A DNA stretch of 56,994 nucleotides from Candidatus Zipacnadia bacterium (GTDB lineage: Bacteria; Armatimonadota; Zipacnadia; Zipacnadales; UBA5352): assembly GCA_029820295.1 (NCBI GenBank), contig JALGVA010000010.1, positions 1 to 56,994 on the forward strand. Direction: 5' to 3'. This document shows, piece after piece, positions 1-56,994 of the stretch (positions are counted from its first letter, which is position 1; each line of letters starts with the position of its first letter). Both the position numbers and the translations under genes were made by a program. The notes beneath the pieces are model-generated. The model made no database searches. It saw only the letters and a list, made by a program, of their open reading frames with translations, and had not been told where the DNA came from.

Positions 1-1059
1 TTGGCCGGGCCGCCACCGCCGCCCGAGGAGGCACAGTACGCGCCCGCGCCCCAGGAGCCGCCCCATGCCGGCGGCCCGCCGCCGGCGCCGCCGCGGCGGC
101 GCGGGACCAACTGGCTGCTGGTCGGGGGCGTCGGCTGCGTGGTGCTGATCCTCCTCGGTGGCGTCATGCTGTTCCTCATCGGCGTCATGGCGATGGCGGG
201 CGCGAGCGGCGGTCCGTTCGGCGGCTTCGGCGAGCATGTGGGAGTCATCAGCGTCAGCGGTGTCATCTCCGCCTCAGGCGAGCAGACGCTGTTCGGCGCC
301 AATGTGGGCGGGGCGCGCGCGATCATGAAGCAACTGCGCGACGCGGCCGAGGACGACAGCATCCGGGCGGTGGTGATACGCATCAACAGCCCGGGCGGCA
401 GCGCCGCGGCCTCCCAGGAGATCTACGAGGAGGTGGCGCGGCTCGCGGCCACCAAGCCGGTGGTGGTGTCGATGGCCGACGTGGCCGCCTCAGGCGGCTA
501 CTACATCGCCGCGCCGGCCGACCGCATCGTGGCCAGCGGTTCGTCCGTGACCGGCAGCATCGGCGTGCGCATGGAGTACCTGGAGCTGTCGGAGCTGATG
601 GAGAAGTACGGGGTCGAGGCCGGCAACCTGACCACGGGCCGCTACAAGGATACCGGCTCGCTCTACCGCCCGATGCGGCCCGATGAGAAGGCGCTGATCC
701 AGGAGCTGCTTGACGACATGTACGACCAGTTCGTGACCGCGGTGGCCGAGGGCCGCGAGATGGACGAGGCCGAGGTGCGCAAGCTGGCCGACGGGCGCAT
801 CTTCACCGGCGAGCAGGCGCTGGAGCTGGGCCTGATTGACGAGGTCGGGAACTTCTACCGTGCGGTCGAGATCGCGGGCGAGCTGGGCGGCATCGAGGGC
901 GAGCCGAAGCTGAAGGAGATGGGCACCAGCCTCGGGCTGTGGGACTTGATGGGCGCGATGTCGGAGCTGGGGCGGCGCTCGGCCCTGGACTACCTGCTGC
1001 ACGACGAGCGGCTCGAGGGCGTGGACGAGGTCATGCGCCTGCCCGACATGGGGCGGTAG
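1..1059 (+). CDS. sppA: Signal peptide peptidase SppA (S49 family), possibly 5'-truncated
   Basis: Membrane-anchored serine protease of family S49, which degrades leftover signal peptides and membrane fragments. A proline-rich cytoplasmic N-terminus (residues 1-35) is followed by one membrane helix (about 37-66) and the protease domain. The catalytic serine is S164 in the AASGGYY motif, and the general-base lysine is K216 in GRYKDTGS. The substrate-groove motif INSPGGS lies near residue 128. At 352 aa this is the short, single-domain form that works as a ring oligomer. A TTG codon sits exactly at base 1, so the real start could lie upstream of the window. polA follows 27 bp downstream on the same strand, so the two may be cotranscribed. 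Family assignment is firm; only the N-terminus is uncertain. Confidence 0.93.
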   Translation: MAGPPPPPEEAQYAPAPQEPPHAGGPPPAPPRRRGTNWLLVGGVGCVVLILLGGVMLFLIGVMAMAGASGGPFGGFGEHVGVISVSGVISASGEQTLFGANVGGARAIMKQLRDAAEDDSIRAVVIRINSPGGSAAASQEIYEEVARLAATKPVVVSMADVAASGGYYIAAPADRIVASGSSVTGSIGVRMEYLELSELMEKYGVEAGNLTTGRYKDTGSLYRPMRPDEKALIQELLDDMYDQFVTAVAEGREMDEAEVRKLADGRIFTGEQALELGLIDEVGNFYRAVEIAGELGGIEGEPKLKEMGTSLGLWDLMGAMSELGRRSALDYLLHDERLEGVDEVMRLPDMGR

Positions 1060-1086
1060 AGCCCGGCCACATTGAGGATGGCGGAG

Positions 1087-3765
1087 ATGGCGGAGAAGGT
1101 CCTGCTGGTAGACGGCCACAGCCTGTTCCACCGCGCGTTCCACGCGCTGCCGCCGCTGAGCACCCGCGACGGGCAGCCGACGAACGCGATCTACGGCTTC
1201 CTGCAGATGCTGCTGCTGCTGTTGGAGGAGGAGCAGCCGGACTACGCAGCGGTCGCGCTGGACCTGCCCGGCCCGACCTTCCGCGACGAGATCTACGAGC
1301 CCTACAAGGCGCACCGGCCGCCGACGGACGACGCGCTCAAGGCGCAGGTTCCGCTGCTGGATGACGTCATCGACGCGCTGGGCATGGGCCGGGTGGCGCT
1401 GGAGGGCTTCGAGGCCGATGACGTGATCGGCACCCTGGCCGCACGCGCGCGCGATGCCGGCCTCGAGGTCACCATCGTCACCGGCGACCGGGACATGCTG
1501 CAGCTCGTGGACGACGGCGTCGAGGTCGTGGCGACGCTGCGCGGCATCAAGGAGACGAAGCGCTACGACGTCGAGGCCGTGCGCGAGGAGTACGGCCTCG
1601 AGCCCAGGCAACTGATCGACCTGAAGGCCTTCGCGGGCGATAGCTCGGACAACATCCCGGGCGTGGCGGGCATCGGCGAGAAGAGCGCGCTGGAGATCCT
1701 GCGGCAGTTCGGCTCGGTGGAGGAGGCGCTGAGGCGCATCGATGAGATCGAGGTCACGCGCATCCGCAACCGCCTGGAGGAGGAGCCGGAGGCGGCGCTG
1801 GTGAGCCGGCGGCTGGCGGAGATCCGCACCGACGCGCCGGTGGAGACCGAACTGGAGGAGATCGCGTGGGAGGGCCTGCCGGTCGATGAGCTGCGGGCGC
1901 TGGCCGCGCGGCTGGAGTTCGCCAGCCTGCTGGATCGCCTCCCCGCCGGGGAGGCGGCGCAGCGGGAGGTGCGTGTCGAGCCGGCGGCCGACCAGGCCGA
2001 CCTCGATGAGGTGGTGACGCGCGCGCGCGAGGCGGGGGAGATCACGGTGGCGCTGGCGGAGACGGAGGCGGGGCCGGTGCTGGCGGTGCCGGCGGGGGCG
2101 AACCGCGCGCTGCTGGCGCCGCTGACCACGGCTGCGGCGGACGCTGGAACACTGTTCGCCGAGGAGAGCGCGGGGGAGCTGGACCTGGCGGGTCTGCGCG
2201 AGGTGCTCGCCGACGAGGAGGTGGGCGTGAGCGCGGCGGACCTGAAGGGCCTGGCGCGGGCGCTGGCGGAGCATGAGATGACGGTGCGGGGCGGGCGCTT
2301 CGACCCGGAGATTGCCTCGTACCTGCTGGCGCCGAACCGGCGCGATCACTCGATCGGCACGCTGGCGAAGGAGATGCTGGGCTACGCGCTGCCCGAGGCC
2401 GACGGCGAGGCACAGGCGGAGCAGGACCCGGGGGCGCTGCGCGCGGCGACCGAGGTGGTGGCGGTGAGGGAGCTGGGCGAGCCGATGCGCGGGCTGCTCG
2501 AGCAGGCCGGAGAGCTGGCGCTGTTCGAGGACGTCGAGATGCCGCTGACGCTGGTGCTGGCGGAGATGGAGCTGGCGGGCATCGCGATCGATGCGGAGAA
2601 GCTGGAGGCGCTGGGCGAGCAGCTCGGGGAGATGACCGGGCGGTTCGAGGCGCGCATCTGCGAGATCGCGGGCTGCGAGTTCAACGTGGGCTCGCCGCAG
2701 CAGCTCGCGCAGGTGCTGTTCGAGCGGCTGGAGCTGCCCAGGGGCCGGCGTACCAAGACGGGGTGGTCCACGAGCGCGGCGGTGCTGGAGGAGCTGGCCG
2801 AGGACCACGAGATCGCGCGCCTGGTGCTGCAGCAGCGCGAGTACGCGAAGCTGCGCTCGACCTACGTGGACGGCCTGCTGCGCGAGGTGAACCCACAGAC
2901 CGGGCGGGTGCACACCACCTTCGAGCAGACGGTGGCGGCGACCGGGCGGCTGTCGAGTCGGAACCCGAATCTACAGAACATCCCGATCCGCAGCGAGTGG
3001 GGGCGCGAGATTCGCAGTTGCTTCGTGAGCGCGGAGGGCTGCGAGCTGGTGTCGGCGGACTATTCGCAGATCGAGCTGCGCATCCTGGCGCACATCAGCG
3101 GGGACAGCCGGCTGGTGGCGGCGTTCCAGGCCGGGGCAGACATCCACGCCGAGACGGCGTCGGCGGTGTTCGGCGTGCCCGCCGACGAGGTCACCTACGA
3201 GATGCGCGGGCGCGCGAAGACGGTGAACTTCGCCGTGCTCTACGGCCAGGGGCCGACGGCGCTGGGCAAGCAGCTTGGCATCAGCAGGGAGGAAGCCGAG
3301 GCCTTCATCGAGAACTACTTCCGCGCGCTGCCGGGCGTGCGCAGGTACATCGACGAGATCGTGGCGACGGCGCATGCGCAGGGCTACGTGGAGACGCTGC
3401 TGGGGCGCAAGCGTCCGCTGCCGGAGATCAACAGCTCGGACAGCCGGGCGGTGTCGTACGCCGAGCGAGCCGCGGTCAACACGCCCATCCAGGGTACGGC
3501 CGCGGACATCATCAAGGTGGCGATGCTGAGGCTGGCGCCGCGCCTGCGGGAGGTGAGTCCGGAGAGCCGGATGCTGCTGCAGGTGCACGACGAGCTGGTG
3601 CTGGAGGTGCCGGCAGATCAGGTGGCGGCGGTGGGGGGGCTGGTGCGGGAGGTGATGGAATCGGCGTTTGACCTGAACGTTCCATTGGCGGTGGACGTTG
3701 CAGTCGGAACGAACTGGCGTGACATGCAGACTGTGTCGCGGGACGTAGCAGACGCATCCGAGTAA
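1087..3765 (+). CDS. polA: DNA polymerase I
   Basis: Repair and Okazaki-fragment-processing DNA polymerase, family A. The N-terminal 5'-3' exonuclease/flap domain (about 1-285) starts with KVLLVDGHSLFHRAFHAL. The middle proofreading-like domain (about 300-490) has lost the usual acidic residues: the second exonuclease motif reads ADLKGLARAL instead of NLKYD. Proofreading is therefore probably absent, as in Taq polymerase. The polymerase domain has motif A (SADYSQIELR, D658), motif B (RGRAKTVNFAVLYGQG) and motif C (QVHDELVLE, H834-D835). The start is chosen at ATG 1087, with a GAGG element 9 nt upstream; in-frame TTG 1072 and ATG 1078 are alternatives. Length of 892 aa is normal for the family. 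rpsA follows after 86 bp. Confidence 0.97.
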   Translation: MAEKVLLVDGHSLFHRAFHALPPLSTRDGQPTNAIYGFLQMLLLLLEEEQPDYAAVALDLPGPTFRDEIYEPYKAHRPPTDDALKAQVPLLDDVIDALGMGRVALEGFEADDVIGTLAARARDAGLEVTIVTGDRDMLQLVDDGVEVVATLRGIKETKRYDVEAVREEYGLEPRQLIDLKAFAGDSSDNIPGVAGIGEKSALEILRQFGSVEEALRRIDEIEVTRIRNRLEEEPEAALVSRRLAEIRTDAPVETELEEIAWEGLPVDELRALAARLEFASLLDRLPAGEAAQREVRVEPAADQADLDEVVTRAREAGEITVALAETEAGPVLAVPAGANRALLAPLTTAAADAGTLFAEESAGELDLAGLREVLADEEVGVSAADLKGLARALAEHEMTVRGGRFDPEIASYLLAPNRRDHSIGTLAKEMLGYALPEADGEAQAEQDPGALRAATEVVAVRELGEPMRGLLEQAGELALFEDVEMPLTLVLAEMELAGIAIDAEKLEALGEQLGEMTGRFEARICEIAGCEFNVGSPQQLAQVLFERLELPRGRRTKTGWSTSAAVLEELAEDHEIARLVLQQREYAKLRSTYVDGLLREVNPQTGRVHTTFEQTVAATGRLSSRNPNLQNIPIRSEWGREIRSCFVSAEGCELVSADYSQIELRILAHISGDSRLVAAFQAGADIHAETASAVFGVPADEVTYEMRGRAKTVNFAVLYGQGPTALGKQLGISREEAEAFIENYFRALPGVRRYIDEIVATAHAQGYVETLLGRKRPLPEINSSDSRAVSYAERAAVNTPIQGTAADIIKVAMLRLAPRLREVSPESRMLLQVHDELVLEVPADQVAAVGGLVREVMESAFDLNVPLAVDVAVGTNWRDMQTVSRDVADASE

Positions 3766-3851
3766 CCGGGACCAATCAACCGAAACGCGACGTGTGCCGC
3801 CCGATCGGAGCACGGGCATGCGCCCCTCCGGCGGGCAAGGAGGACCTCGAG

Positions 3852-5324
3852 ATGTCTGCCTGGGAGACCGACGAACGCGACGACGCCGACGCCGTGCCGA
3901 CGCAGGAGCGGAGCGACGACGTGGCCGAGCGGCGGGCTCCGGACACCGCGATCCCGAGTGAGAGCGCCGAAGACGAGCCGATGACGATGGACGACGTGGA
4001 CCTGGACGAGGCCGGGCCGGCGAGCCCGAAGCCCGGCGACATCGTCAAGGGCATCGTGGTGTCGGTGACCGAGGACGGCCTGCTGGTGGACGTGGGAGGC
4101 AAGGCGGAGGGCGTTGTGCCGATGTACGAGTTCCTCGATCGCTCGGAGATGCCGGAGTGCGACTCGGAGATCGAGGTGGCCGTGGTCAAGCTGGAGGACG
4201 ACGAGGGGACGACGATCCTGTCCAAGAAGCGCGCTGACTACGAGCGCGTGTGGAACCGCGTGATCAGCGCGATGGAGACGGGGGAAGTACTGGACGCGAT
4301 GGTGACCGACCGGGTCAAGGGCGGCCTGCGCGTGGACCTGGGCGTGTCGGGGTTCGTGCCGGCCTCGCATGTGGCGACGCGGGATGTGCGCAACCTCGAC
4401 CGCTTCGTGGGGCGCTCGCTGCGGCTGAAGGTGCTGGAGGCCGACCGGGAGCGCAAGAAGGTCGTGCTCTCGCATCGGCTGGTGGTGGAGGAGGAGCGCA
4501 AGCAGCGCCGGGACGAGACGCTGGCGAAGCTGCACGAGGGGCTGGTGTGCGAGGGCAAGGTGCGCAACATCACCGACTACGGCGCCTTCATCGACCTGGG
4601 GGGCGTGGACGGGCTGCTGCACATCTCGGAGATGTCATGGGGGCGCGTGGACCATCCGTCGGATGTGTGCAGCGTGGGGGAGACGCTGCGGGTGGTGGTG
4701 CTGGAGATCGACCACGAGCGCGACCGCATCTCGCTGGGGCGCCGGCAGATCCTGCCGGACCCGTGGAAGGAGGTCGGCAAGCAGCTCAGGCCGGGGTCGA
4801 TGGTCAAGGGGCGCGTGAACCGCATGGTGCGCACCGGTGCCTTCGTGGAGCTGCCTGAGTTCGAGGTCGAGGGGTTCCTGCCCATTGGTGAGATGTCGCA
4901 GCGGCGCATCGAGAACCCCGCGGAGGTGCTGCAGGAGGGGCAGGAGGTGCAGCTCCAGGTGCTCAAGCTGCGGCCGCAGGCGCGGCGCATGACGCTGTCG
5001 CTGGTGGCCGCGATGGAGGAGAAGGAGCGCCAGGAGTACCAGCGGTACATGGCCGAGCAGGAGACGCCGCGGGCGACGCTGGGCGATCAGTTCGCCGATG
5101 TGCTGGGCGCCGTCGCCGCGGAGCTGGATGGGACAACCGGCGAGAGCGAGGAGGTCCGCGAGGTGGAGGCGGCCGAAGAGGTCGAGGAAGCCGAGGAGGC
5201 CGGGGAGGCGGCAGAGGCGGAGGCGGCCGAAGAAGCGGGGGACGCCGAAGGGGATGAGGAGTCCGCGGGCACTGAGGATTCCGACGACGGGGACGACGAC
5301 GTGAAAGACGAGGACGAGGAGTAG
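3852..5324 (+). CDS. rpsA: 30S ribosomal protein S1-like (four S1 domains)
   Basis: RNA-binding protein made of four S1/OB-fold repeats, at about residues 61-125, 146-210, 232-300 and 317-390. The third has the canonical NITDYGAFIDLGGVDGLLHI. This layout matches short S1 proteins, which help mRNAs dock on the 30S subunit. The N-terminal 60 residues are acidic and low in complexity. The C-terminal 70 residues are almost entirely Glu, Ala and Asp, an unusually long acidic tail that is probably disordered. ATG 3852 is chosen because a perfect AAGGAGG lies at 3837-3843; the reading frame is open further upstream to 3792. coaE follows 43 bp downstream. A general S1-domain RNA-binding role is certain; identity as the ribosomal protein is likely. 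Confidence 0.9.
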   Translation: MSAWETDERDDADAVPTQERSDDVAERRAPDTAIPSESAEDEPMTMDDVDLDEAGPASPKPGDIVKGIVVSVTEDGLLVDVGGKAEGVVPMYEFLDRSEMPECDSEIEVAVVKLEDDEGTTILSKKRADYERVWNRVISAMETGEVLDAMVTDRVKGGLRVDLGVSGFVPASHVATRDVRNLDRFVGRSLRLKVLEADRERKKVVLSHRLVVEEERKQRRDETLAKLHEGLVCEGKVRNITDYGAFIDLGGVDGLLHISEMSWGRVDHPSDVCSVGETLRVVVLEIDHERDRISLGRRQILPDPWKEVGKQLRPGSMVKGRVNRMVRTGAFVELPEFEVEGFLPIGEMSQRRIENPAEVLQEGQEVQLQVLKLRPQARRMTLSLVAAMEEKERQEYQRYMAEQETPRATLGDQFADVLGAVAAELDGTTGESEEVREVEAAEEVEEAEEAGEAAEAEAAEEAGDAEGDEESAGTEDSDDGDDDVKDEDEE

Positions 5325-5367
5325 GCGTGCCCGGCAGTGGCGGAGGCACGCGGGGGAGGCGCCGGCC

Positions 5368-5976
5368 GTGCTCGTGGTAGGGCTGATCGGGCCGATCGCG
5401 GCCGGCAAGTCTGTGGTGCTGGACGAGCTGGAGCGCCTGGGGGCGGTGGGGATACGGGCGGACGATGTCTCGCGGGAGCTACTGGCGCCGGGTTCGGCGC
5501 TGCTGGAGCGGGTGATCGCGGAGTTCGGTGAGCAGTACCGGCGGGACGATGGGAGTCTTGACCGGCGGGCGCTGGCGCAGCGGGTGTTTGCCGACGCCGC
5601 GGCGCGGGGAAGGCTTGAGCAGGTGGTGCATCCGGCCATGGTGGCACGCATGGCGGAGCTGATCGAGAATCAGCGCGCGCGTGTTGACGGGCCGGAGGTG
5701 ATGGTGATTGAGGCGGCGAACCTGCCCCAGATGGGCGGGGTCGGGCTGGTGGATGTGACCGTGCAGGTGACGGCATCGGCGGAGACGCGCGTGCGCCGAC
5801 TGATGGCACGCGACGGGGTGAGCGAGGAGTACGCGTGGTCGCTGGTGGGGTTGCACGAGGAGCTGGGGATCGGCCGCTTCCCGGCGGACCATGAGGTGTC
5901 AACGGAGGGTGATGTGGGGTCAACGCGGGAGGCGGTGGAACGGCTGTGGGGGAAACTTGTCAAAGCACGCAGGTGA
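5368..5976 (+). CDS. coaE: Dephospho-CoA kinase
   Basis: Catalyses the last step of coenzyme A synthesis, phosphorylating the 3'-hydroxyl of dephospho-CoA. The P-loop is at the N-terminus (LIGPIAAGKS, residues 5-14). It is followed by the CoaE pattern of an RADDVSRELL acid cluster and a HPAMVARM segment. The P-loop departs from the common GxxGSGKS form by having Ala-Ala before GKS. Length of 202 aa is normal. The GTG start has a GGGAGG about 10 nt upstream. It lies 43 bp after rpsA and is probably the last gene of the sppA-polA-rpsA-coaE block, because a new strong promoter follows. Confidence 0.93.
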   Translation: MLVVGLIGPIAAGKSVVLDELERLGAVGIRADDVSRELLAPGSALLERVIAEFGEQYRRDDGSLDRRALAQRVFADAAARGRLEQVVHPAMVARMAELIENQRARVDGPEVMVIEAANLPQMGGVGLVDVTVQVTASAETRVRRLMARDGVSEEYAWSLVGLHEELGIGRFPADHEVSTEGDVGSTREAVERLWGKLVKARR

Positions 5977-6041
5977 GCGATTGGCGGGTCCGGGCCCGTA
6001 CAGCGCAGCGCAGGCGGCGGGCGTCACAGGGGGTTAACTGA

Positions 6042-6078
6042 GCGCAGCTTGCGTTGCTGCGCGCTGGTGTGCTATAAT
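6042..6078 (+). promoter_or_regulatory. Strong sigma-70-type promoter with inverted repeat around the -35 box
   Basis: A consensus TATAAT (6073-6078) sits 18 nt after TTGCGT (6049-6054). The -35 hexamer lies exactly between the arms of a perfect 7-bp inverted repeat, GCGCAGC (6042-6048) and GCTGCGC (6056-6062), so a repressor could occlude it. Transcription would start near 6085 and read the structured leader and the surface-protein locus. The repeat could instead be a weak coaE terminator, but it has no T tract. Confidence 0.65.
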
Positions 6079-6084
6079 CCGCTG

Positions 6085-6322
6085 CCGAAGTAGGTGTGTT
6101 GCCGGACCGGAGCGGGCCACACCCCCGTGTCGGACCGACGGGGCGCCAGGGGCTGCCGGCGGGTTGGGATGCCGGTGGACCTGAGGCAGGGACAGGTCGG
6201 GTCCGGGCCGGGAAGGGGCGCCGCCAGCCGGCTGGCGAAGCCCGGACCTGAATGGGTACTTGCAGGGCAACCGAAGCATCAACTGCAGCTAGCGCTTGGG
6301 TCGAAGCCACAGGCCCGGGGGA
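6085..6322 (+). other. Long structured 5' leader (candidate cis-regulatory RNA)
   Basis: About 240 nt lie between the predicted transcription start and the ribosome-binding site of the first surface gene, with no convincing reading frame. Strong helices can be drawn. GGTGTG (6093-6098) pairs with CACACC (6118-6123). CCCCGT (6123-6128) pairs with ACGGGG (6138-6143). A 9-bp perfect stem GGTCCGGGC (6200-6208) / GCCCGGACC (6240-6248) encloses the self-complementary hairpin GCCAGCCGGCTGGC. The final part (CAGGGCAACC followed by GGGTCGAAGCC) touches the ribosome-binding region. Fragments resemble pieces of cobalamin and c-di-GMP riboswitches, but no known consensus is satisfied. It may be a regulatory leader, a processed small RNA, or simply GC-rich spacer. 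Confidence 0.4.
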
Positions 6323-6328
6323 GTGATT

Positions 6329-9300
6329 GTGTTGCAGAAGGGGCGCATCCTTCTGACACTCGTCGTCACGTTGTGCGCCGCGATAATCGTATCGGATTGC
6401 GTCATCTCCCTCGGCGCCCCTGTCAGGCCGGCCGGCACAGCGGCCGATTTGACCGCGGCCGGGTACTCCTCGAGCGGGCGCCCGCTGCCCTGCGGCCGAC
6501 GTTACATTGGGATGGCGCGCCCCGATTGGTTGTTCGAGGAGATGGCCATGCGGGCCCAGCAGGGCTCGGGGCCGATCCCGGACATCAACCTCACTCCCAC
6601 AGCCACCGATTCCGAGGAGCTGTACGCGAACTCGGCCCCCTACGGTGAGCTGAACCGCATCATCATCTCCAGCAACGGTGTGGACGATGACGGTGATGGG
6701 CAGTTCGACTCCGGGGCTACCGCCGACGACTACAACCTGTGGATGCTGCGTGTTGACGGCTCGTTCGCCATGCAGCTCACAGACATGGCCGGGGATGAGC
6801 TTTACCCGGCCTACGATCCCGGTGGTCGTCTGGTGGCGTTCTCGTCGAACGCTTCGGGCGTGTGGCAGATCTACACGGTTGAGGTGCTGACCGGCACGGT
6901 GCGGCAGATCACCTTCAGCCCGGGCAACAAGTACGAGCCCACGTGGTCACCCGACGCGGCGCAGATCGTGTTCAGCGGCGACGCCAACGGGAATCGTGAC
7001 CTGTTCATCATCCCCTCGGACGGTTCGGGTCTGCCCCAGGCCATCACCACCAACCCGGCGGACGAGACGCAGCCGGTGTGGTCGCCGACGGCCGCAGGCG
7101 GCGCCTCGCCGATCCTGTTCACCCGCTCGGGCGCCGGCGGCAGCCGCATCTTCCGTATCGGCCCGGACGGCAGCAACGAACAGCAGGTGACCACCGGCGG
7201 CGGCGACCCGGCGGCCAATGACACCGACCCTGCGTGGCGCCACAACGGCCAGCTTATCGCCTTCGCCTCCGACCGCCTGACCGAGGCCGCGGACGTTAAC
7301 CGCGACTACAACATCTGGACGGTCTCGCCCGCGGGCGAGGACTCCTTCGATGCGACGCTGCGCAGCAACCTCGACGTTGCCGACGATGCCGACGACCGCT
7401 ACCCCGCGTTCAACCCGGGGCTGAACCCTCGGCAGCCGGTGCGCATCTTCTTCACCTCGGAGCGCAGCGGCAGCCCGGACATCTGGCGGCTGGAGGCAGG
7501 CGACCCGGTGCCGCCGGAGCTGGTGGACCTGCCGACGGTGGATGCTCCGCGGCGGTGGGTAGCGCCGGGCACCGACGCGACCTTCCACGTTGAGGTCTTC
7601 GACCGCGACAGCGGAGTTGACCGCGTGGTGATGGAGTTCAAGGATCCCGATTCGGCTGAGGACGACAGCCAGGGCCGGGACCACAAGCTGTTCGTGCAGG
7701 GCGTGGTCAACCTGCAGTCGGGCCTCAACGACGCCATGGTCTATCGCGAGGTGGACTGTGAGACGGTGGGCCAGACCGAGCTGTTCGACGACGGTGACCC
7801 GGCGCACGGTGACGCCGTCGCCGATGACGGCGTGTTCAGCGGCGTGTGGTCCACGCCCGCCTCTCCGAGCGACTTCATCATCGACGTGCATGTGCAGGAC
7901 GTCGCGGGCAACTCCTTCGAGTACGATGACGTTTTCGGCTTCACCACGCTGGCCTTTGAGCCCAAGACGAACGTGCTGTTTGTCGATGACTACTGTGAGG
8001 GCCAGGGCTTCATCTTCTCGGCGAGCGGCGCCAATAACGACTTCCCGACGATGTTCCCGGTGGAGAGCTACTACACCACCAACCCGGGCGCGGGCGGGGC
8101 GCGGAACACCATCCGCAACGCGCCAAGGGGCACCGGTGAGCCCTACGACGTGTGGCGGATCATCTGCCGCGGGCCGATCACCATCACCGACCTGATCTAC
8201 TACCTGCCCACGCGCGAGGTGCAGCTCACGGTGCCCGATCTGACGGGCACACGCGAGGTGCTGGTGGCGGACCGGGCGGTGATCTGGGCGGCGCCGCACT
8301 GCGGCGACACCTGGGTAGCGGAGGGCAGCCTGGTGAGCGCGACCACCCAGGCGACGCTGTCCACCTTCCTGGACCGCGGCGGGCGCCTGATGATCTCCGG
8401 GCAGAACATCGGTTTCGCGCTGACGTTAGATGGCACCAGTCCGAACAGCTTCTACACGAACTACCTGCACGCCGCCTATGTCTCCGATGACAACAACGGC
8501 GGCACGGGCGGGGCGGTCACGGACGACTTCATCAACGGCACCGACGGCGACCCGGTGGTGGCGCACCCGTTCGGCTTCTGGCCGCCCAAGGACGAAGAGG
8601 TGCCCGACGATGACTGCGCCATCGGCTGGTGGGTGACCAACAACGTTATGTACGCGCAGGACTGCGCGCACTACACGGTGTGGCCGGACGTGATCGAGGC
8701 CGTAGGCGGCGCGGTGGTCACTCACACCTACGACAACGGCAACACGGCCGGGGTGCGCTTCGAGATGCCGGGCGGGGGCTACCGGGTGGCCTACTACGCG
8801 TGGGGCTTCGAGCAGACGCACAAGGTGTGGGGCGGCAGCCCGGTGCACTGTCTGAACTATCGGGCGAAGTTCATGCACAACACGCTGTGCTGGCTGCGCA
8901 CTGGTGGCTTCCAGGGGCGGGTGCTGTCGATCAGCGACGGCAACCAGCCGATCAACGACCCGACGCCGATCGTGCGCGTGTTCCGCGGCGGAACCATGGT
9001 GGCGGCGGTGGAGTGCGAGGAGGACGGGCGCTACGTGATGGGCGGGCTGCCCCCGGGTGTGTACTCGATGAGCGCCTATCGGCCGGGCTTCGAGATTGAC
9101 CACTCGGAGGCGATGGCCACGCACGGGGGGCTGAACTACCCGGTGGTGGACTTCGCCATTACGCGCGCGGAGCCGGGCGCCATACGCGGCCGAGTGATCT
9201 CGGCGGCCACGGGCGAGGGCATAGCGGCGGCGGAGGTGTGCGCCTACGAGGCGGTGCCGATCGTCGATGAGGAGGAAGAGGAGGAGGGGGCGGCGCCGGC

Positions 9301-11332
9301 GCAGGCGGGCGGCGTTGAGGGCTACGAGCGCGGCCTGCTCTACGGCTGCACCACGACCGCGGCGGATGGCAGCTACATCATCGGCGACGTGCCGGTGGGT
9401 GAGGTCATAGTCGTGGCCGACGGGACCGCGCTGGGCTACGGCACGGCGGAGGAGCTGGCGACCGTCACCAGCGGGAACACGGTTACGATCGATCTGGTGC
9501 TGGATGCCGCGCCGGGGACCATTGCGGCGCTGGTGACCGACATCAACGACGCACCCATCGAGAACGCGACGGTGGAGGTGCTGCAGGACGGGGCGGTGGT
9601 CGCGGAGGGCACGACCGACGCCAACGGCGAGGTGGAGATCTCGGTGCCGCCGGGCGACTACTCGGTCGAGGCGACCGCGCCGGGCTACGAGCGCTCGGAC
9701 CCCGAGCCGGTCAGCCTGATGGCGGGCGAGACGCAGGACGTGGTGCTGGTGCTCCAGGGCGAGCCGCCGGGGAGCATCTCCGGGCTGGTCGCGCGCGCGC
9801 TCAGCGGGGAGGCGGTGGGCGGCGTCACGGTGGAGCTGGTGGTGAACCAGACGGTCATCGCCTCGACGACCACCAGCGACACGCCGACGACGCCCAATAA
9901 CGGCACGGCCTACAACTACCGCTTCGACAACGTGCCGACGGGCCAGATCACGGTGCGGCCCGACCCGGTCGGCTTCACGGTGTCGCCGACGCAACGCATC
10001 GTGACGGTGGCGTCAGGCCAGGAGACGACTGGGGTCAACTTCGGGGTGAGCGCGATCCGGACGTTCCCGGCGGGACTGCAGCTCATCTCGCTGCCCTACG
10101 ACTATCCCAACACCGATCCGGCGGCGCTGCTGGGGGCGGACGCAGGCAGCTTCAAGATGGCCGCGTGGGAGCCCAATGACAACCGTTACCATCTGTATCC
10201 GGCGACGCCTGCGGACCGCTTCCGGCTCGGGACCGGCTACTGGCTGAAGCTCGAGCAGATCCGTGAGCTGTCGGCCGAGGGCATCGAGGCGGACGATACG
10301 CACGCGGTGGCGCTGCAGGCCGGGACGAGCGGGTGGAACATCATCGGCGACTTCTTCCTGGAGCCGCTGGACTTCTTCTCGCTGTCGGTGCGCGACCGCA
10401 ACGGCGTGGTGCGCAGCATGCAGCAGGCGATGGCGGCGGGGCTGGTGCGCAGCCCGCTGTTCGCCTACGTGCTGGGATCGTACACCACGTCGGCGGTTGC
10501 CGAGCCCTATGTGGGCTACTGGCTGAACATCGGCGATGACGTGACGCTCATCGGTGAGCGCGCGACCGACACGCTGGCGGTCGGCGATGGTGGGTCGCGG
10601 CCGGCGGTGACGGCGCCCGAGGGTGGCTGGCTGCTGCCGTTGACGGTAAGCAGCGGCGGGGCGTCGGACGCCGCGACATGGATCGGCTGTGCGCCCGCGG
10701 CCACGGACGGCTTCGATGCGGGCATGGACTTGCTCAAGCCGCCGCCGCCGGGGATGGACACGTGCGTGTATGCCGCGGCGGGCGAGGATGAGGCGTTCGC
10801 GGTCGATGTGCGCGCGCAGGCGGCCGGGACGACGTGGACGATCAGTGTGCTGGGGCCGGCCGGCGAGACGGTGCGCGTGGCGTGGCCGGACATGTCGGCG
10901 CTGCCGACGGACACCAGGCCGGTGCTGATTGACGCCGCGACGGGCGCCGAGGTCTACATGCGCACGGCGCAGAGCTACGAGTTCACCGCGCGCGAGGGGG
11001 CGCGGGAGCTGCAGGTGCGGCTGCTGGAGGGAGAGGCGGGGCTGGCGGTGTCGGCTCCGGCGGCGGTGGCGGCCGGCGGCGGTGCGGAGATCAGCTACAC
11101 GCTGTCGGCGGACGCGCAGGTGGAGGTCGCCGTGCTCAACATCGCGGGGCGGCTGGTGGACACGGTGGTGAGCGATGCGATGCAGTCGGCCGGGGCGCAG
11201 CGCGTGGTGTGGGACGGGATGACCGCGCGCGGGACGCGGGCGCCGTCGGGCACCTATCTGGTGGTCGTGACGGCGCGGGCCGACAACGGCCTGCAGACGC
11301 AGGCCGTGGGGACACTGAGGCTGGGCCGATAG
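6329..11332 (+). CDS. Giant secreted beta-propeller / carboxypeptidase-regulatory repeat protein with FlgD-like C-terminus
   Basis: An exported protein of about 1667 aa with an N-terminal signal peptide (QKGRILLTLVVTLCAA). Domains in order: a TolB/PD40-type beta-propeller (about 130-400) with repeats such as LTDMAGDELYPAYDPGG; an Ig-like and alpha/beta stretch (about 400-860) with DRGGRLMISGQNIGF; four carboxypeptidase-regulatory-like beta-sandwich repeats (about 865-1245), one with a Glu run inserted; and a 420-residue C-terminal module shared with two neighbours, ending in a FlgD-type Ig domain (VAVLNIAGRLVDTV...PSGTYLVVVTA). No catalytic motif was recognised. It is probably a cell-surface adhesion, scaffold or binding protein. 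The start is GTG 6329 or TTG 6332, behind GGGGGAG at 6316-6322; the frame is open to 6296. It is the first gene of the surface locus. Confidence 0.82.
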   Translation: MLQKGRILLTLVVTLCAAIIVSDCVISLGAPVRPAGTAADLTAAGYSSSGRPLPCGRRYIGMARPDWLFEEMAMRAQQGSGPIPDINLTPTATDSEELYANSAPYGELNRIIISSNGVDDDGDGQFDSGATADDYNLWMLRVDGSFAMQLTDMAGDELYPAYDPGGRLVAFSSNASGVWQIYTVEVLTGTVRQITFSPGNKYEPTWSPDAAQIVFSGDANGNRDLFIIPSDGSGLPQAITTNPADETQPVWSPTAAGGASPILFTRSGAGGSRIFRIGPDGSNEQQVTTGGGDPAANDTDPAWRHNGQLIAFASDRLTEAADVNRDYNIWTVSPAGEDSFDATLRSNLDVADDADDRYPAFNPGLNPRQPVRIFFTSERSGSPDIWRLEAGDPVPPELVDLPTVDAPRRWVAPGTDATFHVEVFDRDSGVDRVVMEFKDPDSAEDDSQGRDHKLFVQGVVNLQSGLNDAMVYREVDCETVGQTELFDDGDPAHGDAVADDGVFSGVWSTPASPSDFIIDVHVQDVAGNSFEYDDVFGFTTLAFEPKTNVLFVDDYCEGQGFIFSASGANNDFPTMFPVESYYTTNPGAGGARNTIRNAPRGTGEPYDVWRIICRGPITITDLIYYLPTREVQLTVPDLTGTREVLVADRAVIWAAPHCGDTWVAEGSLVSATTQATLSTFLDRGGRLMISGQNIGFALTLDGTSPNSFYTNYLHAAYVSDDNNGGTGGAVTDDFINGTDGDPVVAHPFGFWPPKDEEVPDDDCAIGWWVTNNVMYAQDCAHYTVWPDVIEAVGGAVVTHTYDNGNTAGVRFEMPGGGYRVAYYAWGFEQTHKVWGGSPVHCLNYRAKFMHNTLCWLRTGGFQGRVLSISDGNQPINDPTPIVRVFRGGTMVAAVECEEDGRYVMGGLPPGVYSMSAYRPGFEIDHSEAMATHGGLNYPVVDFAITRAEPGAIRGRVISAATGEGIAAAEVCAYEAVPIVDEEEEEEGAAPAQAGGVEGYERGLLYGCTTTAADGSYIIGDVPVGEVIVVADGTALGYGTAEELATVTSGNTVTIDLVLDAAPGTIAALVTDINDAPIENATVEVLQDGAVVAEGTTDANGEVEISVPPGDYSVEATAPGYERSDPEPVSLMAGETQDVVLVLQGEPPGSISGLVARALSGEAVGGVTVELVVNQTVIASTTTSDTPTTPNNGTAYNYRFDNVPTGQITVRPDPVGFTVSPTQRIVTVASGQETTGVNFGVSAIRTFPAGLQLISLPYDYPNTDPAALLGADAGSFKMAAWEPNDNRYHLYPATPADRFRLGTGYWLKLEQIRELSAEGIEADDTHAVALQAGTSGWNIIGDFFLEPLDFFSLSVRDRNGVVRSMQQAMAAGLVRSPLFAYVLGSYTTSAVAEPYVGYWLNIGDDVTLIGERATDTLAVGDGGSRPAVTAPEGGWLLPLTVSSGGASDAATWIGCAPAATDGFDAGMDLLKPPPPGMDTCVYAAAGEDEAFAVDVRAQAAGTTWTISVLGPAGETVRVAWPDMSALPTDTRPVLIDAATGAEVYMRTAQSYEFTAREGARELQVRLLEGEAGLAVSAPAAVAAGGGAEISYTLSADAQVEVAVLNIAGRLVDTVVSDAMQSAGAQRVVWDGMTARGTRAPSGTYLVVVTARADNGLQTQAVGTLRLGR

Positions 11333-11447
11333 GCAACTGCCCGCCGCCGCAACGCGGTGGGGGGTGCACAGAAGCAGGACGGGCTAGCGTGCGCAATACC
11401 GGGCGCATGGTTGTGCGCAGCCGCGTGCCGGGAGGAGCAACGGGATA

Positions 11448-13373
11448 ATGCATCGGCTACACGAGGGACGGATCTGGAAATTCGTAGCACTCTTCGTCGC
11501 CGCAACCATGGTCGTACCGTACGCTGTGGTCAGCTTCCCGGCGGTCGCGGAGGCGCAGGCGCAGCCTGTGGTGGAGAGCGCCTCAGTGATCGTGCTGCCG
11601 ATCCTCGACCTCGACGCCGCCACCGATTCGGTCATCAGTGAGAAGATGACCGATGCGCTGGCCCTGTCGCTGGAGGACTCGCGGGAGTTCATCGTGAGTT
11701 CCAAGCGTGACCTCGAGCGCGAGCTGGCGGCGCTGGAGCTGGAGCCGCCGCTGTCGGTGGTGGAGCAACTGCGTCTGGCCGAGCGCCTGCAGGTTGACAA
11801 GGTCGCCAGCGGCCAGATCATGTCGCTGGAGGTCAACGAGAGCAACGGGCAGGTGACGATCACCCTGTCGGTGGCGCTGCTGGACGTGGCGACCGGGGAG
11901 TACCTCAACGGCACGGTGACCACGGCGGTCACGAAGCCGATCCCTGGCTGGGGGGGCGAGGAGACGCAGGTGATCAACAGCGCCGTCCGGGAAGTCGCGC
12001 ACGATGCGGTGGAGAACCTGCTGATCAACCGCATCCCCGAGGGGTTCATCACGTCGGTGAACACCCTCGGCGTGGCGACGGTGAACCTGGGGCAGGATGA
12101 CCGGCTGCAGAGCGGCATGGAGATGGTGCTGTTCCGGCCGGTATGGCAGCGCGACCTGCGCGAGCTGATCATGGTGAAGGTGGGGCGCTACTCGGTGGCC
12201 GATGTGAGCGCGCGCAGCGCGGAGTTGACACCGCTGGGTGAGGGTCGCGCGCGGGTAGGCGACCGGGCCTACAAGCTCTACAGTGGTCCGGAGCGCGTGC
12301 GGGTGCAGCAGCGGGCGCGCAACAACCAGAAGACGCTGACGACGGTGATGGCGCTGGGGCTGCTGCTCGGGGTGGTCGCCGTGGCGTCCGGCCCCTCGAC
12401 CACGGACGGCCCGGTGGGGGTGAACTCGCACCTGTTCCAGCAGGCGCCCGGTGACGAGGCAGTGATCCGGGTGAATGTGCCGGCACGGAACATCCCGCTG
12501 CGCGACCAGATATTCGCGTGGCTGTTCTTCCGCAGCGATGGTCAGCAGAACTTCAGCCTGCTGGCGGACAAGCTGGTGGGGATCGTGCGCGAGGCGAGGC
12601 TGCCCAATGGCGTGTGGGACGACAATGCCGCCTTCGCGGGCCCGTTTGAGGACGACTTCGACTTCACCTACATCACGCCGGAGGGTGATGAAGAGGACGG
12701 CAACGTGGACTACCTGTTCTATCACTGGCAGTTGCAGCCCGGTCACACCTACTACCACCGGGTGCAGCGGGTGATCGAGCCGCCGACACGCGCGGGCAGC
12801 GGCTCGCCGATCACGACCACGGGCATGCGGGCCCAGCAGATCACCATCGAGCCGCAGGTGCTGACGGTCGATCCCGAGGATGCCCTGAGCGACGGCAGCA
12901 CGCCGACGGCGGGTGTGACCTACTTCACGCCGCCGGTGCTGCAGGCGCCCGAAGACGGGGCGAGCAACCAGTCCACCAGCCAGATTACCTTCACGTGGAA
13001 CTCGACGGTGGGCGCGAACGAGTACATCCTGCAGGTGTTCCCGGAGGACGACCCGGACGGACGCCGCAACCCTGACTTCCAGGTGCAGATGCGCCAGGAC
13101 ACCACGGGCGTGATGTTCCAGACGATCAACCAGAGCTTCCTGCCCAGCAGCCGCTTCTACTGGCGGGTGGGAGCGCGGCGGTCGGGCGAGGCGCAGCCTG
13201 AGAACGGACGCCTGGGCCAGACCGGCTGGCTGTTCAGCGAGATCCGGACCTTCACGACGGCGGCGGCGCCGCCCCCTCCGCCGGGGACGTCGGCGGCGGG
13301 CTTCCGGTCGGGTCCGGACGGGCTCTATACCGCGACATTCGGCACTCCGCGCTACGGCCGACCGGGCCGGTAG
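11448..13373 (+). CDS. Exported FlgT/CsgG-like protein with membrane helix and fibronectin III domain
   Basis: 641 aa with a signal peptide (about 1-38, ending AEAQA). Residues 42-185 have the CsgG/TolB-N-like fold signature (VIVLPILDLD, then KVASGQIMSLEV and VALLDVATGEY). Residues 195-275 look like the C-terminal SH3-like domain of FlgT. A hydrophobic helix follows (about 295-318, TLTTVMALGLLLGVVAVASG), then an Asp-rich region and an FN3-like domain (about 495-605). The C-terminus is proline- and glycine-rich. The likely place is the periplasm or outer membrane. The gene at 21102-22172 has the same order of parts, so the two form a paralogous pair bracketing the locus. The function is unknown; assembly or anchoring of surface structures is an inference. 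Confidence 0.75.
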   Translation: MHRLHEGRIWKFVALFVAATMVVPYAVVSFPAVAEAQAQPVVESASVIVLPILDLDAATDSVISEKMTDALALSLEDSREFIVSSKRDLERELAALELEPPLSVVEQLRLAERLQVDKVASGQIMSLEVNESNGQVTITLSVALLDVATGEYLNGTVTTAVTKPIPGWGGEETQVINSAVREVAHDAVENLLINRIPEGFITSVNTLGVATVNLGQDDRLQSGMEMVLFRPVWQRDLRELIMVKVGRYSVADVSARSAELTPLGEGRARVGDRAYKLYSGPERVRVQQRARNNQKTLTTVMALGLLLGVVAVASGPSTTDGPVGVNSHLFQQAPGDEAVIRVNVPARNIPLRDQIFAWLFFRSDGQQNFSLLADKLVGIVREARLPNGVWDDNAAFAGPFEDDFDFTYITPEGDEEDGNVDYLFYHWQLQPGHTYYHRVQRVIEPPTRAGSGSPITTTGMRAQQITIEPQVLTVDPEDALSDGSTPTAGVTYFTPPVLQAPEDGASNQSTSQITFTWNSTVGANEYILQVFPEDDPDGRRNPDFQVQMRQDTTGVMFQTINQSFLPSSRFYWRVGARRSGEAQPENGRLGQTGWLFSEIRTFTTAAAPPPPPGTSAAGFRSGPDGLYTATFGTPRYGRPGR

Positions 13374-13428
13374 CGCGGGTGGGCGCGACGGCAGCACTGC
13401 ACGCTGACAATCCGGGGGCCGGAGGGGC

Positions 13429-14646
13429 ATGATCCGCACGCCTGGGATGGTCGTGATGTTGACGGGCATCCTGAGCTGGTGCCCGACAGGTGCGGCGCCG
13501 GAGGGCGGCGGCGGGTGGACGCTGGCCGCCTATGTGTGCGCGGATGGGGATCTGAGCGCGCTCGGGCGGAGGTACGCCGCCGAGCTTGTGGCGGGGGCGC
13601 GAGCCGGCGGGTGGACGCTGGCGGGACAGATCGACGAGGGCGTCAGGGGCCGCTCGCGGGTCGCTAGCCACCGGTTCGTCGTGGGGGGCGCGGGGGAAGG
13701 CAGGGCGCCGGTCAGGGGGGACGAGCCGGTCAACGTGGGCACTGCTGAGAGCCTGGCGGACTTCCTGAGGTGGGTGGGCGAACGGGCTCCGGGAACGCGG
13801 CTCGGCCTGATCGTGTTCGGCCATGGCGCGAGCCCCGCGGGGCTGACGGCGGACGGGACGTTGCTGTCGGCCGAGGCCGCGGTAGCGCTCGATGCGGAGC
13901 GGGGGGATGCGCTGACCGCGCGCGAGGTCGCTGAGGCGCTGGACGCGGTTGACAGGACGGTTGACCTGCTGGTGCTGGACAGTTGCTTCAGCGGCAGCAT
14001 GGACGCGGCCTGGGAGCTGCGGGAGCGGGTGGACGTGCTGGTGGTGTCGCGCGGGCGCGTGCCGGGGTCGGGGCTGCCGTGGCGAGCAGTGCTGAGCGGC
14101 GCCGGGCCGGAGGGGGCCACGCCCGAGGCGCTGGCGCAGCGGTGCCTTGACGAGGCGGCGGGGTCGCGCGCGCGGGCGGAGGGCCTGACTGCGGTGCGCT
14201 GCGCGGGGCTGGTGAATGTGGTGGCGGCGGTGCGAGGGCTGGCGGAGGCGATCGCCGGCGAGCCTGATGCGGGGATGCTCGCGCTGGCGATGGCGCGACG
14301 GACGTGTCGCGATCTGGGCGTGGACCGTGAGTTGTGTGACCTGCGCGAGCTGTGCGCGGGTCTGCAGGAGAGTGACAGCGCGGCGGTGAGCGAGGCCGCG
14401 ATTGATGTGTGCGACGCGATCGATGGCAGCGTGGTGGGAGGGGTCGGTGGCGGGGCGGCGCGCGGGGGGCTGACGGTGCTGATGCCCGGGGGCCTGATGG
14501 GAGTCCCCGACGGGTACGGCGCGCGGGCGGATAGCTTCGGCGGGTCGAGCGGCTGGGGGGAGACGATCCGTGCGTACCGCCGAGGCCTGCAGGACCTGAT
14601 GCAGCGGACGACGGACAACTCGCGGCGGGGAGGGGACGCAGCGTGA
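13429..14646 (+). CDS. Clostripain-type (C11, clan CD) cysteine peptidase, secreted
   Basis: 405 aa with a hydrophobic N-terminal signal (MVVMLTGILSWCPTGAAP). The C11 catalytic pair is visible: H132 in GLIVFGHGAS and C186 in LLVLDSCFSGSMDAAWEL. Clan CD also contains gingipain, PorU, legumain and caspases, and cleaves after Arg/Lys or Asp/Asn depending on the family. ATG 13429 has GGAGGGG just upstream. The gene lies 55 bp after the FlgT-like gene and 94 bp before the subtilase. That position invites the idea that it processes the neighbouring surface proteins. No C-terminal FlgD module is present on this protein, so it is probably free in the periplasm or membrane-tethered. The enzyme class is fairly sure; the substrate is unknown. 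Confidence 0.82.
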   Translation: MIRTPGMVVMLTGILSWCPTGAAPEGGGGWTLAAYVCADGDLSALGRRYAAELVAGARAGGWTLAGQIDEGVRGRSRVASHRFVVGGAGEGRAPVRGDEPVNVGTAESLADFLRWVGERAPGTRLGLIVFGHGASPAGLTADGTLLSAEAAVALDAERGDALTAREVAEALDAVDRTVDLLVLDSCFSGSMDAAWELRERVDVLVVSRGRVPGSGLPWRAVLSGAGPEGATPEALAQRCLDEAAGSRARAEGLTAVRCAGLVNVVAAVRGLAEAIAGEPDAGMLALAMARRTCRDLGVDRELCDLRELCAGLQESDSAAVSEAAIDVCDAIDGSVVGGVGGGAARGGLTVLMPGGLMGVPDGYGARADSFGGSSGWGETIRAYRRGLQDLMQRTTDNSRRGGDAA

Positions 14647-14740
14647 GGGGTCCCGTGTCAGTCGGGGAACCGCAGACACAGACGCAGCAAGCGCTCCAGA
14701 GCTGGCCTGCACGCGAGTGCGGTCAGGAGGAGGAGTCAAA

Positions 14741-17700
14741 GTGAGTCGGCTTCGCAATCGAGAGATCCCCGCGTGCGGTGCCATTACCGCGCTGCTTGCG
14801 CTCTCCCTGATGCTCACCACTCCATGCTGGAGCGCCGAGGGGCTGGCGGACCTTGCCGGCCCGTTGCGCGCGCTGGCCATGCAGGCCGGGGGAGCGGGGG
14901 CCGCGCGGCAGTTGGGCCCGCTGGCGGCGCCGGGTGCGGGCGGGGACGTGCACGTGGTCGTGCAGTTCCGCAGCGAGATGGCCGCGGCGGCGCAGTCGCT
15001 GGCGGCCTTCGGCGCGCGCGTGCGGTTCCGGCGCGGCGACCGGGTCGAGGCGTTCGTGCCCGCGGACCAGCTGCTGGCCATCGCGAGTCTGCCGGACGTA
15101 GCGCAGGTGCGGCCGCCCAACTACGCCATCCCCATGCAGGGCTTCGGCGCCACCAGCAGCGAGGGAGTGCAGCTCGTCGGGGCGGTGCCGTTCCACGCAG
15201 CGGGGATCATGGGGGAGAACGTGACGGTTGCGATCATTGATGTGGGCTTCAACGACATTGACAACGCCGAGGTGACGATCGCCGCCAACGCGCAGGTGAG
15301 TTTCCGCGCGGACGGCACGATGGGCACCGACTACCACGGGACGGCGGTCGCGGAGATCGTCGCGGATATGGCGCCACTGGCGACGATCATCGCCATCGCG
15401 GTGGACACCGAGATGTCGGTCGAGAGCGCGATCGACTTCGTGATCAACCGCGGCTTCGATGTGTGCTGCATGTCGATGGGTCTGCTGGGGGGGCCCTACG
15501 ACGGCACGCACGGGGTGTCGCAGGCAGTCAACCGGGCGCGCAGTCGGGGCGTGTTCTGGGTGAACGCGGCGGGCAACGCGGCCCAGCAGCACTGGATGGG
15601 GGCGTGGAGCGACCGCGATCACGATGGCCTCGGGGAGTTCGGGGCGGGGGATGAGGACCTGGACCTGATGCTGCCCGCGGGGCAGTACATGGCCTACCTG
15701 AGCTGGTACGAGACCGCGGGCAGCCGGACAAACCGCGACTTCGACCTGGTGCTGTATGACGCGGCGGACAACGAGGTGGCGCGGTCGGGGTTCAGCCAGA
15801 ACGGCGACGACCCGCCCGCGGACACTCTGATCGCGTACATCGACACGGCCGGGCAGTACACGCTGCGCATCGAGTACGTGGCGGGGCCGGCAGACCCGAC
15901 CGACAACTTCCAGCTGTTCTCGGTGGACGTGGACCTGGAGTCCTCCGCGCAGGTGCCGGCATCGAGCATGCCGATCCCGGCGGAGGCGTCGGGGGCGTTC
16001 ACGGTCGGTGCGGTGCGCGGGGCGCTGATTACCGATCCGGCGGTGCCCATGGTACCGGTTGACGGCCTGGAGCCGTTCAGCTCGCGGGGGCCGGTCGTGG
16101 GGCACCCGACGCAGATCAAGCCGGACCTGGTGGCTCCCGATGGGGTGGCGACGAGCTACGCGGCCGAGGGCTTCTCGCCGTTCCTGGGGACTTCGGCGTC
16201 GGCGCCGCATGTCGCGGGGGCGGCGGCGCTGCTGTTGGACGAGGACAGCAATCGCACGGCGGACGAGGTGGGGGCGATTCTGCGCACGCAGGCACTGCGG
16301 CTGGGTGACCCGGTGCCGAACAACGAGTTCGGCTGGGGCCGGCTGCGCATGCGCGTGGGGGCGGACAGCCGCCCGCCGAGCATCACCATCTCCTATCCGC
16401 AGAACGGCACGACCATTACCACGCGGACGCCGACTCTCATCGCCTTCATCCAGGACGATGGCAGCGGCGTGGATCCGAGCACGATCACGGTGGAGTTCAA
16501 CGGCGTGATCATGTTCGATGGCTCGACGGTCGCGGACATCACCGAGTATTACGACGAGCGCACGGGGCAGTTCACGTGGAACGTGGGCGAGACGCTGGCA
16601 CGCACCAACCACACGGCGATCATCAACGTGTCGGACAACGTGGGGAACGCAGCGACGCCAGCGGTGACGAACTTCCGCGTGGCGGCGCCGACGATTCCGG
16701 GCGGCGTGTCGATCGTGTCCTTCCCGTACACGGACCTGCAGGTCACCGATCCGAGCGTGATTCTGGGGACGCCGCTGGCGGATCTGGCGCTGGTGCGCTG
16801 GTGGCCGCTGGACGAAGCCTTCGACAAGTACCACTTCTATCCGGACGCGCGCGCCAGCCTGGTGCCCCCGGATTGCCAGCAGGCCGACCCGAACGACCGC
16901 ACGGTGCCGTTCCCGCCGGCCGGGCTGGCCTACTTCCTGAGCATCCCGCGCGACGCGGTGCTGGACATCCAGGGGCAGCCGCTGCGCGATGTCGCCAGCA
17001 CGCACATCCGGCTGTTCCGCGGGCAGCAGCCGCCGCGGGGCTGGAATCTGGTGGGCAACCCGTTTGACGAGGCGGTGAGCTGGGGCAGCGTGCAGTTCGT
17101 CACCGACGGCGTGCGCCAGGACCTGCGCGAGGCGATCGCGTCGGGGGTGACGGAGGGCGTGTTGTTCGAGTTCGTCCAGGGTGTGGGCGGGCAGGCGGGC
17201 TTCTACGACTTCAACCCGGACCCGAACGCGGCGATTCTGCAGCCGCGCAAGGGCTACTGGTTGCATGTGAATGAGGACACACGCGTCGTGGTCTACAGCT
17301 CGAACATCGGCACGATGGCGGCGTCAGACCGGGCCGAAGAGGTGACGGCGGATGAGGGCTGGACGGTGACGCTGTCGGCGCGGGCGGGCATCTGCCAGGA
17401 CCCGCGTAACATTCTGGGCGTGAAGCCGGCGGCGAGCGCGGGCTACGATCCGGGCTGGGATGTGCCGGAGCCGCCGGCGATCGTGGAGGGCCTGCAGATG
17501 TCGATGCCGCGGCCCGGCTGGGGCGAGAACGCGGGCGCGTATGCGCGCGACATTCGCGGGCCTGCGGACGCGCAGGTGTGGGACATCGAGGTGTCCTGTG
17601 CGCTGCCGGACACCGATGTCGAGGTGAGCTGGCCCGACCTGAACGCCGAGGTGCCCGGCGATGTGCGCCTGGTGCTGGAGGATCTGGACAGCGGGGCGAC

Positions 17701-18088
17701 GGTCTACATGCGCACGAGCGCGGCGTATCGCTTCCGCACCGGCGCCGACGGCGGGACGCGGCACCTGCGGGTCTCGACGGTGGGCGGCGGTGAGGCGCTG
17801 GCGCTGCGCAGCATGGCGGCCGAGCCCGCGGGCCAGGGCGCGATGATTACGTACGCGGTGAGCATGCCCGCGGACGTGACGGTGGATATCATGAACATCG
17901 CGGGGCGGCTGATCCGCAGCTACCCCGCACGGTCGGTGGCGGGGGACGCGCAGCAGACGCTGACCTGGAACGGGATGAGCGATCGGGGCAGCGCGGTGCC
18001 GTCGGGCCGCTACTTGGTGCGCCTGACGGCGCTGGCGGCGGACGGGCAGACGGTGCAGGCGATCCGACCACTCAGCATCGCGCGCTGA
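14741..18088 (+). CDS. Subtilisin-like (S8) serine protease with shared C-terminal surface module
   Basis: 1115 aa, secreted (signal peptide through about residue 33). A short inhibitor-like propeptide (about 70-135) precedes the S8 domain. The catalytic triad is D167 in VAIIDVGF, H199 in DYHGTAVAEI and S485 in GTSASAPHVAGAAALL. An unusually large insertion (about 290-420), resembling a pre-peptidase C-terminal beta domain (DFDLVLYDAADNEVARSG), sits between His and Ser. An Ig-like domain follows. The last 460 residues (from about 653) are the module shared with the proteins at 6329 and 18147, ending in a FlgD-like Ig domain. GTG 14741 follows AGGAGGAGG at 14725-14735. It is probably an extracellular scavenging or maturation protease displayed on the cell surface. 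Confidence 0.92.
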   Translation: MSRLRNREIPACGAITALLALSLMLTTPCWSAEGLADLAGPLRALAMQAGGAGAARQLGPLAAPGAGGDVHVVVQFRSEMAAAAQSLAAFGARVRFRRGDRVEAFVPADQLLAIASLPDVAQVRPPNYAIPMQGFGATSSEGVQLVGAVPFHAAGIMGENVTVAIIDVGFNDIDNAEVTIAANAQVSFRADGTMGTDYHGTAVAEIVADMAPLATIIAIAVDTEMSVESAIDFVINRGFDVCCMSMGLLGGPYDGTHGVSQAVNRARSRGVFWVNAAGNAAQQHWMGAWSDRDHDGLGEFGAGDEDLDLMLPAGQYMAYLSWYETAGSRTNRDFDLVLYDAADNEVARSGFSQNGDDPPADTLIAYIDTAGQYTLRIEYVAGPADPTDNFQLFSVDVDLESSAQVPASSMPIPAEASGAFTVGAVRGALITDPAVPMVPVDGLEPFSSRGPVVGHPTQIKPDLVAPDGVATSYAAEGFSPFLGTSASAPHVAGAAALLLDEDSNRTADEVGAILRTQALRLGDPVPNNEFGWGRLRMRVGADSRPPSITISYPQNGTTITTRTPTLIAFIQDDGSGVDPSTITVEFNGVIMFDGSTVADITEYYDERTGQFTWNVGETLARTNHTAIINVSDNVGNAATPAVTNFRVAAPTIPGGVSIVSFPYTDLQVTDPSVILGTPLADLALVRWWPLDEAFDKYHFYPDARASLVPPDCQQADPNDRTVPFPPAGLAYFLSIPRDAVLDIQGQPLRDVASTHIRLFRGQQPPRGWNLVGNPFDEAVSWGSVQFVTDGVRQDLREAIASGVTEGVLFEFVQGVGGQAGFYDFNPDPNAAILQPRKGYWLHVNEDTRVVVYSSNIGTMAASDRAEEVTADEGWTVTLSARAGICQDPRNILGVKPAASAGYDPGWDVPEPPAIVEGLQMSMPRPGWGENAGAYARDIRGPADAQVWDIEVSCALPDTDVEVSWPDLNAEVPGDVRLVLEDLDSGATVYMRTSAAYRFRTGADGGTRHLRVSTVGGGEALALRSMAAEPAGQGAMITYAVSMPADVTVDIMNIAGRLIRSYPARSVAGDAQQTLTWNGMSDRGSAVPSGRYLVRLTALAADGQTVQAIRPLSIAR

Positions 18089-18146
18089 CGTGCTCAATGT
18101 GAGAGGAGCTGACCCTCTGGTGGAGCGGCAACGCAAGAGGCAGACA

Positions 18147-21038
18147 ATGATAGGCCTGCGGCCGATCGCGCCGCTGGTGTGCGCGGCATGCATCTTGCTC
18201 ACGACGTGGGGGGAAGCGCAGGCGCAAGCTGGCCGGACCACCGTGGATCACCCCGCCGGGCTGACCCGGCTGGTCGTGCATTCACCGGCACTCATCGCCG
18301 TTACCGGCAGTAGCGGTGGCGGCAATGGCGGTGGCGATGGCGGCGATGGCGGTGAGGAGCCCGGCGACTTCGTGGAGCCCGACATGCCCCCGGCCCAGGT
18401 CCGGCCCAGTCAGACGGTTGAGTACGTCTACCGTCCCGCCGGCCGTTTCCAGTTCTGGACAGGCTCGGAAGTTGCCGGCGGGGGCAACCCGCTGGTGGCG
18501 GGGGACGAAGCGCGTCTGATTGCCAGCCTGTCCGCCGCGGCGACCGACTGGGATCTGACCAGCTTCACGTCGAAGTTGACGGTATCGGTTGACGGCACGA
18601 CCTACGATCCCTATGAACAGATGTTCAATCAGGATCCGGAGGCGTCGCCGGGCGACCTGCCCATCTTCTGGACGCAGGACCTGACGGCGGGCACGCGCGA
18701 CGTGGTGGGGGAGCAGTTGCTGCCCCTGATGAGCGACGTGCCGACCGCGGGCATGCCGAATGTGCGCATCCGCATGAGCTACACGCTGGTGCACGACGGC
18801 CTCATGATAGACTACATCATCTACAACGACGACAGCGTGGCGCACAACATCGGGCTGCGGGTGATGATCGACGCGCTGTTCGGGGCGGCGATTCGCGACG
18901 GCGCGGCCATCGTGCTTGACGACGGGACCGTGATCACGAACGAGACCAAGATCCCCGATCCGAGCAACCCGGGCATCGCGATGCCGAAGACATGGGTGGC
19001 ACGTGACAACGCGAACAACCCGCTGGTGAGCCTGCGCGGGACGCTCGACGGGTCCGAGGTGCGCGATGCGGGCGTGGCGTCGGAGAGCGCGGGGGTGCCC
19101 GACGAGATTGCCTTCGGCCAGTTCCGCAACATCGGCGGTACGCTGCAGTGGGACTTCCAGCCGAACCCGCGGGCGTCGTTGCTGGGCGAGGACTGGGCCT
19201 ACGCGGTGAAGTGGTTCGAGCGCACGCTGCAGCCGGGGCAGAGCCGGCGCTTCGTGACCTACTACGGGCTCGGGGCGGCGGCGGTGGACTACGATCCGCC
19301 TTACGCGCTGGCGGCGTACGCGCCATCGGCGCTGCAGGTGGCTGAGGGTGACGACCCGGAGACGCCGGAGATCGAGAGCTACTACCTGACCGACCCGGAC
19401 GGCAACTCGGTGTTCGAGATCGTGGCGATGCTGGATAACTTCGGCACGTCGCCGCTGACGAATGCGACCGTGCGCATCAGCCTGCCGGAGGGACTGGAGC
19501 TGTACCCGGACACGCAGCCGCGCACGGTGTCGATGGGCCTGGTGAACCGGAATCAGTCGCCGCTGCCGATGGCGCGGTGGACGGTGCGGGCGGTGGCGAC
19601 GCGGCCGGGCACGGCGGAGGTGTCGGTGACCGGGCCGCTGGGCAAGGTGGTTCGGCAGCAGATCAGCATTCCCGCGGTGCCTATCATTCCCGCGCGGACC
19701 TCGCTGCTGGGGCTGGAGATGCTGTCGATTCCGTTCGAGTTCACGAACTCGGATGCTTCGAATGTGTTCGGCTCGTTGGCCGACTCGGTCTTCCCGGGCG
19801 GTCCGGTGGCGATGTGGCGCTGGAACCCGGGGAGCGGGCAGTACCTGACCTACCCGGACCCGTTCGTCGCCAACATCGAGCCGGGCGTGGGCCTGTGGCT
19901 GCTGAACCAGAACCGGGAGACGATCGTGCTGCCGGCGGGGGCGACGCAGGTCAGCCAGAACGTGAGCTTCACGCTGCCGCTGTCGCCGGGCTGGAATCAG
20001 ATCGGCGGCCCGTACGCGGTGCCGATGCGCTTCGACCAGGTCGAGGTGCTCGATGCGCAGGGGTCCCAGTGGTCGATTCAGGAGGCGGCGCAGCGCGGGC
20101 TGATCCTGCCGGTGCTGTACTCCTACGACGCGGAGAACAACGAGTACGAGTGGTCCACGTCGCTGCAGGCGGCGCGGATCATCCCCTTCGAGGGCTACTG
20201 GCTGCTGGCGTTCCGGGATGTAGCGCTGGTGTTCCCGCCGCCGAGCCTGTCCACGCTGGGAGCGGAGATGCAGGTCGCGACGGCCGAGGCGGCGGACGAG
20301 GGCTGGCAGGTGGGCCTGAGTGTGGAGAGCGCGGGGCGGAGGTGTGGCGAGCGCTATCTGGGGGTGGCGCAGAGCGCGTCGGCCGGGGTTGACCTGCACG
20401 ACGTGCCCGCGCCGCCGTCGGCGCTGAGGCCCGGACCGGTGGTGGACGCGTACTTCACGATCGGCGACGCCGGCGGTCCGCGCTATCTGGTGGACACGCA
20501 GCCGGCGACGGCGGCGACGAAGACCTGGACCCTGACGGTGGTGGCGGAGGAGCCGGGCGCCGCGGTGACGCTGCGCTGGCCCGAGCTGTCCTCGACGCTG
20601 CCCGACGGTCTGGTGGCGACGCTGGAGGACCTGGACGGCGGGCGCCAGACCTACATGCGCACGAGCGGGAGCTACACCTACAACTCAGGGACGGGCGGTG
20701 CGCGGCACTTCCGGGTGGTCGTGCGGGAGCGAGCGGGGGCGGCGCTGGGGCTGACGGCGACGGCCCAGGCGGCGAGCGGCCGAGGTCTGGAGATCCTCTA
20801 CACGCTCAGCCAGTCGGCAACGGTGGACGTCGAAGTGCGCAACATTGCGGGGCGGGTCGTCAGTCGCGTGGCATCGGGGCGTGAGGCCGAGCAGGGGCAG
20901 AATACGTTGGTGTGGAATGGGATCAGCGACGCCGGGACTGCGGTGCCGGCGGGGACGTATATCGTACAGGTAACGGCGAGGTCGGCCGAGACGGGCGAGC
21001 AGGCGAGCGTGATCAGGACGGCGACCATCGGCCGGTAA
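18147..21038 (+). CDS. Secreted protein of unknown N-terminal function with shared FlgD-like C-terminal module
   Basis: 963 aa with a clear signal peptide (MIGLRPIAPLVCAACILLTT...AQAQA). A Gly/Asp-rich linker (GGGNGGGDGGDGGEEPG, about 53-72) leads into a large beta-rich region (about 85-415) that I do not recognise. A CARDB/DUF11-like Ig domain follows (about 420-510, LDNFGTSPLTNATVRISLP). From about residue 519 to the end comes the module shared with its two neighbours, including the YMRTSGSYTYN motif and the terminal FlgD-like domain (VRNIAGRVVSR...PAGTYIVQVTA). ATG 18147 has AAGAGG 6 nt upstream. It starts 58 bp after the subtilase. Probably a structural or binding surface protein. Confidence 0.8.
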   Translation: MIGLRPIAPLVCAACILLTTWGEAQAQAGRTTVDHPAGLTRLVVHSPALIAVTGSSGGGNGGGDGGDGGEEPGDFVEPDMPPAQVRPSQTVEYVYRPAGRFQFWTGSEVAGGGNPLVAGDEARLIASLSAAATDWDLTSFTSKLTVSVDGTTYDPYEQMFNQDPEASPGDLPIFWTQDLTAGTRDVVGEQLLPLMSDVPTAGMPNVRIRMSYTLVHDGLMIDYIIYNDDSVAHNIGLRVMIDALFGAAIRDGAAIVLDDGTVITNETKIPDPSNPGIAMPKTWVARDNANNPLVSLRGTLDGSEVRDAGVASESAGVPDEIAFGQFRNIGGTLQWDFQPNPRASLLGEDWAYAVKWFERTLQPGQSRRFVTYYGLGAAAVDYDPPYALAAYAPSALQVAEGDDPETPEIESYYLTDPDGNSVFEIVAMLDNFGTSPLTNATVRISLPEGLELYPDTQPRTVSMGLVNRNQSPLPMARWTVRAVATRPGTAEVSVTGPLGKVVRQQISIPAVPIIPARTSLLGLEMLSIPFEFTNSDASNVFGSLADSVFPGGPVAMWRWNPGSGQYLTYPDPFVANIEPGVGLWLLNQNRETIVLPAGATQVSQNVSFTLPLSPGWNQIGGPYAVPMRFDQVEVLDAQGSQWSIQEAAQRGLILPVLYSYDAENNEYEWSTSLQAARIIPFEGYWLLAFRDVALVFPPPSLSTLGAEMQVATAEAADEGWQVGLSVESAGRRCGERYLGVAQSASAGVDLHDVPAPPSALRPGPVVDAYFTIGDAGGPRYLVDTQPATAATKTWTLTVVAEEPGAAVTLRWPELSSTLPDGLVATLEDLDGGRQTYMRTSGSYTYNSGTGGARHFRVVVRERAGAALGLTATAQAASGRGLEILYTLSQSATVDVEVRNIAGRVVSRVASGREAEQGQNTLVWNGISDAGTAVPAGTYIVQVTARSAETGEQASVIRTATIGR

Positions 21039-21060
21039 GCGTGCCGGGATCATCATCGAT

Positions 21061-21077
21061 CGTTCGGCAGCCGAACG
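21061..21077 (+). promoter_or_regulatory. Short perfect inverted repeat before the second FlgT-like gene
   Basis: CGTTCGG (21061-21067) and CCGAACG (21071-21077) form a 7-bp hairpin or protein-binding dyad, 24 bp before the start codon at 21102. No good promoter hexamers are seen here. It could be an operator, an RNA-stability hairpin or chance. Confidence 0.35.
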
Positions 21078-21101
21078 CAGACAGGATAGGAGAATGCAAC
21101 G

Positions 21102-22172
21102 ATGACGGCGATACGATCCAGCAAGCTGGTCGGCCCGACGAGCATTGCGCTTGCCGCGCTGATGCTGGTGCTGACCGTGCCGATGAGCGTACTGCCGACG
21201 GCTGAGGCACAGGACACGGACAGGCTGCTGCTGCTGTTCCCGGTTCTGGACCGCAGCGACTCGGGCTATGAGGACGTTGCGGCCCGCGCTACGGACTATC
21301 TGCAGATCGCAATGAGCGAGGTGGCCGGGCTGCGGGTCGCCGAGTTCTCGCCCACCTCGCCGATGGTACTGCGGGCGGTCGAGGAGGGCCAGATCCGCTC
21401 GGTGGACCTGGAGACGGCCGTCACCGATCCGGTGACGGCCATCCAGATCGGCTGGGCGCTGGGGGCCGACGAGGTGTGCCTGGCGACGGTGTCGTCGATC
21501 GAGACGTCGGCGGAGCCGATGCAGGTCGAGGCGCTGCTCAACGGCACGTGCTACATTGTGAGCGACAACGTGGACGCCACCACGATGCAGGTGGCCGAAC
21601 GGCCGACGCCCGGGAACACCTTCGGCGTGGCGGGCACGAGCATGATGCGGGAGGGCTACGAGGGCACGATGCCGCCGCTGGTGCGGGAGGCGCTGCGGGA
21701 TGCGGCGCGCAAGGCGTCGCAGGTGCTGGCGGGCATGCCTGCGGAGGAGATGGCCGCGGAGCGGCCGGCGCGCGGGGACAAGGGGTGGCGCTGGGCGCTG
21801 GCGCTGCTGATCGTGGCCGGGCTGGTGCTGGCGGCGGACAGCGGCGATGACGGGGACGCCGGGCCGGTGGCGGCGGCGGTGCCGCCGCAGCCGCTGCGCC
21901 TGGAGATCGAGCCCGCCGCGATTCGGATGTTCTGGAATGCGCCGAACTCAACGCTGACGGTATTGCGCTACGATATCCAGCGCTCGACGGACAACGGCGT
22001 GACGTGGAACCCGGCGCCGGGGTCGCAGGGCAACGTGGAAGCGGATGACACGAGCTTCGCGGACTTCGATGTGGACGAGGGCCAGAGCTACCTGTATCGC
22101 ATCCGCGCGCAGTACACAACCGCAGGGCCGTCGCCGTTCGCGCAGTTCCAGTCGGTGGTGTTCCCCGGCTAG
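21102..22172 (+). CDS. Exported protein: CsgG-like N-domain, membrane helix, fibronectin III
   Basis: 356 aa with a signal peptide (about 1-36, ending PTAEAQ). The N-terminal domain (about 39-220) begins LLLLFPVLDRSDSG and has the alternating pattern of TolB-N/CsgG-like proteins, including GWALGADEVCLATVSSIE. A hydrophobic helix follows (about 229-245, WRWALALLIVAGLVLA), then an Asp/Gly-rich spacer and one FN3 domain (about 262-354, RYDIQRSTDNGVTW). This is a shorter paralogue of the gene at 11448. It lacks the FlgT-C-like part. The start is ATG 21102, with AGGAG 11 nt upstream. A strong hairpin follows the stop. It is likely an envelope component of the same surface system; the exact role is unknown. 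Confidence 0.72.
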   Translation: MTAIRSSKLVGPTSIALAALMLVLTVPMSVLPTAEAQDTDRLLLLFPVLDRSDSGYEDVAARATDYLQIAMSEVAGLRVAEFSPTSPMVLRAVEEGQIRSVDLETAVTDPVTAIQIGWALGADEVCLATVSSIETSAEPMQVEALLNGTCYIVSDNVDATTMQVAERPTPGNTFGVAGTSMMREGYEGTMPPLVREALRDAARKASQVLAGMPAEEMAAERPARGDKGWRWALALLIVAGLVLAADSGDDGDAGPVAAAVPPQPLRLEIEPAAIRMFWNAPNSTLTVLRYDIQRSTDNGVTWNPAPGSQGNVEADDTSFADFDVDEGQSYLYRIRAQYTTAGPSPFAQFQSVVFPG

Positions 22173-22220
22173 GCGTGGGATCGGCGTCGTTGCGATGGAA
22201 TGCGGCGCACGAGATGAGAG

Positions 22221-22251
22221 CTGCCCGCGGCGTGTTGTCTGCCGCGGGCAG
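22221..22251 (+). terminator. Strong hairpin terminator after the second FlgT-like gene
   Basis: A perfect 11-bp stem, CTGCCCGCGGC (22221-22231) and GCCGCGGGCAG (22241-22251), with a 9-nt loop and no T tract. It lies 48 bp after the stop and 20 bp before the next start, so it may cause only partial termination. Confidence 0.6.
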
Positions 22252-22271
22252 CAGCGATTAAGGGGCGAGCC

Positions 22272-24242
22272 GTGACAGGACGAGCAGCAGTCATCGCCTT
22301 GGGGATCATGGTCGCGTCATGCGGCTGGAGCGTGGCGCAGGGGCCGCGGCTGGACGGTGTGCGGCTGAACCTGTGGCCGACGCCGCGGGTGGCGCCGGCC
22401 GACGGCCTGACGGCCAGCACGGTGCGCGCGGAACTGCGTGACACGCGCGGGGCCCCGGTCGCGGACGGCACGAGGGTGGTGTTCCGGATCGAGGGCGGGC
22501 AACTGAGCCTGGGTGGGGACGAACGTCGCCAGGTGGTGACGACGACGACCGTGGGAGGCAGTGCGACCGTGTTCGCAACCTCGACCACACCGGGCGTGGC
22601 GACGATCTTCGCCGAGTTGACCACCGGGCAGGGGAAGAACCAGACGACGGTGGCGTTCGTAGAAGAGGGCAGCTCGCTGCTGGGGGAGGGCGGGGTGGCG
22701 CACGTGCGTGGCGGCTGGGTGGGCTACGCCCTCGACCTGGCCCTGGTCGAGGCGCGCGACGGGGCCGAGGTCGAGTTCGGGTCCGTGCTGGTGTGCGCCG
22801 ACGATGTGCTGCAGATCGACGTGACCACGATGGAGCTGCGCGCGACCGCCGCGCGCGTACAGGTCGGCGACGAGTGCCTGGCGGCCGACGAGCTGAGCTA
22901 CAACCTGCTGGCCGGCCAGGGGGTGTTGCGCCGGATTACCGATGAAGGTGTGGTGCGCCGGTGCTTCGACTGCTTCACCCTGGAGGAGCGCGAGCCCGAG
23001 ACGGAGATCACGGGCGAGATGCTGCGGCTGTTCCCGGCGGATGCGGCGGCGTGGGCGGTCGCGGATGGGGTGTCGATCTACCCGCAGGAGAAGGTGGTGC
23101 TGCGGGGGGCGACGCTGTATGCGGGGGAGCGCAAGGTGCTGGACCTGCCGCGCTACTGGATCATCGCCATGCCGGGCTACAGCGGCACGACGCACTCGGG
23201 GGTGCTGGGGGTGAGCCTGGACGGGGGGCTGGCGGTGGACTTCCCGTACTTCTACCGCGTGACCGAGACGCAGACGGGGGCGATCAAGTTGCAGCGGGGG
23301 GCCAGCGCGGGGAGGGTGATCGCGCGCGAGGACTGGTCGCTGGCGCTCGAGGAGGCCTATGACACCGGGCGGAGCGAGGGCAGCGTGAGCCTGGTGGGAC
23401 TGCCGCGCAGCGACTGGGGCTTCGAGTGGCGCGACCAGCGACGGCTGGGCCCCCGGCGCGACGGCTACTTCACGGCCTACTCGCCCGACCATGAGAGCTG
23501 GTACTTCGACGCGAACGTCTATCAGTGGTCAGGCAACGATCGGCTGAATATGACGGCGTCGGCGCAGTTCCCGCTGGACGAAGGGGCGTCCTACGCCGTG
23601 GGAGCCGACTGGCTGACCAGCAACCGGCCGGCGGGCGTGTGGAACGCGAGCTATCGCGTCGGCACGGCGGTGGGCGTGCGGCACGCGTCGGGGCTTGACG
23701 AAGGGCTGGTGGGCCAGCACCAGGTCTACGGGGGGCTGGACTTCCCGCGGCAGCACCTGGGCGCGCGCACGAGCGTGCGGCCGTCGCTGAGCAACCTGTT
23801 CACATGGGACACCAGCGGCTTCCAGCAGAACTCGCTGCGCGGGGAGCTGAGCCTGCGCGAGGTGTTCAGCAGCGACGTGTCGGGGTGGCTGTCGTACCAG
23901 GGGCAGCTCACCAGCGGCGACAACGCGGACGGCTACGAGCACCTGGTGAACCTCGACCTGCGCGCATACCACGGCGCGCAGTGGAGCAGCTACTTCACCG
24001 GCACCTACGACCTGACCGACGAGGAGCTGTACACGTTCGGGCTGGTTGACTGGTACGTTGACGCGGACTGGCGGGTGGCGTTCGCGGCCACCTACTACCA
24101 GGTCGAGGACAGCGACTACGACGACTTCGAGGTCACGGTGGCGCGCCGGATCGGGCCCACGGAGGTCGGGCTGCGCTGGTCCGAGGAGAGTAACCGCATC
24201 GCCATTGAGGTGGGGAGCCTGGCCGGCCTGGGTGTGTACTGA
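22272..24242 (+). CDS. LptD/OstA-like outer-membrane beta-barrel with N-terminal Big_1 (invasin-type) Ig domain
   Basis: 656 aa. The signal peptide (about 1-23) contains VASC, which also fits a lipobox. Residues 37-125 are a Big_1/invasin-like Ig domain (ADGLTASTVRAELRDTRG). Residues 150-270 resemble the OstA/LptA-like domain that precedes the LptD barrel (VQVGDECLAADELSYN, then YPQEKVVLRGATLY). From about 280 the sequence alternates aromatic and polar residues as in a transmembrane barrel, and it ends in a terminal Tyr like a BAM-recognised beta-signal. LptD inserts lipopolysaccharide in the outer membrane. The Ig fusion, the short barrel and the location beside surface-protein genes leave open a role in protein export or display. 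GTG start. Confidence 0.72.
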   Translation: MTGRAAVIALGIMVASCGWSVAQGPRLDGVRLNLWPTPRVAPADGLTASTVRAELRDTRGAPVADGTRVVFRIEGGQLSLGGDERRQVVTTTTVGGSATVFATSTTPGVATIFAELTTGQGKNQTTVAFVEEGSSLLGEGGVAHVRGGWVGYALDLALVEARDGAEVEFGSVLVCADDVLQIDVTTMELRATAARVQVGDECLAADELSYNLLAGQGVLRRITDEGVVRRCFDCFTLEEREPETEITGEMLRLFPADAAAWAVADGVSIYPQEKVVLRGATLYAGERKVLDLPRYWIIAMPGYSGTTHSGVLGVSLDGGLAVDFPYFYRVTETQTGAIKLQRGASAGRVIAREDWSLALEEAYDTGRSEGSVSLVGLPRSDWGFEWRDQRRLGPRRDGYFTAYSPDHESWYFDANVYQWSGNDRLNMTASAQFPLDEGASYAVGADWLTSNRPAGVWNASYRVGTAVGVRHASGLDEGLVGQHQVYGGLDFPRQHLGARTSVRPSLSNLFTWDTSGFQQNSLRGELSLREVFSSDVSGWLSYQGQLTSGDNADGYEHLVNLDLRAYHGAQWSSYFTGTYDLTDEELYTFGLVDWYVDADWRVAFAATYYQVEDSDYDDFEVTVARRIGPTEVGLRWSEESNRIAIEVGSLAGLGVY

Positions 24243-24555
24243 GCGGGGTGGGCGAGGGCAACGGCGGACAGGCAGGATGCTGTCCCGCGAAAGGCGACGG
24301 CAGACGGCAACGGCCTCCTCACGCCCCTGAGTTCGCCGGCGCGAACGCTTTCCGCCTTTCCCTGTCCCGCACCTGATGCGGGGAAGCGGGAGAGGGGAGG
24401 AACGGCGCCTAAGGACAGACAGCGGCAGCAAGGGGGGATGACGGCGGCGAACGGGAAGGCGCCTGGAAGCGTCAGTAGGTCACAGGACATGAAGTTCGCG
24501 AGCCGCGCAACCGGAGGAGCCGGGGGCGTGGACCTGTGTGTTCCGGATGGTGGTC
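24243..24555 (+). other. Spacer before uvrB with GGCAACGG repeats and two dyads
   Basis: No gene is seen. The spacer carries GGCAACGG units near 24258 and 24306. It has a perfect inverted repeat GTTCGC-CGGC-GCGAAC (24331-24346) and a hairpin CCCGCA/TGCGGG (24366-24382). No convincing -10/-35 pair was found. The first dyad is a candidate SOS-type operator for uvrBC, only by position and symmetry. Confidence 0.4.
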
Positions 24556-26541
24556 ATGAAGCGCTTCGAGGTCGTGTCTGAATTCGAGCCGACCGGCGAC
24601 CAGCCGCAGGCGATCGAGGCGCTGGCGCGAGGCATCGACGAGGGGGCCGAGCATCAGGTGCTGCGCGGCATCACCGGGTCGGGGAAGACCTACACCATCG
24701 CCAAGGTCATCGAGGCGGTGCAGCGGCCGACGCTGGTGATCGCGCACAACAAGACGCTGGCCGCGCAGTTGTGCGCGGAGTTCCGCGAGTTCTTCCCGGA
24801 GAACGCGGTCGAGTTTTTCGTGAGCTACTACGACTACTACCAGCCCGAGGCGTATCTCCCGGTCACCGATACCTACATCGAGAAGGACTCGCAGGTCAAT
24901 GACGAGATCGACCGGCTGCGGCACTCGGCGACGCAGGCGGTGATGGAGCGGCGCGACGTGGTGGTGGTGGCGTCGGTGTCGTGCATCTTCGGCCTGGGCT
25001 CGCCCGAGCAGTATGAGGAGGTGACGCTGCGGCTGCACCAGGGTCAGCGGGTGGACCGCGACGAGGTGCTGCGCCAGCTTGTGAAGATGCAGTTCACGCG
25101 CAACGACCTGAACCCGCAGCGCGGGAGCTTCCGGGTGCGCGGGGACGTCATCGAGATCACGCCCATGGACGAGGACGAGGTGGTGCGCGTCGAGCTGTGG
25201 GGGGACGAGGTCGAGAAGATCATGGTAATCGACCAGCTCACGGGCGAGGTCCTGGAGGAGAAGGGGTCGGCGGTGGTCTTCCCGGCGACGCACTTCGTGG
25301 CGTCGCGGCAGCGGGTGGAGAGCGCGCTGGAGGCGATCGAGCGGGAACTGGCCGAGCGGCTGGCGTACTTCCACAGCCAGAACATGCTGCTGGAGGCGCA
25401 GCGGCTGGAGCAGCGGACGATGTACGACCTGGAGATGATCCGGGAGGTGGGGTACTGCACGGGGATCGAGAACTACTCGCGGCACCTCGACGGCCGGCAA
25501 CCGGGCGAGGCGCCGTTCACGCTGATGGACTACTTCCCGGACGACAAGCTGCTGGTGATCGACGAGTCGCATCAGACCATTCCGCAGATCCAGGCGATGT
25601 ACCACGGCGACCGGTCGCGCAAGCTGAGCCTGGTGCAGCACGGCTTCCGGCTGCCGTGCGCGCTCGACAACCGGCCGCTGACTTTCCGCGAGTGGGAGCA
25701 GCGGGCGGGCCAGTGCATCTACACGTCGGCGACGCCGGCCGAGTATGAGGTGAGCCGCGCCGCGCAGGTGGTGGACCTGGTCATCCGGCCGACAGGGCTG
25801 GTCGATCCGGAGGTGGAGGTGCGGCCGACGCGCGGGCAGGTTGATGATCTGATCGGGGAGATTCGCGAGCGCGCGGCGAAGGGGCAGCGTGTCCTGGTGA
25901 CGACGTTGACCAAGCGGATGGCCGAGGACCTGACGGACTATCTGGCGGAGCTGGACATCAAGGTGCACTACCTGCACTCGGACATCGAGACCATCGAGCG
26001 CTCAGAGCTGCTGCGCGACCTGCGGCTGGGGACCTTCGACGTGCTGGTGGGGATCAACCTGCTGCGCGAGGGGCTGGACCTACCGGAGGTGTCGCTGGTG
26101 GCGATCCTGGACGCGGACCGCGAGGGCTTCCTGCGCTCGGAGACGTCGCTGATTCAGACGATGGGGCGGGCGGCGCGCAACGTGGATGGCAAGGTGATCA
26201 TGTACGCGGATACGGTCACGGACTCGATGCAGCGGGCCATCGACGAGAGCGAGCGGCGGCGGGCGAAGCAGATCGCCTACAACGAGGAGCACGGCATCAC
26301 GCCGCAGTCGATCCGCAAGGCGGTGCGTGACGTGATCCGCTTCCACGAGCAGGTGACGGAGAAGGCGGAGCGGACGGTGCCGGAGGAGGTCGTGGGCGAG
26401 CTGGCGGCGGCGGACCTGGATGCGCTGATCGAGGCGCTGGAAGTGGAGATGCAGTCGGCGGCGGAGGAGCTGGAGTTCGAGCGCGCCGCGGAGCTGCGTG
26501 ACGAGATCGAGGAGCTGCGGGCGCGGGCCGGGCGCGAGTGA
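24556..26541 (+). CDS. uvrB: Excinuclease ABC subunit B
   Basis: Damage-verification helicase of nucleotide excision repair; it is loaded by UvrA and recruits UvrC. It has Walker A (GITGSGKT, about residue 38-45), the damage-probing beta-hairpin ([13 protein letters not shown]), the DEAD-like DESHQT motif, helicase motifs V-VI ([22 protein letters not shown]) and the C-terminal UVR motif that binds UvrC (about 622-657). Length is about 661 aa, as usual. ATG 24556 is chosen because family members start [19 protein letters not shown] 24538 is also in frame, and the Shine-Dalgarno is weak. uvrC begins two bases after the stop or overlaps it, so the pair is coupled. Confidence 0.97.
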
Positions 26542-26543
26542 CC

Positions 26544-28505
26544 ATGCGAGAGGAGATCGCGGAGAAGCTGAAGACCGTGCCCGATGAGCCGGGGGCGTAC
26601 ATGATGCTCGACGAGGCCGGAGCGATCATCTACGTGGGCAAGGCGGCGTCGCTGCGCAAGCGGCTGCAGCAGTGGTTCCGCGACACCGACCGGCACAGTC
26701 CGTGGGCGCTGCGCATGGTGGAGCATGCGGCGGACTTCGACTACATCGTGACGCGCTCGGAGCTGGAGGCATTCGCGCTCGAGCACAGCCTGATCAAGGA
26801 GCATCAGCCGCATTTCAACATCAAGCTGGCGGACGACAAGAGCTACCCGTACCTGCGGCTGACGGACGAGAAGTATCCGCGGCTGACGGTGGTGCGGGAC
26901 CTGCCGCGGGACGCGCAGGTGCGCATTCCGGGGCGCTACAAGCAGCAGCGCGGGCTGCACGATCCGAAGCAGCACGAGGTGCTGAGTCTGCGCGAGGGGC
27001 GGCTGTTCGGCCCCTTCCCGAGCGCGACGTCGATGCGGCGGACGATGCGCGTGGTGCAGCAGCTCTTCGGGCTGCGCAGTTGCCGGCGGGCGCTGACGGG
27101 TGAGCCGCAGGGGCGTCCGTGCCTGAACCTGCACATCAACCGCTGCGTGGGGCCGTGTACGGGCGAGGTGACGCCGGAGGAGTACGCGGAGATCTGCGAT
27201 GAGGTGGCGCTGTTTCTGTCGGGCAAGTCGGGTGAGGTGGTTGCGCGCCTGCGGGCGGACATGGAGCGGGCGGCCGCGCGGCTGGACTTTGAGCGGGCGG
27301 CTCAGCTCCGCGATCGCCTGCAGGCGGTGGAGAAGGTGACCGAGGGTCAGCTCATGGTCTCCACCGAGGAGCGCGAGCAGGACGCGCTGGGGGTGGCGGT
27401 GGAGAACGCGCGCGCGGTGGTGGCGATCCTGTCGGTGCGGCGGGGGCGGCTGCTGGAGAAGGAGCAGTTCAGCGTCGCGGAGACGGACGGGCGCACACCC
27501 GGCGAGGTGCTGGAGGAGTTCCTGGGGCGGCACTACCAGAAGGCGCACGTGCCGCGCGAGGTGCTGCTGGCACACGAGATCGAGGATGCGGACGGGTGGG
27601 CCGAGGTGCTCAGCCAGATGCGCGGCGTGAAGGTGCGGGTGCACACGCCACAACGCGGCGAGAAGCGGCGGCTGACGGAACTGGCGGTGCATAACGCCGA
27701 GCTGGCGCTGCGCCGGCAGGCGGGCAGCCCGGAGGAGCAGCGGGCGCTGGCGGCGCTGGATCAGCTCGCAGAGGCGTTGGGGCTGGAGGAGCCGCCGCAG
27801 CGCATGGAGTGCTATGACGTGTCCACCACCCAGGGGCGGGAGTCCACTGGGTCGATGGTGGTGTTCGGCGGGGGCATGCCGGAGAAGAGCGCCTACCGGC
27901 GCTTCCGCATGCGCGCGACCGAGGGCAAGCCCGATGACTTCGCGATGATGGAGGAGATGCTGCAGCGGCGGCTGCGGCGGGCGGCGGAGGGGGACGAGAA
28001 GTTCCTGCCGCTGCCGGACCTGCTGGTGGTCGACGGCGGCAAGGGGCAGCTCGGGGTGGCGCTGCGCGCGCTGGCGGCGTGGGAGATCGACGACGTGGCG
28101 GCGGTGTCGCTGGCTAAGCGCGAGGAGGAGGTGTTCGTGCCCGGGCGGTCGGAGGCGGCGGACATGAGCGACTACCCGGAAGCGCGGGCGCTGCTGCAGC
28201 GCATGCGCGACGAGGCCCACCGCTTCGCGATCACGCACCACCGCGGCGTGCGCGAGAAGCGGCTGACCGAGTCGGTGCTGGAGCAGGCGCCGGGGATCGG
28301 AGCGGCGCGGCGGAACATGCTGCTGGCGAGTTTCGGGTCGGTCGACGCGATCGCGCGGGCGAGCGTTGAGGAGCTGGCGGCGGTGCCGGGGATGACGGAG
28401 AGCGCGGCGCGGGCGGTGCATGAGCTGCTGGAGACGTACCGGGAACCGGAGAACGGCAACGGGCAAGCGGGGAACGGCGTCAACGACGGGAACGGCAACG
28501 GCTGA
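26544..28505 (+). CDS. uvrC: Excinuclease ABC subunit C
   Basis: Dual-incision nuclease of nucleotide excision repair. It has an N-terminal GIY-YIG domain (PGAYMML...IYVGKAASLRKR, about 15-95), a Cys-rich linker, a UVR motif (about 230-265), the RNase H-like domain (MECYDVSTTQGRES, LLVVDGGKGQLG) and a C-terminal tandem helix-hairpin-helix (APGIGAARRNMLLASFGS). ATG 26544 is preferred; GTG 26538 would overlap the uvrB stop. The last 18 or so residues are an odd Gly/Asn tail (NGNGQAGNG...) encoded by GGCAACGG-type repeats identical to those in nearby spacers. The repeat therefore seems to have run into the 3' end of the gene. A strong hairpin follows. Confidence 0.96.
   Translation: MREEIAEKLKTVPDEPGAYMMLDEAGAIIYVGKAASLRKRLQQWFRDTDRHSPWALRMVEHAADFDYIVTRSELEAFALEHSLIKEHQPHFNIKLADDKSYPYLRLTDEKYPRLTVVRDLPRDAQVRIPGRYKQQRGLHDPKQHEVLSLREGRLFGPFPSATSMRRTMRVVQQLFGLRSCRRALTGEPQGRPCLNLHINRCVGPCTGEVTPEEYAEICDEVALFLSGKSGEVVARLRADMERAAARLDFERAAQLRDRLQAVEKVTEGQLMVSTEEREQDALGVAVENARAVVAILSVRRGRLLEKEQFSVAETDGRTPGEVLEEFLGRHYQKAHVPREVLLAHEIEDADGWAEVLSQMRGVKVRVHTPQRGEKRRLTELAVHNAELALRRQAGSPEEQRALAALDQLAEALGLEEPPQRMECYDVSTTQGRESTGSMVVFGGGMPEKSAYRRFRMRATEGKPDDFAMMEEMLQRRLRRAAEGDEKFLPLPDLLVVDGGKGQLGVALRALAAWEIDDVAAVSLAKREEEVFVPGRSEAADMSDYPEARALLQRMRDEAHRFAITHHRGVREKRLTESVLEQAPGIGAARRNMLLASFGSVDAIARASVEELAAVPGMTESAARAVHELLETYREPENGNGQAGNGVNDGNGNG
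28448..28504 (+). repeat. GGCAACGG-type repeat tract inside the uvrC 3' end
   Basis: Four imperfect units of AACGGCAACGG/GGGAACGGC encode the Gly/Asn tail of UvrC. Similar units stand in spacers at about 24258, 24306, 53376, 55204 and 56943. The run in coding DNA ends precisely at the stop codon. Confidence 0.6.
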
Positions 28506-28529
28506 CGAGCAGGCGGCTGAGGAGCGACC

Positions 28530-28553
28530 AGGGGCGCCGGGATGGGCGCCCCT
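28530..28553. terminator. Bidirectional hairpin between convergent uvrC and aconitase
   Basis: A 9-bp perfect stem, AGGGGCGCC (28530-28538) and GGCGCCCCT (28545-28553), with loop GGGATG. It lies in the 69-bp gap between two convergent genes, so it can serve both strands. There is no T tract. Confidence 0.65.
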
Positions 28554-28574
28554 GAGCGGTTCTGCGGCCGCGGG

Positions 28575-30500
28575 TCACTGCCGGCGCCGGCGGATGGCGT
28601 TGAGGCGGCCGCCGGCGAGGGCGACCTCACGCTCGCGGTCGGAGAGGTCGCAGGTCAGCGGGATGGTCTCGTCGGCGCCAATGACCGTGGCGGTCAGCGG
28701 CTCGTTGGCCATGAGGGCCTTGCGCAGGCCCTCGATGCGCAGCACGTCGCCCTGCTCAAGGCGCTCGTAGTCCTCCGGCGCGATCTCCAGCGGCAGGATG
28801 CCGAAGTTGACGAGGTTGGCCTTGTGAATGCGGGCGAAGGACTCGGCGATTACGGCCTGCACCCCCAGGTGCATCGGGGCGAGCGCGGCGTGCTCGCGGC
28901 TGGAACCCTGGCCGTAGTTCTCGCCGCCGAGTACCAGGCCGGGGGAGTTCTGACGGGCGCGGGCCGGGAAGTCGGGGTCGATGCCCGAGAAGACGAATTC
29001 GCTGATGGCCGGGATGTTGCTGCGCAGGGGCAGCACCCTGGCGCCGGCGGGCATGATGTCATCGGTGGTGATGTTGTCGCCGACCTTGAGCAGCACGGTG
29101 GCCTCAAGGGTGTCGGGCAGAGGCCCGCGCAGCGGGATGGGGCGGATGTTGGGCCCGCGGATGACCTCGACGCCGGAGCCGTCCTCGGGCGGCGCGATGA
29201 TCATGCCGTCATTGACGGTGAAGGTCACCGGCGGCTCGATGGTGGGACGCGCAGGGGCGCCGGCCGGGTCGATGAACTGTCCGTGGAGAGCGACGAGAGC
29301 GGCAATATCCGGGCTGGTGAGGTAGATCCCGGCGTCGGCGGTGCCGCTGCGGCCGCGGAAGTTGCGGTTGAAGGTGCGCACGCTGGTGCCGCCACTGGGG
29401 GGAGCCTGGCCCATGCCGATGCACGGGCCGCAGGCGGGCTCGAGCACGCGGGCACCGGCGGCGAGGAGGTCGGCGAGGGCGCCGTTGCGCGCGATCATCT
29501 CCTCGACCTGGCGCGAGCCGGGGGAGATGACCAAGCTGGTGCGCTCGTGGACGGTGTGCCCCTTGAGTACCGCGGCGACGGTCATGAGGTCCTCGAGGGA
29601 GGAGTTGGTGCAACTGCCGATGCACACCTGATCGACCTCAAGGCCGGCGAGTTCGCGGACGGGGACGACCTGGTCGGGCATATGCGGCCGCGCGACGAGC
29701 GGCTCGATGGCGGACAGATCGACGTCGATGATCTCGGCGTAGTGGGCACCGTCGTCGGCGGCGAGGGCGCGCCAGGCATCCTCACGCTGCTGGGCGCGCA
29801 GGAACTCGCGGGTGCGCCCGTCGCTGGGGAAGATCGAGGAGGTGGCGCCCAGTTCGGCGCCCATGTTGGTGATGGTGGCGCGTTCGGGGACGGAGAGCGT
29901 GGCGACGCCGGGGCCGAAGTACTCGAAGACGCGGCCGACGCCGCCCTTGACCGTGAGGCGGCGCAGCAGCTCGAGGATGACATCCTTGGCGGCGGCCCAG
30001 CCGGTCAGTTCGCCGAGCAGGCGCACGCCGATGACCGCGGGCATGTTGAGGAAGAAGGGCTCGCCGGCCATGGCGGCGGCGACGTCGAGGCCACCCGCGC
30101 CGATCGCGAGCATGCCGAGGCCGCCGGCGGTGGGCGTGTGACTGTCAGAGCCGAGGAGGGTCTTGCCGGGGACGCCGAAGCGCTCGAGGTGGACCTGGTG
30201 GCAGATGCCGTTGCCCGGGCGGGAGAAGAAGATGCCGTGACGGGCGGCGACGGACTGGAGGTAGCGGTGGTCGTCGGCGTTCTCGAAGCCGGTCTGCAGG
30301 GTGTTGTGATCGACGTAGCTGACCGACAGCTCGGTGCGCACGCGTGGGATGCCGAGGGCCTCGAACTGCAGACAGGCCATGGTGCCGGTGGCATCCTGGG
30401 TGAGCGTGTGATCGATGCGGATGGCGATCTCCGCGCCGGCCTGCATCTCGCCGGAGACGAGGTGGTCGCGGATGATCTTCTCAGTCAGGGTGGCGGGCAT
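28575..30500 (-). CDS. Aconitate hydratase
   Basis: Fe-S hydro-lyase interconverting citrate and isocitrate in the TCA cycle. It belongs to the short monomeric aconitase type (641 aa, against about 900 for AcnA). The [4Fe-4S] ligands are C297 (IGSCTNSS), C357 and C360 (ACGPCIG). Substrate-binding motifs LLGSDSHTPTAGG (about 115-127) and the C-terminal swivel motif GGENYGQGSSREHAAL are present. Homoaconitase/isopropylmalate isomerase large subunits lack the fused swivel domain seen here, so aconitase is the best reading. ATG 30500 has AGGAG 9 nt upstream. It stands alone on the minus strand, 30 bp after the hydrolase gene, possibly in one transcript with it. Confidence 0.93.
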   Translation of the reverse strand: MPATLTEKIIRDHLVSGEMQAGAEIAIRIDHTLTQDATGTMACLQFEALGIPRVRTELSVSYVDHNTLQTGFENADDHRYLQSVAARHGIFFSRPGNGICHQVHLERFGVPGKTLLGSDSHTPTAGGLGMLAIGAGGLDVAAAMAGEPFFLNMPAVIGVRLLGELTGWAAAKDVILELLRRLTVKGGVGRVFEYFGPGVATLSVPERATITNMGAELGATSSIFPSDGRTREFLRAQQREDAWRALAADDGAHYAEIIDVDLSAIEPLVARPHMPDQVVPVRELAGLEVDQVCIGSCTNSSLEDLMTVAAVLKGHTVHERTSLVISPGSRQVEEMIARNGALADLLAAGARVLEPACGPCIGMGQAPPSGGTSVRTFNRNFRGRSGTADAGIYLTSPDIAALVALHGQFIDPAGAPARPTIEPPVTFTVNDGMIIAPPEDGSGVEVIRGPNIRPIPLRGPLPDTLEATVLLKVGDNITTDDIMPAGARVLPLRSNIPAISEFVFSGIDPDFPARARQNSPGLVLGGENYGQGSSREHAALAPMHLGVQAVIAESFARIHKANLVNFGILPLEIAPEDYERLEQGDVLRIEGLRKALMANEPLTATVIGADETIPLTCDLSDREREVALAGGRLNAIRRRRQ

Positions 30501-30530
30501 GGCGGGTCTCCTCGTGATGACGCGACGCGG

Positions 30531-31991
30531 TCAGGCGCCGAGCAGCCAGTGGTCGAACCAGTCGAATGCCCTGGCGCCGTGGTAGATGTGTCCGGTCTCG
30601 AAGACGTCAATGTCCAGCCGCTCGCGGGCGCGGGCGGCGCGGTAGTAGCGCTCGATCTGCGCCCACGCGTCCATGGCGAAGATCTCGGGCGAGGTGCCGT
30701 CGATGGTGCCCAGCTCGAGCAGCAGCGGGCGGGGGGCGATCAGGCCGAAGACCTCCGGGGTGTCGCCGTAGCGCAGCAGGCCGGGCACGAACTGCGCACC
30801 GCAGCTTGAGTCGATGGTGAGGCGCTCGCGGAAGACGTTGAGGCAGCCGCTGGCGACGGCGCAGGCGATGCGCGGGTCGATGGCGGAGAGGAACATGGTG
30901 AGGCGGCCGCCGTAGGACAGGCCGGTGGCGCCGACGGGGCCCGTGACGGTGGGTTGAGCGAGCAGCACGTCGATGGCGGCGCGCAGGTCGCGGAGCTGGT
31001 CGGCCATGAGCGTGCGGCCGAAGAGGCTCAGGCGCAGGGCGGCGGTGTCGCAGGAGTCGCGGCGGAAGGTTTCGTCGTCATGGCGCGAGCCGAAGTTGCG
31101 CATGTCCGGGTTGATGACCGTGTACCCGCGCTCGGCGTAGCGGGCTCCGTAGGCGTAGCGAAGCTTGCCGACGGCTTCGCGGGAGCGGTCGTCGCCGGAG
31201 ATGCCGACGCTCTCGCCGTAGACGTAGCCGTGGCCGTGGATGGAGACGATTCCGGCGCCGTTGGGGCGGTCGGGGACGAGCAGCCAGGCGGGGACGGCGA
31301 TGGTCGGGTCGGCCGAGAAGAGAATGCGGTCGCGTCGATAGCCGTCGAGGTGCTCGGAGGAGACGACCTCGACGCGCGCAGGCGCGGTCGAGTCGGTCGA
31401 GCCGAGCAGCTCGCGGAGCGTGAAGCCGAAGGCGTCATGCCAGGCGCGCCAGGCGGTCGGCGACTCCTCGGTGAGGCGCAGGAGCGGCGGGCGCGCGCAC
31501 AACTCGTTCCACTGATGCCAGAGGGAGACGTTGCGGGCCTCGGGAAGCGGGGCGCGCCGGTCCTCGATGATGCCGCGCCAGTGCGGCCGGACGTCGGTGA
31601 CGGCGTCGAGCGGCGTTCCGTCGGGCGCGACCAGGCGGGCGGAGAGGCGCGGATTGACCTCGGCGAGCGTCACCTCCAGGTGGAGGCGGTTCTGTCCGGC
31701 ACGCAGTCTGACCGGATGGCGGTTGCCGAAGGGCTCGATGCGCGGCTCTCCGGTCGCGACCACCTCGCCGCCCACGGTGGCACGGATGCCGCGGAAGGCG
31801 CTGAGTTCGAGGCGGGCGTGGCAGTCGCGGTCGGCGATGACGGTGGCGTGCAGGCGCGCGGTGGTGGCATCGGCGGGGAGCGGGACGGCGTAGTCGTAGT
31901 CGGCCTGCACCACCCCGGCGTCGGTCTCCCAGGCGAGGATGAGGCCGTGCAGGCCGGCGACGGTCTGAAGCGCGGTGCGCTCGTCGATCAT
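30531..31991 (-). CDS. Alpha/beta hydrolase (dienelactone hydrolase / acetyl-xylan esterase-like)
   Basis: About 486 aa. The N-terminal half (about 20-130) is beta-rich and looks like a jelly-roll accessory domain (RLELSAFRGIRATVGGEVVA). The C-terminal half (about 230-486) is an alpha/beta hydrolase with oxyanion motif IHGHGYVYGES, nucleophile S359 in GATGLSYGGRL, and a late His in FETGHIYHGARAF. The closest match is the DLH/AXE1-type esterase group, often acting on acetylated sugars or plant polymers. No signal peptide is seen, so it is probably cytoplasmic. ATG 31991 is chosen because homology-like sequence starts here, although the frame stays open far upstream. Substrate is unknown. Confidence 0.82.
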   Translation of the reverse strand: MIDERTALQTVAGLHGLILAWETDAGVVQADYDYAVPLPADATTARLHATVIADRDCHARLELSAFRGIRATVGGEVVATGEPRIEPFGNRHPVRLRAGQNRLHLEVTLAEVNPRLSARLVAPDGTPLDAVTDVRPHWRGIIEDRRAPLPEARNVSLWHQWNELCARPPLLRLTEESPTAWRAWHDAFGFTLRELLGSTDSTAPARVEVVSSEHLDGYRRDRILFSADPTIAVPAWLLVPDRPNGAGIVSIHGHGYVYGESVGISGDDRSREAVGKLRYAYGARYAERGYTVINPDMRNFGSRHDDETFRRDSCDTAALRLSLFGRTLMADQLRDLRAAIDVLLAQPTVTGPVGATGLSYGGRLTMFLSAIDPRIACAVASGCLNVFRERLTIDSSCGAQFVPGLLRYGDTPEVFGLIAPRPLLLELGTIDGTSPEIFAMDAWAQIERYYRAARARERLDIDVFETGHIYHGARAFDWFDHWLLGA

Positions 31992-32153
31992 GGCGGGCCC
32001 CCGGCGGTGGAGATGGACTGCGAGGCTGCTGTATTCGCGCCGGCCGGCCCGTTCCCTCCCACGGGCGGGCAGGTGGCCGGGGGCGGCGCGCGGAATGACC
32101 GTGAGTGACGAGAGCCGCACGCCCCCGCGCGGACACAGGAGGCCCCGTCGTCG

Positions 32154-32414
32154 ATGGGAGAGCCGGGCAAGCTGGTAGTCGGCTTTTTGGGCGTAGTGCT
32201 GGGCCTGGCCGCAGGCCTCGGGATCTTCATCTTCATCATGCAGCGGACGGGCGGTTCGCTGGTGGCGACGCCGGCTCTGGGCCTGTTGGTGGTGGTGCTG
32301 GTCGGCGGCGGCGCGGCCGCGATGGGCTACGGCGCCCTCGCGCTGGTGGAGCGCATCGAGAGGAGCCGCAAGCGCGCCAGCCGCAAGGAGAAGAAGCGGC
32401 GCGGCAAGAAGTAG
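32154..32414 (+). CDS. Small two-helix membrane protein
   Basis: 86 aa with two hydrophobic helices (about 7-28 and 38-62) and a strongly basic C-terminal tail rich in Lys and Arg (about 68-86). AGGAGG lies about 10 nt before ATG 32154, which supports translation. It is the only plus-strand gene between minus-strand neighbours, divergent from the hydrolase. The basic tail would face the cytoplasm and could contact nucleic acid or phospholipid heads. I do not recognise a family. Confidence 0.65.
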   Translation: MGEPGKLVVGFLGVVLGLAAGLGIFIFIMQRTGGSLVATPALGLLVVVLVGGGAAAMGYGALALVERIERSRKRASRKEKKRRGKK

Positions 32415-32470
32415 CCTCCGCGCCTGCGGCCGGGCGTCGCGGTCGTGGGTGCCAGCCGGCCTCCGTGCGT

Positions 32471-32830
32471 TCAGGGCGGCGATGCCGGCGCCACCTCGTC
32501 GCCGCCCCAGATGGTCGCGCTGCCCGCGTCGGGCTCCACGTAGTAGCGGCGCGTGACCCCGTCCCTGCCGCGCACGTCGATGGTGGTGCGCCCGGTGGCC
32601 GGATCGACGCCGAAGCCGGTGGTACGCGCGCCCTCGGGGCTCTCCAGGCCCGGGAGCGTCACGACGCTCGGGCCGCGGTTGGGGTCGGGCGGCCGGGCCA
32701 TGTTCACCGCCATGGCGCCGGCGATCACCACCAGGAGCCCGGCGAGGGCGTAGACCAGCCAGCGTCGCAGGCGCGCCCCGGCGAGCAGGCGCGAGTGCTG
32801 GAGCGGCACGGGCGGCCGCGTGCACATCAC
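32471..32830 (-). CDS. Small single-span membrane protein downstream of rng
   Basis: About 119 aa. A basic N-terminus (LLAGARLRRW) precedes one membrane helix (about 25-46). A short extracytoplasmic domain with beta-like pattern follows (TTIDVRGRDGVTRRYYVEPD). It begins 40 bp after rng on the same strand, so it is likely the distal gene of that operon. The start is ATG 32830 or 32827. No family was recognised. Confidence 0.65.
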   Translation of the reverse strand: MMCTRPPVPLQHSRLLAGARLRRWLVYALAGLLVVIAGAMAVNMARPPDPNRGPSVVTLPGLESPEGARTTGFGVDPATGRTTIDVRGRDGVTRRYYVEPDAGSATIWGGDEVAPASPP

Positions 32831-32870
32831 TGCACCACCTGGCGTCCAATCGCTGAGTGCCGAGCGCCGG

Positions 32871-34556
32871 TCACTTGCTGACGGGCGTGGCTCGGGCGTA
32901 CGAGTTCATCACCTTGGTCAGCCGGACCTGCACCGGGTTGTCGGTGTCGGGCGAGACCTCCGGTACGTAGATTACCAGACCGTCCACGCATCCGACAAGC
33001 CCCATCTCCGGCACGCGCACGACGTCCTCGGGTCGGATCTCGATCTGATGGCCCGTGCTGCGGCGGCGGATGCGGCGCAGCGTGCGGCGGTTCTCAAGCG
33101 GGATGATCTCGTAGTGCTCGGGGCTCATTCTGTTCTCCACGCGCGCGTAGACCTCGCAGTCGAGGTCCTCCTCGAGGTCGTCCACGTACTCGCCGAAGGG
33201 CCCGATGAACTCGATGACGACCTCGGGGGCGGCCATGACGTGGAAGATGCGCTCATCGCCGGCGCGGGCGAGGCGGCGGATCTCGCGTTCCATGGTGGCG
33301 GCCACGGTCTCGGCGGAGAGGATGCGGCCGTGCCCGGAGCAGCACGGGCAGGTGGTCTGCAGGGTCTGCGACAGGCTCTCGGAGGTGCGCTTGCGGGTCA
33401 TCTCGACAAGGCCGAGGCGGGTGATGTGCATGATGCGCGTCTTCATGCGGTCGTGCTCGAAGGCCTTGCGCAGGGCGGCGGTGACCTTCTTGCGGTGGCC
33501 GGGCTTGTCCATATCGATGAAGTCGATGACGATGATGCCGCCGATGTCGCGCAGCTTGAGCTGGTTGGCGACCTCGTCGGCGGCGTCGAGATTAGTGCGC
33601 AGGACGGTCTCCTCAAGTGAGCGGCCGGTGAATTTGCCGGTGTTGACATCGATGGTGGTGAGGGCCTCGGTCTGCTCGATGTTGAGCCAGCCGCCGTGGG
33701 GCAGCCAGACCTTGGGCTGGAGCGCGCGCTCGATCTGGGACTCGATGTCGTAGTGGGTGAAGATGGGTTCGTCCTGGCGGTAGAGCTTGACGCGGTCGCG
33801 CAACTGCGGCGCGATGTTGTGCAGCAGGTTGAGGACCTTGTCATAGGTGACCTTGTCATCGATGGTGAACTCGTCCACGTCTGCGGAGAAGACGTCGCGG
33901 AGAACCTCGAGCACGAGACTGAGGTCTTCGTGAATGAGGGCCGGGGCCTTGGCCTGCTGGGTGCGGCCCTGGATGGTCTGCCACAGGCGCGTGAGGAAGC
34001 GCACATCGTCCTCAAGCTCCTGGCGGGTGGCGCCCTGAGCGCGGGTGCGGACGATAATGCCGAACTCGTCGGGGCAGATCTCCCGGCCGAGAGCGCGCAG
34101 GCGCTTGCGTTCCTCCTCGTCCTCGATCTTCTTGGAGACGCCCACCTTCTCGCTGGTGTCGGTCATGAGCACCAGGTAGCGGCCGGGGAGGGAGATGCGG
34201 CGGGTACCGCGGGCGCCCTTGTCGCCGAGGGGCCCCTTGACGATCTGCACGAGGAACTCCTGGCCCTGCTGCACGACCTGGCCGATGGGCGGGAATGCGC
34301 TCATCTTGCGGCGCATGTCGCGGCGGGACGGCTCCTCGGGGACGGCGTCGGAGACGTGGAGGAAGACGTTTTTGTCGAGTCCGCACTCGACGAAGGCGGC
34401 ATCGAGGCCGCGGACGACGTTTTCGACGCGGCACTTGTATATGTTGCCGACGACCCTCTCGCCGCGCTCGACCATGAGTTCGGTGAGGCGGCCGTCTTCG
34501 AGGATCGCGACGCGGGTCTGACGATTCGTGACGTTGGCGATGATCCGGTTGGACAT
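32871..34556 (-). CDS. rng: Ribonuclease E/G family endoribonuclease
   Basis: Endoribonuclease for rRNA processing and mRNA decay. An S1 domain (about 35-125) is followed by the RNase E/G catalytic core. The metal-binding aspartates are D303 (TTIDVNTGKF) and D345 (IVIDFIDMD), and the Zn-link is C403-P-x-C406. These positions almost coincide with those of E. coli RNase E. At 561 aa it is longer than RNase G (about 490). The extra 75 or so C-terminal residues form a small RNA-binding-like beta domain (RPEDVVRVPEMGLVGCVDG), and the long degradosome scaffold of RNase E is absent. ATG 34556 has AGAGGA upstream. It lies in the operon radical SAM - DUF2344 - rng, a conserved neighbourhood. Confidence 0.94.
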   Translation of the reverse strand: MSNRIIANVTNRQTRVAILEDGRLTELMVERGERVVGNIYKCRVENVVRGLDAAFVECGLDKNVFLHVSDAVPEEPSRRDMRRKMSAFPPIGQVVQQGQEFLVQIVKGPLGDKGARGTRRISLPGRYLVLMTDTSEKVGVSKKIEDEEERKRLRALGREICPDEFGIIVRTRAQGATRQELEDDVRFLTRLWQTIQGRTQQAKAPALIHEDLSLVLEVLRDVFSADVDEFTIDDKVTYDKVLNLLHNIAPQLRDRVKLYRQDEPIFTHYDIESQIERALQPKVWLPHGGWLNIEQTEALTTIDVNTGKFTGRSLEETVLRTNLDAADEVANQLKLRDIGGIIVIDFIDMDKPGHRKKVTAALRKAFEHDRMKTRIMHITRLGLVEMTRKRTSESLSQTLQTTCPCCSGHGRILSAETVAATMEREIRRLARAGDERIFHVMAAPEVVIEFIGPFGEYVDDLEEDLDCEVYARVENRMSPEHYEIIPLENRRTLRRIRRRSTGHQIEIRPEDVVRVPEMGLVGCVDGLVIYVPEVSPDTDNPVQVRLTKVMNSYARATPVSK

Positions 34557-34605
34557 CTGATTCCTCTCTTCTCTGTACGGTCGGCGCGTGCGTCGCCGGT
34601 CGGGC

Positions 34606-34638
34606 GGCGGGGCGCGGCCACTGACGTGGCCCCCCGCC
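34606..34638 (-). promoter_or_regulatory. Strong hairpin in the rng upstream region
   Basis: The 212-bp gap before rng holds a stem of GGCGGG + GGCCAC / GTGGCC + CCCGCC with a TGAC loop. It may be an attenuator, or a site for RNase-dependent autoregulation as seen in the rne leader of E. coli. A simple terminator for the upstream gene is the alternative; there is no T tract. Confidence 0.4.
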
Positions 34639-34768
34639 GGAGATCGACCGGCGGCGCCGACGGTTCAGAAAGCTGCGGTGCACTACGGAGCAACTGCGGC
34701 GCGGCCGGTGTGAGCGGCCGGCGCCAGGAAAGCTGTCGCGCGCCCGGAGGCGCGCGCCTGACGACGCG

Positions 34769-35461
34769 TCAGTGCATGCCAAGGCGCGTCACGCGCGCTA
34801 CGTCGACGCCGACGCGCCCCTGGGTGCGATCTGCGATCAGACGACGCAGGGCCTCGACCACCTCGGATGGCTTGACGAGGCTGTCCTGCTGCAGAGCAAG
34901 TGACATCTGAAGCCGCGGCCCGCCGCCGCCGGAGCCGGGCGTAATGGCGTGAAGCTCGTGGACGCCGGGGCGGATGTCCACCTCACGGGTCCCGGAACGA
35001 GTTTCCCTGAGGACCGGCCATGTTCCTGCGTCGAGGAAGGCGCCGACCGCGTCCTCCAGGAGATTCATACCCAGATCGGGGTCGGGCGATAGCTCGATCT
35101 CGTAGTCGGCGCGCTCCAGGCCGGACAGGTGGCGGCGCTGCCGGCCGGAGACCACGCGGACATCGACGACCGCGAGGTCGTCGGGGAGCTGGGGTGCCAG
35201 TGCGCGCAGCACCTCGTCGGCGTTGAGCGGGCGCTCCAGCTCGATCTGGCACAGCTCGCGCTCACCACCGACGCCCACGGGGAGGGCGCTGGCGAAGCTG
35301 ATCTGCGCGCTCGGGTTGAAGCCCTCGGAGTACTTCACCGGCAGGCGGGCGCGGCGGATGGCGCGGTCGAGCGCCCGGGCGTAGTCGAGATGCGAGAGGA
35401 AGCGCAGGGCGCCGGCCTTGCGCAGGGCGACGATGGCGAAGTGGCGGACGGGTGGCTGCAT
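34769..35461 (-). CDS. TIGR03936/DUF2344 family protein (radical SAM partner)
   Basis: About 230 aa, starting HFAIVALRKAGALRFLSHLDY, which is the hallmark of the DUF2344/TIGR03936 family. In many bacteria this domain is fused to, or directly follows, the radical SAM protein of family TIGR03960. Here the start ATG overlaps the upstream stop by one base (TGATG), indicating translational coupling. The family is thought to act on RNA or ribosomes because of its persistent link with rng and ribosomal genes, but the reaction is unknown. The frame is open further upstream inside the neighbouring gene; ATG 35461 is the sensible start. Confidence 0.9.
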   Translation of the reverse strand: MQPPVRHFAIVALRKAGALRFLSHLDYARALDRAIRRARLPVKYSEGFNPSAQISFASALPVGVGGERELCQIELERPLNADEVLRALAPQLPDDLAVVDVRVVSGRQRRHLSGLERADYEIELSPDPDLGMNLLEDAVGAFLDAGTWPVLRETRSGTREVDIRPGVHELHAITPGSGGGGPRLQMSLALQQDSLVKPSEVVEALRRLIADRTQGRVGVDVARVTRLGMH

Positions 35462-37347
35462 CAGGCGCCCGCCTCCGCGCGCGGCCAGGTGATCGGCGGG
35501 CAGTCGGGTACCAGCGCGCGCATGCCGCAGTCGGCGCACCGCGCGGCACGACAGTCGGGGGTGGGCTCGCCACGGCGCGCCCGGTCCAGCTCGGCCGCAA
35601 GGAACTCACGCGCGATGCCGGCGTGGATGATGTCCCAGGGCAACCGGGCCTCCACCGGCAGCAAGCGGGAGGCGCACGCGTTCAGCTCGAGGCCGTGTTC
35701 GGCGAAGGCCGCGTGCCAGCGGCCGGGCTCGAAGCACTCGCGCCAGCCGTCGAAGATGGCGCCGGCGCGCCAGGCCGATTCGATGACCGCGCCCAGGCGG
35801 CGGTCGCCGCGGGCGAGCGCCGCCTCGAGGATGCCGGCGTCGATGCCGCTGAGAGAGAGCGAGACGCGGCGGTCGGTGATGGCGGCGCGCAGGAGGGCGT
35901 ACCTGCGCTCGAGAGTCTGCCGATCGGCTAAGCCGAGCCACTGGAAGGGCGTGTGCGGCTTGGGGATGAAGGTGTTGACGCTGACGTTGAGCTTGAGTCG
36001 GCCCCAGGCGGCCCTGGACAGCTCTTCGCGGGCGGCGGAGAGGACAGAGGCGATCAGATGGCCGATGGCGAGGACGTCCTCGTCGGTCTCGCGCGGCAGG
36101 CCGATCATGAAGTAGAGCTTGAGGCGCTGCCAGCCGCTGCGGAAGGCGGCGCGGGCGGCGGCGAGCAGGTCCTCGGCGGTGACGTCCTTGTTGATGATGT
36201 CACGCATGCGCTGCGAGCCGGCCTCGGGCGCGAGCGTCAGGCCGCTCTTGCGCACGCGCTGCAGGCGCTCGGCGAGGCCGACGCTGAAGGTGTCCACGCG
36301 CGCTGAAGGCATGCCCACCGATACGCGGCGGGGCGCGAGGCGCTGGTGCAGGGCGTCGATCAGCTCGCCGATGCGCGTGTAGTCGGGGCAGTTGAGCGAG
36401 AGCAGCGACAGCTCATCGTAGCCGGTGTGGTCGATGATCCGCTCGGCCTGCTCGACCAGCAGGTCGAGGTCGCGCTCGCGCGCCGGCCGGTAGATCATGC
36501 CGGCCTGACAGAAGCGACAGCCGCGAGTGCAGCCGCGGGTGATCTCGATCTCGGCGCGGTCGTGGACGGCCTCGGTGTGCGGGATGACAGGCGCCAGGGG
36601 CCAGGGCTGGGCGTTCAGGTCGCGGACGACGCGGCGAGTGACGCGCGCCGGGAAGCGATCGTCGCGCGGCTCGGGGATGAGCAGGCCCTCGGCGGACTCG
36701 CAGGCGTCGTAGCCGGCGGGCACATAGACGCCGTCGAGCTGTGCGAGGCGCTCGAGGACGTCGCGCCGGGCCTCGTCGGTGCGGCCGGCTCGGGTGCGCA
36801 GGGACTCGGGCAGGGCGGCGAGAGCATCGAGGAGTTCGTCGAGCGCCTCCTCGCCGTCGCCGATGACGAAGCAGTCGAAGAAGTGGGCGAGGGGCTCGGG
36901 GTTGAAGGCGCACGGGCCGCCGCCGATGACGAGCGGGTGGGGCCCGTGGCGGTCGGCGGCGCGGACGGGTATGCCGCCAAGGTCGAGGACCTCGAGGACG
37001 TTGGTGAAGGTCAGCTCGTGCTGAAGCGTAATGCCGACCAGGTCGAACTCGGCCAGTGGCGTGCCGCTCTCAAGGCCTGCGAGGGGCAGGTCGTGCGCGC
37101 GCATGAGGGCGATGGCGTCGGTCCAGGGGAGAAAGACGCGCTCACAGGCGGCGTCGGAGCGGCGGCTGACGACCTCGTACAGCACACGCAGGCCGGCGTG
37201 GGACATGCCGACCTCATAGGTGTCAGGGTAGCAGAGGGCGACCCGGAAGGGGACGTCATCGGGCTTGAGCACCTGGTTGACTTCGCCGCCGATGTAGCGG
37301 GCGGGGGCCTGGACCTGGTGGAGCAGATGGTCGGGCAGCATGGGCAA
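35461..37347 (-). CDS. B12-binding-domain radical SAM protein (TIGR03960 family)
   Basis: 628 aa. The N-terminal part (about 30-230) resembles a cobalamin-binding Rossmann domain. The radical SAM domain follows, with C273-x3-C277-x2-C280 in RGCTRGCRFCQAG binding the [4Fe-4S] cluster that cleaves SAM. A C-terminal Cys cluster (CRAARCADCG...C) could hold another metal site. The family is conserved next to RNase G and DUF2344. The product is unknown; RNA or ribosomal-protein modification is a common guess. The start is TTG 37347 or ATG 37341 (MLPDHLLHQVQAPARYIGGE), with no strong Shine-Dalgarno. A near-consensus promoter lies about 90 bp upstream. It is the first gene of the operon. Confidence 0.92.
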   Translation of the reverse strand: MPMLPDHLLHQVQAPARYIGGEVNQVLKPDDVPFRVALCYPDTYEVGMSHAGLRVLYEVVSRRSDAACERVFLPWTDAIALMRAHDLPLAGLESGTPLAEFDLVGITLQHELTFTNVLEVLDLGGIPVRAADRHGPHPLVIGGGPCAFNPEPLAHFFDCFVIGDGEEALDELLDALAALPESLRTRAGRTDEARRDVLERLAQLDGVYVPAGYDACESAEGLLIPEPRDDRFPARVTRRVVRDLNAQPWPLAPVIPHTEAVHDRAEIEITRGCTRGCRFCQAGMIYRPARERDLDLLVEQAERIIDHTGYDELSLLSLNCPDYTRIGELIDALHQRLAPRRVSVGMPSARVDTFSVGLAERLQRVRKSGLTLAPEAGSQRMRDIINKDVTAEDLLAAARAAFRSGWQRLKLYFMIGLPRETDEDVLAIGHLIASVLSAAREELSRAAWGRLKLNVSVNTFIPKPHTPFQWLGLADRQTLERRYALLRAAITDRRVSLSLSGIDAGILEAALARGDRRLGAVIESAWRAGAIFDGWRECFEPGRWHAAFAEHGLELNACASRLLPVEARLPWDIIHAGIAREFLAAELDRARRGEPTPDCRAARCADCGMRALVPDCPPITWPRAEAGA

Positions 37348-37416
37348 ACAAAGATGGCCCCAGCCGATCGCTGGAGCCGCAGGTTCATCCTGTGATCGGT
37401 TTGAAGTGTTGTATCA

Positions 37417-37446
37417 ATCATAGAGGCATGATGCCGGGGCTGTCAA
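37417..37446 (-). promoter_or_regulatory. Near-consensus promoter of the radical SAM - DUF2344 - rng operon
   Basis: On the minus strand TTGACA (37446-37441) is followed after 18 nt by TATGAT (37422-37417). Transcription would begin near 37410, giving a leader of about 60 nt before the first gene. Confidence 0.75.
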
Positions 37447-37585
37447 GGGAGCGTGGCGCGACAACTCGGGCTGAGGAATGTCTCTAGGGGTGTGGGGGGC
37501 GTGGCGCGCAGCGGGGAGCGCGCGAATGTGCACGCATGAGCCCGAAGTGGGCGGTCGGACGGCCCGCGGACGGGGAGGTAACCCG

Positions 37586-37858
37586 GTGGCAGAGCGCAAG
37601 TCGGTAGCAATCGTGGTGGCGGTCCTGGTGGTGGCGGCGCTGCTGGTGGCGCTGAAGCTGGGGCTCGCGCAGAGCCTGAGCGGCGGCGGCAACGGCGAGT
37701 CAGAGGCGGAGATCGTGGCGGCGGTACCCGCCGAATCGGTGACCGAGTACGAGCCTGACCCGTTCGAGCCCGAACGCCTGCGCAGCAGCACGGTGCGTGT
37801 GCGCCGGGTGGCGGTGGTATACTCGGACGGGACGATCGAGGTCAAGGACTGCCCCTGA
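37586..37858 (+). CDS. Small single-span membrane protein
   Basis: 90 aa: a short basic N-terminus (AERKS), one membrane helix (about 7-29) and an acidic, Pro/Glu-rich extracytoplasmic part ending VVYSDGTIEVKDCP. GGAGGT at 37574-37579 fits GTG 37586; an upstream extension to 37478 lacks a good ribosome site. It precedes the flavin reductase by 41 bp and is probably cotranscribed. No family was recognised. Confidence 0.68.
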   Translation: MAERKSVAIVVAVLVVAALLVALKLGLAQSLSGGGNGESEAEIVAAVPAESVTEYEPDPFEPERLRSSTVRVRRVAVVYSDGTIEVKDCP

Positions 37859-37899
37859 GGCGCCATCCGGCGCCATGCGGGGCAGAGGGAGGCGGATTG

Positions 37900-38430
37900 A
37901 TGGCGAAGATCGAGGTGCCGCACACCGCGTACTTCGACCGCTACTGCCAGACGCTGGGTAGCGGCGGTTCGCTGCTGGCGTCGGTGGATGCCGACGGGCG
38001 GCCGAACGCGATGACCATCGGCTGGGCGCTGCTGGGGGTGGTGTGGCGGCGGCCGATCTGTGCTGTGTTCGTGCGTCCGTCGCGCTACACCTACGGGTGC
38101 ATCGAGACGACAGGCGACTTCACGGTGAACGTGCCGCCGCCGGAGCTGGCGGAGCAGGTGCTGTTCTGCGGGACCGAGTCGGGGCGCGACCGGGACAAAT
38201 TTGCGGAGTGCGACCTGACCCCGACACCGGGGCGTAAGGTGAGATCGCCGGGGATCGAGGAGTGCTGGATTACGCACGAGTGCGTGGTGGTGCAGAAGAC
38301 CGATGTGGTACCCGAACACTTCGCGCCGGAGATAATCGACATGCTCTATGCGGGCGGGGACTTCCACCGCGTGTACTTCGGCCAGATCGTGGCCAGCTAC
38401 GCCGACGTGGAGGCGCTGAAACAGGCTTGA
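37900..38430 (+). CDS. Flavin reductase-like / flavoredoxin family protein
   Basis: 176 aa with the split-barrel FMN-binding fold of the flavin_reduct family. Typical marks are GGSLLASVDADGRPNAMTIGW near the N-terminus, the RPSRYTYGCIETTGDFTVNVP stretch, and the FAECDLTPTPG loop. Anaerobe flavoredoxins of this type bind FMN and carry electrons or act as NAD(P)H-flavin oxidoreductases. ATG 37900 is preferred to TTG 37897, with GGGAGG upstream. A strong hairpin follows the stop, ending the small transcript. The electron partner is unknown. Confidence 0.9.
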   Translation: MAKIEVPHTAYFDRYCQTLGSGGSLLASVDADGRPNAMTIGWALLGVVWRRPICAVFVRPSRYTYGCIETTGDFTVNVPPPELAEQVLFCGTESGRDRDKFAECDLTPTPGRKVRSPGIEECWITHECVVVQKTDVVPEHFAPEIIDMLYAGGDFHRVYFGQIVASYADVEALKQA

Positions 38431-38456
38431 GACGAGGGCACGGAGCGGGGCATGCG

Positions 38457-38488
38457 GACGCCGCCGGAGAAGGACTACCGGCGGCGTC
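38457..38488 (+). terminator. Hairpin terminator after the flavoredoxin-like gene
   Basis: An 11-bp perfect stem, GACGCCGCCGG (38457-38467) and CCGGCGGCGTC (38478-38488), with a 10-nt loop and no T tract. Confidence 0.6.
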
Positions 38489-38549
38489 GCGCGAAGGTGT
38501 GGCGTGCAGGGAAAGGCACTGGCGCGCAGATCAGGGAGGTCAGGAGACC

Positions 38550-39581
38550 ATGGCGACGGTTGTCACATACGGCGAGATCATGCTCAGGCTGACGCCTCCG
38601 GGCTTCGAGCGTTTCGTGCAGGCGCGGTCATTTGATGTGGTTTACGGCGGGGGCGAGGCGAACGTGGCGGTAAGCCTGGCGAACTACGGCATCGACGCGC
38701 GCTTCGTGACGGCGCTGCCACCGCACGAGATCGGCGACGCGTGTGAGAACTACCTGCGGCAGTACGGCGTGGACACATCGTACATCCTGCGGCAGGGGGA
38801 TCGCCTGGGCATCTACTTCCTGGAGATGGGGGCGATGCAGCGGGGCTCGAAGGTGATCTACGACCGGGCCTACTCGGCGCTGTCGGAGATCAAGCCGGGG
38901 GACATCGACTGGCGAAGCGTGTTCGCGGGCGCGGACTGGTTCCACTGGACGGGGATCACGCCGGCGATCAGCGCGGGGACCGCGGAGACGCTGCAGGAGG
39001 CGGTGGAGATCGCCGCCGAGATGGGGATCACGATCTCGTGCGACCTGAACTACCGCAGCAAGCTGTGGAAGTGGGGGAAGCAGCCCGGCGAGGTGATGGA
39101 GGGTCTGGTGGAGCACGCGGACTACGCCATCGGCAACGAGGAGGACGCCGACAAGGTGTTCGGCATCCGGCCGGAGGGTGTGGACGTGGAGGCGGGAGAG
39201 CTGGACGCGGCGGCTTACGAGAGCGTCTGCCAGCAGCTCATGGCGCGCTTCCCCAAGTTGCAGAAGGTGGCGATCACGCTGCGCACGAGCATCTCGGCGT
39301 CGCACAACCTGTGGAGCGGCGTGCTCTACGACGGCGAGACGCTCTTCCAGGCGAAGGAGTACGATGTGAGCCACATGGTGGACCGGGTGGGGGGCGGGGA
39401 CAGCTTCTGCGGCGGGCTGATCTACGCGCTGCTGTCGGGGAAGTCGGACCAGGAGGCGGTGGAGTTCGCGGCGGCGGCGAGCTGCTTCAAGCATAGCATC
39501 TACGGGGACTTCAACCTGATGAGCGTGGACGAGGTGGAGAAGCTGGCGGGCGGGCCTGGGACGGGGAGGGTGCAAAGGTAG
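38550..39581 (+). CDS. kdgK: PfkB-family sugar kinase, probable 2-dehydro-3-deoxygluconokinase
   Basis: 343 aa, ribokinase fold. YGEIMLRLTPPGFERFVQA at the N-terminus and YGGGEANVAVSLANYG are typical of KDG kinases. The catalytic base is D284 in VDRVGGGDSFCGGLIYAL. KDG kinase phosphorylates 2-keto-3-deoxygluconate during breakdown of uronates such as pectin or alginate. Substrate assignment is by family resemblance; other 2-keto-sugar kinases are possible. No other uronate gene is nearby. AGGAG precedes ATG 38550; the frame is open to 38262 but overlaps the previous gene. Confidence 0.88.
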   Translation: MATVVTYGEIMLRLTPPGFERFVQARSFDVVYGGGEANVAVSLANYGIDARFVTALPPHEIGDACENYLRQYGVDTSYILRQGDRLGIYFLEMGAMQRGSKVIYDRAYSALSEIKPGDIDWRSVFAGADWFHWTGITPAISAGTAETLQEAVEIAAEMGITISCDLNYRSKLWKWGKQPGEVMEGLVEHADYAIGNEEDADKVFGIRPEGVDVEAGELDAAAYESVCQQLMARFPKLQKVAITLRTSISASHNLWSGVLYDGETLFQAKEYDVSHMVDRVGGGDSFCGGLIYALLSGKSDQEAVEFAAAASCFKHSIYGDFNLMSVDEVEKLAGGPGTGRVQR

Positions 39582-39619
39582 GAACGACGGGAAGGACGGC
39601 GACGACGCGCGGGGCATTG

Positions 39620-39649
39620 TTGACCATGTCGGGAGGATTGTGGTATTGT
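39620..39649 (+). promoter_or_regulatory. Promoter of the rpsB operon
   Basis: TTGACC (39620-39625), an 18-nt spacer and TATTGT (39644-39649). Transcription would begin near 39656, leaving a leader of about 165 nt before rpsB. Confidence 0.65.
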
Positions 39650-39733
39650 CAGGGTCCCGGTAACGGGGCCGTGCAAGATGCGTGGGGCGTCGGGGCGCAC
39701 AGGCGCTCCGCGCGTCGCGAATCTATCGTGCGA

Positions 39734-39779
39734 ACGTCGGCGCTGCTCGGCTCGGCTACGAGCCGAAGCGCTTTGACGT
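39734..39779 (+). promoter_or_regulatory. Large hairpin in the rpsB leader, candidate S2 autoregulatory element
   Basis: Nested helices: ACGTC (39734-39738) with GACGT (39775-39779), GCGCT (39740-39744) with AGCGC (39767-39771), and GGCTCG (39749-39754) with CGAGCC (39759-39764) around a GCTA loop. It ends about 43 nt before the start codon. rpsB leaders in other phyla carry S2-binding structures; this one is inferred from position and stability. Confidence 0.5.
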
Positions 39780-39821
39780 GCGACCGCAACAACGGTCGTG
39801 GGCGATCGGAGGACGAGACAA

Positions 39822-40712
39822 TTGGCACTTGTGACCATGAAGGAACTGCTGGAAGCGGGGGTGCACTTCGGGCACCAGACGAGGCGCTGGAACCCGAAGA
39901 TGAAGCCGTTCATCTACCACGAGCGCAACGGCATCTACATCATCGACCTGCACGCGACGCTGCGGCTGGTGGAGTCAGCGTATGAGATGCTGCGCGAGGT
40001 GGGGCGCGCGGGCGGGACGGTGCTGTTCGTGTGCACCAAGCGGCAGGGCCAGGAGTCGGTGCAAGAGGCCGCGGAGAAGTGCGGGATGCCCTACGTGACG
40101 AATCGCTGGCTGGGCGGGATGCTGACGAACTGGCAGACGATTCGGGGTCGGATCGCGTATCTGAAGGAGCTGACCGAGGCCGAGGAGCGGGGCGAGTGGG
40201 CGCGGCTGACCAAGAAGGAGGCGCTGCGGCTCTCGCGCGAGCGCGAGAAGCTGGAGCACTCGCTGGGCGGGATCAAGGACATGGATGGGGTGCCCGACGC
40301 GGTCTTCATCGTGGATACCAAGCGCGAGGAGACCGCGGTGGCGGAGGCGGTGAAGCTGGGGGTGCCGATCGTGGCGGTAATCGACACCAACTGCGACCCC
40401 GAGCCGATCGACTACCCGATCCCGGGCAATGATGACGCGATCCGGGCGATTCGGCTGTTCGCGAACCTGGTGGCGGATGCGGTGCTCGACGGCCAGATGG
40501 AGTATCAGCAGCGGCTGATCAAGGAGGCCGACAGCCTGGCGCAGGCGGAGCAGATGGCGGCGGAGGCGGGTATCGAGCTGGACGAGGAGCTGCTGGCGCA
40601 GGCGGCGGCGGAGGAGGCGGAAGCGGTGGCGCCGGTGGCGGTGGAGGGTGAGGAGGGCTTCGAAGGCGCCGTCGAGGACCAGTTCATCGACCTGATCGAT
40701 GACGAGGTGTAA
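39822..40712 (+). CDS. rpsB: 30S ribosomal protein S2
   Basis: Small-subunit ribosomal protein, 296 aa. The start region [21 protein letters not shown] and the motifs [16 protein letters not shown] and [10 protein letters not shown] are diagnostic. TTG 39822 is chosen: GGAGG sits 9 nt upstream, and S2 proteins often start [11 protein letters not shown]. The C-terminus carries an Ala/Glu-rich acidic extension of about 50 residues, longer than usual. It is the first gene of rpsB-tsf-pyrH-frr-uppS, a classic translation/membrane-carrier cluster. Confidence 0.97.
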
Positions 40713-40781
40713 TGAGGCAGAGGCAGGGCGCGTGCCGGCGGTGTGTGGCGCGCGCGGCCGCGGCTTTGCAGGAGGTCAGTG

Positions 40782-41384
40782 ATGTCAGTCAATGCTGAGC
40801 AAGTGAAGCAGCTTCGAGAGAAGACGGGCGCCGGCTTCATGGACTGCAAGAACGCGCTGTCCGAGGCCGAGGGCAACATGGAGCGGGCGATCGATCTGCT
40901 GCGGCAGAGGGGGATCGACGTCGCGATGTCGCGCGAGGGCAAGGCGGCGGAGGAGGGCATCATCGCGTCGTACGTGCACGCGGGGAACCAGATCGGCGTG
41001 CTGGTGGACCTGCGCTGCGAGACCGACTTCGTAGCGCGGACGGACGAGTTCCGCGAGTTCGGGCGCGATCTGGCGATGCAGGTGGCGGCGATGGAGCCGC
41101 GGTGGATCGCGCCGGAGGACGTGCCGTGCGAGGCGGTGGACCACGAGCGGGAGGTGCTGCGCCAGCAGGCGCTGGAGGAGGGGAAGCCCGAGCACATCGT
41201 GGAGAAGATGGTGGAGGGGCGGCTGCAGAAGTTCTACGAGAACGAGTGCCTGCTGAAGCAGCCGTTCATCCGCGACGACAGCGTGACCATCGAGGACAAG
41301 CTGAACGAGCTGATCACGCAGTGCGGCGAGCGCGTGGTGATCGCGCGGTTCGTGCGCTATCAGGTCGGCGCAGACGAGGAGTAG
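40782..41384 (+). CDS. tsf: Elongation factor Ts
   Basis: Nucleotide-exchange factor for EF-Tu, 200 aa, the short form seen in many bacteria. The N-terminal UBA-like domain has [19 protein letters not shown]. The core has the conserved [15 protein letters not shown] 40782 follows GGAGGT. It begins 69 bp after rpsB; pyrH starts 14 bp after its stop. Confidence 0.97.
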
Positions 41385-41398
41385 CTCAGGAGGCACAA

Positions 41399-42139
41399 TT
41401 GAGCAGGGAAGCGCCCGTGCGTTACAGCCGCGTGCTGCTGAAGCTGAGCGGGGGGGCGTTCAAGGGCCCGGAGAGCGCGGGTCTGCACTGGCCGACGGTG
41501 TTCCGCATCGCCGAGGAGGTGCGCGCGGCGTCGCTGACGGGGGTGGAGATAGCGATCGTGGTGGGGGGCGGGAACATCTGGCGGGGCCACGAGGCGGCGG
41601 CGCAGGGGATGGAGCGGGCGGCGGCGGACTACGCGGGCATGGTGGCGACGGTGATCAACGCGCTGGCGCTGCAGGACGTGCTGGAGGGGATGGGGGTGGA
41701 CACGCGGGTGCAGACCGCCATCGAGATGCGCGAGGTGGCGGAGCCGTACATCCGGCGTCGGGCGATCCGGCACATGGAGAAGGGGCGGGTGATGATCTTC
41801 GGGGCGGGGACGGGCAACCCGTACTTCACGAGCGACACGGCCGGGGTGCTGCGTGCGGTGGAGATCGGGGCGGAGGTCATCATGAAGGCGACGGACGTGG
41901 ACGGCGTGTACGACTGCGACCCCGACGGAAACCCCGAGGCCACACTGCTGCGCGAGGTGTCGCACCTGGACGTGCTGAACCGCGACCTGAGAGTGATGGA
42001 CGCGACCGCCATCTCGCTGGCCAAGGACAACAACCTGCCGATCGTCGTTTTCAACATGAACGTGGAGGGTAACATTGTTCGAGTGGTGCGGGGCGAGCCG
42101 ATCGGCACGATCGTGGGTCAGCGGGTGATCCCGGCCTGA
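41399..42139 (+). CDS. pyrH: Uridylate (UMP) kinase
   Basis: Phosphorylates UMP to UDP, feeding pyrimidine nucleotide pools; a hexamer of the amino-acid-kinase fold. [13 protein letters not shown] at the N-terminus, [24 protein letters not shown] and the uridine-site [13 protein letters not shown] are present. TTG 41399 has AGGAGG 5 nt upstream; GTG 41417 is an alternative. The frame is open far into tsf, which is only a shadow. Length is 246 aa. Confidence 0.96.
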
Positions 42140-42153
42140 CGGAGGGATGGCAA

Positions 42154-42708
42154 GTGGACCGGCTCATAGCAAGGGCGAAGGCGGACATGGACAAGACGGT
42201 GGAGGTCATTCGGCACGACCTGGCGGCGTATCGCACGGGGCGCGCCTCTCCCGCGCTGGTGGACAACCTGGAGGTGGAGTACTACGGGACGAAGGTGCCG
42301 GTGAACCAGATCGCGTCGATCCAGGTGATCGACACGCGGCTGCTGGGGATCACGCCGTGGGACAAGAACGCGCTGTCGGCGATTGAGAAGGCGATCATGA
42401 CGTCAGAGCTGGGTCTGATGCCGACCAATGACGGCAACATCATCCGCCTGGAGATCCCGACGCTGACGGAGGAGCGGCGGGAGGAGCTGACGCGGCAGGT
42501 GCGCAAGCGGCTCGAGGAGGGTCGGGTGGCGATCCGGAACATCCGGCGGGCGGCGAACGAAGGCATCGACAAGATGGAGAAGGCGGAGGGGCTGTCCGAG
42601 GACGAGGTGCGGGTGGGGAAGAAGGAAGTGCAGGAGCTGACCGACGAGGCGATCGAGCGGATCGACGAGATCGGCGAAGAGAAGATCCAAGAGATCATGG
42701 AGATATGA
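42154..42708 (+). CDS. frr: Ribosome recycling factor
   Basis: 184 aa, normal length. It splits post-termination ribosomes together with EF-G. The RTGRASPALVDNLEVEYYG and RVAIRNIRRAANEGIDKM segments are diagnostic. GTG start behind GGAGGG. The stop codon overlaps the start of the next small gene (ATGA), so the two are translationally coupled. Confidence 0.97.
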   Translation: MDRLIARAKADMDKTVEVIRHDLAAYRTGRASPALVDNLEVEYYGTKVPVNQIASIQVIDTRLLGITPWDKNALSAIEKAIMTSELGLMPTNDGNIIRLEIPTLTEERREELTRQVRKRLEEGRVAIRNIRRAANEGIDKMEKAEGLSEDEVRVGKKEVQELTDEAIERIDEIGEEKIQEIMEI

Positions 42709-42929
42709 CGAAGCGGCGTCCGGATACGACGGGGTACACGGTGGAGCGGGCGCGGGCGCTGCTGGCGGAGGCGGGTGTGCGGATCGCGGATGAGGTGCGG
42801 GTGGGTCCGGCGCCGGAGCAGTGCGAGGGTGGGAGACGCTTCGTGATTCGGCAGCGCGACAGGGATGGCGGCACCGTAGAGCTGACCGTGGCGGGCGAGT
42901 GGCGCTGCCCGACGGCACGCGGAGAGTGA
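42705..42929 (+). CDS. Small PASTA-like protein coupled to frr
   Basis: 74 aa. The ATG overlaps the frr stop. The sequence TTGYTVERARALLAEAGVRI followed by a beta strand set (RFVIRQRDRDGGTVELTVAGEW) resembles a single PASTA-like beta-alpha-beta unit, but it lacks any membrane or kinase part. A conserved small gene between frr and uppS is not something I recognise. The tight coupling and clean frame argue it is real. A hairpin follows 9 bp after its stop. Function is unknown. Confidence 0.65.
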   Translation: MTKRRPDTTGYTVERARALLAEAGVRIADEVRVGPAPEQCEGGRRFVIRQRDRDGGTVELTVAGEWRCPTARGE

Positions 42930-42937
42930 GATGTACG

Positions 42938-42963
42938 GGCCCGGGACGAGAGCGGCCCGGGCC
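42938..42963 (+). terminator. Hairpin between the PASTA-like gene and uppS
   Basis: An 8-bp stem, GGCCCGGG (42938-42945) and CCCGGGCC (42956-42963), with a 10-nt loop and no T tract. Because uppS continues the cluster 40 bp later, it may be an attenuator or an mRNA-processing boundary. Confidence 0.45.
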
Positions 42964-43003
42964 TGCGCGTACGTGGGGACCGCGGGGAGGGAGGGAGCGT
43001 GAG

Positions 43004-43729
43004 ATGAGCGAGACAGAGATGGTGATCCCGCGTCATGTCGCGGTGATCATGGACGGGAACGGGCGTTGGGCGCTGGAGCGGGGCCTGAAGCGGACCGAGG
43101 GGCATCGTGAGGGGCGGAAGGCGACGCAGCGGTTCATGCGCGAGGCGGACGCGCGGGGGATCGGCTACGTGTCGCTGTATGCGTTCAGCACGGAGAACTG
43201 GTCGCGGCCGGAGCCCGAGGTCGAGGCGCTGATGGGGCTGATCGAGAGCGCGCTGGTGGCGGAGCTGGAGGAGCTGTGCCGGAACGATGTGCGCATGTAC
43301 TGGTCGGGTCGGCGCGAGGGTCTGCCCGCGCCGATGCTGCGGGCGCTGGACGGCGCGGTGGCGGCGACGGCGGACAATCGGGGCATGGTGCTGAACCTGT
43401 GCGTGAACTACGGCGGGCAGATCGAGATCGTGGACGCGACGAAGGAGATAGCGCGCAAGGCGGTGGCGGGGGAGCTGGATGTCGAGGAGATCGGGCCGGA
43501 GACGGTGCAGCAGCACCTCTATGTGCCTGAGGTGCCGCCGGTGGATCTGCTGATCCGGCCGGGAGGGGATCTGCGGATCAGCAACTTCCTGCTGTGGCAG
43601 ACCGCCTACGCCGAGTTCTACGTGATGCCGGACTACTGGCCGTCGTTCACAGGGGAGCATCTGGACGCGGCGATTGCGGACTACAACAGGCGGCAACGGC
43701 GTTTTGGCGGTCTCGTGCTGGTGGAATAG
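43004..43729 (+). CDS. uppS: Isoprenyl transferase (undecaprenyl diphosphate synthase)
   Basis: Makes the C55 lipid carrier for peptidoglycan and surface glycans. HVAVIMDGNGRWALERG carries the catalytic Asp and the pyrophosphate-binding Arg. YAFSTENWSRP and the late DLLIRPGGDLRISNFLLWQ...AEFY motif complete the cis-prenyltransferase signature. 241 aa is typical. ATG 43004 has GGGAGGGAG upstream. It fits the frr-uppS order found in many bacteria, though cdsA and dxr do not follow here. Confidence 0.97.
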   Translation: MSETEMVIPRHVAVIMDGNGRWALERGLKRTEGHREGRKATQRFMREADARGIGYVSLYAFSTENWSRPEPEVEALMGLIESALVAELEELCRNDVRMYWSGRREGLPAPMLRALDGAVAATADNRGMVLNLCVNYGGQIEIVDATKEIARKAVAGELDVEEIGPETVQQHLYVPEVPPVDLLIRPGGDLRISNFLLWQTAYAEFYVMPDYWPSFTGEHLDAAIADYNRRQRRFGGLVLVE

Positions 43730-43777
43730 TATGTGGGTGGAGGTCGAGCACAGCGAAGTGATCAGGAGGAGACGACT

Positions 43778-44272
43778 GTGACACGCGCAAGGCTGATGAG
43801 CATTGCGGCACTGGGTGCGCTGGTGGCGTGTGCGGCGATGTGGGCGCCGCAGGCAGATGCGCAACTGCAGAACGAAGTGAAGATCTACGGCGGCGAGGAC
43901 GAGAAGCCGGTGACCAACGCGCAGGTGGTGCCGGACGAGTTCGACGTCGGCGTCGGTGGGCTGGTTATGTTCCGGATCAGGGCGGACGCGGCGGGGTTCA
44001 CGGCGGCCGAGCGGGCGCGGATCGTGGACGCGCGCATGGTCCACATCCTGTCGTACGGCGACCTGGACGCGGAGGCGGTGCAAGTCGTGCCGGTGCGTGG
44101 CAAGCCGACGGTCTACGTCGGGGATGTGCGGCTGGTGACGATCTACCCGAGCGACGTGGAGGCGGTAGGGGCGGCCTCGATGCAGCAGCTCGCGAGCTGG
44201 TGGGCGGCGTCGGTGGCATGCTGCCTGAAGTCCGTGGCGCCGTGGATGCGCGTCAAAGAGATGATGATGTAG
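43778..44272 (+). CDS. Small secreted protein of unknown function
   Basis: 164 aa with a signal peptide (about 1-27, ending PQADA). The mature part has a repeated beta pattern. The C-terminal half, PTVYVGDVRLVTIYPSDVEAV followed by LASWWAASVACCLK, recalls the periplasmic domain found at the N-terminus of some MscS-type channels. No channel part is present here. AGGAGG lies before GTG 43778. It starts 48 bp after uppS, so it is probably the operon's last gene, and a strong terminator follows. Function is unknown. Confidence 0.7.
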   Translation: MTRARLMSIAALGALVACAAMWAPQADAQLQNEVKIYGGEDEKPVTNAQVVPDEFDVGVGGLVMFRIRADAAGFTAAERARIVDARMVHILSYGDLDAEAVQVVPVRGKPTVYVGDVRLVTIYPSDVEAVGAASMQQLASWWAASVACCLKSVAPWMRVKEMMM

Positions 44273-44299
44273 GCCGCACTTGCAGCGGGCAGTGAGCCG

Positions 44300-44328
44300 G
44301 CGCCCCGCCACGTGAGGCGGGGCGCTTT
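44300..44328. terminator. Rho-independent terminator between convergent genes
   Basis: A 10-bp perfect stem, GCGCCCCGCC (44300-44309) and GGCGGGGCGC (44316-44325), with loop ACGTGA and followed by TTTC on the plus strand. It lies between the secreted-protein gene and the convergent glycosyltransferase. It is the nearest thing to a classic terminator in the window. Confidence 0.75.
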
Positions 44329-44356
44329 CGCGTACGGTCGGGGATGAGCGCGGCGG

Positions 44357-45616
44357 CTACTGCTGGTCGAGGACGCGATGATAGACGGCGATCAGGGCGC
44401 GTGCGGCACGCGTGGCAGGGAAGGCGGCGGCGCTGCGTGTGAGCGGTTGCTGGCCCTCGGGGCGATCGGCGGGTGTGTTGGGGCGGCCCCATGATTCGGC
44501 GAGGTCGAAGAACTCGCGCGAGACGAGCATCTCGGAGATGCCGGGAGCGTCCACGGCCTGGGGCGACATGGGCATACGGTCGGCGGCCTCGCCGAGCTGC
44601 TCGATGATGGCGGGGCCCAGCGCGGCGGGGTCGTCGCCCGCGGCGATGGTCACCCCGGGGGCGCCGGAGAGCATCTCGTCCACCTCGCCTCCGCGCAGCG
44701 CGACGACACCGACGTCGTGTACGAGCGCCTGCAGGGCGAGCATGCCCGATGGCCAGCCGAGCTGGGGGGTGACGAGGATGTTCAGCGCGGCGAGCGCGCG
44801 GGCGAGGCGGCTGTGCGGGTCAACGAAGACGGTAGCGCCCATGAGGCCGCGCTCGTGGGCCAGGTCATGGTAGCGGGGCCGGTCAACGTCGGAGCCGATC
44901 AGGGCGAACTCGAGGCTGGGGAACTCCATGCACAGCTCGCGGGCGGCGTCGAGGAAGAGGCGAACCGCGGGCAGGTCGAGCGTGTCCACCACGCAGCCGA
45001 TGATGGCCGCCGCCTGGGTCATGCCGAGGAGCCGGCGGCGAACGCCCAGGTCGAGGGTGTCGGCGGGCTGGTGCGGTGAGATTCCGCAGGGAACGACGTC
45101 GGCGCGGGCGGCGGTGATGCGATCGAGGCGGGCGAGCTGCTCGCGCTGGACCTCGGTGTGGACGACGACAGCATCCGCCAGGCGCAGCACGCGGCGGCAC
45201 GCCAGTCGGCGCAGCCGGCCGCGCGGACCGCGCAGCAGGTGGGGCAGGAGGTTGGGGGAGAGGACGACCGGCGGGGGCTGCGGCAGCGAGCGGCGCGCCA
45301 TAAGTGCGGCGAGACCGGCGCGGAAGCCATGCGCATGGACGAGCATGGGGCGCAGGCTCTGAAGCTGAGCGGCCAGCGCGCGGGCACCCGCCCAGCGGGC
45401 GGCGACCGAGGGCCCAAGCGCCGGGACTGCCTCACTGGCGCGCACGTGCGCGGCGGCCAGGCGCTGACGGAACTGCGGGTTAGTAGGAGCGAGCACGCGA
45501 ATATCATAGGCCCAGGACGAGAGCACCGCGCCGATGGACGCGATCTCCTCCTCCACCGGCGCGGACGCGCCGCCGACTACGTGGACGATCTCCTGGGCTG
45601 CGTCTGTCTCCACCAC
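44357..45616 (-). CDS. Glycosyltransferase, GT4/group 1-like
   Basis: 419 aa, two Rossmann-like halves (GT-B fold). The N-terminal part has LVHAHGFRAGLAALMARR and ADAVVVHTEVQREQLARL. The C-terminal half has a donor-site-like LARALAALNILVTPQLGWPSGMLALQALVHD. This is weaker than a classic EX7E motif: the first acidic residue is replaced in a GWPSGM context, so the donor specificity is unclear. GTG 45616 has GGGAGG upstream. Likely role: surface polysaccharide or lipid-linked sugar synthesis. It is divergent from rrf2 across a 344-bp regulatory spacer. Confidence 0.78.
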   Translation of the reverse strand: MVETDAAQEIVHVVGGASAPVEEEIASIGAVLSSWAYDIRVLAPTNPQFRQRLAAAHVRASEAVPALGPSVAARWAGARALAAQLQSLRPMLVHAHGFRAGLAALMARRSLPQPPPVVLSPNLLPHLLRGPRGRLRRLACRRVLRLADAVVVHTEVQREQLARLDRITAARADVVPCGISPHQPADTLDLGVRRRLLGMTQAAAIIGCVVDTLDLPAVRLFLDAARELCMEFPSLEFALIGSDVDRPRYHDLAHERGLMGATVFVDPHSRLARALAALNILVTPQLGWPSGMLALQALVHDVGVVALRGGEVDEMLSGAPGVTIAAGDDPAALGPAIIEQLGEAADRMPMSPQAVDAPGISEMLVSREFFDLAESWGRPNTPADRPEGQQPLTRSAAAFPATRAARALIAVYHRVLDQQ

Positions 45617-45657
45617 TGCCGCCTCCCATGTGTGCCGGACCCGGCCCGACGGACTCG

Positions 45658-45697
45658 CTTATACCACACGACGGCGACGCATGTAAACGTGCGTCGC
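45658..45697 (-). promoter_or_regulatory. Glycosyltransferase promoter with 8-bp inverted-repeat operator
   Basis: Read on the minus strand, an extended -10 TGGTATAAG has its hexamer at 45663-45658. A perfect inverted repeat, GCGACGCA (45674-45681) and TGCGTCGC (45690-45697) with an 8-nt spacer, covers the expected -35 region. This fits repression by a dimeric regulator; the -35 hexamer itself is poor. Confidence 0.5.
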
Positions 45698-45740
45698 TTC
45701 GGACGGCAACAGCGATGGCGCAGGGCCCCCGAGACAGAGT

Positions 45741-45760
45741 CCATGCATTACCCACAAGTC
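45741..45760 (-). repeat. Dispersed 20-bp repeat, copy 1 (inverted)
   Basis: CCATGCATTACCCACAAGTC, the complement of a motif found again at 45886-45905 and 53319-53338. With copy 2 it makes imperfect terminal inverted repeats around a 165-bp segment. Confidence 0.6.
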
Positions 45761-45885
45761 GGGACGGCTGCGGCGAGGCCGCGCGGTGGACGAGCAACGG
45801 CCGCGCCGGCATGGAAGCTGAGGCGCCGGCGCGCCTCCCCCTCCGTGCGAAAACGACGTACGGCCCAGACGTAGCGACCGCGCGC

Positions 45886-45905
45886 GAGATGTGGGTGATG
45901 CATGG
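45886..45905 (+). repeat. Dispersed 20-bp repeat, copy 2
   Basis: GAGATGTGGGTGATGCATGG. It ends 12 bp before the -35 box of rrf2, so the repeat borders the promoter. Confidence 0.6.
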
Positions 45906-45917
45906 AGAGAGAGGGGG

Positions 45918-45952
45918 TTGACAGGTGGAGAATAGTGGAATAAGATACTCCA
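45918..45952 (+). promoter_or_regulatory. rrf2 promoter with overlapping operator dyad
   Basis: Consensus TTGACA (45918-45923), a 17-nt spacer and TAAGAT (45941-45946). A near-perfect dyad TGGAATA-AGA-TACTCCA (45936-45952) covers the -10 box. The Rrf2 protein probably binds here and represses its own operon. The predicted transcription start, about 45953, is only some 8 nt from ATG 45961, so the mRNA is nearly leaderless. The region is strikingly AT-rich for this genome. Confidence 0.75.
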
Positions 45953-45960
45953 GAATAACA

Positions 45961-46413
45961 ATGGAGCTGATCAAGCGGAACACAGGGTACGGGCTGCGGG
46001 CGCTGATCTTCATGGCCAGCCACTGGGGGCAGGAAGCGTTGGTGGCGGGCGGGAGCAGGGCGGAGAGGGCGTTCACGGCTGAGGAACTGGCGGATGCGGC
46101 CGACACCAGCGGGGACTTCATGCACAAGATCATGCAGGCGCTGCGGGACGCGGGGATCGTGGAAAGCAAGCGCGGCCCGGGGGGCGGGTTCCGGCTGGCA
46201 CGGGATGCGGGGGATATCACGCTCCTGGAGATCGTGAACGCGGTGCAGGGCGAGCTGCACGTCAACCGCTGCGTGATCGGGCTGGATGTGTGCGAGCGGT
46301 CAATCGAGTGTCCGCTGCGGCCGACGTGGATGCGTATCCAGCGGGAGCTGGAGGACGGGCTGGGGGGGACGACGCTGGCCGACGTGATTCAGGGGTCGGG
46401 ATGTCAGGCGTAA
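45961..46413 (+). CDS. Rrf2-family Fe-S transcriptional regulator
   Basis: 150 aa. An N-terminal winged helix (NTGYGLRALIFMAS, then SGDFMHKIMQALRDAGIVESKRGPGGGF) is followed by three cysteines, C104, C111 and C117 (C-x6-C-x5-C), as in IscR/NsrR-type sensors that hold an Fe-S cluster. It may sense nitric oxide, iron-sulfur status or redox. ATG 45961 is chosen because the promoter makes the upstream GTG 45925 untranscribed. It is the first gene of the operon with ferredoxin and the CODH-like enzyme, which are its likely targets. Confidence 0.9.
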   Translation: MELIKRNTGYGLRALIFMASHWGQEALVAGGSRAERAFTAEELADAADTSGDFMHKIMQALRDAGIVESKRGPGGGFRLARDAGDITLLEIVNAVQGELHVNRCVIGLDVCERSIECPLRPTWMRIQRELEDGLGGTTLADVIQGSGCQA

Positions 46414-46455
46414 TGTCACTGAATGGGTGATGATCCCGCATGGAGGATGAGATCG

Positions 46456-47175
46456 ATGGCGCGAGGGGTGCGACAGATCGTGCGGATCGACGAGGAAAAG
46501 TGCAACGGCTGCGGGTTGTGCGTGCCGTCATGTAAGGAGGGAGCGATCCAGATCATCGACGGCAAGGCGCGGCTGGTGGAGGACCGGCTGTGCGATGGGC
46601 TGGGCAGCTGCCTGGGCGAGTGCCCGCAGGATGCGATCAGCATCGAGGAGCGGGAGGCGGAGGAGTTCGACGAGGAGGCGGTGGCCGACCACCTGGCGGC
46701 GGCTGCCGGCTCGGCCTGCGGTGGAGGGTGCCCGGGGAGCATGGCGCTGAGTCCGGGCGGCGAGGAGGATGTGACGCCGAGGCCCGGGACGCAGGCGTCG
46801 CAACTGCGGAACTGGCCGGTGCAGCTCACGCTGGTACCGCCGCACGCGCCGTGGCTGGACGGAGCGGATCTGCTGATCTCGGCGGACTGCGTGCCCTACG
46901 CGCTGGGCGGCTTTCACGGGGAGCTGCTGGCGGGGAAGAAGGTCATCACCGCGTGCCCCAAGCTCGATGACGTGCGGCCCTACCTGGCGAAGCTGGTGGA
47001 GATCTTCCGAAGCAACGACCTCAGGCGTGTGACGGTGGCGCGGGTGGAAGTGCCGTGCTGCGCGGGATTGGTGGCGCTGGTGAGGCAGGCACTTGAGGCC
47101 TCAGGACGAAGTAATTGCTTCGAAGAGCTGGTTATCAGCATCGAGGGGCGGCAGCTCGTCGGCGTCGGCGCGTAG
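46456..47175 (+). CDS. Ferredoxin-domain electron carrier of the CODH-like operon
   Basis: 239 aa. The N-terminal ferredoxin domain has a complete first motif, C16-x2-C19-x2-C22-x3-C26. The second is altered: C46, C52 and C56-P, with Leu at the place of the fourth cysteine (CDGLGSCLGEC). The second cluster may therefore be absent or a 3Fe type. A middle Cys-rich loop (SACGGGCPG) and a C-terminal domain with EVPCCAGLVALVRQAL follow. Similar proteins accompany hybrid-cluster proteins in anaerobes. ATG 46456 has TGGAGGA 8 nt upstream. Likely role: electron donor to the downstream CODH-like enzyme. Confidence 0.85.
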   Translation: MARGVRQIVRIDEEKCNGCGLCVPSCKEGAIQIIDGKARLVEDRLCDGLGSCLGECPQDAISIEEREAEEFDEEAVADHLAAAAGSACGGGCPGSMALSPGGEEDVTPRPGTQASQLRNWPVQLTLVPPHAPWLDGADLLISADCVPYALGGFHGELLAGKKVITACPKLDDVRPYLAKLVEIFRSNDLRRVTVARVEVPCCAGLVALVRQALEASGRSNCFEELVISIEGRQLVGVGA

Positions 47176-47221
47176 AGTGGGGCCGGGCGCACAGCGGGAA
47201 CACACAGGAGGAGAGACGCCC

Positions 47222-49093
47222 ATGCCGGAGACAGTCAGTCAGCACGAGACGGTGAACGCGCAGTACCAGGTGATGGCGGCGGACGAGGCGACCAACGTTG
47301 CCGATCGATATGAGGCGCAGGGCAAGCGCTGCCCGTTCTGCGAGCAGGGCCTGCGCTGCTCGCTGTGCAGCCAGGGGCCGTGCCGGATCAAGCCGGGGGT
47401 AGATCGCGGTGTCTGCGGCATCGATGGGGCGGGGATGGTCATGCGCAACCTGGTGCACCTGAACATCATGGGGCTTGGGGCGTACGGACATCACGCGCGC
47501 GACGTGGGGGAGACGCTGATCGCGACCGGGGAGGGGAAGACGCCGTTCCGGATCATGGACGAGAGCAAGCTGGACATGCTGGCGTCGGTGCTGGGGATCG
47601 AGGAGGCGGATGTCAACGCCCGCGCGGTTGCGGTGGGCAAGGGGATTCTCGACAGCATGGCGCAGTGCAGCGACGAGGAATCGATCTGGGTCAAGGCGCT
47701 GGCTCCCGAGAGTCGCAAGGCTCTGTGGCGCGAGTTGGGCATATTCCCCGGTGGTCCGCTGCATGAGCTTCTGGACTGCACGACGCGGTCGATGACGAAC
47801 ATCGACGGGGACTACGTGAGCCTGGCGAAGGCGGCACTGCGCATGGGCATCGCGACGTTCTACGCGGTGCAGGTGCCGCTGGAGATGGGCCAGGACGCGC
47901 TGTTCGGGACGCCGCAGCCGCACGCGGCGCATGTGGACCTGGGGATACTGGACGCGGACTACGTGAACATCCTGCCCAACGGCCATGAGCCGTTCATGGG
48001 GTTCGCGCTGGTGCAGGCGGCGGAGTCGGAGGAGGTGCAGGCGCGGGCGCGGGATACGGGCGCGAAGGGCCTGCGCATCGTGGGGTCGATCGAGACCGGG
48101 CAGGAGATGATGCAGCGCCTGGCGGCGAGCGACGCGTTCGTGGGGATGACAGGCAATTGGATCTGCCAGGAGTACGCGATCGCGACGGGGGCGGTGGACG
48201 TGTTCGCGATGGACATGAACTGCTCGGTGCCGTCGCTGGCGGAGATCGCGGACCGCTACGGCACGAAGCTGGTGGCGGTGTCGCACGTGATCGGCGTGCC
48301 CGGGACGCATGAGCGGGTGGACTACGTGCCCGCGCAGGTGGCCGAGCAGGCGCAGCGGATCATCGACATCGCGATCGAGAACTTCAGGGAGCGCAAGGAC
48401 AAGCCGCGGCATGGGGTGGAGCGCCGGCAGGAGATCCTCACGGGGTTCTCGACGGAGGCGGTGCTGGGGGCGCTGGGCGGGACGCTGGAGCCGCTGCTGG
48501 ATGCGGTCAAGAGCGGTGCGATCAAGGGCATCGTGGCGATGGTGAGCTGCACGACGCTCAAGAACGGCCCGCAGGATAGCCTGACCACGGCGGTGGTGAG
48601 GGAGCTGATCGCCCGCGACATCCTGGTGCTGTCGGCGGGCTGCGGCAACGCGGCGACGCAGGTGGCAGGGCTCAACTCGCTGGAAGCGCAGGAGCTGGCA
48701 GGTGAGGGTCTGCGCGGGGTGTGCGAGGCGCTGGGGGTGCCGCCGGTGCTGAGCTTCGGGACCTGCACCGACTGCGGACGGATCGCGCTGCTGGTGGGGG
48801 CAGTGGCGGATGCGCTGGGCGTGGATACGGCGGAGTTGCCGATCGCAGTCACGGCGCCGGAGTACATGGAGCAGAAGGCGATGATCGACGCGATCGGCGC
48901 GCTGGCGCTGGGGCTGTATACGCACGTGTCGCCAACGCCGCCGGTGACGGGGTCGCCGGAGGTAGTGAAGCTGCTGACCGAGGATCTGGTGGGGATCACG
49001 GGGGGCAGGCTCGCGCTCGGTGAGGATGCGGTCGAAGTAGCGGAGGGGATCGCGGCGCATATCGACAATAAGCGGGCGGCGCTGGGGATCTGA
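47222..49093 (+). CDS. CooS/CODH-family protein with altered active site (CooS-V-like)
   Basis: 623 aa, the fold of anaerobic Ni,Fe-CODH. B-cluster cysteines C46, C49, C54 and C65 are visible. For the inter-subunit D-cluster, C37 is present but the second cysteine is Arg45, and an extra C40 occurs. C-cluster ligands seem kept at H255 (NGHEP), C334, C443, C474 and C515, with K552. However, the usual GICCTGNE motif reads GSIETGQE: the ligand equivalent to Cys295 is Glu291. Proteins lacking this cysteine, such as CooS-V of Carboxydothermus, carry an Fe/S/O hybrid cluster, do not oxidise CO, and slowly reduce hydroxylamine. No cooC, acs or hydrogenase genes are nearby. AGGAGGAG precedes ATG 47222. 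Real function: probably redox/nitrogen-species detoxification, inferred. Confidence 0.88.
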   Translation: MPETVSQHETVNAQYQVMAADEATNVADRYEAQGKRCPFCEQGLRCSLCSQGPCRIKPGVDRGVCGIDGAGMVMRNLVHLNIMGLGAYGHHARDVGETLIATGEGKTPFRIMDESKLDMLASVLGIEEADVNARAVAVGKGILDSMAQCSDEESIWVKALAPESRKALWRELGIFPGGPLHELLDCTTRSMTNIDGDYVSLAKAALRMGIATFYAVQVPLEMGQDALFGTPQPHAAHVDLGILDADYVNILPNGHEPFMGFALVQAAESEEVQARARDTGAKGLRIVGSIETGQEMMQRLAASDAFVGMTGNWICQEYAIATGAVDVFAMDMNCSVPSLAEIADRYGTKLVAVSHVIGVPGTHERVDYVPAQVAEQAQRIIDIAIENFRERKDKPRHGVERRQEILTGFSTEAVLGALGGTLEPLLDAVKSGAIKGIVAMVSCTTLKNGPQDSLTTAVVRELIARDILVLSAGCGNAATQVAGLNSLEAQELAGEGLRGVCEALGVPPVLSFGTCTDCGRIALLVGAVADALGVDTAELPIAVTAPEYMEQKAMIDAIGALALGLYTHVSPTPPVTGSPEVVKLLTEDLVGITGGRLALGEDAVEVAEGIAAHIDNKRAALGI

Positions 49094-49115
49094 CGGCGCC
49101 GGCCCGAAGAGTGAT

Positions 49116-49145
49116 CACGGGGCGCCCGGCGACGGGCGCCTCGTG
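49116..49145 (+). terminator. Terminator hairpin after the CODH-like gene
   Basis: A 13-bp stem, CACGG plus GGCGCCCG pairing with CGGGCGCC plus TCGTG (one G-T pair), closed by a GCGA tetraloop. It lies 22 bp after the stop. No T tract follows. Confidence 0.65.
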
Positions 49146-49350
49146 GCGTGTACGGGCGGGAAGGGTCCCGTCCTACGAACCGCACGGCATCCGCCACGCC
49201 GACGGCGACGGCGGATGGCAAGGGCGCACGGGCGGTGACGCCCGTACTACGGACACGCCGCAACGTTGACGGGTGACCGGCGGGAGGAGCGAGCGCGGGG
49301 GGGAGCGAAGGCGGCGGCGGTTCTGATGAGCGAGATACGGGGAGAGTGCC

Positions 49351-50985
49351 ATGGGTGAGCTGAAGGCGCCACAGTACGATCACTGGTACGGCTACGACGA
49401 GATGACGGCGTACCTGCGGGAAGTCGCAGAGGCGTGTGAGGGGCGGTGCCGGCTGCACACGCTGGGCCAGACGCCGGAGGGCCGTGAGATCTGGATGCTG
49501 GAGATCGCGGACCAGGCGGGCGGGCCGGTGGATGGGCGGCCCGCGTACTTCGTGCACGCGAACATCCACGCCAAGGAGGTGGCAGGCACCACGTCGTCGC
49601 TGCGGCTGATCCACGACCTGCTCAGCGGCGCGGCGGACTACGTGGACCTGGAGGAGCTGCTGCAGGAGGTGGTCTTCTATGTGGTGCCGCGGCTGAACCC
49701 GGACGGGGCGGAGTTCGCGCTGACGACGGGGGCGAACATCCGGAGCCGGACCGATGAGTGGGTTGAGCCGAACTGCCTGGTGCGCGAGGACGTGGACGGA
49801 GATGGGTTCATCGTGGACATGCGGATCGAGCGTCCGGACGGGCAGTGGAAGGCGTCGCCGGAGGACGGGCGCATCATGGTGCCGCGGGAGGCGACGGACA
49901 CCGAGGGGCCGTTCTACGCGATCATGCCCGAAGGCATGGTGCATGGATGGGACGGCGGGGAGATCCGCGTGGCGTGCGCGCGGTCGCACGACTTCAACCG
50001 CAACTGGCCGGCGAACTGGCACCAGGAGCACGAGCAGGGCGGCGCGGGCGACTACCCGTTCTCGGAGCCGGAGATGCGGGCGCTGGCGGAGTTTGTGTAC
50101 GCGCACCCCAGCATCTTCGGCATCCTGGGCTTCCACTGCGGGAGCAGCGCGGTGCTGATGCCGCCGAGCACCGGGACGCTGGACGATATCCTGCCTGCGG
50201 ACCGGAAGGTGTTCGAAGAGCTGGGCAAGCGGGCAGCGGAGCTGACGGGGCTGGCGCTGCTGCCGACGATCGAGTACCGGTCGGCGGACTCGCCGCCGGC
50301 GTCGTTGAAGGGGCACTCGGCCGACTGGGGCTACCTGCACATGGGGCTGTTCCACTTCGAGATCGAGCAGGGGAACATCTACAACGCGGCGGGAGTGAAG
50401 ACCGAGGAGTTCTTCGCGGCCAGCGCCGACGAACGGCACCTGTTCATGAAGGACGCGATGCGCTACCACGACGAGCATCCGGAGCAGGAGATGTTTGTGG
50501 ACTGGCATGAGTTCGAGCATCCACAGCTCGGGAGGGTGGAGATCGGGGGCTGGAAGCAGTACTGGATGATCAATCCGTCCTTCGAGAACCTGCGGGAGAT
50601 GATCGCGCCGGGGTCGGCGCGGTTCATCATCGAGTATGCGGCGCGGCGACCACGACTGGTGATCTCGGATGTGGACGTGGCGAGCGTGGGGGAGGGGATC
50701 TACCGGGTGCGCGCGCGAGTGATGAACGACGGGGCGCTGCCGACGAACATCACGCAGCGGGCCCTGAGCCTGCGGTCCCTGCGGCCGGTGTCGGTGGAGC
50801 TGGAAGCAGGGGAAGGCGTCGAGGTGCTGTCGCTGGGGCGCTACCGCGAGATCGGGCATCTGCCGGCGCGGGGCCGGTCGGCAGAGCTGGAGTGGTTCGT
50901 GCGGGCGCCGAACGGGGGCGAGGTGACGGTGAGGGCGGAGAGCCAGAAGGGTGGGCGAGCGGAGGGTAGGGTGGCACTGACGTAG
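49351..50985 (+). CDS. M14-family zinc carboxypeptidase
   Basis: 544 aa. Zinc ligands H73-x2-E76 (NIHAKEV) and H262 (GFHCG), the substrate-binding Arg in DFNRNWP, and the catalytic Glu near residue 337 (FHFEIEQG) are present. The spacing between the first ligands and H262 is longer than in pancreatic carboxypeptidases because of an insertion (about 130-215). About 130 C-terminal residues form a beta-sandwich (ISDVDVASVGEGIYRVRARV). No signal peptide is visible, so it may act inside the cell or be exported by another route. ATG 49351 has GGGGAGAG upstream. Confidence 0.88.
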   Translation: MGELKAPQYDHWYGYDEMTAYLREVAEACEGRCRLHTLGQTPEGREIWMLEIADQAGGPVDGRPAYFVHANIHAKEVAGTTSSLRLIHDLLSGAADYVDLEELLQEVVFYVVPRLNPDGAEFALTTGANIRSRTDEWVEPNCLVREDVDGDGFIVDMRIERPDGQWKASPEDGRIMVPREATDTEGPFYAIMPEGMVHGWDGGEIRVACARSHDFNRNWPANWHQEHEQGGAGDYPFSEPEMRALAEFVYAHPSIFGILGFHCGSSAVLMPPSTGTLDDILPADRKVFEELGKRAAELTGLALLPTIEYRSADSPPASLKGHSADWGYLHMGLFHFEIEQGNIYNAAGVKTEEFFAASADERHLFMKDAMRYHDEHPEQEMFVDWHEFEHPQLGRVEIGGWKQYWMINPSFENLREMIAPGSARFIIEYAARRPRLVISDVDVASVGEGIYRVRARVMNDGALPTNITQRALSLRSLRPVSVELEAGEGVEVLSLGRYREIGHLPARGRSAELEWFVRAPNGGEVTVRAESQKGGRAEGRVALT

Positions 50986-51042
50986 GGCGGACGGTGACGG
51001 CGGGCGAGGATGAGGCCGGGAGTGAATGGGCGCGAGACCGCC

Positions 51043-52071
51043 TCAGTCGGGGAAGACAGGGGTCTCGCGGGCGAGGTCGGCGATGGCGGAGAGGACGAGG
51101 TCGGGGGTGAGTTCGCGGACGCAGCGGTAGTGTTCGCAGGGGGCATCGGGCCGGCAGGGCCGGCAGGGAAGGTCGGGTACGTAGACGGTGCGCGCGTTGG
51201 GGCCGACCGGACCGTTGCGCAGCGGCGGGTAGGTGAGGATGCAGATCGTGGGCGTGCGGACCGCGTAGGCCATGTGCGTCAGGCCGCTCTCGACGCCGAT
51301 GACCAGATCGGCGCGCTGAAGCACCGCAGCGGCCTCGCGGATGGAGGTGTCGCCGGCGAGGATGATCGGCGGGCGTGCCATCTGCGCGGAGATGGCCTCG
51401 GCGCGCGGGCGCTCGCTCGCGGCGCCGGGGATGACGATGCGGGCGCCGTGGCTATGGGTGAGTTCGTCAGCGAGCTGGATCACGAACTCGGGCGGCCACT
51501 CGCGCTTGGGGGTCAGGGCGAAGGTCACGAGCACGACAAGCGGCTCGTCGGGGGCGACCCCCTGGGCGGCGCACACGCGGTCGATGAGCCCGAAGTCCTC
51601 ATCCACGAGGAAGAGTTCGGGGACGAAGTCATCGCGGGAGACGCCGAGGGGTTCGCAGACTTCGAGATAGCGCTGGGAGATGTACTGCTGGTCCCAGCGC
51701 TCCGGGGACAGCTCGGTGTATGCAAGGAGAGCGGCCTCGCGCGCCTCGGCCTTGCCGATGCGGCGAGGGGCGCCACTGGCGAGCGTAGGGACAGCGCTCT
51801 TGGCGAGGCCCTGGAGGTCGATGGCGACGTCGAACTCGCCGTGCTTGAGGTGCCACCATGCCTCGACGACATCGGAGACGGTGGGGCGGAGGGGCATGGC
51901 GATGATCTGGTCGATATGCGGGTTGTGCTCGAGCAGGGGGGCGAAGGGACGGTTGATGAACCAGGCGAGGTGGCAGCCGGGGCGGGCGGCCTTGAGGCCG
52001 CGGGCGACGGGCGTGCTCTGAATGACATCGCCCATGGCGGACATGCGGACGACCAGGATGCGGTCAGACAA
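51043..52071 (-). CDS. Family 9 glycosyltransferase (heptosyltransferase-like)
   Basis: 342 aa, GT-B fold. It begins ILVVRMSAMGDVIQSTPV, the usual ADP-heptosyltransferase N-terminus. The C-terminal half has ADLVIGVESGLTHMAYAV, the donor-site motif. Four cysteines near the end (LPCRPCRPDAPCEHYRC) look like a metal site or disulfides. TTG 52071 has GGAGGA about 6 nt upstream; the open frame to 52155 overlaps the divergent gene. It is divergent from a second GT9 gene, with 46 bp between starts. Likely function: adding core sugars to an outer-membrane glycolipid. Confidence 0.88.
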   Translation of the reverse strand: MSDRILVVRMSAMGDVIQSTPVARGLKAARPGCHLAWFINRPFAPLLEHNPHIDQIIAMPLRPTVSDVVEAWWHLKHGEFDVAIDLQGLAKSAVPTLASGAPRRIGKAEAREAALLAYTELSPERWDQQYISQRYLEVCEPLGVSRDDFVPELFLVDEDFGLIDRVCAAQGVAPDEPLVVLVTFALTPKREWPPEFVIQLADELTHSHGARIVIPGAASERPRAEAISAQMARPPIILAGDTSIREAAAVLQRADLVIGVESGLTHMAYAVRTPTICILTYPPLRNGPVGPNARTVYVPDLPCRPCRPDAPCEHYRCVRELTPDLVLSAIADLARETPVFPD

Positions 52072-52117
52072 CGGGCTTCCTCCAGACGCGCTCGGGAGCC
52101 TCGAAGGCGGTTGAGCG

Positions 52118-53254
52118 ATGGACGAGCGATATCGGTATGACTGCCGGCAGTTCACGGGCTACAAGCCGTGCCGGTGGCAGAGCGAATGCGATGGTTGCGA
52201 GCACTACGAGGCCAAGGGGCCGCAGGTGCTCGTGGTAAGAGTGCACCAACTGGGCAATGTCGTCAAGTCGAGCCCGATCGTGCATGCGCTGCGCAAGCGT
52301 TACGACGATCCGTGGATCGCGTGGCTGACGAGTCCCGTCGCGGCGCCGCTGGTGCGGGCGAATCCGCTGGTCAACGAGGTGATCGAGTACTCGTGGGAGG
52401 CGGCGGGGCTGCTCACGCGGCGGCGGTTCGATCTGGTGGTGAGCCTGGAGGCAAACCGGGCGGAGGCGGCGCTGGCGCAGATGGTGCCGGCGGACGAGCG
52501 GCTGGGCTTCGGGCTGCACCAGAGCGGGAGCCTGATGCCGCTGAACGAGCAGTCGATGCCATATGTGGCGCTGAGCCTGTCGGATGAGCTGCGCTCGCGA
52601 GTGAACGAGAAGACGCTGGCGGAGCTGATCTTCGACCTGGTGGGAGTGCCCTACGAGGGCGAGGAGTACGTGCTGGAGCCGACCGAGGAGGAGGTAGCAT
52701 ACGCGCGGGGGGTGCTGCGCGGGGTGGGCGTTGATGCGGATGGGCAGAGGGTGGTGGCGCTGGCAACGGGCGGGGACAGCGCGCGGTTCGCTACGAAGGA
52801 CTGGCCGACGGAGCACTTCGCGGAGCTGGCGCGGCTGTTGTGGGCGAAGACGGATGCGCAGGTGGTACTCGTCGGCGGACCGGCGGAGCGGGAGATCAAC
52901 CGGCGGCTGAAGCGGGAGCTGGGGGGGGTGGTGACGGATACGGGGACGGGGCACAGCATCATGCAGTTCGCGGCGCTGCTGGGGCAGTGTGACGTGGTGG
53001 TGTGCGGGGACTGCTTCCCGATGCATGCGGCGGTGGCGGTGAAGACGCCGGTGGTGTCAATGTTCGGGCCGACGCCGGCGCAGGAGATGGCGATCTTCGG
53101 GCGGGGGCGGAAGATCGTGACTGAGATGGAGTGCGCGCCGTGCTACATCCGGGCCAAGGAGGCGTGCCCGCACGGGTGGGCCTGCATGCCCGGGATTGAG
53201 CCGGAGATGGTGCTGGGGGCGATAAGCGAAGTGATGGCGGATAGCGGCGGATAG
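52118..53254 (+). CDS. Family 9 glycosyltransferase (heptosyltransferase-like) with Cys-rich ends
   Basis: 378 aa. An unusual N-terminal extension carries C9, C18, C24 and C27 (four cysteines in 19 residues). The GT9 fold then starts VLVVRVHQLGNVVKSSPIV. The donor-site region is CDVVVCGDCFPMHAAVAV. The C-terminus holds four more cysteines (CAPCYIRAKEACPHGWAC). The paired Cys clusters at both ends suggest one metal site or a folding lock. It is divergently transcribed from the other GT9 gene and probably acts in the same glycolipid pathway. ATG 52118. Confidence 0.88.
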   Translation: MDERYRYDCRQFTGYKPCRWQSECDGCEHYEAKGPQVLVVRVHQLGNVVKSSPIVHALRKRYDDPWIAWLTSPVAAPLVRANPLVNEVIEYSWEAAGLLTRRRFDLVVSLEANRAEAALAQMVPADERLGFGLHQSGSLMPLNEQSMPYVALSLSDELRSRVNEKTLAELIFDLVGVPYEGEEYVLEPTEEEVAYARGVLRGVGVDADGQRVVALATGGDSARFATKDWPTEHFAELARLLWAKTDAQVVLVGGPAEREINRRLKRELGGVVTDTGTGHSIMQFAALLGQCDVVVCGDCFPMHAAVAVKTPVVSMFGPTPAQEMAIFGRGRKIVTEMECAPCYIRAKEACPHGWACMPGIEPEMVLGAISEVMADSGG

Positions 53255-53272
53255 GAGGGCGGGCCTCCCCCT

Positions 53273-53291
53273 GCGCTTGCAGAGCAAGCGC
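53273..53291 (+). terminator. Hairpin terminator after the second GT9 gene
   Basis: GCGCTTGC (53273-53280) pairs with GCAAGCGC (53284-53291) around an AGA loop: 8 bp, followed by CTTATC. It lies 18 bp after the stop. Confidence 0.6.
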
Positions 53292-53318
53292 CTTATCCCT
53301 CCGTTCCGGCCCGCGCAC

Positions 53319-53338
53319 GAGATGTGGGTAATGCATAG
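53319..53338 (+). repeat. Dispersed 20-bp repeat, copy 3
   Basis: GAGATGTGGGTAATGCATAG, differing from the copy at 45886 at two positions. It is flanked on both sides by CCGTTCCGG (53301-53309 and 53339-53347). Confidence 0.6.
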
Positions 53339-53359
53339 CCGTTCCGGAAGGGGCAACGG
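53339..53359 (+). repeat. REP-like palindromic unit, copy A
   Basis: A 21-bp unit with ends CCGTT and AACGG that can fold into a short hairpin. It is nearly identical to 56929-56949 (one difference). Both copies lie in spacers and run on into GGCAACGG-type sequence. Confidence 0.55.
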
Positions 53360-53373
53360 GAGGGCTGCCTGCC

Positions 53374-54846
53374 CTATGAACGGCAACGGCGGACGGCGTC
53401 GGGGGCGGGGCCGGTCGCGGTGCGGGGGGCGTCCTTGATGCTCCAGTCCACGTGGCTCGATGACCTCGGCGCCGATGCGGGAAGCACACCCCAGATGGAG
53501 ATCCCCTCGCCACTCTCCTCGCGAGCATGGAAGCGCGCGGCGAGCCAGAGACCGTCGGAGGGCTCCGGCTCAAGCGATTCCGGTACCACGACAAAGTCGC
53601 TCAGGACATGGTCGCCGGTCACGTCCTGCACCCCCGACGAGACGGGCTGATCGCCGTCGAACCAGGTGACGTCCCAGGTGGGCTCTCCGAGGGCCTGCGA
53701 GGCCTGCACGGAGGCGACCGCCCAGGCCAGGGAATGTCGGCACAGCCCGCCGGGCGCACGCAGCTCGCGGCACCAACTGCGAGGGTCGCGCGGGATGTTC
53801 ACGCGGTCGCGCAGGCTGGCGTGGACGGCGACCGTGGCACCATCGGGGAGGGTGTCTGCGATCCAGAACGAGGCGGCGGCGCCGGGGTCGGTGACGCGCG
53901 CGGCGCGGGAAGCGCCGGGCCAGGCGACCAGCACAATGCAGGCAACCAGAGCACTGCCGAGAACGGCCGAGGAGTAAGTGCCTCGGGACACGCGGGCGCG
54001 CATGGCGCGCACGGCGGAGACGCCGGCGGCGGCCACGCCAAGGAGAATGGCGCCGTGGAGGGCGGTGGCGACCAGGGCCTCACCGCGCGCAGCGTACCAG
54101 CCGGGCAGCACCGTCATGGCGGCAGTGATGAAGGCGATGGAGCCGATGGTGGCCCCCAGGGCGATGTGACGGCGCCGGTCCTCGGGTGCGTGATGGAGAT
54201 GCCAGGCAACCAGCGTCGGGGCGAGCAGCCAGGCGGCGGGGATGGTCTCGGTGGCGAAGCCGAGGGCCAGGCCGCCAGCGGCGAACTCCACCAGGCGGAG
54301 CCTGCGGGTCGCGGCAGGCATCAGCACCAGGAGGCCGCACAGCAGGAAGCACAGGCAGAGGGCGCTTGAGTCGAGCGAGTGGCTGAGGGCGACGGCGGAC
54401 GGGTGAACGGCGAGCAGGAAGGCGCCGGCGACGGCGGCCCAGTGATCGATGAGGCGCGAGAGGAGCATGAAGAGCAAGCAGACCGCGAGCACGCCGGCCT
54501 CGACGGCGATGAGGCGAGCGGGCCCGGAGAAGCCGATGGGGTCCTTGAGGAAGCCTGAGGCCCAGGTGACCGGGGGCATGTGAGGCGCAGGGATGGCGGT
54601 GATTCGGTAGTGGGCGGCGTAGGCAAGGGCATACACGTAGGTGGCAAGGACGCCGCCGCGCGGAAGCTCGCGCGACAGGCCGACGGCGGCGGAGACCGGA
54701 CGGTACTGCTCGGAGAGTTCGACGCGCGGGAGATCGGCGGGCGGGTGTGAGGCACGCAAAACGGTCGCCGCAATGATGCAGGCGGCGAAGCCGAGGAGTA
54801 CGACACGATGCACCCAGCCAGGCGGAGGATAGCGTCGATTGCTCAA
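53374..54846 (-). CDS. Multi-span membrane protein, possibly a GT39/PMT-like glycosyltransferase
   Basis: About 490 aa with roughly eight to ten hydrophobic segments between residues 12 and 320 (LLGFAACIIAATVL, AGVLAVCLLFMLLSRLI and others). A soluble C-terminal domain of about 170 aa follows, with Cys and Trp residues. The layout, a large loop after helix 1 then a membrane bundle and a soluble tail, recalls polyprenyl-phosphate-sugar-dependent glycosyltransferases. The usual acidic pair in loop 1 is not obvious, so the label is tentative. TTG 54846 is chosen: AGAGGA stands about 8 nt upstream. The neighbours are GT9 genes, which favours a surface-glycan role. Confidence 0.7.
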   Translation of the reverse strand: MSNRRYPPPGWVHRVVLLGFAACIIAATVLRASHPPADLPRVELSEQYRPVSAAVGLSRELPRGGVLATYVYALAYAAHYRITAIPAPHMPPVTWASGFLKDPIGFSGPARLIAVEAGVLAVCLLFMLLSRLIDHWAAVAGAFLLAVHPSAVALSHSLDSSALCLCFLLCGLLVLMPAATRRLRLVEFAAGGLALGFATETIPAAWLLAPTLVAWHLHHAPEDRRRHIALGATIGSIAFITAAMTVLPGWYAARGEALVATALHGAILLGVAAAGVSAVRAMRARVSRGTYSSAVLGSALVACIVLVAWPGASRAARVTDPGAAASFWIADTLPDGATVAVHASLRDRVNIPRDPRSWCRELRAPGGLCRHSLAWAVASVQASQALGEPTWDVTWFDGDQPVSSGVQDVTGDHVLSDFVVVPESLEPEPSDGLWLAARFHAREESGEGISIWGVLPASAPRSSSHVDWSIKDAPRTATGPAPDAVRRCRS

Positions 54847-55406
54847 GTCGTTGTCCTCTGCGTCAGCGGGCGCCGGTGAGACAGGACGTCCAGCCGGTGG
54901 TCCCCTCCCGGTGTGGCGGCCACACAGGAAGTGCGGCAAGTATACACGGACTTAAGCAAGGGACGCTCAAGATAGGCTCAGCGCGATCTCACAATTGCGT
55001 TGAGGGCCGTGCTCGTGAGGTCACGGGGGCACGGAAGGCGGGGGACGGAAGATAGGCGGCATCATCGAGCGCTCCGGTACCAGAGTTAATGGAGGGAGCG
55101 GGTCGCCGACGGCGGACGGCCGACGGATGTGAGCACGCGCCGCTGCGCACAGCAATGGCGACGGCAGGCGCCCTGCGGGCGCCCCCCGACGGGGGCGCCG
55201 GGGGCACAACGGCAACGACCGAGGGCAATGACGCGGGGTGCCGCTCGTGAGCGGGATGGCGCGAAGGGCGATGGCAAGCGGGCCTGCGCCCTCGGGGCGA
55301 GCAGCCGTGGATGGTGAGGCGCGGCAGGAGGAAGTGACAATCAGGAGGCACACCGACCGCTGCATGAGCGATGACGTGAGAGCGCACACGCAGGGGAGGC
55401 GGTCGC
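54847..55406. other. 560-bp spacer before the terminase gene
   Basis: No convincing gene. Contains GC hairpins at about 55165-55205 (GGCGCC-rich), GGCAACG units near 55204, and a TATACT on the minus strand near 54950 that could be part of a promoter for the membrane protein. Short frames here, for example 55238-55426, lack family signals and good ribosome sites. Confidence 0.45.
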
Positions 55407-56891
55407 GTGGCCGAGCGGGAGGATGACGCCTTCGAGGAGCAGCCAGCCGGCGTCCGGGAGTTCATCGCCAGCCAGGAGTACCTGGGGCTGGCGGACGAGG
55501 CGTATCCGGTGATCGTGAACGTGCTGGAAGAGATCTTCGAGGGCGACTACAACGAGGCGGCGCTGTGCTGGGGGATCGGCGCCGGGAAGTCATACACGGC
55601 GAGTCTGGCGGTGGCGTATCAGTTGCATCGGGTGCTGTGCCTGGAGGACCCGCAGGCGTACTACGGGATAGGCGGCGGGAGCGCCATCAGCTTCCTGAAC
55701 ATGTCCACGAATGGGGAGCAGGCGCGGCGGGTGGTATTCGGGGAGATCATGAGCCGCATTCGGCGGTCGCCATGGTTCGAGCGCTATGAGCCGACGCTGC
55801 TGCAAAGGGAGCTGCGCTTCCCCAAGGACGTAGTGGTGCTGTGCGGCAACTCGGCGGAGACGTATCCGCTGGGGTACAACGTGCTCGGGGCGGTGATCGA
55901 CGAGGCGAGCTGGCTGCTGGAGAGCGATGGCGGGCGGCGCGATTCGGCGGAGGAGATCTACAACGCCCTGCAACGGCGGATCCGGAGCCGGTTTCTGGAC
56001 GCGGGCCTGCTGCTGATGATCTCGTCGCCGCGTCACCGGGGGGACTTCCTGGAACGGAAGATGGAGGAGGCGGCGTGGAACGAGCGGGTGTACGCATCGC
56101 GTAAGGCGACCTGGGAGGTCAAGCCAGCGGGGTCCTACTGTGGGGAGACCTTCGACTGCGAGGGGATGAGCGTCCCCGTTGAGTACCGGGCGGAGTTCAG
56201 GCGCAATCAACTGCGGGCGATGCGGGACCTGGGGGCACGGCCGGCGGAGGCGTTCGAACCGTTCTTCCCGGACGCGGAGGTGCTGGAGCGGGCGGTCGAT
56301 GAGACGCTGCCCCGGCCGATTGATGAGCACGGAGTGCTGGATGCGGGGTTCAGGCCGACGGGACGGTGTGGGCGGTACATCCACGTGGACCTGGGGCTGA
56401 AGCGGGACGCGTGCGGGATCGCGATGGCGCACTGCGCGGACGACGGTGGCGACGGGCCGGTGGTGGTCGTGGAGCTGATGCACCGGATCGTGCCGCCTGA
56501 GGGCGGCGAGGTGCAGTTCGCCCAGGTGCGGGAACTGATCCTGACGCTGGCGCGGCGGGGGGTGCCGATCGCGCAGGTGAGCTACGACGGCTACCAGAGT
56601 GCAGACAGCCGGCAGATACTGCGGCGACACGGCCTGACGGTGAAGCTGGTGTCGGTGGACCGGGACCTGGAGGCGTACGAGACGCTGAAGGAAGTGCTGA
56701 CGCAGGGGAGGCTGCGCTGGTATCGCTACGAGCCGGTGCTGCTGGAGTGCAAAGGGCTGGAACTGGTGGAAGGGCGAAAGGTGGACCATCGGCAGGGGGG
56801 ATCGAAGGACGTGGCGGATGCCGTGGCGGGCGCGGTGAGCGAGGCGGTGCTGGCGTGGCGTGGGGGCGAGATGCGGGGGATGATTGTCTGA
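55407..56891 (+). CDS. Phage-type terminase large subunit
   Basis: 494 aa. The ATPase part has Walker A GIGAGKS (about 56-62) and Walker B GAVIDEAS (D165-E166). The RNase H-like nuclease part has D328 (IHVDLGLKRD), D394 (VSYDGYQSAD) and D468/D471 (GGSKDVADAVAGAV). These are the residues that cut concatemeric DNA during phage head filling. GTG 55407 has GGGGAGG about 7 nt upstream. No portal, small terminase or capsid gene lies within the window: upstream is a host membrane protein, and downstream only a spacer with host-type repeats. It is either the left edge of a prophage or gene-transfer agent, or an orphan gene. Confidence 0.9.
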   Translation: MAEREDDAFEEQPAGVREFIASQEYLGLADEAYPVIVNVLEEIFEGDYNEAALCWGIGAGKSYTASLAVAYQLHRVLCLEDPQAYYGIGGGSAISFLNMSTNGEQARRVVFGEIMSRIRRSPWFERYEPTLLQRELRFPKDVVVLCGNSAETYPLGYNVLGAVIDEASWLLESDGGRRDSAEEIYNALQRRIRSRFLDAGLLLMISSPRHRGDFLERKMEEAAWNERVYASRKATWEVKPAGSYCGETFDCEGMSVPVEYRAEFRRNQLRAMRDLGARPAEAFEPFFPDAEVLERAVDETLPRPIDEHGVLDAGFRPTGRCGRYIHVDLGLKRDACGIAMAHCADDGGDGPVVVVELMHRIVPPEGGEVQFAQVRELILTLARRGVPIAQVSYDGYQSADSRQILRRHGLTVKLVSVDRDLEAYETLKEVLTQGRLRWYRYEPVLLECKGLELVEGRKVDHRQGGSKDVADAVAGAVSEAVLAWRGGEMRGMIV

Positions 56892-56994
56892 CGGCGGGCC
56901 CCCCCCTGGGGCCGCTGCGTGGCCCCTTCCGTTCCGGAGGGGGCAACGGCGACGGCGCACCGGCGGGGACGCGCGGGCCCCCGACCAGTCGACG
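56892..56994 (+). other. Spacer after the terminase with hairpin and REP-like repeat
   Basis: GGGGCC (56908-56913) pairs with GGCCCC (56921-56926), a terminator-like hairpin. The second REP-like copy follows at 56929-56949, then GGCAACGGCGACGG-type sequence to the window end. Confidence 0.55.

Follow-up and report, generated by a model that had tools for sequence, protein, structure and literature searches.

A conserved C-terminal tail of secreted proteins in the phylum Armatimonadota, a candidate outer-membrane sorting signal

Introduction

How do proteins with unrelated N-terminal parts come to end in one and the same tail, and what could such a tail do for a bacterial cell? The question is raised by three genes, here called A, B and C, in a window of 56,994 nucleotides, by which we mean the whole stretch of DNA that was analysed. 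The genome holding it (Armatimonadota, class Zipacnadia) has a size of 5.63 Mb in 331 contigs and is 98.6% complete. Armatimonadota are distant from Bacteroidota, a phylum that uses a tag resembling this tail for delivery to the cell surface. The type IX secretion system (T9SS) or its C-terminal domains (CTDs) have been described as restricted to Bacteroidota (PMC10202324, PMC4793230), and in the open-licence literature searched we found no description of the module reported here. Elsewhere in the window, positions 47093-49093 encode a protein of the Prismane/CO dehydrogenase family, and a terminase large subunit at the contig end (55407-56891; phrog_2, E 9e-17) suggests a prophage.

Three proteins with a common tail

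The reading frames of A, B and C (6329-11332, 14741-18088 and 18147-21038, all on the + strand) are open, and each protein begins with a signal-peptide-like N-terminus. Protein A (1667 aa) continues with a PD40 (TolB-like) propeller and CarboxypepD_reg repeats, protein B (1115 aa) with an S8 subtilase domain (Peptidase_S8), and protein C (963 aa) with an N-terminal region of no known family, for which Pfam gave no match. All three finish with a C-terminal module on the + strand, of 419 aa in A (10073-11329), 461 aa in B (16703-18085) and 441 aa in C (19713-21035), whose last residue is Arg in every case. Pairwise BLASTP aligns the C-terminal parts only (A-B, 33% identity over 477 columns, E 1.6e-55; A-C, 34%, E 1e-47; B-C, 31%, E 1.5e-46) and gives no further significant mutual match among the three proteins outside the module. 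The FlgD_ig family (PF13860) scores above its gathering score of 27 bits in all of them (A 47.7, B 31.6 and C 42.9).

The common tail of A, B and C is real, and a preliminary description made from the letters of the window was right in proposing a shared module of about 420-460 residues behind unrelated N-termini. The motifs it quoted are also found, in the order A, B and C: SLPY, SFPY and SIPF; VYMRT, VYMRT and TYMRT; NIAGR; PSGTYLV, PSGRYLV and PAGTYIV; and the final GR, AR and GR. The three genes are not all neighbours, as it had supposed: A and B are separated by a gene for a 641-aa protein (11448-13373, +; no family above threshold, CsgG/FlgO-like by eye) and by another for a peptidase of the C11 (clostripain) family (13429-14646, +).

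These genes belong to a seven-gene block, running from A through the gene at 22272, which is conserved between families of the order and is flanked by CoaE upstream and uvrB downstream wherever the fetched stretch extends far enough. Its last two members encode a 356-aa protein with no family above threshold (21102-22172, +) and a 656-aa protein (22272-24242, +) with a Big_1 Ig domain followed, by eye, by an outer-membrane beta-barrel-like region; database searches matched the invasin-like Ig part only. That region looks LptD-like by eye, and the protein is kept at the cluster end across the order. The catalytic His132 and Cys186 of the C11 peptidase are invariant in 11 orthologues, and its gene is missing from the block at one locus and weakly matched at two. 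C11 peptidases share a peptidase clan (CD) with PorU, the sortase of T9SS, and a processing role for the peptidase of this cluster is a matter of speculation.

Architecture and fold of the module

The preliminary description treated the module as one unit; it is indeed shared by all three proteins, but it is a composite of several domains: two homologous repeats of about 95 residues, a beta domain of about 150 and a FlgD-like Ig domain of about 100. In protein C, all on the + strand, the repeats lie at 19704-20267, with the patterns WRW...Y..YP...GxGYWL and GWN.IG...Y.Y...Y...P..GYWL, and align with each other in hhalign (Prob 92, E 6e-7; control pairs about 1). The beta domain follows at 20301-20723, with W(P)xLS..P...L.D...YMRT motifs and no clear relative in the PDB, and the Ig domain, the proposed sorting signal, closes the module at 20739-21035 with its Arg end.

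An AlphaFold2 model of the C module has a mean pLDDT of 91.6, and of 90.9 for the part that precedes the Ig end. The first 350 residues or so match no Pfam family and are included in no known sorting signal. The search for a known fold of this region, which bore mainly on the part behind the two repeats, gave no clear candidate (Foldseek, best E 5e-3 with probability 0.13; VIA, a top Z of 5.5, for 82 residues and 3.2 A). In its predicted structure, the Ig end can be superposed on the PorU C-terminal domain (6za2; Z 11.3, 95 residues, 2.3 A), with Vpr ranking above that domain and many GH2 enzymes about as high, so that the fold alone is weak evidence for a likeness to T9SS. By sequence, the best match of the Ig end is FlgD, in Pfam as in the PDB, and the FlgD-like Ig fold is a common one, found also in extracellular proteins.

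The extreme C-terminus

The position and the last residue of the module were followed in 82 distinct full modules from homologues of the order. The match ends within five residues of the stop in all 82, and exactly at the stop in 70. Arg is the final residue of 73 and Pro of the other nine; Arg closes 18% of called genes, a background to which we attach no probability, since the module copies are homologous. The information content drops from 3.85 bits at position -1 to 0.70 bits at -2, and a second Arg occurs at -7 in 50 of the 82. Outside the order, 12 of 13 C-terminal matches from further families of Armatimonadota have the Arg end, and in the genome under study the final residue is exactly Arg in all the proteins that end in the Ig domain.

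That the last residue is fixed while the one before it is nearly free suggests a C-terminus recognised by some other component. The last 13 residues of type A CTDs, notably conserved lysines, are required for secretion (PMC10202324), and the module shows the corresponding features of an extreme C-terminal domain (82/82) and a conserved basic last motif (Arg in 73/82).

Passengers, spread and history

Besides A, B and C, the module occurs on other proteins of the same genome, with nine full copies and two proteins carrying the Ig end alone, which makes 11 at the C-terminus; a twelfth FlgD_ig domain is internal. Its passengers include subtilases, a propeller protein, a beta-helix protein, proteins of no known kind and, by eye, an M6-like and a C1-like peptidase. 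Each of the nine readable N-termini consists of basic residues and then a 14-residue stretch with a mean Kyte-Doolittle value of 2.1-3.0, so that by hydropathy all nine begin like the Sec signal peptide expected of proteins with type A CTDs. The module profile matched every genome of a first sample (31/31), relatives in the order having between 1 and 46 matches each, and 190 of 201 Armatimonadota genomes in a sample of the phylum. The tail is thus a real and phylum-wide feature, and neither of the findings that the preliminary description had named as fatal to its reading, confinement to three genes or presence on cytoplasmic proteins, was encountered. The dozens of marked secreted proteins that it looked for in a sorting domain are also not seen in this genome, with its nine full modules and 11 Ig ends.

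The tail had further been regarded as a constant C-terminus on which passengers are swapped. Across the order, the modules of the A, B and C orthologues each form a clade of their own, and with 9 groups the module tree needs 13 label changes, where shuffling gives 50.9. The fusions between passengers and modules are therefore old, and recent or free swapping is ruled out by a module tree that follows gene orthology.

Relation to type IX secretion

The model of type A CTDs (TIGR04183, cut-off 23 bits) gives 23.6 bits for the module of C, 13.9 for A and 12.8 for B; among 35 modules, 21 match it at E<0.1 and 31 match the PorU model, with most modules below the TIGR04183 cut-off. The translocon SprA/Sov (TIGR04189) has no match in this 98.6% complete genome, and the PorV shuttle no match near the cut-off (best NF033709 score 39.2 bits versus 90), although related barrels may exist. 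With SprA not found and PorV-family matches below the cut-off, the module is not a demonstrated T9SS feature.

Outside the phylum, three of 26 sampled genomes have SprA over the cut-off (G208, G209 and G223, with 524-805 bits). The module profile has 24, at least 66 and at least 66 matches in these three, nearly always at the Ig end, the two counts of 66 being lower bounds because every scored candidate matched; in the other 23 genomes it has 0-6 matches. One protein of G223 (L231:3557-8755; record CP070727, bin44) combines the N-terminal part of the module with a classic type A tail, which scores over the TIGR04183 cut-off and ends in KLIIMR. The link that these observations make between the Ig end and type A CTDs is one of association and not of proof.

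A linked protein related to SprA

One module gene of this genome (C134) adjoins a gene for a 1125-aa protein with features, by eye, of an outer-membrane barrel. A barrel-like family of 850-1260 aa to which it corresponds is seen phylum-wide (L012:6259-9633, L166:6258-9863, L171:7570-11355 and L199-L218). Two N-terminal domains of this family align with SprA in hhalign (Prob 97.5 with E 6e-12, and Prob 97.3), whereas a shuffled SprA gave 0.1 and an unrelated protein of the cluster 2.3. Its best TIGR04189 score is 69 bits versus a cut-off of 200, at model positions 591-692, which places it outside the SprA family as the model defines it. Moreover, shorter non-SprA relatives in the SprA-positive genomes match the linked protein as well as SprA does, and for this reason we do not call the family SprA. 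Weak SprA matches in other Armatimonadota were also rejected, as they cover one motif that phage-tail/DUF2460 models match too.

The linked gene adjoins a module-family gene or lies within a few genes of it, often accompanied by a lipoprotein-like gene, in the order studied here and in several families beyond it, not in all. It also lies, by eye, near csaB-like and DUF5693-like genes in several families. The partner module protein (L012:9509-12619; homologues in L166, L169, L171, L199, L203, L217 and L218) has a conserved N-terminal domain of about 550 aa with an HAFHD...AWEEG pattern, by eye an unusual or inactive gluzincin metallopeptidase. None of the 11 genomes without the module has the linked protein (Fisher p 3e-12, a value that ignores kinship, the 11 representing only three lineages), the absence in one of them, G195, being inferred from its not being among the matches listed. 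Loss of the outer membrane was rejected as the cause of this joint absence, since all 11 retain Omp85. On the other side, about six families with the module lack a clear orthologue of the SprA-related protein, and some homologues of the linked module protein have the repeats without an Ig end (L217, L218, L202, L204 and L168). These two observations, together with the equally matching non-SprA relatives, make the SprA-related protein a candidate partner and not a demonstrated translocon.

A possible sorting signal and its alternatives

We propose, at about even confidence, that the tail is a C-terminal sorting signal for the outer membrane, functioning in the manner of a T9SS type A CTD and placed on a phylum-specific extension. 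Sec would carry the protein across the inner membrane; in the periplasm, the C-terminal edge of the tail would be recognised, and the passenger would then be moved to the cell surface or anchored on it. The last 100 residues or so, with the FlgD-like Ig domain and its near-invariant terminal Arg, would most likely be the sorting signal, and the 350 residues upstream, with the two repeats and the beta domain, would be a phylum-specific stalk or a second recognition unit. The reading draws on the strict C-terminal position, the terminal Arg, the signal-peptide-like N-termini, the diversity of passengers and the spread through the phylum, together with the likeness to type A CTDs in sequence and predicted fold and with the linkage to, and joint absence with, the SprA-related protein; from these we infer recognition of the tail, crossing of the outer membrane and any participation of the linked protein or the C11 peptidase. 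Counted against it are a SprA search without a match in this genome, the low PorV scores, the modules below the TIGR04183 cut-off, a common fold, only 11 proteins in the genome and the ancient fusions, as well as the Ig-less homologues of the partner and the module families without an orthologue of the SprA-related protein. The sorting signal of the preliminary description thus survives as a strictly C-terminal domain on signal-peptide proteins with varied N-termini, type A-like in its last 100 residues, and does not survive as a demonstrated part of T9SS.

The conserved beta architecture that precedes the Ig end for some 350 residues would also suit a surface anchor or stalk that is not itself a signal for export: once the passenger had left the cell by some other route, the beta domains would attach it to a wall polymer, an S-layer or an outer-membrane protein. 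The frequent neighbourhood, by eye, of the SprA-related gene and csaB-like genes, whose product would modify a wall polymer, agrees with this, and so do the Ig-less homologues with repeats, which retain the gene linkage. The strict stop at a conserved Arg behind a variable residue is left unexplained by an anchor, as are the two proteins of this genome that carry, at the C-terminus, the Ig end and no other part of the module, and we consider such a function somewhat unlikely.

A true T9SS, with translocon, shuttle and motor too diverged for the models used, would account for the type A resemblance, the linkage of a SprA-related outer-membrane-type protein to a module-family gene, the subthreshold PorV-family matches and the co-occurrence, in other phyla, of the Ig end and SprA. 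The same SprA model that finds nothing here scores three other genomes far above its cut-off, however, and the linked protein has half the length of SprA and is matched equally by shorter non-SprA relatives, all of which makes a divergent T9SS improbable. That the tail is merely a multidomain region of extracellular proteins that was duplicated long ago, C-terminal by descent and with no sorting or anchoring role, would fit modules that track gene orthology and an Ig fold common among such proteins, and is very improbable given several unrelated passengers, a module that is always terminal and a terminal Arg conserved in families across the phylum.

Going further than the sorting signal that we prefer, the terminal-Arg, type-A-like tail could be read by the half-length SprA-related protein in a distinct, phylum-wide outer-membrane route, a relative of T9SS that is either independent or ancestral; this larger proposal is a doubtful one at present. 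If a sorting role is true, Armatimonadota, a little-studied diderm phylum, would gain a candidate pathway for bringing proteins to the cell surface, with substrates predictable from sequence, and the origin of SprA-type translocons a point of comparison. The existence of cultured Armatimonadota makes the sorting hypothesis testable.

Comparison with known systems

SprA/Sov proteins have some 2100-2300 residues, about twice the 850-1260 of the linked protein, whose barrel part is not alignable with theirs. Like the module end, the T9SS type A sorting domain (TIGR04183, PF18962) is an Ig-like C-terminal domain of about 100 residues on signal-peptide proteins, and NIAGR, P(S/A)GxY and the basic last stretch resemble its motifs B, D and E, with weak model matches of which one, among A, B and C, is above the cut-off. 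The module differs from it in scoring mostly below that cut-off, in having an Arg, fixed as the last residue, in place of the Lys of the last motif, in the conserved extension of about 350 residues ahead of the Ig end, and in a genome in which SprA was not found. The T9SS type B CTD with its PorP/SprF shuttle also combines a substrate gene beside an outer-membrane-protein gene with the involvement of a larger C-terminal region (PMC12618676, PMC10202324). Unlike in type B, no TIGR04131 match appeared, and the linked outer-membrane-type protein is related to SprA and is not SprF-like. Finally, the Ig-like domain of FlgD (PF13860) has the same fold as the module end and gives its best sequence matches, but there it is part of the flagellar hook-cap protein, whereas here it is the terminal piece of secreted multidomain proteins.

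Follow-up and report, generated by a model that had tools for sequence, protein, structure and literature searches.

What is the role of a protein that has the fold of a Ni,Fe-CODH and a glutamate in the place of one of its C-cluster cysteines? The question is raised by a gene in the window, by which we mean the whole stretch of 56,994 nucleotides analysed from a Candidatus Zipacnadia bacterium (contig JALGVA010000010.1). Its frame is free of stops and its 623-residue product has Prismane as its Pfam match (1e-148). It passes the NCBIfam equivalog of the CODH catalytic subunit (768 bits, threshold 478), and it obtains only 60-65 bits from the NCBIfam HCP models, whose cut-offs are 361-367 (for TIGR01703, hybrid cluster protein, 59.7 bits against 360.8). 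The gene and the codons that matter here are the following.

47222..49093, + strand: CODH-V type protein (clade D, structural group D-1), 623 aa, in the place of hcp (PDB match, ligands, TM, tree)
47330..47341, + strand: codons C37 and C40, the type III D-cluster pair, for a subunit-bridging [2Fe-2S] cluster (alignment; motif definition in PMC6344411)
47984..47986, + strand: codon H255, equivalent to CooS-V His259 (alignment)
48092..48094, + strand: codon E291, which replaces C-cluster Cys295 and equals CooS-V Glu295 (alignment)
48869..48877, + strand: codons E550-Q551-K552, equivalent to CooS-V Glu556 and to the HCP EQKA motif (alignment; PMC9311411)

The first-pass annotation had drawn attention to the motif V-GSIETGQE, in which Glu291 was thought to stand for Cys295, and alignment bears this out: the residue coincides with the C-cluster Cys of the D. 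vulgaris (Dv), Thermococcus and local canonical CODHs, and no other Cys falls at this site. Where the Ni,Fe-CODHs have five Cys and one His at the C-cluster, the window protein thus has Glu at one position, and it keeps the ligands that the annotation had listed (H255, C334, C443, C474 and C515, together with K552) when aligned with solved and local CODHs. Since Glu occupies the 291 site in all the full-length close relatives aligned, CODH-V included, and Cys does so in all the canonical CODHs, E291 is neither a chance change nor a sequencing error. A Tyr (Tyr88) is aligned with the acid-base His. The annotation had also described the D-cluster as altered, with C37 kept, Arg45 and an extra C40; these residues are indeed present, but C37-x2-C40-x5-C46 is the ordinary type III motif, normal for the group and common to the window protein, CODH-V and the D. 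vulgaris CODH, and a damaged D-cluster was ruled out.

The proposed resemblance of E291 to the Glu ligand of HCP fared less evenly. Inoue 2019 (PMC6344411) aligned the Glu sites of CODH-V and HCP and took them as identical, but in our alignment it is E295, not E291, that matches the Glu of the HCP motif THGE. According to Fujishiro and Takaoka 2023 the two residues are spatially equivalent, not sequence-aligned and not ligating; according to Jeoung 2022 (PMC9311411) Glu295 is an Fe ligand in CooS-V. Judged from the sequence, the clearer HCP feature of the window protein is Glu550, which stands two residues ahead of Lys552 in an EQKA motif, as in HCP, and whose position is taken by Ser or His in the canonical CODHs aligned.

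All of this places the protein close to CooS-V of Carboxydothermus, closer in fact than the annotation had supposed. The best PDB match is 7b7q (CooS-V/CODH-V; 706 bits, the next being 416), with 53% identity over the full length. The checks that the annotation had proposed, structure prediction and phylogenetic placement, agree: the AlphaFold model (mean pLDDT 91) is nearest to CooS-V (TM 0.98-0.99, rmsd 1.1-1.2 A), with the active CODHs behind it (TM 0.93-0.96), and a quick tree joins the protein to CooS-V, apart from the canonical CODHs, with an SH-aLRT of 100. The ligands of CooS-V of C. hydrogenoformans (Cys295 changed to Glu, His, four Cys, Glu556 and Lys) are those of the window protein, as are its Tyr for the acid-base His, its type III [2Fe-2S] D-cluster and its fold. 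With the Ni,Fe-CODHs (CooS, clades E and F) the protein shares the fold, the B-cluster and four of the five C-cluster Cys; unlike them it has replacements at both Cys295 and the acid-base His, no CooC or ACS seen with it, and an identity to them of 30-37%. Structural group D-1 is defined by Glu at Cys1, Tyr at the acid-base His position and a D-cluster of type III (Inoue 2019, PMC6344411), and this full set is present (E291, Y88, type III D-cluster); the protein reads as a member of the already known CODH-V group (clade D-1). A new ligand variant was ruled out by the same Glu in CooS-V. The residue-level finding was in fact already known, since CooS-V has the motif GSIESGQE, with Glu at exactly the same position, and since Cys295Glu and Gly41Cys were published as synapomorphies of its subclade (Jeoung 2022, PMC9311411).

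The biochemistry of CooS-V has been described in that same study (PMC9311411). Its C-cluster is a [4Fe-3S-nO] hybrid cluster without Ni, which neither oxidizes CO nor reduces CO2; it undergoes redox-driven rearrangement, and a channel opens in the reduced state only. Hydroxylamine is reduced very slowly (kcat 0.13 per s) with reduced methyl viologen, not ferredoxin, as donor, and NO reduction did not rise above background. The potentials lie about 300 mV below those of HCP, and the authors suggested a role unlike that of HCP. By homology, the window protein would have inherited both the Fe/S/O hybrid cluster and the absence of CO activity.

The gene content of the genome, which is 98.6% complete, is in keeping with the annotation's remark that acetyl-CoA synthase and nickel-insertion genes are absent nearby: no acetyl-CoA synthase subunit (PF03598) occurs in the whole genome, and no CooC or other nickel-insertion gene was seen near the CODH-V gene. 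Nor was another CODH, a second Prismane protein or an HCP found in this genome, in contrast to that of CooS-V, which has four active CODHs and an HCP. CooS-V types are said to be confined to genomes with two or more CODHs; this statement is contradicted by the window's genome and by several others in which CODH-V is likewise the sole TIGR01702 protein. One flavodiiron-like protein is encoded. A search of the genome gave no NrfA-type cytochrome c552, so that an internal source of nitrogen oxides is not evident there.

Unlike CooS-V, the window protein is encoded inside an operon with an Rrf2 regulator and an FrdX-like ferredoxin, a cassette that the annotation had not noticed and that offers a clue to function.

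45918..45923, + strand: -35 element TTGACA of the operon promoter, 17 bp from TAAGAT
45936..45952, no strand: inverted repeat TGGAATAAGATACTCCA covering the -10 element, a candidate operator for Rrf2 (motif search, family loci)
45941..45946, + strand: -10 element TAAGAT, spaced 17 bp from TTGACA
45961..46413, + strand: Rrf2-family repressor, 150 aa, best start ATG 45961 (Pfam PF02082, 3.4e-33)
46423..47175, + strand: FrdX-like ferredoxin, 250 aa, with a 4Fe-4S domain and a C-terminal domain (Pfam Fer4 and dicluster matches)

CODH-V comes last in this order, which is conserved in the window's family (f1). The label FrdX-like derives from the linkage of the ferredoxin to hcp in sister genomes, where its homologues precede hcp (L119-L125). 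The arrangement TTGACA-n12-TGGAnTAnnnTAnTCCAGAAT occurs once in the window and in none of 100 shuffles; TTGACA spaced 17 bp from TAAGAT recurs 5' of Rrf2 in L003-L006, L051, L119, L120 and L122, repeats of the TGGAATAAGATACTCCA type are found 5' of Rrf2 across the loci of f1, and a related arrangement, TTGACA...TGTGGTATAGTAGTACCA, stands 5' of Rrf2-ferredoxin-hcp in family f3. The Cys motif of the regulator, C-x6-C-x5-C, fits that of an Fe-S sensor. An alternative GTG start at 45925 overlaps the promoter. From the preferred ATG, the Rrf2 gene begins only some 8-15 bases past the predicted transcription start (45953-45961), with a similar-looking spacing in L051, and the operon mRNA may therefore be nearly leaderless. 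Further 3', an M14 zinc carboxypeptidase gene (49351-50985) follows CODH-V, as it does in L002, L005, L008 and L051; we left it out of the operon in view of a 257-bp gap and the lack of a functional link.

Delta-proteobacteria and clostridia are known to have frdX and hcp together in one operon (PMC1274295). As in that system (class I Hcp, HcpR regulon), an FrdX-like ferredoxin here adjoins a Prismane-family protein with a predicted hybrid cluster; there the enzyme is HCP and the regulator HcpR, whereas here they are a CODH-fold enzyme and Rrf2. The Rrf2-FrdX-CODH-V operon is probably a form of the frdX-hcp operon in which CODH-V stands for hcp, to judge from gene orders within the class itself. 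In families f3, f4 and f10 Rrf2-ferredoxin precedes a true hcp (product 555-577 aa), and those tested score 745-775 bits with TIGR01703, against a cut-off of 361; in f5 the long ferredoxin precedes hcp with no Rrf2 detected, and in f9 Rrf2-ferredoxin adjoins an hcp fragment at a contig end. A second, shorter type of ferredoxin (about 140 aa) accompanies HCP in two f4 genomes and CODH-V in f3 and f8. The ferredoxin tree separates the long from the short type, each includes both HCP and CODH-V partners, and its well-supported branches force at least two changes of partner; the swap is seen even within family f3. CODH-V itself occurs in four of the ten families of the class. What is new, here and in related genomes, is the position of CODH-V: it takes the usual place of Hcp, and the genomes concerned lack Hcp.

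The ferredoxin also has partners other than these two, as L141 and L134 show. At L141:2250-5397 a member of the same ferredoxin family adjoins a siroheme nitrite/sulfite reductase-TusA fusion, and the family may therefore serve several small-molecule reductases; in L134 the Rrf2-ferredoxin pair precedes an unrelated gene. Family f2 departs in its regulator: in L150:4221-4832 and L151:1798-2385 it is a TetR protein, not Rrf2, that adjoins CODH-V, with no ferredoxin neighbour detected.

The two enzymes also avoid each other across the genomes of the class. With CODH-V counted at 54% identity or above, it is present in 15 of these 46 genomes and HCP in 22, with no genome in common (Fisher 2.6e-6); at the level of genera the figures are 10 and 12 of 24 (p 3e-5), these values treating as independent genomes and genera that are related and mostly MAGs. 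For canonical CODH, which served as a control, neither enzyme gives a sign of exclusion (p 0.3-0.9). Across the phylum, 16 of 291 genomes carry CODH-V, about 69 carry HCP (fragments included) and none carries both (p 0.012). The search by CODH-V loci led to 39 genomes, most of them from other phyla; a single one has HCP, and its CODH-V copy has lost all four C-cluster Cys. This copy, from HGW-Firmicutes-14 (L054:7001-8830, the same as L192:2478-4307; 610 aa, stop-free, 46% identity), retains the Cys of the B- and D-clusters, has Ser, Gly, Ser and Ser at the positions of the four C-cluster Cys and Asp at that of Glu550, and lies in a genome with two HCPs and canonical CODHs; it is possibly a decayed or repurposed CODH-V. 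The exclusion is not universal, since C. hydrogenoformans has both HCP and CooS-V in one genome and since clade D as a whole often co-occurs with HCP (eLife 2026 survey).

In that survey, which covered 1,376 CODHs, the gene neighbours of clade D formed no clear pattern, and searches of the open-access literature turned up nothing on a Ni-CODH with Rrf2 or on a CODH with a flavodiiron protein in Methanoperedens. Among the loci compared here, a Bacillota genome has the order Rrf2-CODH-V-short ferredoxin, and the long ferredoxin is divergent to CODH-V in Methanoperedens BLZ2 and one relative. In ANME/Methanosarcinales CODH-V lies 3' of genes for rubrerythrin, FprA (a flavodiiron protein) and FTR, and some of these loci also have a YgaP-like gene. 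The BLZ2 locus (L195:3333-10738) sets side by side a clade D copy, the FrdX-like ferredoxin and a true CODH-V copy (62%); the clade D copy (43% identity), with its canonical Cys (GSMCTGQE), Tyr and a Glu ahead of Lys, looks from these residues like an evolutionary intermediate beside the derived CODH-V. A small cupin gene stands beside CODH-V in several archaea and a Desulfurobacterium (L017, L019, L034, L048, L049, L058).

We propose, with a probability of about two in three, that the window protein is an hcp-like, ferredoxin-fed reductase used against nitrosative or redox stress, in an operon that works like frdX-hcp. Under nitrosative or oxidative stress the Fe-S cluster of Rrf2 would be lost or nitrosylated; the repressor would then leave its operator over the -10 box, and FrdX and CODH-V would be made. 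Low-potential electrons from FrdX would reach the hybrid cluster by way of the D [2Fe-2S] and B [4Fe-4S] clusters, and a small reactive species of nitrogen (or oxygen), for example NO or hydroxylamine, would be reduced there. In C. difficile, knockdown of frdX and knockdown of hcp each cause sensitivity to NO (PMC12915319). The main objections to our proposal are the low hydroxylamine activity of CooS-V, its undetected reduction of NO and its low potentials; the other partners of the ferredoxin, the genomes with both enzymes and the missing NrfA-type cytochrome also speak against it.

Oxygen or peroxide might instead be the main target, CODH-V acting beside rubrerythrin and flavodiiron proteins and sharing the hcp cassette because both enzymes answer general Fe-S damage through Rrf2. 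The rubrerythrin-FprA-FTR-CODH-V order of ANME/Methanosarcinales speaks for this, as do the frequent sensing of Fe-S status by Rrf2 regulators and, as cited in PMC9311411, the tie between the [2Fe-2S] D-cluster and oxygen tolerance in the D. vulgaris CODH. Flavodiiron proteins also reduce NO, however, the partner exchanged in the cassette is hcp, and in C. difficile hcp and frdX matter for NO while hcpR, the regulator of both, is not needed against reactive oxygen (PMC12915319); we regard a primarily oxygen-directed role as unlikely. More improbable still is a redox sensor or regulatory protein that is no catalyst, the role suggested for clade D by the eLife 2026 genome-context survey. The redox-driven rearrangement and very slow turnover of CooS-V (PMC9311411) would suit such a function, as would the association with transcription regulators (eLife 2026 survey). 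Regulation here, however, falls to a separate Rrf2 that has a putative operator of its own; a ferredoxin set aside for the enzyme and a channel that opens on reduction only are what one would expect of a reductase, and its standing in for hcp points to catalysis.

That the protein is a working Ni,Fe-CODH whose C-cluster has a Glu ligand, serving CO oxidation or the Wood-Ljungdahl pathway, could be argued from the equivalog score and from the partial Wood-Ljungdahl pathways reported for the class (Zipacnadia paper). This reading is very hard to reconcile with CooS-V, in which the same Cys-to-Glu change goes with the loss of Ni and CO activity (PMC9311411), with the Tyr at the acid-base His, or with the want of a nickel-insertion gene near the locus; an active CODH was rejected on its residues and on the missing ACS and second CODH. 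Finally, the shared cassette and the exclusion could be accidents of ancestry, a single displacement in one lineage that implies no functional equivalence. Few independent lineages are available, with CODH-V in only those four families, MAGs are incomplete and the ferredoxin sometimes has other partners; yet partners were swapped in both ferredoxin types, the swap is visible within f3, the exclusion persists among genera and is absent from the canonical CODH control, and a similar linkage is met in Bacillota and beside CODH-V in archaea, all of which leaves such an accident with very little to recommend it.

The broader form of our proposal is that CODH-V evolved independently as a second hybrid-cluster enzyme and replaces Hcp in the Rrf2-FrdX stress operon, having been swapped at least twice in the class and being interchangeable with Hcp there; to this we would give an even chance. 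That CODH-V and hcp change places in one regulated cassette points to a probable role for CODH-V, a regulator and an electron donor, and makes that role testable. There is also a warning for metagenomics: since the window protein passes the CODH equivalog by a wide margin, genomes of this kind may be wrongly credited with CO oxidation or the Wood-Ljungdahl pathway. If true, the replacement of Hcp would give the CODH-V clade both a physiological role and a ferredoxin partner.
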